Shown: one piece after another, positions 1 to 32,028 of the stretch | How the letters are laid out: every line of letters begins with the position of its first letter | Position numbering within the stretch: the stretch's first letter is position 1 | Virus record (IMG/VR): IMGVR_UViG_3300030106_004142 | Location: 1 to 32,028 of that record | DNA from: a virus | Length of the DNA: 32,028 nucleotides | Direction: 5' to 3' (one strand) | Notes under the pieces: generated by a model | The model's input: the letters and a program-made list of their open reading frames with translations, nothing else | Database searches by the model: none | Told to the model about the DNA's origin: nothing | Made by a program: the position numbers and the translations under genes

Positions 1-1457
1 ATTTCTTGTGCGCGTTTTAAGATGTCTTGTATTTCACTCTCGAACATATATTCGACATCACTGGTGTAAACGCTATCTAGAGCTTTGCCCTTAAAAACAG
101 GCGTTGCTTCATCTGACAAAGTAATTACGCTGCCGTCGTTAAATTCATAAGTCTTGGCTACGCCAGCTTGAGTGGTTTCAACGGCGTTATCATCAAGCAT
201 TTTGATAAAGAAATCATAATCAGGGTCGCCTGAATTTATTTGCAAAAGACCAGTGTCACCAAAAACGCCTTCTTTAAATCCTATGTCTTGAGCAAGCGCA
301 CCAGCCACATCGTTTGGGTCATCTGGTATTGATGTCGGCAGACCCTGTTTACGATTACCAACAGTTTCACGATAAAACTTGGCTATATCCTCACTGTCAG
401 TGAAATACAGCCCATAACCATATGCCTGAGCGCCCTCGCCAGTGCCAATCATCTCCAGCCGGAACTCATCAAAGTCCGCGCCAGAGCCATGAAACGCTAT
501 GATGCCAGGCTCAGTCTCAGTCGGTAGAACCACCGAAACAGGGTTCTCAGCAGTCGGCGGCTCAAAGTTGCCAGTCTCAAAATACCGTGCCTGAGCCTGT
601 GCCAGCGCATCACCCATTTGCTGATTAGGGTCAACCTTGGCAACATCAGCTAACGACGGCACTTCTTCTAAATCACGCACGACGACTGCGGGGAAACTGC
701 TTACACCCAGTTCATTGAGCGCCGCTAATCGGTGCGCCCCCTCTAAAACATAGTAACCCTCTTTATCCTGAACCACGATCAGCGGATTGATTTCTTGGCT
801 TTCCTTGATTTGAGAAGCCAATTCTTCTACTCGCCTGAAATCGTCTGACGAATAAAACAAATTCTCCTTTTGGGGGTAAGGAATATCCGTCATTGGGATG
901 TCTTGGATATTCGGCACAATTTCATAGTCGTTCAAAGACGCAGAAATCGAACTGAAGTTAGGAACATCCTCCCTTACCGCTAGGCCGCCAAACGGCTTTG
1001 CGGCATCAGCCGCAACTTCACCAGCCTGGCCAGCAACCCTGGCAGCCCTCGGTGCCTTTAAAGTGGTGCCTATAAGCGCAAGTGGCGGGATAATCGTACC
1101 GCCAGCCATCATCACATCACCAGCACCACCCAACGCCTGTAATCCAGCATCAAGGTAGTTGCCTTGAGTGATGTTCTGACCAAAGCTGGGCAGGAACTCG
1201 CCTGGCTGTGCCGGATCAGGAGCAAATCCCATGATGTCCGTCACACCAGCTCCAGGCGCAAACAAACTAGCAGTAGCACCCGTCGCATAAGCCGGCATCG
1301 CCATGTCGCTGAACCGCGTAGGCTCAGCCATGTCCTGCATCGACGGCCTAATGCGACCAGAGAAAAACCGACTGTCGCTGAACGGGTCGTCCCGCGCATC
1401 CGACATTAATCGCTGCGCCATCATGCGACGCGCAAAGCCCTGTGGCCTTTCTGCCAT
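1..1457 (-). CDS. ParB-like / ADP-ribosyltransferase-like multidomain phage protein (3' end cut by window edge)
   Basis: The reading frame is open from the ATG at 1457 down to base 3, so at least 485 residues are present and the C-terminus lies outside the window. Residues 1 to about 150 closely match the N-terminus of the next gene upstream (shared MAE...GFARRMMAQRLM start and a Gly/Ala-rich hydrophobic stretch). Residues about 195-265 look like a ParB/sulfiredoxin-type domain with NPLIVVQ followed by LEGAHRLAAL, the GxxR-type nucleotide-binding motif. From about residue 320 the pattern FHGSGADFDEF, IGTGEGAQAYGYGLYF resembles ADP-ribosyltransferase domains of phage polyvalent proteins. Such proteins are often thought to be packaged and injected to modify host targets; that role is inferred here. 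Its ATG overlaps the upstream stop as TAATG, so translation is probably coupled. Confidence 0.75.
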   Translation of the reverse strand, partial: MAERPQGFARRMMAQRLMSDARDDPFSDSRFFSGRIRPSMQDMAEPTRFSDMAMPAYATGATASLFAPGAGVTDIMGFAPDPAQPGEFLPSFGQNITQGNYLDAGLQALGGAGDVMMAGGTIIPPLALIGTTLKAPRAARVAGQAGEVAADAAKPFGGLAVREDVPNFSSISASLNDYEIVPNIQDIPMTDIPYPQKENLFYSSDDFRRVEELASQIKESQEINPLIVVQDKEGYYVLEGAHRLAALNELGVSSFPAVVVRDLEEVPSLADVAKVDPNQQMGDALAQAQARYFETGNFEPPTAENPVSVVLPTETEPGIIAFHGSGADFDEFRLEMIGTGEGAQAYGYGLYFTDSEDIAKFYRETVGNRKQGLPTSIPDDPNDVAGALAQDIGFKEGVFGDTGLLQINSGDPDYDFFIKMLDDNAVETTQAGVAKTYEFNDGSVITLSDEATPVFKGKALDSVYTSDVEYMFESEIQDILKRAQE

Positions 1458-2386
1458 TACTGCGCCGCAGGCTTTGCTGCGCTTTCTGAATAGTCAGCCA
1501 CATCAATGCCGAAATCTTCTTTAATGGCTATTGGCCCAGATTCTATAAAATCTTCCACAATCAGTTTTTTATACAAATCTCCAGCGTTTGTATCAATGTA
1601 TTCATATTGCACTGGAAATTCTCCTTTGGCTTCAATCTGCTTCAAATCGCCGAGCACAAGTTCTAAATCTTCAAAATCTGGACTGCCTTCAAGACCGTCA
1701 TCTGCAAGGTCTAAAAGTTTGTTGTCAATTTTTTCCATTAAGGCGTTTAAAATTTTGCCGTCAGGAATCAGCCCTTTGTCCAAAGACTTCCCTAAAGCAC
1801 TTGTGCCTCTCAATACATTTGCTGCTTCAGCTTTGTCCAATTTTAACAACTTTGCAATTTCATCCGTTTTCAACGCCACAGGAGCAGCAGCCATGCCAAG
1901 AATAAGATTTCGGCGCGTTTTGTCAATTTCCACGGCATCAGCAGCAACCCTAGCTGCCCTTGGTGATTTTAAAGCAGCGCCTAATAACGCAACAGGCGGC
2001 ACAAATGGGGCAACAGCTAAAGCAACATCGCCAGCAACGCCCAACGTCTGCAGCCCAGCATCGAGGTAGTTGCCGGCAGATATGTTCTCGCCAAAGCTGG
2101 GCAAGAACTCACCCCGATTGAACGGATCAGGCGCATAGCCAAACACATCAGCAACGCCAGCCCCAGGGGCAAACAAGGTGCCAGTAGCTGCCGTGCCATA
2201 CGCTACATCAGCCAAGTTCGCACCCTCGCGGGCCAGCGAAGCATCTACAGGGTCAGGCAGCTCCCGCACGAACTGATCCGGCGTAGAACCAGCATTGAAG
2301 AAGCGACTGCCGCTGAACGGATCGTCGCGCCTCTCTGTCATCAAGCGCTGCGCCATCATGCGCCGGGCGAAACCTTGCTCTGCCAT
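1457..2386 (-). CDS. Paralogue of the left-edge protein, unknown C-terminal domain
   Basis: This 309-residue protein shares its first ~150 residues with the downstream gene. Both have the same opening, a DPFNRGEFLPSFGENIS-like segment, a hydrophobic Ala/Gly/Val stretch around residues 105-135, then SPRAARVA. The C-terminal half differs entirely: no ParB or ADP-ribosyltransferase motifs, only a helical, acidic region with many Leu/Asp residues and an Ala/Pro-rich end. I do not recognise that half. The start ATG overlaps the preceding stop (TAATG) and its own stop overlaps the next start the same way, so the pair is translated together. The shared N-terminus may be a packaging or membrane-association module carrying variable payloads; this is inference. 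Confidence 0.8.
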   Translation of the reverse strand: MAEQGFARRMMAQRLMTERRDDPFSGSRFFNAGSTPDQFVRELPDPVDASLAREGANLADVAYGTAATGTLFAPGAGVADVFGYAPDPFNRGEFLPSFGENISAGNYLDAGLQTLGVAGDVALAVAPFVPPVALLGAALKSPRAARVAADAVEIDKTRRNLILGMAAAPVALKTDEIAKLLKLDKAEAANVLRGTSALGKSLDKGLIPDGKILNALMEKIDNKLLDLADDGLEGSPDFEDLELVLGDLKQIEAKGEFPVQYEYIDTNAGDLYKKLIVEDFIESGPIAIKEDFGIDVADYSESAAKPAAQ

Positions 2387-2844
2387 TACTGTGCCGCCCT
2401 ACCGAAATGCCGCTCCATAAATTGCAAAGCGGCACCACTGTTCACAAAACCAGGTTCGCAAAAAGCCTCTGGCTCACTCCACTCATCCCTAGTGGGCCGA
2501 GAACGCATCATCTTGCGATACTCAGCAACATTGTCAGCACGCCAGACCCAACCAACAGCACGCATGAGGCAATACTGGTCGTTGGTGATCCCGAGATGTG
2601 ACAAACGACCCAAAGAGTTGACCCAAACGCTCTGCAAACGCATCTCGCCGCATCGAGCCACAACAGCGTCAATGTTCTCCTGCGTGCAGTAACGCCTGTC
2701 CCTCGACAGCATGGATGAACCAGCGCCGTCCAAAAACGCCTGCCTGCCGCTACCGTCAAAGGGCGCAAGGTCAATAATGCGAGGACCAGTGTGCAACCTG
2801 AGAAACCTGTTTTTTATGGAAGCGCGCTTGTTCATATAACGCAT
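2386..2844 (-). CDS. Hypothetical protein
   Basis: A 152-residue protein I cannot assign. It is basic at the N-terminus (MRYMNKRASIKNRF), has a scattered set of Cys and Trp residues (YCTQENI, DQYCLMRAVGWVW), and ends in an acidic segment followed by MERHFGR. A second in-frame ATG lies three codons in (2835) and neither has an obvious ribosome site, so the start is uncertain by 9 bases. It is the first gene after a 152-base gap and overlaps the next gene (TAATG), placing it at the head of a three-gene set with the two paralogues. Confidence 0.6.
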   Translation of the reverse strand: MRYMNKRASIKNRFLRLHTGPRIIDLAPFDGSGRQAFLDGAGSSMLSRDRRYCTQENIDAVVARCGEMRLQSVWVNSLGRLSHLGITNDQYCLMRAVGWVWRADNVAEYRKMMRSRPTRDEWSEPEAFCEPGFVNSGAALQFMERHFGRAAQ

Positions 2845-2996
2845 ACGTCGCCGCGCAAGCCGGCCCGGCGGGGTCAGGCCCAGGGGGCCATATCGTGCGA
2901 ATGTCGCATAACGTTAATTATGGAGATGGTATACCCTGCATAAACAATGGCTTAGCACTGCAGCGCAGGCCATGCGCCAAAAATGTCGCTGTCAGA
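2845..2996 (-). promoter_or_regulatory. Intergenic region with inverted repeats and a weak leftward promoter candidate
   Basis: No gene was found in these 152 bases. They hold GGCCC-AGG-GGGCC (2877-2889) and TGCGA-ATG-TCGCA (2896-2908). A minus-strand CATAAT (2922-2917) could be a -10 box, with TTGTTT (2947-2942) as a poor -35 at a long 19-base spacing. It lies between the stop of the terminase-small-like gene and the start of the paralogue set, so a regulatory role is plausible but unproven. Confidence 0.3.
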
Positions 2997-3617
2997 CTAG
3001 GATTCGCCCTCGATTACGACGCCTGCTGTCGCGTCTGCGCTATTCCGCTCAATGTTGATCTGGACGTTGACAGCGCCGCCCTTTGAGCTGTCGCTGCCAA
3101 AGCTATCCCTTTGAGTTCGTTCAAGAAACCAGCTGTCTGCACGCCAGTCTCGCTCTCCGGCTTGGCCGATGCGTCGCACCCTGAGAGCCACAGCGGCGCT
3201 TTCTGCGGCGCGTACCTCACTTGCAAATGCCGCGTCGTCTGCTATCCATCGATGCAGCGTTGCCTCATGCACGCCAACGACTTGCGCCGCGTGCTTCTTT
3301 GGCACGCCATCCTTGAGAAGCTCTATAACTCCAGCGCGTTTATCGCCAGCAACTAACTGTGTCGATGTTGGTTGCACCTTGGCAACCTCTTGATTGGTTG
3401 CATCTGGTTGCATGGTTGCAGGTTGCAACCCCCTGCGCTGCCGTTTGATTGCAACCGTTAGCGGCTTGTCGCTAATCCATCCCTCACGGTGGCATCGTTT
3501 CTGTATAGCCTGCCGTGAGACGCTGTAATCCTTGGAAACTGCGTTAAAGCTCTCGCCTGCCTGGATGCGTTGCTCTATCTCAGCCCAATCGACTTGGGCT
3601 GGCTGATACTTTCGCAT
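2997..3617 (-). CDS. terS: Terminase small subunit-like HTH protein
   Basis: A 206-residue protein if begun at the ATG at 3617 (MRKYQPAQVDW). The frame is open further upstream, but that extension does not look coding. Residues ~10-45 form one HTH (FNAVSKDYSVSRQAIQKRC). A second HTH follows near residue 115 (AAQVVGVHEATLHRWIADD), and then AESAAVALRVRRI, W and WFLERTQRDSF. This order (HTH, W...D..F, A-rich helix, WxLER) is typical of phage small terminase subunits that recognise the packaging site. The large subunit is at the opposite edge of the window, so the two are adjacent only if the genome is circular or permuted. A general DNA-binding protein is the alternative. Confidence 0.65.
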   Translation of the reverse strand: MRKYQPAQVDWAEIEQRIQAGESFNAVSKDYSVSRQAIQKRCHREGWISDKPLTVAIKRQRRGLQPATMQPDATNQEVAKVQPTSTQLVAGDKRAGVIELLKDGVPKKHAAQVVGVHEATLHRWIADDAAFASEVRAAESAAVALRVRRIGQAGERDWRADSWFLERTQRDSFGSDSSKGGAVNVQINIERNSADATAGVVIEGES

Positions 3618-3712
3618 TATGGGAACCTTGGTTACACGCAACCACATATGGTTGCAGTCTATCAGAACGATACCAGATTTAGAGACACTTGCAACCACCT
3701 TATCGAAAAAGA

Positions 3713-4096
3713 TCAATCGAGCCTGTAATGCAGCTCTATGAGAGCGTGCCGATAGTTGCGTTTGACGATACGCGGATCGTGTAGCCCTAGCATGATCGCC
3801 AGCTTCTTCCATGCTGGCCCTCGGGCCCGAAACGCAGCGCTATGCGCTACAGCCCAGACCAGGCGACGGTCATCTTCTGGCATGATGCTTGTGAGGCGCA
3901 TGGCCTCATCAAAGTCACTGATCTGCTTTGAGGTCGGGTGCAGTCTTGTTGGCCCGATCTGTGTCCAGCCGTAGCCGTGCCAGTCCAGCGGGTAGTCTGG
4001 CCATGAGCTGAGCTTTTGCTTGCGGGTTGCAGGCGGCAGCCTTCTGTCAGTCTCTGCTGCCTGGAGAAACAGGTCGTGTAGCTGTTCTACATTCAT
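3713..4096 (-). CDS. Small phage protein resembling DUF6362
   Basis: The ATG at 4096 (MNVEQLHDLFLQAAETDRRL) gives 127 residues. The frame extends upstream, but that part lies inside the preceding gene. The C-terminal half (PEDDRRLVWAVAHS, PAWKKLAIMLGLHDPRIVKRNYRHAL) has the helical, HTH-like pattern I associate with DUF6362 proteins of alphaproteobacterial phages, whose function is unknown. It sits between a basic hypothetical protein, with which it overlaps by about 50 bases, and the terminase-small-like gene. A role in DNA binding near packaging is possible but inferred. Confidence 0.65.
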   Translation of the reverse strand: MNVEQLHDLFLQAAETDRRLPPATRKQKLSSWPDYPLDWHGYGWTQIGPTRLHPTSKQISDFDEAMRLTSIMPEDDRRLVWAVAHSAAFRARGPAWKKLAIMLGLHDPRIVKRNYRHALIELHYRLD

Positions 4097-4373
4097 AGAA
4101 ATACGTCTCCCAGTGATCGACAAACTTGCGCTGTTGGAATGGCCCCATGTGCCAGTAGGCTTTCCGAATCTCTTTGAAGCGGTCGAGGCTGTGCATTTCC
4201 TGCAGTAAGGCAAAGACCTTTTGCTGCCTGACCAGGAATTCATTCTTCTTCCGTCTATCGACAGCAGTGCGATAAGGGTGTTTCGCCCTTTTCGCTACGC
4301 GGCCTATAAGCTGTTGAACTCGTTGCCTTTGTAACTTTTCACTTGACGGATTTTCGGCCCTCGATAAAATCAT
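4047..4373 (-). CDS. Hypothetical basic protein
   Basis: A 108-residue Arg/Lys-rich protein of unknown function. The first 50 residues are strongly basic (VQQLIGRVAKRAKHPYRTAV), followed by a helical region containing LLQEMHSLDRFKEIRKAYWH and an aromatic stretch DHWETYFYE. A GAGGAG ribosome site lies 12 bases before the ATG at 4373. The last ~50 bases overlap the next gene, so the true C-terminus or the next start may need adjusting. It is the first gene after the 4374-4526 gap. Confidence 0.6.
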   Translation of the reverse strand: MILSRAENPSSEKLQRQRVQQLIGRVAKRAKHPYRTAVDRRKKNEFLVRQQKVFALLQEMHSLDRFKEIRKAYWHMGPFQQRKFVDHWETYFYECRTATRPVSPGSRD

Positions 4374-4526
4374 GGCTTAAGCAATCTCCTCGCTTACGCG
4401 CTCTCTAAAGCGCTTTTTTTAAACAAGATTTTTGGTTCTTAGATGGCTTTGGTGATGGCCTTTGGTTAGTGTCATTAACAACGCCATATATAGCTGTGGG
4501 GCGGGTTTGCGTTCCGAATCGTAGCA
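4374..4526. other. Intergenic gap with a small hairpin and T-run
   Basis: No gene was seen. On the plus strand GCGCT-CTCTAA-AGCGC (4398-4413) is followed by seven T (4414-4420), which looks like a short intrinsic terminator for rightward, antisense transcription. On the minus strand an AT-rich TATATA lies near 4486-4491 without a convincing -35. With only a 5-bp stem, the terminator reading is tentative. Confidence 0.3.
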
Positions 4527-4790
4527 TCATGCAGCGCTCAGAACTTTTAGTCGCGGCACGAGCTGATCTGCCAATTGCTCTCTTAAATAGTCCAGCGTCA
4601 GCGTCCCAGGCTGTCCCTGTAGGTAGCTCGGCAGCGCTAGGTGCGCGGCATCAATGCTTGGGAAATACTTTGACTGATGGCGGCGCACTGGCACGCCGTA
4701 CAGCTCGGCTATGTAGAACAGGCCGCGCCCTTCCACGATGAGCCGGCTGATCTCACGATCTGCATCTGCCAGTGCCTCATCCCTAGTCAT
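4527..4790 (-). CDS. Hypothetical protein coupled to the DpdA-like gene
   Basis: The ATG at 4790 overlaps the stop of the DpdA-like gene as ATGA and gives 87 residues. A longer frame to 4826 would begin with low-complexity Ala/Gly residues and is less likely. The protein starts with an acidic helix (MTRDEALADADREISRLI) followed by GRGLFYIAELYGVPVRRHQSKYFP, which could be a small HTH-like fold, and ends in a Leu-rich helix. I do not recognise it. Strict coupling to the transglycosylase gene makes it a candidate accessory factor for base modification; this is inferred from position only. Confidence 0.6.
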   Translation of the reverse strand: MTRDEALADADREISRLIVEGRGLFYIAELYGVPVRRHQSKYFPSIDAAHLALPSYLQGQPGTLTLDYLREQLADQLVPRLKVLSAA

Positions 4791-5467
4791 AGCGCCAGCT
4801 CCTGCAGTTCCGGCTGTTGCTGCCAACGGAGAGGCGTCTGCACAGCGTCAAGCCGGCGTGCCATCGTTTCAGCGTCCACTTTCCTGTCTTTGAAGTTTCT
4901 GGCCACGTTCACGCTGTCAGCACTCGCAAACGGCCAGCGCTTGCCAGTGAGGGCAAGGCCGCGCAGCATATGAATGTGCGGCAAAAACCGATGTGCCTTT
5001 GCAAGCGCGTTAAAAGCCTTGTCTGCGCGGAATGACCACGCCTCGCTTTCAACTTGCCAATATTTTCCAGAACTGCCGAAACAGACCTTGGGATAGCGGT
5101 CACAAAGAAAAAGCAAATAATCTATTGGCAGACCCATGTGCCACACAGGCGCTGCCAGCTCGTTTGGATAGGGCCACTCAGCCAGCAAGGCTTTCTGTTG
5201 CTCTACGGGGCCGTCAATGACATCAGGAATCACAGCCCAGTGGGGGTGGCCTAAACGTGGCTCCAACCAGGCGTAGTAAGCGTTGCGGTCGAACTGAACG
5301 CCCTGCCTGAAGCTGGTGAAGGCACCGTTGTCCCACATGATGCTTTGGCCAATCTGCAAGCAGATGTCGGCATCGTCTGGCCTCGCAAACGACACGCAGA
5401 AGTGCTTGCCGGCCATACCGTAAAGCTCTTTGCGTGGCGTCAGCGGGGTGCCGTGATAATGAATCAC
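4787..5467 (-). CDS. dpdA: DpdA-like DNA 7-deazaguanine transglycosylase
   Basis: This 226-residue protein matches the phage DpdA type related to tRNA-guanine transglycosylase. That family exchanges guanine in DNA for a 7-deazaguanine such as preQ0. Visible motifs, in order, are MWDNGAF with Asp46, WAVIPDVIDG with Asp82 and Asp85, VCFGSSGKYW around residue 130, and HMLRGLAL then FASADSVNVARN around 166-191. I chose the GTG at 5467: it overlaps the preceding stop as GTGA and has GGAAGG seven bases upstream. The five-codon longer version would need a TTG. The neighbours, a YhhQ-type transporter upstream and a coupled small gene downstream, support a base-modification cassette. No queuosine-pathway biosynthesis gene is in the window, so the base is probably scavenged. 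Which 7-deazaguanine is used cannot be told from sequence. Confidence 0.88.
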   Translation of the reverse strand: MIHYHGTPLTPRKELYGMAGKHFCVSFARPDDADICLQIGQSIMWDNGAFTSFRQGVQFDRNAYYAWLEPRLGHPHWAVIPDVIDGPVEQQKALLAEWPYPNELAAPVWHMGLPIDYLLFLCDRYPKVCFGSSGKYWQVESEAWSFRADKAFNALAKAHRFLPHIHMLRGLALTGKRWPFASADSVNVARNFKDRKVDAETMARRLDAVQTPLRWQQQPELQELAL

Positions 5468-5721
5468 TGACTTGCCTTCCAAGACGACTCTATTGTGATG
5501 CCCTTGTGGGTGCCTTTCAACCGACCGGATGCGTGCGGAAATTTTGAGGCAAACTGTTCTGCCAGATATTCTTGCAAAGCAGGCTTACCCTTGTTGAACG
5601 CACAATCCACGATCTCCTCTGCCATCGTCGTGGTTTCTGTTTCTAAGGTCAGCTCGTAATCGATTTCTTCACAATCGATCGGGCAAGCAGAAATGAAGCT
5701 GAGTTTATATTTGTGCTTCAT
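5464..5721 (-). CDS. Hypothetical protein between transporter and DpdA genes
   Basis: An 85-residue protein of unknown function. It has alternating hydrophobic segments suggesting beta strands at the N-terminus (MKHKYKLSFISACPIDC), an acidic region (DYELTLETETT), a helix, and a basic GRLKGTHKGITIESSW end. It overlaps the transporter gene by 17 bases at its start and the DpdA-like gene by GTGA at its end, so the three are co-translated. I considered a QueD-like or FolE-like enzyme, but the His/Cys metal and catalytic motifs are absent. A partner in delivering or modifying the base is possible but unsupported beyond position. Confidence 0.65.
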   Translation of the reverse strand: MKHKYKLSFISACPIDCEEIDYELTLETETTTMAEEIVDCAFNKGKPALQEYLAEQFASKFPHASGRLKGTHKGITIESSWKASQ

Positions 5722-6193
5722 GCTTGCGCCTCTGTAGCAAGTACATCACAACAAAAGCACCGACCATTTTACTCAGGGTCATCAGCACAACGCCACCAAT
5801 GCTGAAGTAACCGATCATGGCTAGGAAGACAGCGCTATCAAGCGGGGTGCCAACCGCCGACGAAATCACAATGCGCTGGTGCAGAGGCCGTTTTGACCAG
5901 GTGTAAACCAGCCAGTCGGCAGTTTCACTAATTAAGAAGGCAACTACTGATGCGACCGCCACAAACGGATCTGCTAAGTAGTAGCTCAACAATGCGCCGA
6001 TCATCATTGCCCCGATCACTCGATGGCCTATTTCACGCTGGCTGAAGTCCCGCAGCACGAAAATCAGGCCAACCAACAGCGACATTGGTGGCCACATTTC
6101 ACCCAAAAGCGGCATCGGCGGCACATAAACAAAGCCGATATTCACAAATAAGATGCACGCCACATATGCAATAGAATACTTGTATGCGTTCAT
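5705..6193 (-). CDS. yhhQ: YhhQ/VUT-family queuosine precursor transporter
   Basis: A 162-residue integral membrane protein with about six hydrophobic segments. It carries the family signatures LRDFSQREIGHR, SETADWLVYTW and GTPLDSAVF. Members of this family (DUF165/PF02592) take up 7-cyano-7-deazaguanine or related queuosine precursors across the inner membrane. It is shorter than E. coli YhhQ (about 220 residues) but retains the core motifs. The ATG at 6193 has GGGAG about ten bases upstream. Sitting two genes ahead of the DpdA-like enzyme, it most likely supplies preQ0 for phage DNA modification when the host cannot make enough. Confidence 0.85.
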   Translation of the reverse strand: MNAYKYSIAYVACILFVNIGFVYVPPMPLLGEMWPPMSLLVGLIFVLRDFSQREIGHRVIGAMMIGALLSYYLADPFVAVASVVAFLISETADWLVYTWSKRPLHQRIVISSAVGTPLDSAVFLAMIGYFSIGGVVLMTLSKMVGAFVVMYLLQRRKHEAQI

Positions 6194-6420
6194 TTTTCTT
6201 CTCCCTCTGTTAATTCGACATAGCCCTTGCCCTCACAAACCGGACACTGGCCAAGCCCCGTAGTCAGGTCGCCGCCGCGCATATAATCCGGCACTGCGAT
6301 CTCGACCTCACACTCGCCCTGAGCATCGCAATGCTCACATTCCAGCACCTCGCGCCATTCACCTGGCACCGTTGAGATGCGAATCTTCCGCGCCAGCATG
6401 GTGCTGAACCCTCTAGCCAT
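6190..6420 (-). CDS. Small zinc-ribbon protein
   Basis: A 76-residue protein with two CxxC knuckles, CEHC near residue 28 and CPVCEGKGY near residue 59, the second in the CxxCxGxG form of DnaJ-type zinc fingers. The fold is probably a single zinc ribbon; the partner is unknown. An AAGGCGG ribosome site precedes the ATG at 6420. The start lies inside the end of the methyltransferase gene and the end overlaps the transporter start by ATGA. Similar small zinc-ribbon proteins are common in phage early operons. An internal ATG seven codons in is an alternative start. Confidence 0.7.
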   Translation of the reverse strand: MARGFSTMLARKIRISTVPGEWREVLECEHCDAQGECEVEIAVPDYMRGGDLTTGLGQCPVCEGKGYVELTEGEEK

Positions 6421-7294
6421 TTTCGACCGCCTTGATTGTCAGGCCGATCTGCATAGCGATTTGCGGCACGATGGCATTGCCCAGCCCCTTAAGCCGTGCT
6501 GCCCTCTGCTTCACGCCGGTTGCTACTCTTGGGATGTCTCTAGGTTCGTCCAACCAGGTGGATAGCCCATCAGCCACTCCACCCATGCTGGATTCAACGA
6601 CCCCTGCGCCCATTGCTGCGGCGTCGTGCCTCTTATATCTGGATGGTTGCCTAGCATCGCTTGCATCTTGCCGTCTGTCGTCCCCGCCGCGTCCTCGTTG
6701 GCTGTCGGTGTCGGCCACATCCGCACTGCGCCGCCAAGTGTCGTCCCACGTTTGGTTCCGATTGTCTTGCCTTGCCCCCGCACTTGCGAGTTGTCCTGCG
6801 TTGTCGCTGTTGGCCACAATCCAAACTCTGTGTCGTCTGTGCGGGGCATCGAGGGCCACAGCACCAAGGCAAAATGTCTGGACTTCGTAACCGGCTTTAT
6901 CTGCCAAGTCAGATAGCACCGTGTTGAGGCCCAGACTGAGGTGTCCAGCCACATTTTCGCAAACAACCCAACTCGGCCTTTTTGCTTCAATAATGGTAAA
7001 TATTTCCGGCCAGATGTGACGGTCATCTTCCTCGCCTCGTCGGACCCCGGCCTGACTAAATGGTTGGCATGGGTATCCGGCTGTGAGGATGTCGCAGTCT
7101 GGAACAAGTCGCCCTGCATCTTTAGCCAACTCCTTCACGTCTTCTGTTATCGGCACGTCGGGCCAATGCTTGGCCAGCACCTTGCGGCTCCATTCCTCTA
7201 CGTCACAGAACAGCACCGGGCGGGACAGGCCAGCCCACTGAAAGCCCAACGCAAAGCCGCCGATGCCTGAACACAGATCAACGTGAGCCAGCAT
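6413..7294 (-). CDS. C5 cytosine-specific DNA methyltransferase
   Basis: This gene methylates cytosine at C5 using SAM. In the 293-residue form started at the ATG at 7294 (GGGGGA five bases upstream), motif I is DLCSGIGGFALG, motif IV GYPCQPFSQAG with catalytic Cys76, motif VI CENVAG, motif VIII RRHRVWIVA (about 153-161), and motif X GLGNAIVPQIA near the end. The stretch between motifs VIII and X, about 110 residues, is hydrophilic and Asp/Arg-rich and should hold target recognition. The same DNA carries a long open +1 frame described separately. No cognate restriction endonuclease was seen, so this is an orphan phage enzyme, probably protective or regulatory. It overlaps the nuclease gene upstream and the zinc-ribbon gene downstream. 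Confidence 0.93.
   Translation of the reverse strand: MLAHVDLCSGIGGFALGFQWAGLSRPVLFCDVEEWSRKVLAKHWPDVPITEDVKELAKDAGRLVPDCDILTAGYPCQPFSQAGVRRGEEDDRHIWPEIFTIIEAKRPSWVVCENVAGHLSLGLNTVLSDLADKAGYEVQTFCLGAVALDAPHRRHRVWIVANSDNAGQLASAGARQDNRNQTWDDTWRRSADVADTDSQRGRGGDDRRQDASDARQPSRYKRHDAAAMGAGVVESSMGGVADGLSTWLDEPRDIPRVATGVKQRAARLKGLGNAIVPQIAMQIGLTIKAVENG
6523..7119 (-). CDS. Nested +1-frame ORF inside the methyltransferase gene
   Basis: A 198-residue frame lies wholly within the methyltransferase gene, shifted +1. Its ATG at 7119 has an AAGGAG ribosome site ten bases upstream. The translated product looks like a protein type I recall from phage and prophage annotations near C5 methyltransferases. Its features are TSGRKY (35-40), CYLTW (68-72), MPRTDDTEFGLWPT (91-104), MWPTPTANED (134-143) and a C-terminal GSLNPAWVEWLMGYPPGWT (173-191). 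The last resembles methyltransferase motif IX (FP..W). It is either a true overlapping gene whose product helps the methyltransferase or an old frame retained by dual coding. Function is unknown. Confidence 0.55.
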   Translation of the reverse strand: MQGDLFQTATSSQPDTHANHLVRPGSDEARKMTVTSGRKYLPLLKQKGRVGLFAKMWLDTSVWASTRCYLTWQIKPVTKSRHFALVLWPSMPRTDDTEFGLWPTATTQDNSQVRGQGKTIGTKRGTTLGGAVRMWPTPTANEDAAGTTDGKMQAMLGNHPDIRGTTPQQWAQGSLNPAWVEWLMGYPPGWTNLETSQE

Positions 7295-7619
7295 CGCTAT
7301 CCCCCACTTGCCCACGCAAAAGCATACAGAAGTCATCAAGATCTAGCACCACCAGCTCAGGCTTGCGGTCAGCCTTCAGCACCAGCGCATCAGCGCCGTC
7401 CATCCAGTCATAGAGCTGCTTGAATCCGTTGGCGCGGCATTTGACTTCAAGCTCCCACTGGTCAACAGGCAGCGGGTCACCCTTGCGAATCACCAAATCG
7501 TTTTTTATGGCGGCACCGCCTGATAGCGGGACGCGGAAACAATCGAGGCCATTGGCTTCCAGCTTCTTGCGGATGCTGTTCTCAGCTCTGTAACCTTTAT
7601 CGCGTGATGCTTTACCCAT
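7278..7619 (-). CDS. Hjc-like PD-(D/E)XK nuclease (Holliday junction resolvase type)
   Basis: A small protein of 113 residues from the ATG at 7619 (MGKASRDKGYRAEN); an ATG six bases earlier is the alternative. It has the archaeal Hjc-like arrangement: a conserved Glu in RAENSIRKKLE, RVPLSGGA, a catalytic Asp in NDLVI, and WELEVKCR carrying the E-x-K signature, followed by a helix (KQLYDWMDGADALVL). This suggests a nuclease that resolves branched DNA, fitting the recombination genes on the other strand. It overlaps the HTH gene upstream and the methyltransferase downstream. A VRR-NUC-type nuclease is an alternative family. Confidence 0.8.
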   Translation of the reverse strand: MGKASRDKGYRAENSIRKKLEANGLDCFRVPLSGGAAIKNDLVIRKGDPLPVDQWELEVKCRANGFKQLYDWMDGADALVLKADRKPELVVLDLDDFCMLLRGQVGDSDAGSR

Positions 7620-7830
7620 CGGCATACGCTGGAAAGAAATCGTTTGGCATAACCTTTCCCCCAGTCAGATTGATAATACGCTGCATATAATCAGGGTTTG
7701 GCACTGATCGCCTGGCGTCTCCCAGGGGGTGGCACCACCTAGTTACAGTGATCGTCTGTGGGACGCCCAACTGACGTGCCAGCAACGATTTCGACCACCC
7801 TTGTTCTTTTCGCCATTGTTCTAAGGTCAT
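7612..7830 (-). CDS. Small HTH transcriptional regulator
   Basis: A 72-residue protein whose N-terminal half reads as a Cro/CI-type HTH (EQWRKEQGWSKSLLARQLGVPQTITVTRW), with the recognition helix near residues 24-34. It is the first gene of the leftward operon and is divergent from the recombination operon. The predicted -10 box (7842-7837) leaves about six bases before the ATG at 7830, so the transcript may be leaderless, as for lambda cI made from PRM. It probably binds the inverted repeat at 7842-7856. Whether it acts as Cro-like, repressor or activator cannot be decided; it has no visible C-terminal dimerisation or cleavage domain. Confidence 0.75.
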   Translation of the reverse strand: MTLEQWRKEQGWSKSLLARQLGVPQTITVTRWCHPLGDARRSVPNPDYMQRIINLTGGKVMPNDFFPAYADG

Positions 7831-7905
7831 TTGCGAACCATAACGTGCTTGACGTTCAGTGACAAGGTAAGATAGTAACGATGTGCGATTACCGAGGAAT
7901 TTGTC
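7831..7905. promoter_or_regulatory. Overlapping divergent promoters with operator candidate
   Basis: Rightward promoter: TTGACG (7849-7854), 16-base spacer, GATAGT (7871-7876), with GAGGA before the ATG at 7906. Leftward promoter: minus-strand TTGTCA (7865-7860), 17-base spacer, TATGGT (7842-7837), then six bases to the HTH start. A perfect inverted repeat, AACGT-GCTTG-ACGTT (7842-7856), covers the rightward -35 and touches the leftward -10, so one bound regulator could influence both directions. Confidence 0.6.
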
Positions 7906-8826
7906 ATGTCTTTTTCATTTCTACCCGCCTGGGCTACCGAGAAACATTATTTTCACCATTCAAACCCAGAATCTCGCCCACTGTGCAAAACTTTGTACGA
8001 CAAATGCGTAGTTCGCCCACTTCTCGACCGTTGTTGGAAGATTTTGAAAGGCGAAATTGTTGGCGATAAAAATTATGCGAAGCAACTGATAGACATTTAT
8101 CAAAATGACAACGCCAACATGGCGGCTGGCCGGATTACTCAAGATATCCTTGATAACCATCTTGTAGAAGACATGACGTTTGATGAAGCCTTGCGACATG
8201 GCATGGCCGCAATGGATGAATATCAACCGCGCACATGGGATAATGGCAAAGATGCCGACAAAGCCAAAATCAACCGTGATGAAATGGGAGATGTAGCGCA
8301 ACACGCTGTTGAGGGTGTGCTAGCGGCCCATCGTCAAATCGGAGTGAACCGAATCGTCGGCGAAAGTGAAGTGTTGACACGCTTGTCAGGATTGGAATTG
8401 CCTTATTCTGGCTTCCCTGATTTTAGTGGACAAGTAGAACTTAAGACAAAATGGTCACGCTTTAGTGCAAAAGCCAAGTCAGGCAAGTCTGCCGCCAGTC
8501 TTCCGCAACAACCAGATTGGTCGCACGTTTGCCAAGTCGCTGGCTATTGGTCTGCTACCGGCAAGCCACAGCTAATTGTATATGCAAATGCCTCTGGGCA
8601 TCGTGTCTTCAGCGCTGAAAACTGCGACCGTTTGACAACAGAGGGGCTTCAAAGCGCTCTCAACCAAATCACCGCAAAATGCCAAGTGCGCGAAAACTTA
8701 TTAAGAAAAGCAGAATCCGTTGAGGAACTGCTGACGTTGGTCGAACCTGATTTCGGCCATTTCTGGGCTTGGGATGTGCGTCCTGAAGTCCTCAAACAAG
8801 CAAAAACAGCATGGGGGTTCAGATGA
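7906..8826 (+). CDS. PD-(D/E)XK exonuclease-like protein
   Basis: This 306-residue protein has the RecB/Cas4-type PD-(D/E)XK layout: E152-E155 region (GESEV), FPDFSG with Asp172, ELK with Glu178 and Lys180, and the QVAGYW motif (Gln210, Tyr214) typical of this nuclease branch. It probably degrades one DNA strand to give single-stranded substrate for the ERF protein two genes on, like exonuclease-annealase pairs in other phages. The start ATG follows a good GAGGA site and a clear promoter. The stop overlaps the next start as ATGA. The N-terminal 100 residues are helical and unassigned. Confidence 0.8.
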   Translation: MSFSFLPAWATEKHYFHHSNPESRPLCKTLYDKCVVRPLLDRCWKILKGEIVGDKNYAKQLIDIYQNDNANMAAGRITQDILDNHLVEDMTFDEALRHGMAAMDEYQPRTWDNGKDADKAKINRDEMGDVAQHAVEGVLAAHRQIGVNRIVGESEVLTRLSGLELPYSGFPDFSGQVELKTKWSRFSAKAKSGKSAASLPQQPDWSHVCQVAGYWSATGKPQLIVYANASGHRVFSAENCDRLTTEGLQSALNQITAKCQVRENLLRKAESVEELLTLVEPDFGHFWAWDVRPEVLKQAKTAWGFR

Positions 8827-8990
8827 ACAGAAACCTTATATGGCTTCACGTTGATGAAGCTGGCCGTCCTTTGCGTCCGTACAGCCGTCTGCGGGAATTT
8901 TTGCGGATCATTGGCGTCGTAGCAATGGCCTTGTTTGTACTATTTAGTCTGTGGTGCGCCGTGGCGCTCACTGCGGTCATCATGCCATGA
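8823..8990 (+). CDS. Small single-pass membrane protein
   Basis: A 55-residue ORF linked at both ends by ATGA overlaps (8823-8826 and 8987-8990). It has a polar N-terminus (MNRNLIWLHVDEAGRPL), a basic stretch (RPYSRLREFLR) and one hydrophobic segment of about 22 residues (IIGVVAMALFVLFSLWCAVAL) close to the C-terminus. The charge pattern suggests the N-terminus stays in the cytoplasm. I do not recognise a family. Its place inside a recombination operon is unexpected; superinfection exclusion or host-membrane effects are guesses. Confidence 0.7.
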   Translation: MNRNLIWLHVDEAGRPLRPYSRLREFLRIIGVVAMALFVLFSLWCAVALTAVIMP

Positions 8991-9328
8991 ACGCGCAAGA
9001 AACCTTGTTTGACGCTCTCAGCGTACCTCGCAACGACCGTGAAGCACGGTTCTTAAAATTCCACCGCGAGAACCCAGAGGTGTATCAGTTTTGGGATCGG
9101 TTTACCCGCGAGGCTTTGGCCAAGGGCCATGACCGAATTGGATCACAGATGATAATCGAGCGGATAAGGTGGGAGACGAACATCGTGCTGCATGACCAGC
9201 GCCCTGACGGTGAGCCACTGAAGATCAATGACCATCACAAGCCGTATTACGCCAGGCTGTGGATGGAAAACAATCCGCAGCACAAAGGCGTATTCAACAC
9301 ACGGGCGGTCGAGGGAGATGTCCAGTGA
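8987..9328 (+). CDS. Conserved phage hypothetical protein
   Basis: A 113-residue protein starting at the ATG overlapping the previous stop. A longer version from 8951 would overlap the membrane-protein gene and is unlikely. The pattern FLKFHRENPEVYQFW, IIERIRWETNI, KINDHHKPYYARLWM, then NPQHKGVFNTR is one I recognise from small phage proteins near replication or recombination genes; its function is unknown. It ends in a GTGA overlap with the ERF gene, suggesting both products are needed at similar levels. Confidence 0.75.
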   Translation: MNAQETLFDALSVPRNDREARFLKFHRENPEVYQFWDRFTREALAKGHDRIGSQMIIERIRWETNIVLHDQRPDGEPLKINDHHKPYYARLWMENNPQHKGVFNTRAVEGDVQ

Positions 9329-9981
9329 CTGAAAGCAGCAAAATCAATACTGCCATAGCAAGTGCAATGAAAGAGGTGCAAAAGCTGCCCAAAGATGACC
9401 GCAATGAACATGGGAAATACAGCTTTGCTTCAATTGACAAATTTCTTGATGCGTGCCGGCCGATATGCGCAGCGCACGGCTTACATCCAAACATTGACGG
9501 CGTAGCTTCAGACACATTCATGGCTGGCAGCAATAAGCTCTGGGGGAAATTTAGCTACCGCATCTCAATGCACCATGAGTCGGGTGAAAGCACTGAGCCA
9601 TCTGGCATGGATGTCATGCTGCCTCTGACCGGCGCGCAAACCAGCGGCTCAGCACAAAGTTATGCGCTGAAGCAATATCTGCGCGGTTTGCTGATGATAT
9701 CTACTGGTGAAAAAGACGATCCTGATTTCAATCAGCCAGCATCCAAAGACGGTGTTGACGCATCACCAGTGCCGACTTTGGAACAGCCGATGAGCGTGAA
9801 AAGCGCTGAACAAATGGAAGCAGAAATAAAGAAACAAACGACTTTGGTCGGGCTGAACACCTGGCAGCAAGAAAATCTCAATTGCTTGTCGGTGCTGCAA
9901 CAGAGCAATTACGACCAATGGCAACGTCTTTACAATGTGTGGCTAGAGAGAGAGAAGGAGATCCGAAATGGCAGCACCTGA
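9325..9981 (+). CDS. erf: ERF-family single-strand annealing protein
   Basis: This 218-residue protein has the ERF pattern. Residues ~27-53 read GKYSFASIDKFLDACRPICAAHGL, and residues ~110-135 hold the conserved TSGSAQSYALKQYLRG followed by LMISTGEKDDPD. ERF proteins (type P22 Erf) anneal complementary single strands and promote phage DNA recombination or circularisation. The GTG start at 9325 overlaps the previous stop (GTGA) and has GGGAG upstream. The longer ATG frame from 9259 lies inside the preceding gene. The C-terminal ~75 residues are polar and helical, as in other members. Works with the upstream nuclease and probably with the next protein. Confidence 0.9.
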   Translation: MTESSKINTAIASAMKEVQKLPKDDRNEHGKYSFASIDKFLDACRPICAAHGLHPNIDGVASDTFMAGSNKLWGKFSYRISMHHESGESTEPSGMDVMLPLTGAQTSGSAQSYALKQYLRGLLMISTGEKDDPDFNQPASKDGVDASPVPTLEQPMSVKSAEQMEAEIKKQTTLVGLNTWQQENLNCLSVLQQSNYDQWQRLYNVWLEREKEIRNGST

Positions 9982-10384
9982 CTTCAAAAACGGCAAGCTG
10001 CAGCTCATAAGCGGGTTCAGTGTATCTGATCGCGTTAGCATGAGCTGTTGGCTTAATATCACTGACCCAGCTCTGCTGGAAGCAGTGATGGCGCACTACC
10101 ATGCCACTGGTCAACGCCCTGGCTTCTCGATGCAGAAGAAGGTCAACGACCGTTATGAGGACGTGACTAAGGCCAAGATGTTCAATGACGTGCTTGATCC
10201 GTATCAGAGCCAGCAGCCGGCCCAGGAACAGCAAGCGCAGCCAGGTTTCGCGCCACAGCAGCCGGCACCGCAGGGCTTTGCCCCTCAGCAGCCAGCGCCG
10301 CAACAGCCAGCCCAGGGCGGCTTTGCGCCTCAGGAACCAGCCCCGCAAGGTGGCTTTAGCTATCAGCAGGCCAAGAATGGCTAG
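9968..10384 (+). CDS. Putative ssDNA-binding protein with Pro/Gln-rich tail
   Basis: A 138-residue protein with a compact N-terminal ~75 residues (KLQLISGFSVSDRVSMSCWL...) and a long low-complexity tail built from repeats such as PQQPAPQGFA and QQPAPQ. The organisation, an ordered domain plus a flexible Gln/Pro/Gly tail, directly after ERF, recalls single-strand-binding proteins. The OB fold cannot be confirmed by eye and the usual acidic C-terminal tip is absent (it ends YQQAKNG). AAGGAG seven bases before the ATG supports the start. It overlaps ERF by 14 bases and the next gene by 8. Confidence 0.6.
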   Translation: MAAPDFKNGKLQLISGFSVSDRVSMSCWLNITDPALLEAVMAHYHATGQRPGFSMQKKVNDRYEDVTKAKMFNDVLDPYQSQQPAQEQQAQPGFAPQQPAPQGFAPQQPAPQQPAQGGFAPQEPAPQGGFSYQQAKNG

Positions 10385-10601
10385 GCAAGCGCTGTTGCCG
10401 TTATCTGAGGCGTGCGTGCTTCTTCTTGGTCAGTATAACGAGAATGAGCGGCGCAGAGTAAAGCGTTGGATTGAGCAAGGCGTCATTCAGGCAGTCAAGG
10501 ATGGCGCAAAGTTCTACATCCCGCGTGCAGAAATCAAACGATTAGCAGGAGAACATCATGGGCAGAAAGTGGACGCCGGAACAGCGTGCTCGTCAGAGTG
10601 A
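10377..10601 (+). CDS. Excisionase-like / MerR-type HTH protein
   Basis: A 74-residue protein from the ATG at 10377. The frame is open further upstream but lies within the previous gene. LPLSEACVLL, then RRRVKRWIEQGVIQAVKDGAKFYIPRAEIKRL is the winged-helix pattern of AlpA, excisionase and helix-turn-helix-17 proteins: helix, turn, a W-[IL] recognition helix, a small wing, then an arginine-rich helix. It could be an excisionase, but no integrase or att site was seen in the window, so a transcription regulator is equally likely. It overlaps neighbours on both sides. Confidence 0.7.
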   Translation: MARQALLPLSEACVLLLGQYNENERRRVKRWIEQGVIQAVKDGAKFYIPRAEIKRLAGEHHGQKVDAGTACSSE

Positions 10602-10686
10602 GGCAATCAAGGCTTACTGGCGCAAAAAGAAAACGCCGCCAACGATCTGGCAGCGTTTGTTAAATTTTGTAGTTGGGGCGCGGTAG
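10558..10686 (+). CDS. Small basic hypothetical protein
   Basis: A 42-residue ORF with AGGAG seven bases before its ATG. The sequence begins MGRKWTPEQRARQSEAIKAYW, a short basic motif that recurs in small phage proteins, followed by KKK and a Trp/Leu-rich end. The final codon runs into the terminator stem. It overlaps the HTH gene by 44 bases in another frame. Function is unknown; a nucleic-acid-binding peptide is possible. Confidence 0.6.
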   Translation: MGRKWTPEQRARQSEAIKAYWRKKKTPPTIWQRLLNFVVGAR

Positions 10687-10700
10687 CGCCCCTTCTTTTA
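10675..10700 (+). terminator. Intrinsic terminator of the rightward operon
   Basis: A perfect 7-bp stem GGGGCGC / GCGCCCC (10675-10681 and 10686-10692) with a GGTA loop is followed by TTCTTTTA. It starts just inside the last codons of the 42-residue gene and ends the plus-strand operon where the minus-strand late genes converge. Confidence 0.85.
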
Positions 10701-10789
10701 CGACCAGTGTAACGCAGTTCCATTACCCCAATACCTTTTGTCTTTCAACGACAAGCATTAAACACAAAAAAGTATGGTTTGCGGTGCGG
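10701..10789. other. Convergent intergenic gap
   Basis: Between the rightward terminator and the last late gene (stop at 10790) no gene is seen. The minus strand has a six-T run at about 10771-10766 beyond the late-operon stop but I find no matching hairpin, so a leftward terminator is not established. Confidence 0.4.
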
Positions 10790-11080
10790 TTATGCTTTTT
10801 TGGTTTTCTTCTTCGCGCCGCCCTTCAATAAATCGGCATCTGCCTTGCGCGCCCCGCCCTTGCCACTCACAAACGAATTCACACGGCCTCTTGACCAGCT
10901 CGTCATGTTTGTGCCTGGTCGACTTCCGCTGGACAAGAAGGCTGCCTTACCACGCTGCAGAACCTTACGAAGAGTTGAAACACTGAACCGGCTTTCGGCT
11001 GCTTTCTTGCGCAGGAAAGCCTCGTCAGAACTACCGCCGCCGCGTTTTTTTGCGGGTCTTTTTTTTGCCTTGGTTGCCAC
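10790..11080 (-). CDS. Lys-rich small phage protein
   Basis: A 96-residue protein starting with a GTG at 11080. Both ends are Lys-rich (MATKAKKRPAKKRGGG; LKGGAKKKTKKA). The middle (STLRKVLQRGKAAFLSSGSRPGTN, then W and GRVNSFVSGKG) matches a pattern I recall from small phage structural-region proteins. The net charge is strongly positive. It overlaps the previous gene by 50 bases and is the last gene of the late operon. Its role is unknown; DNA or virion-lumen association is a guess from charge. Confidence 0.65.
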   Translation of the reverse strand: MATKAKKRPAKKRGGGSSDEAFLRKKAAESRFSVSTLRKVLQRGKAAFLSSGSRPGTNMTSWSRGRVNSFVSGKGGARKADADLLKGGAKKKTKKA

Positions 11081-11249
11081 GAGCCCTATTCACCTTTTTC
11101 AGATCAATTTTTTCACCACGTCGGTAAGCGGCTGCAGTGCGCTTGATCTCTGCAGCCTGCTTCGACGGATTACGAGCCCCTCGAACATACTTGGACGGTA
11201 GCCCCGTCTTTTTGTCCTTGGGAACGCGCTTGAACTTACGCCGGGCCAT
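11031..11249 (-). CDS. Small basic phage protein
   Basis: A 72-residue protein, about 40 percent Arg/Lys. KDKKTGLPSKYVRGARNPSKQAAEIKRT followed by AAYRRGEKIDLKKV is a pattern seen in conserved small proteins of marine phages; the end is an RKKTRKKTRRR-type basic tail. It starts directly after the preceding stop (TAA then ATG). Function is unknown. Confidence 0.7.
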   Translation of the reverse strand: MARRKFKRVPKDKKTGLPSKYVRGARNPSKQAAEIKRTAAAYRRGEKIDLKKVNRARGNQGKKKTRKKTRRR

Positions 11250-11369
11250 TTAGTAGCTCATGCGCCCCATTCGACCGCCGCGACGCATTGCCGGCTTCTT
11301 CTTCTTTGCTGCCGCACGCCTTGGCTTGCGCTTAGGCATGACCTTTTTCATTTTCATCATTCCAGGCAT
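11250..11369 (-). CDS. Very small Arg/Lys/Met-rich protein
   Basis: The ATG at 11369 has GTGAGG five to ten bases upstream and gives 39 residues beginning MPGMMKMKKVMPKRKPRR, then KKKKPAMRRGGRMGRMSY. A longer frame to 11435 would lie over the preceding gene and lacks a ribosome site. It is nearly all Lys, Arg, Met, Gly and Pro and is probably disordered. It sits in a run of similar tiny basic genes. Confidence 0.6.
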   Translation of the reverse strand: MPGMMKMKKVMPKRKPRRAAAKKKKPAMRRGGRMGRMSY

Positions 11370-11376
11370 ATCAACC

Positions 11377-11535
11377 TCACTTTCCGTGTTTACGCATCGC
11401 CGCTCGATGCGATTCTTTAAATGTTTTTCCGGCACGCATTAACCGTCTCATTTCGGCCATATGCTTGGCAGTGTGATGCACCTTGTGCCGCTTGAGTGCC
11501 GCCTCTTGGCGTGCCGTGAGCTTTTTCATCTTCAT
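11377..11535 (-). CDS. Small basic protein with HHTAKHM motif
   Basis: A 52-residue ORF whose ATG overlaps the preceding stop (TGATG at 11533-11537). It reads MKMKKLTARQEAALKRH, then HHTAKHMAEMRRLM and GKTFKESHRAAMRKHGK. The LTxRQ...HHTxKHM...M...GKTF..SH..AM pattern recurs in small phage proteins, which makes it a real gene despite its size. It is His-, Lys- and Met-rich and predicted helical. Function is unknown. Confidence 0.75.
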   Translation of the reverse strand: MKMKKLTARQEAALKRHKVHHTAKHMAEMRRLMRAGKTFKESHRAAMRKHGK

Positions 11536-11804
11536 CAGCAGTCCCACTTTCTCAGCGCCTTGTTGATCCGGCTGTTAGGATCACGCGCTGTCTTTTTGCT
11601 GGTGAGCTTCTTCTTCATGCCCAGCATCCTGGCGCAGAAGGACTTGCGACGAGCTGCGGCCTTTGGGCTACGCTTCGCCTGCTTTCTTGAAACGGGCGCT
11701 TTGAGGTTCATGCCCTGGCGGCGTGCAGATGCCCTGCCCTTGCGGTTCAGGCCACCAGATGGAGACTTGCCAGCCGACCGCTGCCAAGTGGGCGTCCTAG
11801 CCAT
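11535..11804 (-). CDS. Small basic phage protein, SPSGGLNRKGRAS family
   Basis: From the ATG at 11804 this is 89 residues. The longer frame to 11927 lies inside the lysozyme gene. The pattern WQRSAGKSPSGGLNRKGRAS, GMNLKAPV, RRKSFCARMLGMKKKL and DPNSRINKALRKWDC is one I recognise from conserved phage proteins of unknown function found near virion or lysis genes. It contains two Cys and many Lys/Arg. It overlaps the lysozyme stop by eight bases. Confidence 0.75.
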   Translation of the reverse strand: MARTPTWQRSAGKSPSGGLNRKGRASARRQGMNLKAPVSRKQAKRSPKAAARRKSFCARMLGMKKKLTSKKTARDPNSRINKALRKWDC

Positions 11805-12249
11805 CTGCGACGGCTCTGATACGGTCGCTGATGCGATAGGCGCGGTGCGGTGTTTGCTCTTTGGCCCAGCGGCTGTCAAGGATTTCGTCGGCCAGAGCTG
11901 ACCAGTTGCCTTCGTTGGCGTAAGCAATAGATCGTTTGAATTTGCTCAAAGATGGGCGCCCTAATTGAAAGGCCATATTTGCCAGGCACAATTTTATTTC
12001 TTCCGGCATGTTGTCAAAGTCTTTGAAGATCATGCGGCAGTCGTCAATCGTTACCGCAATGTCACTTTCAAACGCTTCGTTGATTCGGTCGTCGCTAACC
12101 TCTGTGCCGACTGGCAACGGCCACTCAGGATCATCAAGAGTTACGAGATGGCCCACGCCCATAGTTTTGTGCCCGAGTGAGCATAAATACAAAGAGTTTA
12201 CGCGCCCCTCGTCGCTTGCAATTTGTTCGCGTAGCAACTCAATATTCAT
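11797..12249 (-). CDS. T4-type lysozyme (GH24 endolysin) with E-C-T triad
   Basis: A 150-residue muramidase that would cleave the glycan backbone of peptidoglycan at lysis. The N-terminal catalytic region aligns with T4 lysozyme: Glu14 in SDEGR, then Cys23 where T4 has Asp20, then Thr29 before MGVGHL. The spacing is E-8-C-5-T, matching the family's E-8-D-5-T. Cys at the Asp position is compatible with activity in this family, as known for T4 D20C. No signal peptide is visible, so it needs the holin upstream. Its ATG overlaps the preceding small gene (ATGA). Confidence 0.85.
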   Translation of the reverse strand: MNIELLREQIASDEGRVNSLYLCSLGHKTMGVGHLVTLDDPEWPLPVGTEVSDDRINEAFESDIAVTIDDCRMIFKDFDNMPEEIKLCLANMAFQLGRPSLSKFKRSIAYANEGNWSALADEILDSRWAKEQTPHRAYRISDRIRAVADG

Positions 12250-12377
12250 GCGCGCCTCGTCTTTTTCTTTTTTTTCTTCTTGTTGAGAGCTGTGAAGTCA
12301 GCGCGAGTGATCTTGTTGCGCGGCTTGGCAGCGGCAGCAAGGCGCTTCTGTTTTGGGGAATACTTGGAAAATGGCAT
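12246..12377 (-). CDS. Very small basic protein between holin and lysozyme
   Basis: A 43-residue ORF between the holin-like and lysozyme genes, joined by TGATG at its start and ATGA at its end. It begins MPFSKYSPKQKRLAAAAKPR, continues NKITRADFTAL and ends in seven Lys then TRRA. The SPKQK...P.NKIT.ADF.AL pattern is shared by other small phage proteins, so it is likely a real gene. Function is unknown. Confidence 0.7.
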   Translation of the reverse strand: MPFSKYSPKQKRLAAAAKPRNKITRADFTALNKKKKKKKTRRA

Positions 12378-12748
12378 CACTTTTTTCCTTTCACCTTGCC
12401 GACAACGCCCTCAAGCATCCCGCCGCCAAAGTAGAAGGCCAGGATGGTGAGCATCGCTTCACCAAGATAGAAGTCGTCAATCACTTGCTTGATGTCGGGG
12501 ATGTTTGTCTTGCCCAACAGCGTCATCACCAGGACAAGGGCAAAGGACGCCAGAAACGTGGCGGTGAACATCAGGGCTAGGTACCGCTGGGCCACCTTAA
12601 AAGGGGCGAACGCTTTCATGGTGTCGATCTTGGCCTGAGCCTTGACGCGCTCCATCTCCTCGTCAGAACTGTGGACATCATCTATGAGATCCATGCCCTT
12701 CTTGATCACGTCCCCGTTGCCGAGGATGCTTGCTAACACTCCAAGCAT
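12377..12748 (-). CDS. Holin-like membrane protein (GTA 3TM holin type)
   Basis: A 123-residue protein with a polar helical N-terminus, a hydrophobic segment at about 55-78 (YLALMFTATFLASFALVLV) and another at about 95-115 (EAMLTILAFYFGGGMLEG). The AQRYLALMFT and FYFGGG signatures resemble the three-TM holins first described for gene-transfer-agent release. It would form the inner-membrane lesion that lets the lysozyme reach the wall. Position immediately before the lysozyme block supports this. It overlaps neighbours by TAATG and TGATG. Confidence 0.75.
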   Translation of the reverse strand: MLGVLASILGNGDVIKKGMDLIDDVHSSDEEMERVKAQAKIDTMKAFAPFKVAQRYLALMFTATFLASFALVLVMTLLGKTNIPDIKQVIDDFYLGEAMLTILAFYFGGGMLEGVVGKVKGKK

Positions 12749-13068
12749 TACTTTTTATCTCCCATTTGCGTGAACCCCATGTACGCGCCCACAACGCCGC
12801 TCAGCGATATGTACAGCAACGGGCTGACCTCGCTCAGTAGCTTGATGCGGCTGTCGGGTATGAACGGCATGAACAGCAGGATTGTGTAGACGCCCATGCC
12901 TATGAGCGCGAACCTGGCAAGCCGTAGCTGCGCCAGGTGCTTGCGGCTCTTGTCCTCTGTTTCTCGGATCTCGCGTGCGCGTTCTATCTCTGCGTCAGAG
13001 ACGATGCCATCGTTGTCGAGGTCATAGCGCTCAAACTCGCTCGACCTTTCCAGCTTTTTCTGGGCCAC
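12748..13068 (-). CDS. EF-hand membrane protein, second holin or spanin candidate
   Basis: A 106-residue protein with a canonical EF-hand loop, D16-L-D18-N-D20-G-I-V-S24-D-A-E27, a charged helix, and two hydrophobic segments at about 48-70 and 84-101. The EF loop suggests calcium binding, unusual for a phage membrane protein. It lies directly upstream of the holin-like gene and starts with a GTG overlapping the preceding stop (TAGTG). It could be a second holin, an antiholin or a membrane-sensing partner; I do not recognise a defined function. Confidence 0.7.
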   Translation of the reverse strand: MAQKKLERSSEFERYDLDNDGIVSDAEIERAREIRETEDKSRKHLAQLRLARFALIGMGVYTILLFMPFIPDSRIKLLSEVSPLLYISLSGVVGAYMGFTQMGDKK

Positions 13069-15053
13069 TAAGGTACGTTTCTGCCAAACAGTTGAAGTGC
13101 TTCATCGCCAACGCCCATGTTGGATGTCGCTGTGCCAGCGCCGCCGGCTGCTGTTTGCGGGTTAATGATTATGCGTGTCAGGCGCGGCAGCAGGCCGGGC
13201 GCGTGTTTCCGCAGCACTGCCTTGATGCCAGTGCCACGCAGATCACGGCTGATTGCTTGCAGATTCGCACCATCTGTTTCAGTCAGCATCTTGGACAGCT
13301 CACTTGCGACCTCTGTCACCTGGTCTTGCTCAAGTGTTTTGAAGTCAGCGCTGATTGATCGACGCACCAAGTCGGTTAGGCCAGTCACAGGATCACGCGC
13401 AGCACCTTCTTTGATGCGACCAGTAAACTCACCACGCAACGCCGTTTGACTTCCACCAAGCACCGCACGCGAGGTGTCACGCATGATGATTTCATCGTTT
13501 AAACGGCTCAGAAACTTATCAGCAGCCGCCTTGCCTTCCTCTGTTTGCGGAAACGTGAGCCGGAGAAGTCGTTGACGCATCGGACTGCGGACAAGTCGCT
13601 GGGCTGCTGTCCGCTCAGCCCCGCTGTCAATTTCGTTGATGATGCCTTGCATCGCGCCGAGCCGGAATCCTTCAAGCTCAGAGCCAGACATATTGTTTAT
13701 CAGGTCAGCCAGCTCATCAGGGTTGGCACGCAGGAAAGTGCGCCCTGTGTTCATTGCATCCATGACTGCAGATTTGCCAGACCAATAATTACGGGCGATT
13801 CGGTAACTGGGGTTGGCCTCATCCAGCAGTTCAATAAAAGCCTGGCGGGTATTACGCGCAGCTCCAGCATAATCACGACCAGATTGGCTTGAGATCGAGC
13901 CGGCATTGAAAGCCTCATCGTCTAGTCCACGCTTGACATAGTGCATGAAGCGCGTCGGCAGAGTGCGGACAACCGTGCCTTTTGGTCCGATAAGTTTGCC
14001 GTTTGCAGCGACGTTGAACTTGGGCAGATTGACGCCTTCCTCGGCGGCAATGTCATAAGCACGTTTTAGTGCGCCCTGTACTGCAGGCCGACTAAACAGT
14101 TTTTCAAGATCTGAATTAATTCTTACTGAGTTCCTATAGGCGCGGGCATACAGCTTGTCGCCAGTCACCTTACGAGCCACTTGTAGCGCCTTGAACTCAT
14201 CAAAGAACGCAGCCCTGCTACCAAACGCATCCTGCAAGTCGGTAGACAGGCGCTGTAAGATACCTTGGTCACGCAGCCGCAGGAAGTTCTGCGCTTGCCC
14301 TTTGCCTGGGCCTGGCAGCACGTTGACGGCATCTAATAGAGCCTGGCTATTCGGGCCGAGATCAGCCAGGGTGTAAGGCTTGCCGGTTGTGTTTTTGTTC
14401 AACACATACAGCACAGCTTCCTCAACTGACTGAGCATCATTTTCCAGTGCCTCTTTGAGTAAATCTCTTGCTTGCTGGCGTGCCAGCGCTTTGGGGCCGC
14501 GCAAAGTGCGCGAAGCGGCGGCGGCTACGTTTGCGATTGGCTTAGAAACAAGCTCAACTACCGGCGCAGTCACGCCACCAATAGCCATGCCAGCCGCTGT
14601 GTCAGGCAGGCGCTCTATTGGCGTGCCTTCACTTGCGCCGAAACCAAACGCGCCACCGTAAGCCATGCCTGGCAGAATCTGGCCAGTCACGCCCGGTGTC
14701 GCCCCTCGACCGCGTGTCAAAGCCACGTTGCCAGCGGTGCCAATCAACTGTTCGATCGTTGAGGCTACTGGGCGCTCCGCTGAACTTTGCTCAAGTTGGC
14801 CGCGTTCGATCATTACTGCGTTGTTGTAGCTCAAACCAGGCGTCAGCGCAGACCGTAAATAACCTAAAATTTCATCGCCGGTATTGAACGTCAAACCCTG
14901 CAAAAGATTTGCCACGCGAGGGCTAGTCACAGCCCCCGACTCAATCGCATCCAAAGTAGCTTGGCCTTCAGGTGTGATTTTTTGATCGAAAGCCGCATCT
15001 TTCAGCGCTTGGCGATAATCTTGCAAAAGCTCGAAATTAGTTTTTTCACTCAT
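13068..15053 (-). CDS. Large putative internal virion (ejection) protein
   Basis: A 661-residue mostly helical protein. Residues ~95-180 are Gly/Ala-rich and weakly hydrophobic (GTAGNVALTRG, GMAYGGAFGFGA, GMAIGGVTAPVV), followed by long charged helices. This organisation, and its position after the tail genes and before lysis, fits ejection proteins carried inside the head and delivered with the DNA. I do not see a lytic transglycosylase or protease motif. It starts five bases after the previous gene's stop, with GGGAG about ten bases before the ATG. Confidence 0.6.
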   Translation of the reverse strand: MSEKTNFELLQDYRQALKDAAFDQKITPEGQATLDAIESGAVTSPRVANLLQGLTFNTGDEILGYLRSALTPGLSYNNAVMIERGQLEQSSAERPVASTIEQLIGTAGNVALTRGRGATPGVTGQILPGMAYGGAFGFGASEGTPIERLPDTAAGMAIGGVTAPVVELVSKPIANVAAAASRTLRGPKALARQQARDLLKEALENDAQSVEEAVLYVLNKNTTGKPYTLADLGPNSQALLDAVNVLPGPGKGQAQNFLRLRDQGILQRLSTDLQDAFGSRAAFFDEFKALQVARKVTGDKLYARAYRNSVRINSDLEKLFSRPAVQGALKRAYDIAAEEGVNLPKFNVAANGKLIGPKGTVVRTLPTRFMHYVKRGLDDEAFNAGSISSQSGRDYAGAARNTRQAFIELLDEANPSYRIARNYWSGKSAVMDAMNTGRTFLRANPDELADLINNMSGSELEGFRLGAMQGIINEIDSGAERTAAQRLVRSPMRQRLLRLTFPQTEEGKAAADKFLSRLNDEIIMRDTSRAVLGGSQTALRGEFTGRIKEGAARDPVTGLTDLVRRSISADFKTLEQDQVTEVASELSKMLTETDGANLQAISRDLRGTGIKAVLRKHAPGLLPRLTRIIINPQTAAGGAGTATSNMGVGDEALQLFGRNVP

Positions 15054-15058
15054 TCACA

Positions 15059-16315
15059 TCACTCCCTAATTAGGCCGCGAGTAATCAGATCATCAACCAC
15101 GCTTGTGGGCTGCACTGTGCTTGCTGGAGTGCCTGTAATTCTTTCAAACTCTGCCTGCAATGTTGCGGTGCTTTCGGTGAACAGCGGATTTGTTTTTGCA
15201 AATTCAGACAAATGCTGCCCAAGTTTGAAGCGCCCCATTGGGTCGCCCATGATTCCGTTTGGATTTTCTGGGGTGACGCTGCTTTGAATGAAACGGTTTG
15301 CCTCATCAAACAACGCAATATTGCGCGCCTCAACAATACGGATCGTTTGCAACATTAGCTTGTTGCCAGCGATTGATTTGCTCAGTTGTGGGCTAGCTTG
15401 ATTGATGAATCTCAAGTCAGCGTCAGTGGGGTTGTAACCAAGTTGTTTGACCCTTGGCAGAACCAGCTCGTTTGCCGCTGACAAAAAGTTTTCTCTCCCA
15501 GCCACGTCTTTTACTGCATAATCAGGATTGAAAAACTGTCCGATTTTTTGAAATGTCAAACCAGCCTCTGCGCCAAATCCAGTTTGAATACCCTCATCAA
15601 GTAAAGCCAACATCCTATCGGCGTTGCTGACCGCCGTCCTTGAGGCAGAAGCTGCAGTTTCAAGATTTTCGAATTTTTCAATGACGGATTTGCCAGATTC
15701 CTTGGCCATATCAACAGTGACGTTGGTCACCGCTGGCGTACCACCGATTTGTTTGATGTTACCAGTCGTTGATCGTTGGTATCTCTGACCTTTGTCAGTG
15801 TCCAAACCCTCTGCTTTTGCCTGTTCATCCGTCAACGTCGTGTAGGTAGCTGGTGCAGCCCTGCGCTGCACAACACTGCCAATGCTAATGTTTTCTGCGC
15901 CGGTCAGCGGGGTTGTGGTCTTGTTTTGCACAAACGCTAGGTCGCCCTGATCTACAATGCTCGACTGTGTGGTCGGCTGCAACAGGGCTGACATTAGTGC
16001 CGGCTCAAACGTGCCAGGTGCGGCTTGAGCCATAGCGCGAATTTGCGGCGATACATTCTCTGGCAGCGCACCCATTAGCGCCTCTGTAGCTTGGGCCTCA
16101 CGCTGCGCTTGAGCGTCCAAAGCGTTGCGCTGTAGGTATGCGCCAACGAGTGCGCTGGACAGCCTGCCAAGCCCCTGCAGGGGCGTCCTGACAGGCGCTG
16201 TGCTGCCACCCTGTCCCATGAGCTGCTGGCCGAGGATGCGGCGCGGGTCAGATTGAAAAGCAGGGTTCAGTCGTTGAAACTGAAACGTAGGCATTGCGCG
16301 TGGTCGTAGAACCAT
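15059..16315 (-). CDS. Putative internal virion protein
   Basis: A 418-residue protein. The N-terminal third is Ala/Gln-rich with helical repeats (QREAQATEALMG). The middle is Ser/Thr-rich, and the C-terminal half contains a conserved-looking stretch ANELVLPRVKQLGYNPTD then DLRFINQASPQLSKS, a pattern I have seen in marine phage structural proteins. No enzyme motif is apparent. It sits between two other likely internal or tail proteins of the late operon. A second ATG at MPTFQF, seven codons in, is a possible start. Confidence 0.6.
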   Translation of the reverse strand: MVLRPRAMPTFQFQRLNPAFQSDPRRILGQQLMGQGGSTAPVRTPLQGLGRLSSALVGAYLQRNALDAQAQREAQATEALMGALPENVSPQIRAMAQAAPGTFEPALMSALLQPTTQSSIVDQGDLAFVQNKTTTPLTGAENISIGSVVQRRAAPATYTTLTDEQAKAEGLDTDKGQRYQRSTTGNIKQIGGTPAVTNVTVDMAKESGKSVIEKFENLETAASASRTAVSNADRMLALLDEGIQTGFGAEAGLTFQKIGQFFNPDYAVKDVAGRENFLSAANELVLPRVKQLGYNPTDADLRFINQASPQLSKSIAGNKLMLQTIRIVEARNIALFDEANRFIQSSVTPENPNGIMGDPMGRFKLGQHLSEFAKTNPLFTESTATLQAEFERITGTPASTVQPTSVVDDLITRGLIRE

Positions 16316-16318
16316 TTT

Positions 16319-17491
16319 TTACCCCAGTAAGTAAGCTGCGCCAAGATTGCCGGCGAGACCAAATAAGCCGCCAAGATTTGCAGAACGGTTGGCCATTGCC
16401 TGGTTAAAAGCGTTTTGCTGTGCAGCTTGCTGTGCGCCAAACGCGCCAAGTACATCAACGCCAGACGGTGCAAAGAAGCTGGCCTGCTGTACCTGTGGGC
16501 CGCCAAGCAACGCTGCAAGCTCATTGAACCCTTGACCGCGCAGCGCCTGTCTCTCAGCAATCTGACGCTGACGGCTTTGGTTTGCAATCTGATTGCTAAG
16601 AAGCTGGTCAGCGATCTGCTGCTGCCTAGCTGCGTTTGCAAGCTGCGTGTTTGCTGCGGCCTGGTTAAATGCCTGTCCCTGCCTCGCAAGTCCAAACTCA
16701 CCAGTGGCAGCCCGTTCACCAAACTGTTGCGCTCTGATGTTGCGTGCCTGATTGACTAACCGGTCGGACTCTTGACCTGCTGCCAGCGTGGCCTGCTGTG
16801 CTAGACGCTGAAGTTGCTCATTCTGCTGTGTTTCGAGGCGGTTGATAGAATCATCGTAAGCCTCAGACGTGATAGGGATGCCACGGTCTGCCAGGTTTTG
16901 CTCAAGCACGTTCCGTTGTCTTGTGAACTCTGGCTGTAACAGGCCGAGCTGCCTGTTGAACAGCGTTTGCTCAACAGTGGTGCGAAAGCCTTCTGGATCA
17001 CTTGTTAAGGCTGTCAGGCCGGTTGTATTGAGCGCGGACGGTAGGGCTGCATCCGTGCTAATGCTTTGCTGAAACGCCGGCAGGCCAGTGGTTGGGTCAA
17101 TCTCCTGTGCGGCGGTGATGCCAGAAAGTGTGGGCGAGGTACGAAAAGGGTTCTGAAAATCAGGGTCAGCCGCGAAAATAGGTGAGCCATCAGGGTTTTG
17201 GCCGATAACAGTCTGCCCCGTTACTCGTTGAAACGCCAGATTGCCAAGGCCAAGACCTGTGCCTTCTGTAGCCGCACGCATCTGTGCTTGGAACGGCGTC
17301 TCTTGAGTGAAAGCTGCAGCCTGTCCGTCCTCTGGCACCGGGCCTTGCACAAACTGTCCTTGATCACCGACAGAGCCAAACAGAAGGTTGCCATAAGGCG
17401 TAAACTGTGTGATCCGATTAGCGCTGCTTTGCGCGTTTATCAGCTCGTTGGGATCAGGCGCTGGCGGTGGTGAAGGTGCCGATTTGCCCAT
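16319..17491 (-). CDS. Putative internal virion or tail protein, Gln/Ala-rich coiled coil
   Basis: A 390-residue protein starting MGKSAPSPPPAPDPNELI, an opening common in marine phage structural proteins. The N-terminus is Pro-rich and hydrophobic patches are short. Residues ~190-350 are strongly Gln/Ala/Arg helical (RLETQQNEQLQRLAQQATLA), typical of coiled-coil ejection proteins. The C-terminus is Gly/Leu-rich (ANLGGLFGLAGNLGAAYLLG) and could insert into membrane. GGAG six bases before the ATG at 17491 supports the start, which overlaps the acetyltransferase gene by 38 bases. Confidence 0.65.
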   Translation of the reverse strand: MGKSAPSPPPAPDPNELINAQSSANRITQFTPYGNLLFGSVGDQGQFVQGPVPEDGQAAAFTQETPFQAQMRAATEGTGLGLGNLAFQRVTGQTVIGQNPDGSPIFAADPDFQNPFRTSPTLSGITAAQEIDPTTGLPAFQQSISTDAALPSALNTTGLTALTSDPEGFRTTVEQTLFNRQLGLLQPEFTRQRNVLEQNLADRGIPITSEAYDDSINRLETQQNEQLQRLAQQATLAAGQESDRLVNQARNIRAQQFGERAATGEFGLARQGQAFNQAAANTQLANAARQQQIADQLLSNQIANQSRQRQIAERQALRGQGFNELAALLGGPQVQQASFFAPSGVDVLGAFGAQQAAQQNAFNQAMANRSANLGGLFGLAGNLGAAYLLG

Positions 17492-17903
17492 TTTTTACTC
17501 CGATCCATTTACATTCGTTGCGTAACATTCCAAAAAGCACAGCGTCGTGCTTGCCAAACATTTGCCTCAGTCGGCCTTCCTCTACAAAACCAAGCTGCTT
17601 GTTCATCTTCATTGCTTTGTCATTGGCCTCACTGCAGGTCACCAGCAGCCGGTTTGCACCCACCTGGATGAAGGGATAAGCAAACAGCCCATAAAGAACA
17701 GACCGAGTCGCCCAAAGCGGGGAGGACGCCGCAATCGACGCCTCGATCTGCCCGTCTCTTAAATCGTGATAGACGCAAGCCGCAATGATCTCTCCGTCGC
17801 GCTGCACGCCAATAGATGCACTAGGCCCAAACCCCTCAATGCCGATCCTTGAAGCCGCCCACTGCTTGAGGTAATCATCAGCACCGAAAATCATGCGGTT
17901 CAA
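17454..17903 (-). CDS. GNAT-fold acetyltransferase-like protein
   Basis: A 149-residue protein with the second half of a GNAT fold: IIAACVYHDL strand, FAYPFIQVGANRLLVTC, then EANDKAMKMNKQLGFVEEGRLRQMF, and D-V-L-F-G-M-L near the end. The N...KMNKQLGF..EG.LR pattern is diagnostic of GNAT transferases acting with acetyl-CoA; the pyrophosphate-binding QxxGxG/A loop is weak. The frame opens with TTG at 17903 (TTGA overlap with the previous stop, GGAG nearby). The first ATG is at 17894. Such genes recur in tail regions of marine phages; the substrate is unknown. Confidence 0.75.
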   Translation of the reverse strand: MNRMIFGADDYLKQWAASRIGIEGFGPSASIGVQRDGEIIAACVYHDLRDGQIEASIAASSPLWATRSVLYGLFAYPFIQVGANRLLVTCSEANDKAMKMNKQLGFVEEGRLRQMFGKHDAVLFGMLRNECKWIGVKNGQIGTFTTASA

Positions 17904-18616
17904 TTCTGGCTCTCCTTGATGGCTTCCAGTACGTCATAGACGTTTGGTGGCGGTGGCTGGTCAGGATTCCACTGACACAGATACTCACGCGGCTTCCATT
18001 CACCGTAGTTGAAGAAAAGCGTTTCCTGGGTATTGTGACTGCCCCTAAACACGCAAGCCTCTTGCCGCTTGTCGATCTTCATGCACTTGACCAGGCGGCA
18101 GACGGTCATGTCATTGGCCCAGTCATTGGCCTGCGCTGTGTGTGCTTTGAGAAGCAGCACAAAGCCTGTCAGCGTGGCCAAGCCAGCACCGATCACGACC
18201 GTCCAGGCGATATATTCAATGATCTTCTGTCGGCGTTGCTGGGCTGCGTAGATTGCTTCCTGACGCTGCTTCCTAATTTTGCCCTCAAGGGCAATCAGCT
18301 CATTCCACGCAGCCACGCCCCTAGTGAGCTGAATGGCCATTTTGAGTTGGTATCGTTGATCCTCTAACTGCTTTTTTGCCGTGAACGCCTCAAGTGCAAG
18401 GCTCTCAATGCTTTTGCCCTTGGTTAGCTTGAGAAACAGGCTGGGGTTCTTGGCGCTTTTTTCTAAGTGATCTACATCAGAGACAGCAGACATCCAGCGT
18501 GACAGATCCTGCGTCATCTGCTCCAGTTCGCGGCCTGCGGCAAACCCTTTTTGCAAAACCTTAAATGCGCCTGTCGCCACCTGGACAGCCGTGCTGATGG
18601 TGACCGGATCGAGCAT
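17900..18616 (-). CDS. Coiled-coil protein with one membrane segment
   Basis: A 238-residue protein that starts MLDPVTISTAVQVATGAF, continues through charged helices with FAAGRELEQMTQDLSRWM and AAWNELIALEGKIRKQRQEAI, and has one hydrophobic segment at about 132-156 (IIEYIAWTVVIGAGLATL...). A C-terminal domain with four Cys and many aromatic residues follows (TVCRLVKCMKID, ACVFRGSHN, LCQWNPD). The N-terminal pattern is widespread in marine phage genomes, function unknown. The Cys-rich end after the membrane segment may face the periplasm. Overlaps: TGATG upstream, TTGA downstream. Confidence 0.7.
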   Translation of the reverse strand: MLDPVTISTAVQVATGAFKVLQKGFAAGRELEQMTQDLSRWMSAVSDVDHLEKSAKNPSLFLKLTKGKSIESLALEAFTAKKQLEDQRYQLKMAIQLTRGVAAWNELIALEGKIRKQRQEAIYAAQQRRQKIIEYIAWTVVIGAGLATLTGFVLLLKAHTAQANDWANDMTVCRLVKCMKIDKRQEACVFRGSHNTQETLFFNYGEWKPREYLCQWNPDQPPPPNVYDVLEAIKESQN

Positions 18617-18795
18617 CAGTACACCTTCACTTTATCTGGATCTATGAGCTTAGGCAGGCAATACGATGTTATCTTCCTAGCTTGCTTATGAACCGCTCGG
18701 GCAAAGTAAGTGCAATCATCAATGTTGTAGAAATAGAGATCGTTTGAAACTAGCTTGCCGTCGAGAAATACAAACAGCAAAAATGCGTGGATCAC
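18616..18795 (-). CDS. Small secreted or membrane-anchored hypothetical protein
   Basis: The GTG at 18795, overlapping the previous stop as GTGA, gives 59 residues beginning MIHAFLLFVFLDGKLVSNDLYF. The frame is open to 18894 but that part lies inside the neighbouring gene. The hydrophobic start could be a short signal or anchor, followed by NIDDCTYFARAVHKQ and SYCLPKLIDP with two Cys. I recall similar small proteins in marine phages; function is unknown. Confidence 0.7.
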   Translation of the reverse strand: MIHAFLLFVFLDGKLVSNDLYFYNIDDCTYFARAVHKQARKITSYCLPKLIDPDKVKVY

Positions 18796-18962
18796 TGTCC
18801 TAGAAGTACGCCTACAAGCAGGACAATCGTGGTGCCAGCCGTTCCGATCATGATGTGTTCGATGCGCTTGATACGCAGGATGGTTTCCTTCCACCGCTCA
18901 GCACAGACTGCCTCATGAGTATTTATCTGAGCCTGTACAGATGCGGCTGTAGGCTTACTCAT
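18792..18962 (-). CDS. Small membrane-anchored coiled-coil protein
   Basis: From the ATG at 18962, overlapping the preceding stop as ATGA, this is 56 residues: a polar amphipathic helix (AQINTHEAVCAERWKETILRIKRIEH) followed by one C-terminal membrane helix (MIGTAGTTIVLLVGVLLG). The layout resembles XhlA-type haemolysin-like membrane proteins, but the match is only architectural. It forms a cluster with the two adjacent membrane-linked genes. Confidence 0.65.
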   Translation of the reverse strand: MSKPTAASVQAQINTHEAVCAERWKETILRIKRIEHIMIGTAGTTIVLLVGVLLGQ

Positions 18963-19441
18963 GGCTTGGTTGGCCAGGTTACATTGACCCACACAGTGTA
19001 ACCATATGGCATACCAACAGTCTGCTCAACAGTGCCAGTAGGTTCCTTGAACTGAAGGACAGCGTTTGAATTATTTGCTGGCATATCTCGTAGAGCCTGA
19101 CGATATGTTACCATTTCAGCAGACATCGTAACATCAGAGTTCCCATAGAAGTCTGTTTCTGCCAACAGCCGATTACGCTCCATGCGTAGATACTTTTGTG
19201 CCTCATTGCCAGTAATGTCAGCAGGAGCAGAATAAGCAGCAATAGTGCCGTAATCGCCAGCCACGCACTCTGCGTAAATTTTATGAGTATGTACATAGTC
19301 GCCAGATTCTACAGCCATGAAGGGAACGTATACTCCCTTCTCACCCAGATGAGTAAAATCGACTTCACAATCGATCATTGTCTGTGCAGAGTTGTGCCAC
19401 TTAGGGTTGCGAACATCTGCATATGTAATACCCGCATCCAT
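18959..19441 (-). CDS. Putative tail fibre assembly-type protein
   Basis: A 160-residue protein from the ATG at 19441 (TAATG with the previous stop). The second half has LRMERNRLLAETDFYGNSDV followed by EMVTYRQALRDMP, the pattern (R..LL..TD....W..YR..LR.+P) seen in tail fibre assembly chaperones and fibre-associated phage proteins. The first half (KWHNSAQTMIDCEVDF, GEKGVYVPFMA) is beta-rich. Its position right after the fibre genes fits a fibre chaperone or a minor fibre component. Confidence 0.6.
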   Translation of the reverse strand: MDAGITYADVRNPKWHNSAQTMIDCEVDFTHLGEKGVYVPFMAVESGDYVHTHKIYAECVAGDYGTIAAYSAPADITGNEAQKYLRMERNRLLAETDFYGNSDVTMSAEMVTYRQALRDMPANNSNAVLQFKEPTGTVEQTVGMPYGYTVWVNVTWPTKP

Positions 19442-19677
19442 TACGCTGTCCTTACGCATAGGCCATGACGACCATTGTTTTCAATTGAATGACACAACAC
19501 CAGCCAAGTGCCGCTATAACTCCCAGCCGTGTGTGTTGTGCCGCCCTGCTGACTTGCCCTCACAACAGTGGACACAGTACTTCCCCCATCTGTTGAGCCG
19601 CCACCGGCACTTTTGCTGGCATCCATAAAACTTCCTAAACCACCAAGCGTGTGTAATTCTGGTCCTATAAACGCCAT
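19441..19677 (-). CDS. Small Gly/Ser-rich fibre-region protein
   Basis: A 78-residue protein rich in Gly, Ser and Thr (SAGGGSTDGGSTVSTVVRASQ) with an aromatic C-terminal part (GTWLVLCHSI). It lies two bases after the tail fibre stop and overlaps the next start as TAATG. It is probably a minor structural or fibre-associated protein; no family was recognised. Confidence 0.6.
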   Translation of the reverse strand: MAFIGPELHTLGGLGSFMDASKSAGGGSTDGGSTVSTVVRASQQGGTTHTAGSYSGTWLVLCHSIENNGRHGLCVRTA

Positions 19678-19679
19678 TA

Positions 19680-22121
19680 TTAACTCTCCATATCAGCAAT
19701 ACGCTGTTCGAGCTGTTCAATCTTACGGTGTGCATCTTGCAGTGCTGACACAAGAATCGGTGTGATGCGACCATAGTCCATCGACATCATGTCATTGTGT
19801 TCATTTGTTGATACCGCTTCTGGCATTACTTCTGCCATCTCCTGCGCGATAAACCCCATGCTGCGTGGCTCATCAGGGAAGGCTTTCCAAGTATACGACA
19901 CAGGGTTCATCGCCATCAGTTTATCTGTTGCAACTAATGGCTCTATGTTCTCTTTAAGACGACGGTCAGATGTTGTGTGATAAGTAGTGCCTGAACCAGT
20001 GACCGATATCGCACCGACACTAGAACTTCCTGTCATAAAACCGATTAGGTTACCGGTGTCAGTCCGGTTGAAAAATGCCGCTTGAGTACCGTTCCCAGAA
20101 ACTTCAAGTTGTGCAGCAGGCTTGTATGAGAAACCACCCGCAATGTTGCTTTGTGCAACTGTGCCGTTTGTTGTTCCAAACGAAATATGCTCACCATTAG
20201 CGTCTAGGAAAAACATATTCGCATTAGCGTTGCTCTCAACGCGGAAGTCCACGTCTACGCTATCGTCATTGAAGACTGTTTCGCTTGGCAAAATATTTAA
20301 TCTGCTTCTGCCTGAACCCGCTACCATAGTGTTGATATAAAATCTTGCATCTTCACTGCCGTCTGACGCATCAATTATTTGTACGTTAGCCTCTGCATAA
20401 GTAATTAGCTCTGGAGTGCCAGCGTCGTTATATCCTCTATGTAGAATTGCACTTAGAAAATCATTATCTGCGCCAGCTTGACCTGGATTTCTTATGAAAT
20501 CTAAACGTGGCCCACTATTCGCGTCTGTGTCTGTGGACGTTAAGGTAAGTTGCGCGTTATTGTCGGCAGTAGTAAAAGTTGCGCTGCCAGTTGTGGAAAT
20601 ATTGCCAGTGCCAGTGATGTTATTGCTGTTTAGGTCAAGGTTGCCACCAAGCTGGGGACTGGTGTCGTCTACAACTTCCGAAATACCGCCGCTCGATTCA
20701 GCTTCCAACTGAATTGTTCCTGCGCTGTTGTCATATTTTAAAACATAATTGTCTTGTCCTGAACCCACGGATTGGTCTGCATCAAAGGTAAAATTGCCAA
20801 GTGCGACATTGCCTGTGCCATTAGGGTCAATGGTGATTGCGCCATTGCTGTCGGTGCTGCTGATTGTGTTTCCGTCTAGTTTTAAATTATCGACCCGCAA
20901 ATCAGTAACAGCACTGTTAGTGCCGATCGTGACGCCATCTATAGCGCCACCGTCAATATTGACTGATCCGAATGTACCCAACCCGGTGGTTGTAATATTG
21001 CTGGACCCAGTATCAATTGTGCCAAATCCGCTCGTGATGCTGCCAGAATCTAGTGCGCCAGTTGTGACGATGTTGCTACTACCGGCCGCTGGGGACGCTC
21101 CAATGTCAGAAAGCACCTCTGACGTTGCGCGGCTTTCTAGGCCATTAGCTGTAAATCGAGCATATTCGTCATCGGCTACAGAACTGCTGTCAATTTTAAC
21201 GGCGTTTGTATTAGAAATACCAAAGGTCAAAGTGGCTTGTGCGCCAATGTCAGACAGCACCTCTGATGCAGAACGCCCCTCAATGGCTGTGCCATCAACG
21301 CGCAGGAAATCGTTATCTGCAACGCCGCTGGTGAACTTTGGCACGTTGTTGTTTGAAATGCCTGTGTCTAGCGTGGCTGTTGCTGTGATAGCCGTGCCGT
21401 TTAAGGTCATGGCGTCTGCTTCTAGCGTGCCATCAATGTCGGCATCCCCGCTGATGTCTAGTGATCCAGCGTCTAATTCGCCTGTCAACGTGACGTTGCG
21501 GAAGCTGGCAATGTCCTTGTTGCTGTCAACAATCACCGCCTTTGACGCCGCCACCGTGCCTGCAGTAACGCCGTCAATCGCCTCTAGTTCAGCTTCTGTG
21601 ATGACAGCGCCTGATCCCAGTGTCAGGTCGCCACCGACAGTCAGATTCCCAGCAACCGCCGTTGTGCTGTCGGCAACCGTGGCGTTAGGCGTGTGAGTGA
21701 GATAGCTGACAAAGCTGCCGCTTATTTTGCTCCCAAGTGTTAGCACGCCGCCATCAGCAATATTGAGCTTGTGCTGATCTGCGTTGTCATCGCCCTGGTC
21801 AGCCTTCAATACGACGCCGAGCGCTGCACCTTCTACGTTAGCAGCAATCTCTAGGCTGTCGTTGGTCGTTTCATCATATTGGATTGTGATGTCTGAGTTT
21901 GTGCCAAGCACAATCGTCTTGTTGTCAGGCAGAGTGATGCCTTGAGCAAACGGTATCGCAGCCGTGCAAGTCTGTGTGCCGTCTTTAAGAATACAAGTGG
22001 AAAGGCCGGTGGCTATACCATCAAACTCAGTATCAAACTTGCTGGCAAGGATTTTGACGCCGTTATCCCTGTCGGTAGTACAGTCAAACGTGCGCGTAAA
22101 GGTGCCGGATGAGAATGGCAT
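19680..22121 (-). CDS. Tail fibre with S74 intramolecular chaperone
   Basis: An 813-residue fibre. The N-terminus (MPFSSGTFTRTFDCTTDRDNG) is a virion-attachment type used by podovirus fibres. Residues ~100-700 are repetitive Thr/Ser/Gly/Asp/Asn beta-helix sequence with recurring TTGxGTFGSVNIDGG-like and SEVLSDIGA motifs. The last 96 residues form a peptidase S74 chaperone starting at SDRRLKENI (Ser718, Lys723), with SMGFIAQEM and a C-terminal coiled coil (HRKIEQLEQRIADMES). Such domains trimerise the fibre and cut themselves off at the Ser using a Ser/Lys dyad. The host-binding region is the repetitive part before it. Confidence 0.92.
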   Translation of the reverse strand: MPFSSGTFTRTFDCTTDRDNGVKILASKFDTEFDGIATGLSTCILKDGTQTCTAAIPFAQGITLPDNKTIVLGTNSDITIQYDETTNDSLEIAANVEGAALGVVLKADQGDDNADQHKLNIADGGVLTLGSKISGSFVSYLTHTPNATVADSTTAVAGNLTVGGDLTLGSGAVITEAELEAIDGVTAGTVAASKAVIVDSNKDIASFRNVTLTGELDAGSLDISGDADIDGTLEADAMTLNGTAITATATLDTGISNNNVPKFTSGVADNDFLRVDGTAIEGRSASEVLSDIGAQATLTFGISNTNAVKIDSSSVADDEYARFTANGLESRATSEVLSDIGASPAAGSSNIVTTGALDSGSITSGFGTIDTGSSNITTTGLGTFGSVNIDGGAIDGVTIGTNSAVTDLRVDNLKLDGNTISSTDSNGAITIDPNGTGNVALGNFTFDADQSVGSGQDNYVLKYDNSAGTIQLEAESSGGISEVVDDTSPQLGGNLDLNSNNITGTGNISTTGSATFTTADNNAQLTLTSTDTDANSGPRLDFIRNPGQAGADNDFLSAILHRGYNDAGTPELITYAEANVQIIDASDGSEDARFYINTMVAGSGRSRLNILPSETVFNDDSVDVDFRVESNANANMFFLDANGEHISFGTTNGTVAQSNIAGGFSYKPAAQLEVSGNGTQAAFFNRTDTGNLIGFMTGSSSVGAISVTGSGTTYHTTSDRRLKENIEPLVATDKLMAMNPVSYTWKAFPDEPRSMGFIAQEMAEVMPEAVSTNEHNDMMSMDYGRITPILVSALQDAHRKIEQLEQRIADMES

Positions 22122-23668
22122 CAGACTGGCCCTCCCGGTTGGAAAGTGTAGTGAGCTGAGATAAAGCTGATAGTTTGCGTGCTGGTGGCAACCTTGATGC
22201 GTAAAGCCGCAGAATAGCCGACGCGGTTTACAGCCTTACGCCGTTTGGTGATCCCTGCGCCGCTGGTATCCGCGTAGAAAAAGTCATCATAACTTGCCGT
22301 ATCCCAAGCGGCTAAATTACTGGCGAAAGTGACCGGTGAAACGTCGATGGCGCTGGCCGGCTTCTGATCTGTTGCCACCCCAAAGCTAAAGACAACATCA
22401 GTTTCGCCTTCCAACATCGGCTGCACTGAGCTGAAGCGCTTGAAACTGGCACGGTCACCAAAATAGTTGTAGGCCGTAACGATATCGCCAACAATATTTT
22501 CGCCGTTGTCGCTGTCGCCAGTAACTTTGAAGACTTTACCCGACGCGCTCCCGAAATAAGTGTCTCCGTTAAACTGGCCCCAAACATTGGCCGGCACGTT
22601 CTCAAAAACACACCAAGCGCGAATGATTGGGTTGAAAACGTGCTGGTTGTAGGCGTCTGACTCACCGGTCGGATAGTTGAAAATAACCTTGTCGCCATCA
22701 GGGCTGACAAAAATCTGCCAGCCTGTAGAGGTGCCAGTGGCCTTTACCTGGGCAATCACAGTGCCTCGAATCTTCTCTGATATTGCAGCCGCTTTTGCGC
22801 CGACGTTATCTTGCCGTATTACAGCGCTCAGTGGCAGATAGCCCTCTTTGGTCATCACAATCACGTCGCCGCCGAGCTTGGCGCAGGCACGCTTTTCGTT
22901 CACCGGCTCAGCTATGCGGAAGGTGCCGACCAAGGCAAAATTGGATGAGCTGGGATCTGAGCCACTGTAAACAAGAACCTCACCGCTACTCATGATTAGG
23001 GCCAGCAAATCATCAACGCCCTCACCGCCGTCGATCGTGATCGTCTGGATCATGATGAGGTTGCCACCAAAGGTGCCGACCAGGCCGGTGGGGAACTTGG
23101 TAAAGTTGCCCTGATGAGTGTCTACAGTCGCAGAATAATAAAAGTTCTGATCTGTCCCGGTGAAGTAATACAGGCGGTTTTTATAGGCATGTACGCCGGT
23201 CAGCGTATTTGCGTTTGCGCTATCAGACAGCGTGATCGACAGATCGCTGGCGCTTGACCCGTTCCAGCTAAAAGGCACGTTCGCCCCTGACGGCACAAAG
23301 ATGGTAAGGCCGTTGAATTCGACTGATTCTGCTCTGCCGTTGGCAAGGCCGGTCTTTTTGCTGACAGCCGTGCCGCTATCAATCTGGTAAAGCACGCCAT
23401 CGTTACCGATAGCCAGAAGCTGACGGTTTGCGCCGGCATTGTGTTCGACAAGCGTTTCAACATCGCCTGTGCCGATGCCAGTGCAGAACTGAGTAAAGCC
23501 GTCACGCAGTGTCACCTTTTCAACAGACGGAAAAAAGTTGCTCATCACGATGGCGTCAGTCGGCGGCATGGCGTCGATGCTGTCCCGGCTGTTCAGGCCG
23601 CCCACAGGGGCCGGCACCGCCGCTGCCTTGACTGCAAACCGACGGGATTGTGGAAGTGCCTGCAGCAT
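22121..23668 (-). CDS. Tail hub / stabilisation-like protein
   Basis: A 515-residue beta-rich protein with repeated strands around short motifs (VLYQIDSG, NRLYYFTGTDQNFYYS, GDTYFGSASGKVFKV), probably a beta-propeller. It has the PVGGLNSRDSIDAMPPTDAIVMSNFFP opening that I associate with podovirus tail proteins between the adaptor and the fibre, comparable in place to P22 gp10 or T7 gp12. It shares TGATG overlaps with the adaptor gene upstream and with the fibre gene downstream, suggesting matched stoichiometry. No enzymatic motif was found. Confidence 0.7.
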   Translation of the reverse strand: MLQALPQSRRFAVKAAAVPAPVGGLNSRDSIDAMPPTDAIVMSNFFPSVEKVTLRDGFTQFCTGIGTGDVETLVEHNAGANRQLLAIGNDGVLYQIDSGTAVSKKTGLANGRAESVEFNGLTIFVPSGANVPFSWNGSSASDLSITLSDSANANTLTGVHAYKNRLYYFTGTDQNFYYSATVDTHQGNFTKFPTGLVGTFGGNLIMIQTITIDGGEGVDDLLALIMSSGEVLVYSGSDPSSSNFALVGTFRIAEPVNEKRACAKLGGDVIVMTKEGYLPLSAVIRQDNVGAKAAAISEKIRGTVIAQVKATGTSTGWQIFVSPDGDKVIFNYPTGESDAYNQHVFNPIIRAWCVFENVPANVWGQFNGDTYFGSASGKVFKVTGDSDNGENIVGDIVTAYNYFGDRASFKRFSSVQPMLEGETDVVFSFGVATDQKPASAIDVSPVTFASNLAAWDTASYDDFFYADTSGAGITKRRKAVNRVGYSAALRIKVATSTQTISFISAHYTFQPGGPV

Positions 23669-24390
23669 CAGCCGCTAATCCCGTAGCCACTGTCAGGCAA
23701 ATTGTAGGAGTAAGGGCTGACAAGCAGACGCCTTGCATCGGTCATTGTAATGATTGGCGCACCGCCCGACCGACTAATCGCCTGACGCAGCTCAAGCTGA
23801 TACTGCCGGAAGTCTTCATCATAGGTCAGGCCGTGAGCCTGCTTGAAGCGCCAAGTCGCGCCCATCTCTATCAATGTTTCATCGAGGATGCCGACATCGG
23901 TATCAGCAGCGAAAGCAGCTTGCGAGGTGCCGCCACTGGTTTGATTGAAGTGGCTTGAAACATATTCAAAGCCGATTGTTTCGGTTGCGGTCGGAGTCGG
24001 GGTAATGTCAAAGCGCAGCGCATTGCTGCTGGACTTCAGACGGAAGCGATCAATGATGCCGGTGCTGGTCGTGCCAAACCTGTCGGCCTGGTACTGCTGC
24101 GGAGTGATAGGCCCGGTCATCTGGTCAAGATCACTGCGGTTGTAGGCAGTGCCACTCACAAACCTGTCAAAGTCTGTCGGCAGCGCGTAATTCTGAGTGC
24201 CGTTGGCCGTGGAAAAGGTGTGTTCCTTCATCAAAATTGGCCAGTTGGTTGACCGCATGAGCTGCTTGCCCTCGCGGTTGATTATGACCAGAAGCTGACG
24301 TGCAATCGGATCTGTGTTGCCGACAACGGTGGTCGGACGCTCGAATCCGGTGTAGTCAGCTACCGTCTGCGCTATCGTCAGCAGGCTCAT
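23668..24390 (-). CDS. Head-tail adaptor-like protein
   Basis: A 240-residue protein starting MSLLTIAQTVADYTGFERP, with INREGKQLMRSTNWPILMKEH, then a beta-rich middle (TQNYALPTDFDRFV) and helical C-terminus (YQLELRQAISRSGG). The pattern is that of podovirus adaptor (tail tubular A-type, or P22 gp4-like) proteins that join the portal to the tail hub. It lies between the capsid block and the tail hub gene as expected. Its start overlaps the preceding gene by about 35 bases. Confidence 0.7.
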   Translation of the reverse strand: MSLLTIAQTVADYTGFERPTTVVGNTDPIARQLLVIINREGKQLMRSTNWPILMKEHTFSTANGTQNYALPTDFDRFVSGTAYNRSDLDQMTGPITPQQYQADRFGTTSTGIIDRFRLKSSSNALRFDITPTPTATETIGFEYVSSHFNQTSGGTSQAAFAADTDVGILDETLIEMGATWRFKQAHGLTYDEDFRQYQLELRQAISRSGGAPIITMTDARRLLVSPYSYNLPDSGYGISG

Positions 24391-24793
24391 CAGCCGGCTC
24401 CTCTACTGGTTCTGCCGCTGGTTTGCGGCTCCGCTTGGGCTTTGCATCAATGTGGAGCTTGGCAATCTTTTTGAGCTGCACATACGGCTCACCCATGTTG
24501 CGCAAAACCACTTCATCAGCAGCGGCAAGCTCCTCGATGGTTTCAATGTCGGCAAGCTCAAGCTCAACGCGGCGCGGCTCAGATATGCCTGGCAAATCAT
24601 TAAGGTTGCCACCCTTCTTCTTGGGCTTTTTCTGCTGCTTCTTGTATTCGTCCCATTCGTCAGGGAACCGGCTCAGGTCTTGGGGCCGCACTGGACCCTC
24701 CCAGACATCGCGGATGCCCTGCACAGAAATGCGACAAAAATCTCGTTGTTCTCCATTCAGCTCACGCTGAAAAAATATAGCCTTGGCTGGCAT
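24356..24793 (-). CDS. Hypothetical protein with helix-hairpin-helix-like segment
   Basis: From the ATG at 24793 (GGGAGAG just upstream) this is 145 residues; an ATG at 24811 would add six. The centre (LNDLPGISEPRRVELELADIETIEELAAAD) looks like a helix-hairpin-helix, commonly a DNA- or protein-binding fold. The C-terminus is low-complexity acidic (EEPADEPADDSADGS). It lies just after the capsid-decoration terminator. An accessory head protein is likely, function unknown. Confidence 0.6.
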   Translation of the reverse strand: MPAKAIFFQRELNGEQRDFCRISVQGIRDVWEGPVRPQDLSRFPDEWDEYKKQQKKPKKKGGNLNDLPGISEPRRVELELADIETIEELAAADEVVLRNMGEPYVQLKKIAKLHIDAKPKRSRKPAAEPVEEPADEPADDSADGS

Positions 24794-24811
24794 GATCTCT
24801 CCCTCGATCAT

Positions 24812-24841
24812 GGTGAAAACGGGGGCGGCCGGAGCCGCCCC
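24812..24841 (-). terminator. Terminator-like hairpin after the head decoration gene
   Basis: On the minus strand an 8-bp GC-rich perfect stem, GGGGCGGC-TCCG-GCCGCCCC (24841-24822), is followed by CGTTTTC. With only four T it is probably partial, letting reduced transcription through to the adaptor and tail genes and so keeping capsid and decoration proteins most abundant. Confidence 0.6.
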
Positions 24842-24853
24842 AGTCGGAGGAAG

Positions 24854-25324
24854 TTAGAAAGGAAAATCGCAGATGATTTCCTTGTCGCTGATGTCACCCG
24901 CATATGCGACCACTACACTGGTCACGTCAGCAGTAACATCTAGCTTTCCGTCTGAGCTTCCGGTCGCTGTCAGAGGGTCACCGTCCGCGCCAGCAGTAAG
25001 AGCTGCTGCCATCGTTGCGGCACCTTTGATCTGAATCCAGCAATACTGACCGTCGGTCGGAGCGGACTGTAGTATGCCAGCGCCAATCTCTACCGAGTCA
25101 CTAAGATCGCTTGTGACTTGGTTGAGCTTGTAGCCGTCTAAGGTATTGTAATAACATGCGTTTCCGCTCACCGCGGCGACGCTGCCAGACCCTACCTTAT
25201 ACTCGACATACTTATAGATTTTGGTCACGCCGTTGTTGCTAACGACGGCACCAATCTGCCCTACTCCAAACTCAGGTGTGGAGGAAACGGCTGTCGGATC
25301 AATACCGATTACTGATGCAAACAT
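24854..25324 (-). CDS. Head decoration protein-like
   Basis: The ATG at 25324 has an ideal AAGGAGGT ribosome site, giving 156 residues; the frame is open to 25375 but that overlaps the capsid gene. It is a beta-rich, Val/Gly/Ala/Thr-rich protein (GQIGAVVSNNGVTKIYKYV, LTAGADGDPLTATGSSDGKL, VTSVVVAYAGD) like small capsid-stabilising proteins. Position immediately after the capsid gene, the strong ribosome site and the downstream terminator all fit a high-copy decoration protein. Confidence 0.7.
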   Translation of the reverse strand: MFASVIGIDPTAVSSTPEFGVGQIGAVVSNNGVTKIYKYVEYKVGSGSVAAVSGNACYYNTLDGYKLNQVTSDLSDSVEIGAGILQSAPTDGQYCWIQIKGAATMAAALTAGADGDPLTATGSSDGKLDVTADVTSVVVAYAGDISDKEIICDFPF

Positions 25325-25335
25325 CTCAGACCTCC

Positions 25336-26277
25336 TTACACATGAATGACGCCCTGAAGGGCGCGGTTGGAACAAGTCAGGTTTCCTGACCAGAACATCG
25401 GAGTAACCAAGGCATCTTGGTTGACCGACATCTTTGCTTCACCAGGAACAAAGTCCCTGCCCTCTGCAACCTCAAGACGCAGATACTGAGTGTTCAGGAA
25501 ATACATCTTGTTGGTTGGGCATTGGTCGTCATAGACGACATCAGAGTTCAGATACTGAACGCTGGTAAAGCCAGACCGTGCCAGATCATCGCTGGTGATG
25601 CGCTGGATTGCCTGCAGGCTTCCGAGGAAAGCCTTATAAGCATTGGCATCTGCCATGATCAGATCGGGCGCGTCGGCACCGCGAACAAGCAGGAGATACA
25701 TATTGTTCATATCTGCCTGCACGTTTGCTGTACTGAAAGCACTCGATGTTGCAGTGGTCTGCTGGTTTTGCCAGAAGGTAAAGGTCGAGGAGTTGATGCC
25801 GCCGACCGTGCCGGTGCCACCATCTGCGACGATCAATTGCAGACCACCAACCTCCTTACCATCGGTTCCCGTTCCGTCCGAGTACAAAGAGGTCGCGAGG
25901 GTGTTCATCAAGCTCTTTTCAAGCACGTTGATGCGCGCCTCAAGAAGATTGATGATGGCCTGGACGCCTGAGTTTTTGATTTGCTCAAGGCCAGAGATGG
26001 TGACATTGCCAGCCATCTGTTTGTAGTCAAAGACGGCTGCCGACAGAACATCAGAGGGTTCGACGTTAAGTGTCTCATATCCCTGATAAAATTGTACTGT
26101 CGAGTTAGCCGCATACTCCAGCTCGCGCACGATATCGCGACCAGTCACAGTTGTCTGGTTGCCTTGTTCGCGCATCCGCTGAAGCAACGCATTATGGTTG
26201 CTGAGGTTGTCAGCAAGCTGTCGAGATCGATTCCGCAGAGTCGTGGTGACGATCTCGGAGAGATTTGGACTAGCCAT
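25336..26277 (-). CDS. Major capsid protein
   Basis: A 313-residue HK97-fold-type capsid subunit. The N-terminus is a helical arm (NLSEIVTTTLRNRSRQLADN), followed by ARINVLEKSLMNTLATSLYSD, GGLQLIVADGG then GGINSSTFTFWQNQ, and a beta-rich C-terminus with FVPGEAKMSVNQD. The GGLQLIV...VGGI...FWxNQ order matches capsid proteins of marine podoviruses I recognise. No N-terminal protease domain is seen. The acidic scaffold-like gene immediately upstream is consistent with a procapsid-forming phage. Confidence 0.88.
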   Translation of the reverse strand: MASPNLSEIVTTTLRNRSRQLADNLSNHNALLQRMREQGNQTTVTGRDIVRELEYAANSTVQFYQGYETLNVEPSDVLSAAVFDYKQMAGNVTISGLEQIKNSGVQAIINLLEARINVLEKSLMNTLATSLYSDGTGTDGKEVGGLQLIVADGGTGTVGGINSSTFTFWQNQQTTATSSAFSTANVQADMNNMYLLLVRGADAPDLIMADANAYKAFLGSLQAIQRITSDDLARSGFTSVQYLNSDVVYDDQCPTNKMYFLNTQYLRLEVAEGRDFVPGEAKMSVNQDALVTPMFWSGNLTCSNRALQGVIHV

Positions 26278-26279
26278 AT

Positions 26280-27362
26280 CTAGCTCCTGTTGCTTTCAAG
26301 TTGACGGATAGATGCTTCTATTGTGTCGCGAACAGACATCTTTGCTGGAAGCGTAGGCTGAGCGGGTGCTGCACTGCCTCTGACCGTTGACCGCTGGGCC
26401 TTCTTGGCCTTTTTCACCGCCTCTTTCTTGACTTCGCTTTGAGACTGCTTGGCGGCGAACCGCTGCATCTCTTGCTGGCGCAGATTCGGGTCGGCATAGA
26501 CCGCCATCTCATACGCTGTCTTTAGGTCTGGTGCGTTGCCGGCATTGATGAGCGTCCCCATTACACTCCGCACTTGTTCAAAATGCGGGTGCGCTGGATT
26601 GCCATTGTCATCGGTCTGCGCGGCAAACTGGTCGATCATCGACTGTGTGCTTTGCTGTACGCTTTGCTGTTGTTGTGTCTGTTGGTTCTGGATGAAGCCG
26701 GTGAGCTGGTTTACTTGTTGCTGCAACGCCTTCACCTGTGGGTCTGCATATTCATCCTCTGCGGCTGGATCGTTACCGATTGCCCCAATATCCACGCCAT
26801 ACTGGTTGGCCAACCAGGCAATAGCGTTTTGAGGGTCTTTTTGCAGATAGTCGTTGGCTGCCAACAGTTGCCTGACAGCAGCCACGTCATCCATGCCAGC
26901 CCGTGCAAAGGTTTGCCGGTGCGGGGCAAGGAGTTCTTCAAAGGCGTCGGCTCTCTTTTTAAAAGCTGCAACGCCTTGTGTTTTCTTGGTGTAGTCGCCC
27001 TCCATCTGACGATAGCGCGACATGAAGAGCTGCTGCGCCTCTGGCGGCATAGCCTCAAACTCTTCTCTGAAGTCTTGCGGCCAGTGCTGAGGCGCTTCCA
27101 TCGCCTGCGGCTCTTCTGGCTCTGCATCCTCTTCTGGCTCATCTTCAGCCTCAGCAGGCGCTTGCTCTTCCTCTGGCTCATCGTCCATCGGCGGCGCTTC
27201 AGGCAGCGTGTCCTGTTCTGCCTCGGCTTCAGGGTCTAATTCTTGCAAAGTGCGTGCGAGTGTTTGTGCGACGCTTTCCGACTTTGCTGGCTCGACTGGG
27301 GCGGCAGCATCGGCTGTGGCCTCAGCTTGAGTGCTATCAAGCGGGAGTTCTTGTTCTGTCAT
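26280..27362 (-). CDS. Scaffolding protein-like
   Basis: A 360-residue, very acidic N-terminus (EPEEEQAPAEAEDEPEEDAEPEEP-type Glu/Pro/Ala repeats, residues ~45-90) followed by long Gln-rich helices (LQQQVNQLTGFIQNQQTQQQ) and a basic Lys-rich C-terminus (KKEAVKKAKKAQR) that would bind the capsid shell. This composition and its place directly before the capsid gene are typical of scaffolds that organise procapsid assembly and leave afterwards. There is no visible protease motif. ATGA overlap with the upstream gene. Confidence 0.85.
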   Translation of the reverse strand: MTEQELPLDSTQAEATADAAAPVEPAKSESVAQTLARTLQELDPEAEAEQDTLPEAPPMDDEPEEEQAPAEAEDEPEEDAEPEEPQAMEAPQHWPQDFREEFEAMPPEAQQLFMSRYRQMEGDYTKKTQGVAAFKKRADAFEELLAPHRQTFARAGMDDVAAVRQLLAANDYLQKDPQNAIAWLANQYGVDIGAIGNDPAAEDEYADPQVKALQQQVNQLTGFIQNQQTQQQQSVQQSTQSMIDQFAAQTDDNGNPAHPHFEQVRSVMGTLINAGNAPDLKTAYEMAVYADPNLRQQEMQRFAAKQSQSEVKKEAVKKAKKAQRSTVRGSAAPAQPTLPAKMSVRDTIEASIRQLESNRS

Positions 27363-27574
27363 TTTTCAAATAAGTGGTTTTGCTCGTTTCCTACTTCGAC
27401 AAAGTTGTTGCGCCGCAAAAACTCGCGGTGCTGCGAACGGCTGGTGATCCAGCCGAAATCTTTCATGTTTTGGTAAGGCTCGATGTCGCGCATAATATTT
27501 AGGCCGGCTCTAGGGCCGGCCTCTGACTTCGCAACGATCTTGCCGTCACGATACACAAATGTCTGCTTGCTCAT
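27359..27574 (-). CDS. Small conserved phage head-region protein
   Basis: A 71-residue protein with a beta-rich start (TFVYRDGKIVAKSEAG), MRDIEPYQNM, and an end SRSQHREFLRRNNFVEVGNE. The I..D..PY.......I.SR..HREFL+...+EVGNE pattern is common in short phage genes next to scaffold or capsid genes. Function is unknown. ATGA overlaps on both sides tie it into the head operon. Confidence 0.7.
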   Translation of the reverse strand: MSKQTFVYRDGKIVAKSEAGPRAGLNIMRDIEPYQNMKDFGWITSRSQHREFLRRNNFVEVGNEQNHLFEK

Positions 27575-27783
27575 CCCATCAGCATCCTTGCCGCCATCTG
27601 CTGCTGCGCTGCATCCATCTTGCGGCGAGGCCGATTAAAAGTGCCGAGTGAGCGCATAAGCTCTGGAAAAACCTTGGCAAGCACGCCAGCCAGAGGGCTG
27701 TCCAAAGCCTCGCGGATCAATTCCTTTTCTTGCTCAGACAGCGCCTGGTAGGCGGCATCAGCAGCTTCAAGGTCAACTTCCAT
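27571..27783 (-). CDS. Small hypothetical helical protein
   Basis: A 70-residue mostly helical protein (VDLEAADAAYQALSEQEKELIREAL, then a Phe/Pro hinge, then KMDAAQQQMAARMLMG). No family was recognised. It overlaps its neighbours (TAATG at the start, ATGA at the end). It may be a minor head or assembly factor given its place. Confidence 0.6.
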   Translation of the reverse strand: MEVDLEAADAAYQALSEQEKELIREALDSPLAGVLAKVFPELMRSLGTFNRPRRKMDAAQQQMAARMLMG

Positions 27784-28796
27784 TACACAAAGTCCCTAGG
27801 GTTTCCGAATAGATTGAGGTTGGCTGCAGCCTGTTGAGGCGGTCTCATGCCGCGTGTCTGTAACAGATCGACCAAGGTGCCGCTGGCGTAGCCGTAGGGC
27901 TGAAACAGATTGCCTTGGCCGCTGTAGAGGAAAAACGGATCGCGCAGATAGTTCACAGCTAAATCATCAATAACCTCGGGCGGCGTTGTGCCAGGATCAA
28001 CTGGGTCTGCCGGCGCTGCCAATGGTGGCGTTGCACTCTCATCGCTATCGCCGCCACCGACTCCGGTCATTGCAATATTGCTACTGGCCGGCACAAATGT
28101 TGGGTCTTGCTGCATCCGCTGACGCTGCCCAAAGGCAAAGGCTGCAGCATCTGCTGGGTCAGGCGCATTGAATAGATTGCCCAAAAGACCACCGCCAATG
28201 ATCGCGTTTAGCGTGGTGCCTGGCGCTGTCACTGGCGCGTCGTTGGGATCTGGCGTGCCATAGAGTTCATCATAAGCATCTGCAAAAAAGCCACTCATCG
28301 GGGATCGCCGACCAGGTGCCATCGTTGGTGTCACCGGATCTGGACGATTTGGACGAGACAAAGATTCTGCAACTGCGCGGTTTATCAATCCGGTGACATC
28401 TTGTGCGCCGACAGGGATTTGATTGATTGCGACGGTTTCTCTGACGCGATCTCTCACATTGTTCTGTGGGTCATCAATGTCGCCTAAAACAGACGGCTTA
28501 AAACGCACTCTGTCTCGCAAAATCTGCTGTTGTACGGGGTCAGCGTTGGGGTTCACAAGCGTTGCTACCGTAGCTATTGCTTGCTCTCGCATCTGACTGA
28601 CGTCTTCGTCCTCCTCACTTGCACCAATTGGAGGCAAAATCTGACGGCTTGCGTCGATCACATTAGTCGTGCCACGCGCTAGCGGACGGCCCCGGTCATC
28701 AGTCTGTGCCGGCGTTGCAGACTCGCGAGCTTCAGCAGCGGCTGCCCCATCGCCTTTGTAGCATATGCGGTTTTCAATCAGGTAACTGCGGACCAT
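27783..28796 (-). CDS. Hypothetical protein of the head operon
   Basis: A 337-residue Pro/Asp/Ala/Gly-rich protein that looks largely disordered (TPPLAAPADPVDPGTTPPEV) with short helical pieces (SQMREQAIATVATLV; RDRVRETVAINQIPVG). The C-terminus (FQPYGYASGTLVDLLQTRGMRPPQQAAANLNLFGNPRDFV) is more aromatic. I recognise no domain. It starts inside the end of the acyltransferase-like gene (19-base overlap). Disorder and position suggest a flexible virion or assembly component, which is a guess. Confidence 0.55.
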   Translation of the reverse strand: MVRSYLIENRICYKGDGAAAAEARESATPAQTDDRGRPLARGTTNVIDASRQILPPIGASEEDEDVSQMREQAIATVATLVNPNADPVQQQILRDRVRFKPSVLGDIDDPQNNVRDRVRETVAINQIPVGAQDVTGLINRAVAESLSRPNRPDPVTPTMAPGRRSPMSGFFADAYDELYGTPDPNDAPVTAPGTTLNAIIGGGLLGNLFNAPDPADAAAFAFGQRQRMQQDPTFVPASSNIAMTGVGGGDSDESATPPLAAPADPVDPGTTPPEVIDDLAVNYLRDPFFLYSGQGNLFQPYGYASGTLVDLLQTRGMRPPQQAAANLNLFGNPRDFV

Positions 28797-29179
28797 AACT
28801 TACCCCTGTGTTCACGATTGGCACGCCCAAGCACTCCCTTGCCCAAGACAGACCGCAGATGCTGTCTGCCCTCGCGCACCATCTGGCTCACGCCGCCAAA
28901 CGGAGCAATGAAATCCACCAGCCAAAGCCTATCGCCTGCGTTCCAGTCATCTGGCTGTATCTTGCGGGAGCCGGCCAGATAACCAGCCTCAGTCTCTTCA
29001 TTGAACAAGCCCCAGGTTACAAACCCGACCGGCTGATGTTCTACTTGCCAGATTCGGAACTGTTGGAGCGCTACCGGCGGGATGATCAGCCTGTGAACGT
29101 CTTCGATCGTCCAGTTGCAGTGCTGATCGCTCTGGCCCATGAGCCAGGTCATCATGCCGACTGCCTCGGTGTTCTTCAC
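28778..29179 (-). CDS. HlyC-like lysine acyltransferase (RTX toxin activator family)
   Basis: A 133-residue protein aligning by eye along most of its length with HlyC, the acyl-ACP-dependent enzyme that acylates toxin lysines. Matches include MMTWL, DQHCNW with His20 at the HlyC catalytic His23 position, PVGFVTW for the HlyC PVAYCSW, DDWNAGDRLWLVDFIAPFG with Asp89 at the second catalytic position, and the acidic EETEAGY. It is shorter than HlyC (about 170) at the C-terminus. The GTG start overlaps the portal stop as GTGA. No RTX repeat protein was found here, so a virion or host lysine may be the target. Alternative: a GNAT-fold relative with another substrate. Confidence 0.78.
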   Translation of the reverse strand: MKNTEAVGMMTWLMGQSDQHCNWTIEDVHRLIIPPVALQQFRIWQVEHQPVGFVTWGLFNEETEAGYLAGSRKIQPDDWNAGDRLWLVDFIAPFGGVSQMVREGRQHLRSVLGKGVLGRANREHRGKLWSAVT

Positions 29180-31146
29180 TGTGTGACCACCTTGGCTGCA
29201 TCAATCTCCAGCTTCTGCTGCTTGAACTGTGCGTCTTGCGCCGCCTTTTGCTGATCAAGCTGCAGTCGGGCAACCTTGACCTGGGCATCAGCCGCCGCTT
29301 GCTGTGTCTGCGCCTGTACCTTTGCAGCCTCGACCTCAACCAGTTTATCGCTTGGGGTTGGCCCAGGCTGTGGCGGCTGAATGGCCTCAAGCGTCTCTTC
29401 AAGGTCACGCGCGCCAGGAAATGCTTTGGCAGCAAACAGCAGCATCTGCTTGGCTTGCTCAAAGCCCACAGCACCGCTGGCAACCAATGGACCAATCGCC
29501 TGCAGAAACTGCACTGTAGCCGTCAAAAACTCTGTGCGGCGCTGTTGCTCGATGGCCGTATCAACAGCGGCAGACTCTTCTGTATCAACCGAAATCCGAT
29601 AGTTGCGCGTGCGCTCATCACGCATCAGCGCCACCATCTCTGGCGTCACCACAACGCTGGTAACTTTGCTTAGAACCTCGGGCTCTAGATTTTCAACCAT
29701 CAGCTCAGCCTTCAACTCCATGATCTGATCAAGGAACTGCTCGACAAGTCGCTGCCGGTTCATCAACCGCATAGCGCCAAACTGGCCTTTGATGCGCTGG
29801 GCAGTGGCAGTCTCGCGGCTAGCACTTGTGCCGCGCATAATGTCCGAAATGCCGGTGATCTCGTAAATCGTCTGAATTACGATCTGGCGTGATTGATAGA
29901 GCTGCCCCAGTGCCTTGATAAGATTATCAAGCGGAGCTTCCTGCATGACGTTGGCAAGACCGCCGCCAGCCTGCAGCATCGCCATATTATCAACCGGAAC
30001 AAACTCGTTGTCACTTGCCTCTGCAAGACGTTGCAGTTCCTGGAAGCTGGCATCGTAGACGCCGCGCCTTTTCAGCGCTTCTGTCAGGCTGGCAATCCGC
30101 TGTGTGATCAGATCCAGTTCGTGAATCTGGTCCTCATAGCTGAATATTTCAGGGACAGGCAGCGAGGTGTCGGTGGTCGATATGGCGTAAAGAGGCTCCG
30201 GCATAGGCCAGAAGCCATCAAGATTATAAGGATCGTCAAACTCGTCCAATATCTCATCATGGTTTAGCACCACAAAAAGCTGCTTCTGGCTGCGCCTGTC
30301 CCAGATTTCATAAACCTCGGCACGATCAGGCTGCTTGTCGTCATCATAGCCGCCATCATCGCCGTGATAGCTCAGCGGGATCATCTCCCCCTTTGCGCCA
30401 TATACCTCAACCAGTTCATCGCGGGTCATCAGGTGCCGGAAGCCAATCCACGAGGTGTCATCCCAGCAACGTGCCGGTGACATCACAAAATCTTGCCAGT
30501 GGACATACTCACAGCGCACTGATTGCTCAGCAACAAACTCAACCGGGTCGCCAAGCATGAACGGCCCCATTGGCCCTTGCTGTACCTGGCTTTGCTCTAC
30601 CTCATTGCCCTCAGCGTCCACAAAACGCTGGCCGATTTGCACTTCACCCAGTTGCCCAGGGGCAACCTCCCCCACACCCGTGATTGGCGCAACCCTGACA
30701 GGGAGAACTTCCGGGTCACCCTCAATCACCACCGGCTCGTATACCAGCCTGATGACGCCGCGCCCGACTATGAGCATGTCTTCGATAGCCCTGCGAACAG
30801 TGGCATCGAAGTTGTAGACATCAAGCTGATATTGGAGCGCCCGTTCAAGTACCGTGCTTACTGAACGGGCAACTGGATCACTGTCCCTAAAACGCCGGCT
30901 CACCTTGGGCTTTGGCGTTTTGAAGTACAGCGCTGATTTCAAAGTATCGACGTTGCTATAGAAGATGTTCATTCGCACGTCGCGCTGCATCCGCTCAGGA
31001 TGATCGTCGCGATAGCGCTCGATGATATCGTGGCAGCGGTTGCGCCAGTTCTCTTCAAACCGACGCGCACGCATGATCTGATGATGCCAGAACCGCGCCC
31101 GTTCTAACTTGTCGGTCGGCTCTTTTTCAAAACTGTAGCTTTCCAC
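29176..31146 (-). CDS. Portal protein
   Basis: A 656-residue portal subunit, close to the usual size for podovirus portals. Recognisable parts are an N-terminal helical region (ARRFEENWRNRCHDIIERYR), IFYSNVDTLKSALYFKTPKPKV, VRRAIEDMLIVGRGVIRLVYEP, then CEYVHWQDFVMSP and WIGFRHLMTRDEL typical of portals, an ITGISDIMRGTSAS region, and a Gln/Ala/Lys coiled coil at the C-terminus. It starts with a GTG directly after the terminase stop, with GGAG seven bases upstream. It forms the dodecameric DNA channel bound by the terminase. Confidence 0.9.
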   Translation of the reverse strand: MESYSFEKEPTDKLERARFWHHQIMRARRFEENWRNRCHDIIERYRDDHPERMQRDVRMNIFYSNVDTLKSALYFKTPKPKVSRRFRDSDPVARSVSTVLERALQYQLDVYNFDATVRRAIEDMLIVGRGVIRLVYEPVVIEGDPEVLPVRVAPITGVGEVAPGQLGEVQIGQRFVDAEGNEVEQSQVQQGPMGPFMLGDPVEFVAEQSVRCEYVHWQDFVMSPARCWDDTSWIGFRHLMTRDELVEVYGAKGEMIPLSYHGDDGGYDDDKQPDRAEVYEIWDRRSQKQLFVVLNHDEILDEFDDPYNLDGFWPMPEPLYAISTTDTSLPVPEIFSYEDQIHELDLITQRIASLTEALKRRGVYDASFQELQRLAEASDNEFVPVDNMAMLQAGGGLANVMQEAPLDNLIKALGQLYQSRQIVIQTIYEITGISDIMRGTSASRETATAQRIKGQFGAMRLMNRQRLVEQFLDQIMELKAELMVENLEPEVLSKVTSVVVTPEMVALMRDERTRNYRISVDTEESAAVDTAIEQQRRTEFLTATVQFLQAIGPLVASGAVGFEQAKQMLLFAAKAFPGARDLEETLEAIQPPQPGPTPSDKLVEVEAAKVQAQTQQAAADAQVKVARLQLDQQKAAQDAQFKQQKLEIDAAKVVTQ

Positions 31147-32028
31147 TTACAATCTCCAGCCCTTGGGCTTGCTGGCATACTCAAGGCCGGCCATCATTTC
31201 TTCGATGGTCGGCTCCCGCCACGGGTCTTCATCAATCTCTGGAGCGCGCCGCTGATACGGCCTCGCCATGCAAGCGTAACGAATGTCATCCGCCGCATGA
31301 TCTTCCTGAGTCGTGTCAATGTCCTCAACCCTGTGCTTGTCGTGCGTAAGCACTGGCAACGTGCGGATTGTGTCCGTACAGTCGCTAAAAACAAAAAGCA
31401 TTGGGCAACCATCATCACCAATCAGGCGCTGGCGCACCTGATCCCAACCAGCCACCCTGCTGTTGTCGGCCCTGCGGAAGCGTATCCCCATCTTTGACAG
31501 CCGCTCACCAATCGACGGGCCGCCATCAAACTTCCAAATGCTGGGATCACCGACACTGAAATCAATCCGCTCATGCCCTTCACGGCTGCGGATGCCAGCG
31601 CCAACCTCCTCGGCAGTCATTCTCAAGCCCCTATTAGGCCCGGCAGCGCCATACCATTCGCGATATCTGATCAGCGCCCCATCAGGAAAATCTGGGTCAT
31701 CATCAGCAACGGCCCACCAGCCAACACTGAACGGCGAGGCTGAACCCCAGTCAAAGCTGCGGAACTTTGTCCAATGCTCAGGGATGTCAAACGGCCTGAT
31801 GACATGCAGATCGCGGTTCCAGACATCGCCAAAGAACGAACCGACAACCAAATCCCAGTCGCCTTCACGCAGCGCCCTGGCCAGCTCCTCCGGCAGTGCT
31901 GAGAAGCTAGAAGCATAAGAAGGGTCGATATACTTGTTGTCAGCCATCTTGGCCGGGATGTACATCGTCACCCAGCCCTTGTCAGACGGATCATTCGGAT
32001 CACGCATCGTGTGATCGTAAAAATACTG
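31147..32028 (-). CDS. terL: Terminase large subunit (5' end outside window)
   Basis: The frame is open through the right edge; about 293 C-terminal residues are visible, including the nuclease domain. FRSFDWGSASPFSV carries the first catalytic Asp, FSVGDPSIW is typical of phage terminase nuclease domains, and HAADDIRYACMAR near the end supplies further acidic residues. The ATPase half lies outside the window. It would drive packaging with the portal gene that follows it. The small-subunit candidate is at 2997-3617, near the other edge. Confidence 0.9.
   Translation of the reverse strand, partial: QYFYDHTMRDPNDPSDKGWVTMYIPAKMADNKYIDPSYASSFSALPEELARALREGDWDLVVGSFFGDVWNRDLHVIRPFDIPEHWTKFRSFDWGSASPFSVGWWAVADDDPDFPDGALIRYREWYGAAGPNRGLRMTAEEVGAGIRSREGHERIDFSVGDPSIWKFDGGPSIGERLSKMGIRFRRADNSRVAGWDQVRQRLIGDDGCPMLFVFSDCTDTIRTLPVLTHDKHRVEDIDTTQEDHAADDIRYACMARPYQRRAPEIDEDPWREPTIEEMMAGLEYASKPKGWRL

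Follow-up and report, generated by a model that had tools for sequence, protein, structure and literature searches.

A YhhQ-type transporter, a miniature QueF-Like protein and a DpdA-like transglycosylase are encoded side by side in the window analyzed here, the 32,028-base viral contig of IMG/VR record IMGVR_UViG_3300030106_004142. It is probable (roughly 0.68) that this trio constitutes a minimal, import-fed cassette for 7-deazaguanine modification of DNA, with a QueF-Like-type (QueF-L-like) finishing step. The identities of the three genes were established by profile and fold comparisons, their linkage is conserved, biosynthesis genes are absent from the record, and in sister cassettes the transporter is replaced by QueD, QueE and QueC.

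Genomic context of the cassette

The contig carries portal, terminase, major head protein and tail genes and represents a fragment, as open reading frames cross both of its ends. A megablast search of positions 1-20000 against cultured phages returned no match. A relative of 34,313 bp (G087), 68-84% identical to the window in aligned blocks and circularly permuted, spans the end-to-end join of the window; alignment arithmetic indicates that about 1.4 kb are absent from the window, comprising nothing beyond the remaining parts of two genes, those for the terminase large subunit and a 776-aa protein. The cassette is part of a string of overlapping minus-strand genes:

7625-7278, minus strand: RusA/PDDEXK-like gene, in the same overlapping string
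6413..7339, minus strand: C5-cytosine DNA methyltransferase (PF00145, E 9.5e-36)
6190..6420, minus strand: 76-aa cysteine-rich (zinc-ribbon-like) protein, weak family matches only
5705..6193, minus strand: YhhQ/Vut_1-type transporter, 162 aa (PF02592, phrog_4899)
5464..5721, minus strand: miniature QueF-Like (T-fold) protein, 85 aa (phrog_37496, 'unknown function'; PDB profile; fold)
4787..5467, minus strand: DpdA/TGT-fold transglycosylase, 226 aa from GTG at 5467 (phrog_887; fold)

The three genes of the trio have overlapping frames, the transporter gene shares a 4-bp ATGA overlap with the cysteine-rich gene, and the whole string looks translationally coupled. The longest DpdA open reading frame reaches a TTG at 5482; the GTG at 5467 is the more likely start, with which the gene overlaps the preceding 85-aa gene by 4 bp (GTGA). 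A preliminary description of this DNA had reported a DpdA-like gene and a YhhQ-type transporter separated by one small coupled gene, and all three were found in place. The C5-methyltransferase is a second DNA-modification activity in the string, outside the core trio. Arrangements of this type are kept in well over 100 loci and are therefore not due to chance.

Domains of FolE, QueD and QueC were not found in the 32-kb record, and viral QueC, QueD and QueE seeds (the seed being the means by which QueE was searched) had no relative in the window or in the 34.3-kb G087. A hidden preQ0 pathway is very unlikely, since G087 shows that the window lacks only some 1.4 kb inside two genes. The earlier observation that no FolE-, QueD-, QueE- or QueC-like gene is visible thus holds for the record and, in the case of QueC, QueD and QueE, extends to the rest of the genome as represented by this relative.

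Transporter and its linkage to DpdA

The putative transporter matched Pfam Vut_1 (PF02592) with 30.1 bits, above the gathering cut-off of 27.2, and phrog_4899 with E 2.7e-37. Its match to the NCBIfam model TIGR00697, 'queuosine precursor transporter' (E 2.4e-6, 27.5 bits), lies under the equivalog cut-off of 50.95. It is placed in the wider YhhQ/Vut_1 family only, and family and linkage together suggest preQ0 as its substrate. Eight residues (R48, D49, S82, E90, D93, D119, S120 and K142) were invariant in 34 relatives.

A YhhQ-family transporter was encoded within 600 bp of DpdA on the same strand in 120 of 136 viral loci, a figure that gives how often DpdA has a transporter partner, as these loci were found via DpdA. 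The linkage amounted to 102 of 145 loci once identical DpdA open reading frames were removed. A search starting from the transporter of the window yielded eight loci, all close relatives and all with DpdA (8/8). The transporters fall into two types, one with and one without a GPCL-type insertion; they lie on either side of DpdA, upstream or downstream, and are scattered over a quick DpdA tree, and the pair therefore seems to have been kept or re-formed through rearrangement. On host chromosomes, relatives of the phage-type YhhQ overlap or adjoin a canonical queC (L193, 420-1788; Microvirga G031 contig 1, near 43712-44937). As judged from sequence, this neighborhood is an independent tie of the phage-type transporter to 7-deazaguanine metabolism.

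Import versus synthesis

The best single case of an exchange between transporter and synthesis genes is provided by locus L142, with the order QueD-QueE-QueC-DpdA, and its sister L138 (support 99 in a quick tree), with the order YhhQ-QueFL-DpdA; the former is predicted to synthesize the base and the latter to import it, with a QueF-L-like gene in addition. Further arrangements were QueE-DpdA-QueD (L044), DpdA-QueD (L132 and L074) and QueD-DpdA (L085 and phage DMCA). In Caulobacter phage DMCA (L180, 3705-4001) a mini QueD (98 aa, LHGH motif) has a one-base overlap with the DpdA gene. QueD or QueE was found beside DpdA in 0 of 102 loci with YhhQ versus 4 of 43 loci without it (Fisher p 0.007), and the exclusion was also seen in viral loci alone (p 0.018); these p-values are indicative, as related loci were counted as independent and four loci carry the result. 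The exclusion does not extend to every phage, given that Seuratvirus-type phages (EC151) have a transporter together with full biosynthesis.

Five loci (L026, L027, L028, L069 and L120) hold YhhQ-QueC-DpdA hybrids, in which the transporter is accompanied by only the last enzyme of preQ0 synthesis, hinting that the imported base might there be CDG. Such pairs of YhhQ with QueC, the maker of preQ0 from CDG, lend weight to an unlikely alternative, according to which the transporter carries another base (queuine, preQ1 or CDG) or acts in export and DpdA is fed by host synthesis. The family-level assignment of the transporter fits this alternative as well; the complete separation of YhhQ from QueD and QueE across the loci argues against a host-fed DpdA.

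The hosts bear on the same question in both directions. Among 29 host genomes with related DpdA genes, a full-length QueC match was present in all 20 without a linked YhhQ and in five of the nine whose prophages have one. The five favor host-fed synthesis; the four of nine lacking the match, versus none of 20, speak against it, a weak contrast as three of the four are MAGs. A general rule that hosts of the cassette lack QueC was dropped in view of the five. Rhizobium subbaraonis has no QueC and encodes QueF and its own YhhQ, a gene set that, on predicted gene content, is the pattern of a preQ0 salvager. Of the earlier proposal that the phage imports its base from host or environment, the import gains indirect support from the separation of YhhQ from QueD/QueE and from the YhhQ-queC pairs of host chromosomes; preQ0 is the likely imported base, and dependence on outside supply is presumed, full-length QueC being present in five of the nine YhhQ-linked hosts.

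A miniature QueF-Like protein

The 85-aa protein had no Pfam or NCBIfam family, and its sole family match was phrog_37496, which is of unknown function and was matched by 26 of 26 scanned members of the mini family. When the family profile was compared with all PDB sequences, the only significant match was QueF-L (5jyx, E 2.1e-5), with the next best at E about 1. The AlphaFold2 model (pLDDT 96.1) matched QueF-L in Foldseek (E 4e-5, probability 1.0) and superposed on it in VIA over 85 of 85 residues (Z 12.4, 1.8 A), with lower scores for GTP cyclohydrolase I (Z 11.4) and QueF (Z 9.2). An hhalign comparison of the mini family with 12 host QueF proteins gave a collinear alignment at E 0.015 and Prob 1.4, and the assignment was settled by the PDB profile and the fold.

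Residues C13, P14, Y22, E35, E51 and H72 were invariant in the aligned relatives, and C13, invariant in 28 sequences, aligns to the nucleophile Cys21 of QueF-L. The column that holds the catalytic Asp in QueF and QueF-L, seven residues downstream of the Cys, is I, V or N in the mini family; the invariant His72 may replace this Asp, and the chemistry may differ. An initial suspicion that the protein is QueF, a reductase, was disfavored by the absence from the mini family of the NADPH motif ESKSxK, which is present in host QueF. With its sequence relation to QueF-L, modelled T-fold and aligned Cys, the protein is classed as a QueF-L-like T-fold protein, and not as an archaeosine synthase because the catalytic Asp is not conserved. 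MED16 gp37 and SEN1_37 were tested as further mini QueF-L proteins and rejected, and DMCA_35 was ruled out, being a mini QueD.

A search from the 85-aa gene alone found DpdA directly adjacent in 40 of 40 viral contigs (L228-L267), a set that includes a few contigs also recovered by the other searches and two, L235 and L264, in which the DpdA frame beside the QueF-L-like gene is broken into two pieces, suggesting decay or sequencing error. Pseudomonas prophages hold the QueF-L-like gene and DpdA without a transporter, and the two genes therefore form a pair in their own right. In the cultured phages with a mini QueF-L (Epa33, Mae-JY30 and RHph_X2_30) it adjoins DpdA in three of three cases, and RHph_X2_30 has YhhQ, mini QueF-L and DpdA together.

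This constant adjacency would also fit a subunit, as would be expected if the same cassette left plain dPreQ0 as its final base and the QueF-L-like protein were a non-catalytic preQ0-binding partner handing the base to DpdA. The QueF Asp missing from the mini family is in line with such a role. Moreover, DpdA and YhhQ can stand alone: 81 YhhQ-linked DpdA loci lack a QueF-L-like gene (YhhQ only or YhhQ-QueC) and 22 have both. Against this reading, the invariant Cys, two Glu and His on a QueF-L scaffold look catalytic, and we regard it as rather improbable.

The DpdA-like transglycosylase

The open reading frame at 4787-5482 (minus strand) matched phrog_887, 'queuine tRNA-ribosyltransferase', with E 3.7e-42, and aligned in hhalign with the DpdA of Pantoea phage MED16 (E 9.1e-39, 39% identity over 201 columns). 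Pfam, NCBIfam and PDB searches with the single sequence or the DpdA profile assigned the protein to no family; the assignment comes from PHROGs and fold comparison. Plain Foldseek of the AlphaFold2 model (pLDDT 86.7) returned nothing significant, its matches being weak ones to generic barrels (best E 0.04), and TGT surfaced solely on realignment, the best VIA-align matches being Cap10 (9ntn, Z 14.5), archaeal TGT (1iq8, Z 14.5) and bacterial TGT (Z 13.7). Residues D51, D87, D189 and H10 (numbered from the TTG start) were invariant in 42 relatives, and their motifs suggest that the three Asp are one-to-one equivalents of TGT D102, D156 and D280. The CXCX2C...H zinc site of TGT and bacterial DpdA is missing from the protein, in which C29 is the sole invariant Cys, and for this reason it was not classed with either. 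The MED16 DpdA sequence likewise has no TGT zinc motif.

Profile and sequence kinship, together with a modelled TGT-type barrel and conserved Asp, identify the protein as a probable phage DpdA. Its sequence supports a transglycosylase of the singleton-DpdA kind, for which insertion into DNA is predicted. A target other than DNA, either a protein, as for Cap10 of type IV CBASS (which has a TGT fold and binds the deazaguanylated N-terminus of a protein; PMC11996544), or tRNA, for instance in counter-defence, finds a point in its favor in the tie of Cap10 for best structural match and appears very improbable given that the scores of archaeal and bacterial TGT differ from that of Cap10 by less than 1 Z unit, that the sequence kin are the singleton-DpdA group with dADG known in MED16 DNA, and that the gene sits in a DNA-modification string with a C5-methyltransferase. 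One contig, L153, carries two different DpdA genes (9998-10684 and 11428-12123) about 700 bases apart.

Proposed mechanism and product

For the import-fed cassette, we infer the substrate, DNA as the target, the order of steps, the product and the benefit as follows. The YhhQ-type transporter would let the infected cell take up preQ0 or a 7-deazaguanine base closely related to it, and the DpdA-type transglycosylase would swap guanines of the phage DNA for it. Cys13 of the mini QueF-L could then attack the preQ0 nitrile and proceed via a thioimide, as QueF-L does on tRNA, converting preQ0 to a derivative: archaeosine (dG+) is the favored one, and dADG or dPreQ1 could take its place. The cassette would probably serve to shield phage DNA from restriction.

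The preference for dG+ derives from QueF-L, which uses ammonium to convert preQ0 in tRNA (PMC5485725). Among phages, the QueF-L homologues of Dp-1 and HVTV-1 yield mainly dPreQ1 and not dG+, and dADG is carried by Salmonella 7-11 and in the DNA of MED16 (PMC8306585), for which reason dPreQ1 and dADG stay possible. If the cassette works, dG+ is, at a rough estimate, the leading candidate with somewhat less than an even chance, dADG is an unlikely second, dPreQ1 and plain dPreQ0 are each a little less probable, and any other product is the least expected. Of the initial prediction of preQ0 or a derivative in phage DNA, the derivative is hence the likelier part, as the small coupled gene is no spacer and appears QueF-L-like, and preQ0 itself the less likely. 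Reported modification levels are low, at about 0.13% of G in MED16 and about 0.02% in 7-11, and dADG seemed of little effect on the enzymes tested against MED16 DNA.

A broader scheme, offered tentatively and on balance doubtful, is that phrog_37496 is an obligate DpdA partner that rewrites imported preQ0 in phage DNA via a Cys-His arrangement unseen in QueF and QueF-L. Gain or loss of this one small gene could then move phages between plain and derivatized 7-deazaguanine in their DNA, and exchange of YhhQ with QueD/QueE/QueC could move them between import and synthesis.

Comparison with known systems

The lack of biosynthesis genes had initially been contrasted with known phage cassettes, which often include them. 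It is not new in kind, as both DpdA-only phages and phage YhhQ were already described by Hutinet 2019 (PMC6884629). The group-3 phages of that study (Salmonella 7-11, Mycobacterium Orion) have DpdA and no preQ0 or G+ synthesis, reliance on host or exogenous preQ0 was proposed, and YhhQ was noted in some phages (PMC6884629). These phages resemble the window in having a DpdA homologue without FolE, QueD, QueE or QueC. YhhQ was there uncorrelated with any group, whereas here it is closely associated with a single DpdA clade and accompanied by a QueF-L-like gene. MED16 likewise has a homologous transglycosylase and no biosynthesis genes, but neither YhhQ nor a mini QueF-L is found among the genes beside its DpdA.

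The QueF-Like protein of Pyrobaculum calidifontis (5jyx/5k0p) shares with the phage protein the T-fold, the nucleophilic Cys and the absence of ESKSxK, and its substrate is a preQ0-bearing nucleic acid (tRNA). It is about 20 residues longer and possesses a general-acid Asp that is missing from the phage family, which differs further in its invariant His72 and in having a DNA-type transglycosylase as gene partner. Phage vB_StuS_MMDA13 combines DpdA with a QueF-L-like protein and is predicted to carry dG+, but unlike the window it encodes its own preQ0 synthesis (FolE, QueD, QueE and QueC). Seuratvirus CAjan, which carries dPreQ0, and EC151 have DpdA and a YhhQ-type preQ0 transporter, a combination resembling that of the window; EC151 has full biosynthesis and no QueF-L named for it, whereas the window has a QueF-L-like gene and no biosynthesis.

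Synthesis-free DpdA, the proposal of salvage, and YhhQ and QueF-L in phages are thus known. The tight transporter-DpdA linkage, the swap of import and synthesis genes and the identity of the phrog_37496 mini-enzyme appear to be new with respect to the literature consulted. The results supply a function hypothesis for an unannotated phage family, phrog_37496, and explain how DNA modification could be possible in phages that do not synthesize preQ0, which would tie phage anti-restriction chemistry to a scarce nutrient from host or environment. The question raised in 2019, what DpdA-only phages do, becomes testable in the cultured phages RHph_X2_30, Epa33 and Mae-JY30.

Additional features of the window

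A 198-aa frame at 6523-7119 (minus strand) is nested within the C5-methyltransferase gene (6413-7339, minus strand), on the same strand and in a different frame. It matched phrog_1008, 'DNA methyltransferase' (E 2e-24), and is present in several relatives at 27-42% protein identity, as in a dual-coded or frameshifted gene. At 1-1457 (minus strand), adjoining the terminase, a large protein with ParB-N and ADP-ribosyltransferase (ART-PolyVal) domains is encoded, perhaps a polyvalent protein that is injected together with the DNA.

Follow-up and report, generated by a model that had tools for sequence, protein, structure and literature searches.

A gene nested in the +1 frame of a phage C5-cytosine methyltransferase gene probably encodes the recognition subunit of a split enzyme

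In the window, by which we mean the whole 32,028-base virus record IMGVR_UViG_3300030106_004142, a single stretch of DNA very probably holds the genes for the two subunits of a split C5-cytosine methyltransferase (C5-MTase), namely a catalytic chain (alpha) in one frame and, in the +1 frame, a chain (beta) that carries the target-recognition domain (TRD) and motif IX. Alpha, at 6413..7294 on the minus strand (293 aa), was identified as a C5-cytosine DNA methyltransferase large subunit with Pfam, PHROG, AF2 and Foldseek; its likely start is the ATG at 7294, with a TTG further upstream at 7339 as the alternative. The whole MTase ORF (6413..7339, minus strand) encloses beta, an ORF of 198 aa at 6523..7119 of the same strand that begins with ATG and stays open for 198 codons, or 203 from stop to stop. 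The sequence AAGGAG at 7130..7135 (minus strand), exactly ten bases 5′ of this ATG, is the predicted ribosome-binding site of beta. Alpha contains motifs I (DLCSGIGGF), IV (GYPCQPFS), VI (ENVAGH), VIII (HRRHRVWIV) and X (GLGNAIVPQIA) and matched phrog_363 (7.5e-65). Beta contains WPTAT/WPTPT blocks, CYLTW and LNPAWVEWLMGYPPGWT, and matched phrog_1008 (‘DNA methyltransferase’, 2.3e-24), with no family matched in Pfam. The initial annotation had described a 198-codon +1 ORF inside a C5 methyltransferase gene, the AAGGAG ten bases before its ATG, motifs I, IV, VI, VIII and X in the outer frame, and WPTxT blocks and CYLTW in the inner product, and all of these were located as described. Its placement of the overlap in the target-recognition region holds for the TRD part of beta, but beta spans more than that, from alpha motif IV to just before motif X.

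Alpha resembles only the catalytic half of a single-chain enzyme. Its catalytic segment with motifs I-VIII (residues 1-164; 6803..7294, minus strand) has a confidently predicted fold and shares DNA with the N-terminal half of beta from 7119 downwards, and motif X with the C-terminal helix (residues 264-293; 6413..6505, minus strand) lies just 3′ of the beta stop. AF2 was confident for residues 1-165 and 264-293, whereas residues 172-262 (6508..6781, minus strand), which lie opposite the beta TRD and motif IX, had pLDDT<50 and are predicted to be a disordered linker. In a Foldseek search, M.HaeIII and M.HhaI were matched over about 167 columns, which is about half of those enzymes, and Pfam together with motif inspection found no motif IX in alpha. 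Given the predicted disorder and the Foldseek coverage of about half, alpha has the large catalytic domain and no predicted small domain. In a single-chain C5-MTase (PF00145) both domains stand on one chain; the match of alpha to that family (DNA_methylase, 9.5e-36) covered only profile positions 3-166 of 324, and with residues 172-262 disordered alpha does not have this form. Thus alpha is like M.HhaI and M.HaeIII, which are single-chain PF00145 enzymes, in its catalytic domain fold and motifs, and unlike them in the predicted lack of the small domain and in having motif IX on another chain.

An open +1 frame could also arise by chance, from G+C content and codon bias, with its conservation merely mirroring that of alpha. 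In the window alone, a +1 open run this long occurred in 61 of 20,000 synonymous-codon permutations of alpha (P=0.003), so that its length exceeds expectation without being exceptional, and the case therefore rests on homologues. When viral contigs were scanned with beta as query, at least 600 stretches were matched, of which at least 589 were relatives. Among loci selected by beta (80 viral contigs and four phages), the relative was nested in alpha at +1 in 84 of 84. A stop count over 83 loci gave 0 in the beta frame, where permutation of the alpha synonyms predicted 6.04 per locus, and 12.5 in the third frame, where 13.3 were predicted. The nested +1 beta was also present in 29 of 29 bacterial contigs and in 14 of 14 diverse loci from phages (of Klebsiella, Xanthomonas, Acinetobacter, Aeromonas, Mycobacterium, Microcystis and Lacticaseibacillus, and an Escherichia phage) and plasmids (of Paenibacillus, Leptospira, Bacteroides and Rhodoplanes), and 101 of 102 beta ORFs were nested in an additional set. 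Partial beta matches in Klebsiella, Acinetobacter and mycobacteriophages were considered as single-chain enzymes with an in-frame TRD, a reading that we rejected when these too proved to be nested.

Loci were also fetched with alpha queries to remove selection bias. With P0001 as query (a sequence that itself includes one motif IX pattern), the +1 frame was open in 65 of 75 loci against 2.4 expected, and the +2 frame in none. A beta-blind set, fetched with alpha residues 1-164 only, gave 62 distinct loci. Between motifs IV and X, 51 of them had an open +1 frame (0.55 expected) and 0 an open +2 frame, and the beta profile HMM matched the +1 frame in all 62. The N-terminus of a mycobacteriophage alpha used as query gave the same picture, with 17 of 18 loci open against 1.26 expected and 18 of 18 matched by the beta HMM. 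The chance explanation can point to the unremarkable P value of the window by itself and to third-frame identity, which is likewise raised by shared ancestry. Against it stand the stop counts over hundreds of loci with third-frame controls and a codon-position bias that flips between frames (below), and we give it next to no credence; on the codon-position bias, the stop counts and the beta-blind sample, a chance ORF was ruled out.

To see which frame is under selection, codon-position bias was counted over 240 pairs, with the boundary between the N-half and the C-half of beta set by a pattern and thus approximate. The share of differences falling at alpha position 3 was 0.54 both before and after beta, 0.41 in the beta N-half (opposite motifs IV-VIII), 0.28 in the beta C-half, and 0.23 in motif IX, where the share at beta position 3 was 0.50. 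Amino-acid identities in the alpha, beta and third frames were 0.654, 0.537 and 0.460 over the beta N-half, 0.243, 0.405 and 0.238 over its C-half, and 0.617, 0.793 and 0.614 in motif IX. In its N-half beta exceeds the third frame only slightly in conservation (0.54 vs 0.46), which counts somewhat against the split-enzyme reading, and alpha across the beta C-half is conserved no more than the third frame. Taken together, these position-3 shares and frame identities indicate, at the level of sequence comparison, that alpha dominates through motif VIII and that beta dominates from the TRD to motif IX. From the frame relation and the same identities we infer that the alpha segment EPxVGRVAxGIPxRVDRLK before motif X is largely a shadow of beta WVEWLMGYPxGWTDLK. 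Within-sequence permutation gave very large z-scores, which are inflated by shared ancestry and carry no weight here; the conclusions were drawn from the codon-position bias, the stop counts and the third-frame controls. The initial annotation had raised true dual coding as a possibility and had named frequent +1 stops or random substitutions in homologues as a sign against it; the stops, the substitution pattern and the beta-blind set all favour dual coding.

Beta probably has its own translation start. The start region could be aligned in 57 distinct loci, and in 43 of these a beta-frame start codon stood 8 bases after AAGGA. The lysine of the conserved alpha V-K-E-L was written AAG 45 times and AAA 4 times, compared with 303 AAG and 314 AAA for other lysines of the same alphas (303 of 617 AAG; Fisher 9e-10, with relatedness not corrected). 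Both the fixed spacing and the AAG bias favour initiation at beta itself over programmed frameshifting, in which ribosomes would leave the alpha frame for that of beta once past motif VIII, possibly returning ahead of motif X, and would make a fusion and no separate protein. Frameshifting would fit the DNA order I-VIII, TRD, IX, X, which matches that of a single-chain enzyme, and the long +1 ORFs without an obvious start in some relatives. We nevertheless consider it quite improbable, since the Shine-Dalgarno sequence and start are conserved at fixed spacing with a biased lysine codon choice, and since the beta N-half is also conserved, although a shift after motif VIII would leave it untranslated. 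In addition, one locus (L117) has a free-standing second beta-like ORF of 265 aa with motif IX (2416-3213, plus strand), located downstream of an alpha whose short nested beta is without motif IX.

The relatives of beta contain one to several WPTPTA blocks, a variable segment that differs from relative to relative, and an almost invariant LNPxWVEWLMGYPxGWT, which in the window corresponds to SLNPAWVEWLMGYPPGWTNL (beta residues 174-193; 6541..6600, minus strand), with columns invariant in the relatives. We regard this segment as motif IX because the same motif shifts to the alpha frame in four contigs (L128-L131), where alpha itself contains LNPDWVEWLMGYP, immediately ahead of motif X, and the WPTP repeats are still in the beta frame, an alternative split point conserved in all four. 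The alpha of L128 (P0001) accordingly covers Pfam positions 2-322 of 324, with motif IX right before motif X, and its motif IX segment aligns with KLHPRECARVMGYPDSY of M.HhaI. This alignment bears out the initial suggestion that the C-terminal LNPxWVEWLMGxPxGWT resembles motif IX. A Vibrio plasmid C5-MTase (L319:2492-3736, plus strand) has a permuted order on a single chain, in which motifs I-VIII are followed by X and then by parts that resemble the TRD and, at the end, motif IX. Its arrangement and that of L117 both agree with TRD-IX being a separable module.

Structure prediction did not yield a fold for beta. AF2 of beta alone was poor (pLDDT 61, pTM 0.31), and the Foldseek search with this model, which found no match, is meaningless because the model was of low confidence; a search of the PDB with the beta sequence profile found no C5-MTase. 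A poor model might be expected of a partner-dependent domain, and it offers no support for the fold. The missing fold would leave room for beta to be expressed in some other role, for instance in regulating or inhibiting the methyltransferase or host restriction, with a superficial likeness to motif IX. This is very unlikely in our judgement, as the motif aligns with M.HhaI via P0001 and sits exactly before motif X on the DNA, alpha is without a predicted small domain, and the Vibrio plasmid enzyme joins both parts in one chain. From the comparison of sequences, beta is most likely the DNA-recognition subunit missing from alpha, and the initial suggestion of a possible second subunit gains support from an alpha without the small domain and a beta with motif IX.

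If so, alpha would act as the catalytic large domain, responsible for SAM binding and PCQ catalysis with motifs I-VIII and X, and beta, translated independently from its own Shine-Dalgarno sequence and ATG in the +1 frame, would supply in trans the target-recognition segment and motif IX that form the small domain. Association of the two would give a complete enzyme, either chain alone being incomplete, and the pair would place methyl groups on cytosine at sites that beta selects, which may mark or protect phage DNA.

A split of this kind has precedents. Lee et al. 1995 (NAR 23:103) reportedly found that the small polypeptide of EcoHK31I is read from a different frame of the large gene, within its limits. 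M.EcoHK31I and M.EaeI are two-polypeptide C5-MTases for YGGCCR, and the window pair is like M.EcoHK31I in that alpha carries motifs I-VIII and X, in that the small polypeptide has motif IX and the large one has none, and, if that account of its nesting is right, in that beta lies in an alternative frame within the alpha gene. By this motif layout, the window pair may be assigned to the M.EcoHK31I type. Two natural two-polypeptide C5-MTases have been described (PMC3404938). The small subunit of M.AquI carries both motif IX and motif X, whereas that of M.EcoHK31I carries only motif IX, its large subunit having motif X and the predicted TRD. The window pair shares with M.AquI, which is encoded by two overlapping genes, a natural split of a C5-MTase into two polypeptides, and differs from it in that alpha carries motif X and encloses the whole of beta in its gene; an AquI-type split was rejected for the position of motif X. 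The TRD is where the window pair would differ from M.EcoHK31I, since we place it in beta. The placement published for M.EcoHK31I would instead make beta a carrier of motif IX only, with the TRD in alpha, and the four contigs with the motif IX segment alone in the alpha frame show that this segment is separable from the other parts of beta. We hold this to be unlikely, because between motifs VIII and X alpha is predicted to be disordered and is as little conserved as the third frame, in contrast to beta, and substitutions there fall at the beta third position. Also unlike M.EcoHK31I, which belongs to a restriction-modification system, the window gene is phage-borne, and no restriction enzyme was recognised by Pfam and PHROG annotation of the immediate neighbours of alpha. 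When the M.EcoHK31I system was sought in E. coli genomes by DNA similarity, only prophage relatives were present among the regions opened.

As to origin, we tentatively propose, giving it a little less than an even chance, that a single-chain C5-MTase became two nested genes by paired frame changes around TRD-IX, a reciprocal overprinting kept throughout a large phage MTase family. Each frame would then consist of one ancestral half (I-VIII and X in alpha, TRD-IX in beta) and one overprinted half (the disordered linker in alpha, the N-terminal part in beta), and the conserved alpha stretch before motif X would be for the most part the shadow noted above. If this were true, specificity could evolve in beta, with alpha following passively.

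The inner gene has been annotated before in a number of phage records. In Paenibacillus phages Rani (gp50/gp51, ‘g50 Internal gene’) and Bloom (Bloom_56/57) the same nested +1 pair is present with both members annotated as DNA methyltransferase, and their beta is 35% identical to window beta; a functional study of these pairs was not found. In Escherichia phage K1G, ORF30 (Mte8-like protein) lies in the +1 frame within ORF31 (C-specific methylase), and its motif IX (LNPAHSRWLMGYP) diverges from that of window beta. K1G ORF30/ORF31 and Rani gp51 agree with the earlier remark that similar proteins are annotated separately near phage methyltransferases. In the loci that we opened from mycobacteriophages Rhynn and SG4, Lc-Nu, and E. 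coli prophages in RefSeq, alpha alone was annotated. Thus the kind of arrangement was known from M.EcoHK31I (1995) and these records, and what is new is how widespread it is, how often annotation omits it and the mosaic of the dominant frame; judged from the sampled loci, nesting appears to be near-universal and mostly unannotated in a large phage enzyme family. No paper giving nesting as a family-wide rule was found in the open-access literature, most subscription papers being outside the search. The sampled loci suggest that a ‘DNA cytosine methyltransferase’ annotation in a phage or prophage may in many cases describe only half an enzyme. Recoding the codons of such an annotated gene for expression, a routine step when genes are synthesised, would abolish beta, and a false ‘inactive’ result could follow. 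The family is also a large natural resource for the study of overlapping genes on the same strand, with a dominant frame that differs between parts of the overlap.

The window is a tailed-phage genome fragment, as indicated by genes for an ERF-type single-strand annealing protein (9259-9981, plus strand), a major head protein (25336-26277, minus strand, phrog_9953) and a portal (29176-31146, minus strand, phrog_12082). Upstream of alpha is a PDDEXK/RusA-like resolvase gene (7278..7625, minus strand) whose 3′ end overlaps the alpha start. The immediate neighbour on the other side encodes a Vut_1/queuosine-precursor-transporter-like protein (5705-6193, minus strand), and next to it a queuine tRNA-ribosyltransferase-like protein is encoded at 4787-5482 (minus strand, phrog_887, 3.7e-42), with no match in Pfam or the PDB. 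These two genes are possibly a 7-deazaguanine DNA-modification pair beside the C5-MTase.

Two further loci had altered versions of the overlap. In plasmid pAP1 of Paenibacillus polymyxa (L094:1983-3050, plus strand), the beta frame carries two consecutive motif IX copies with a stop between them, and alpha repeats the matching segment, apparently by internal duplication. In L239 (2191-3493, plus strand), alpha is apparently frame-shifted and a beta-like segment and motif X are found in one ORF, which could be due to mutation, an assembly error or a fusion.
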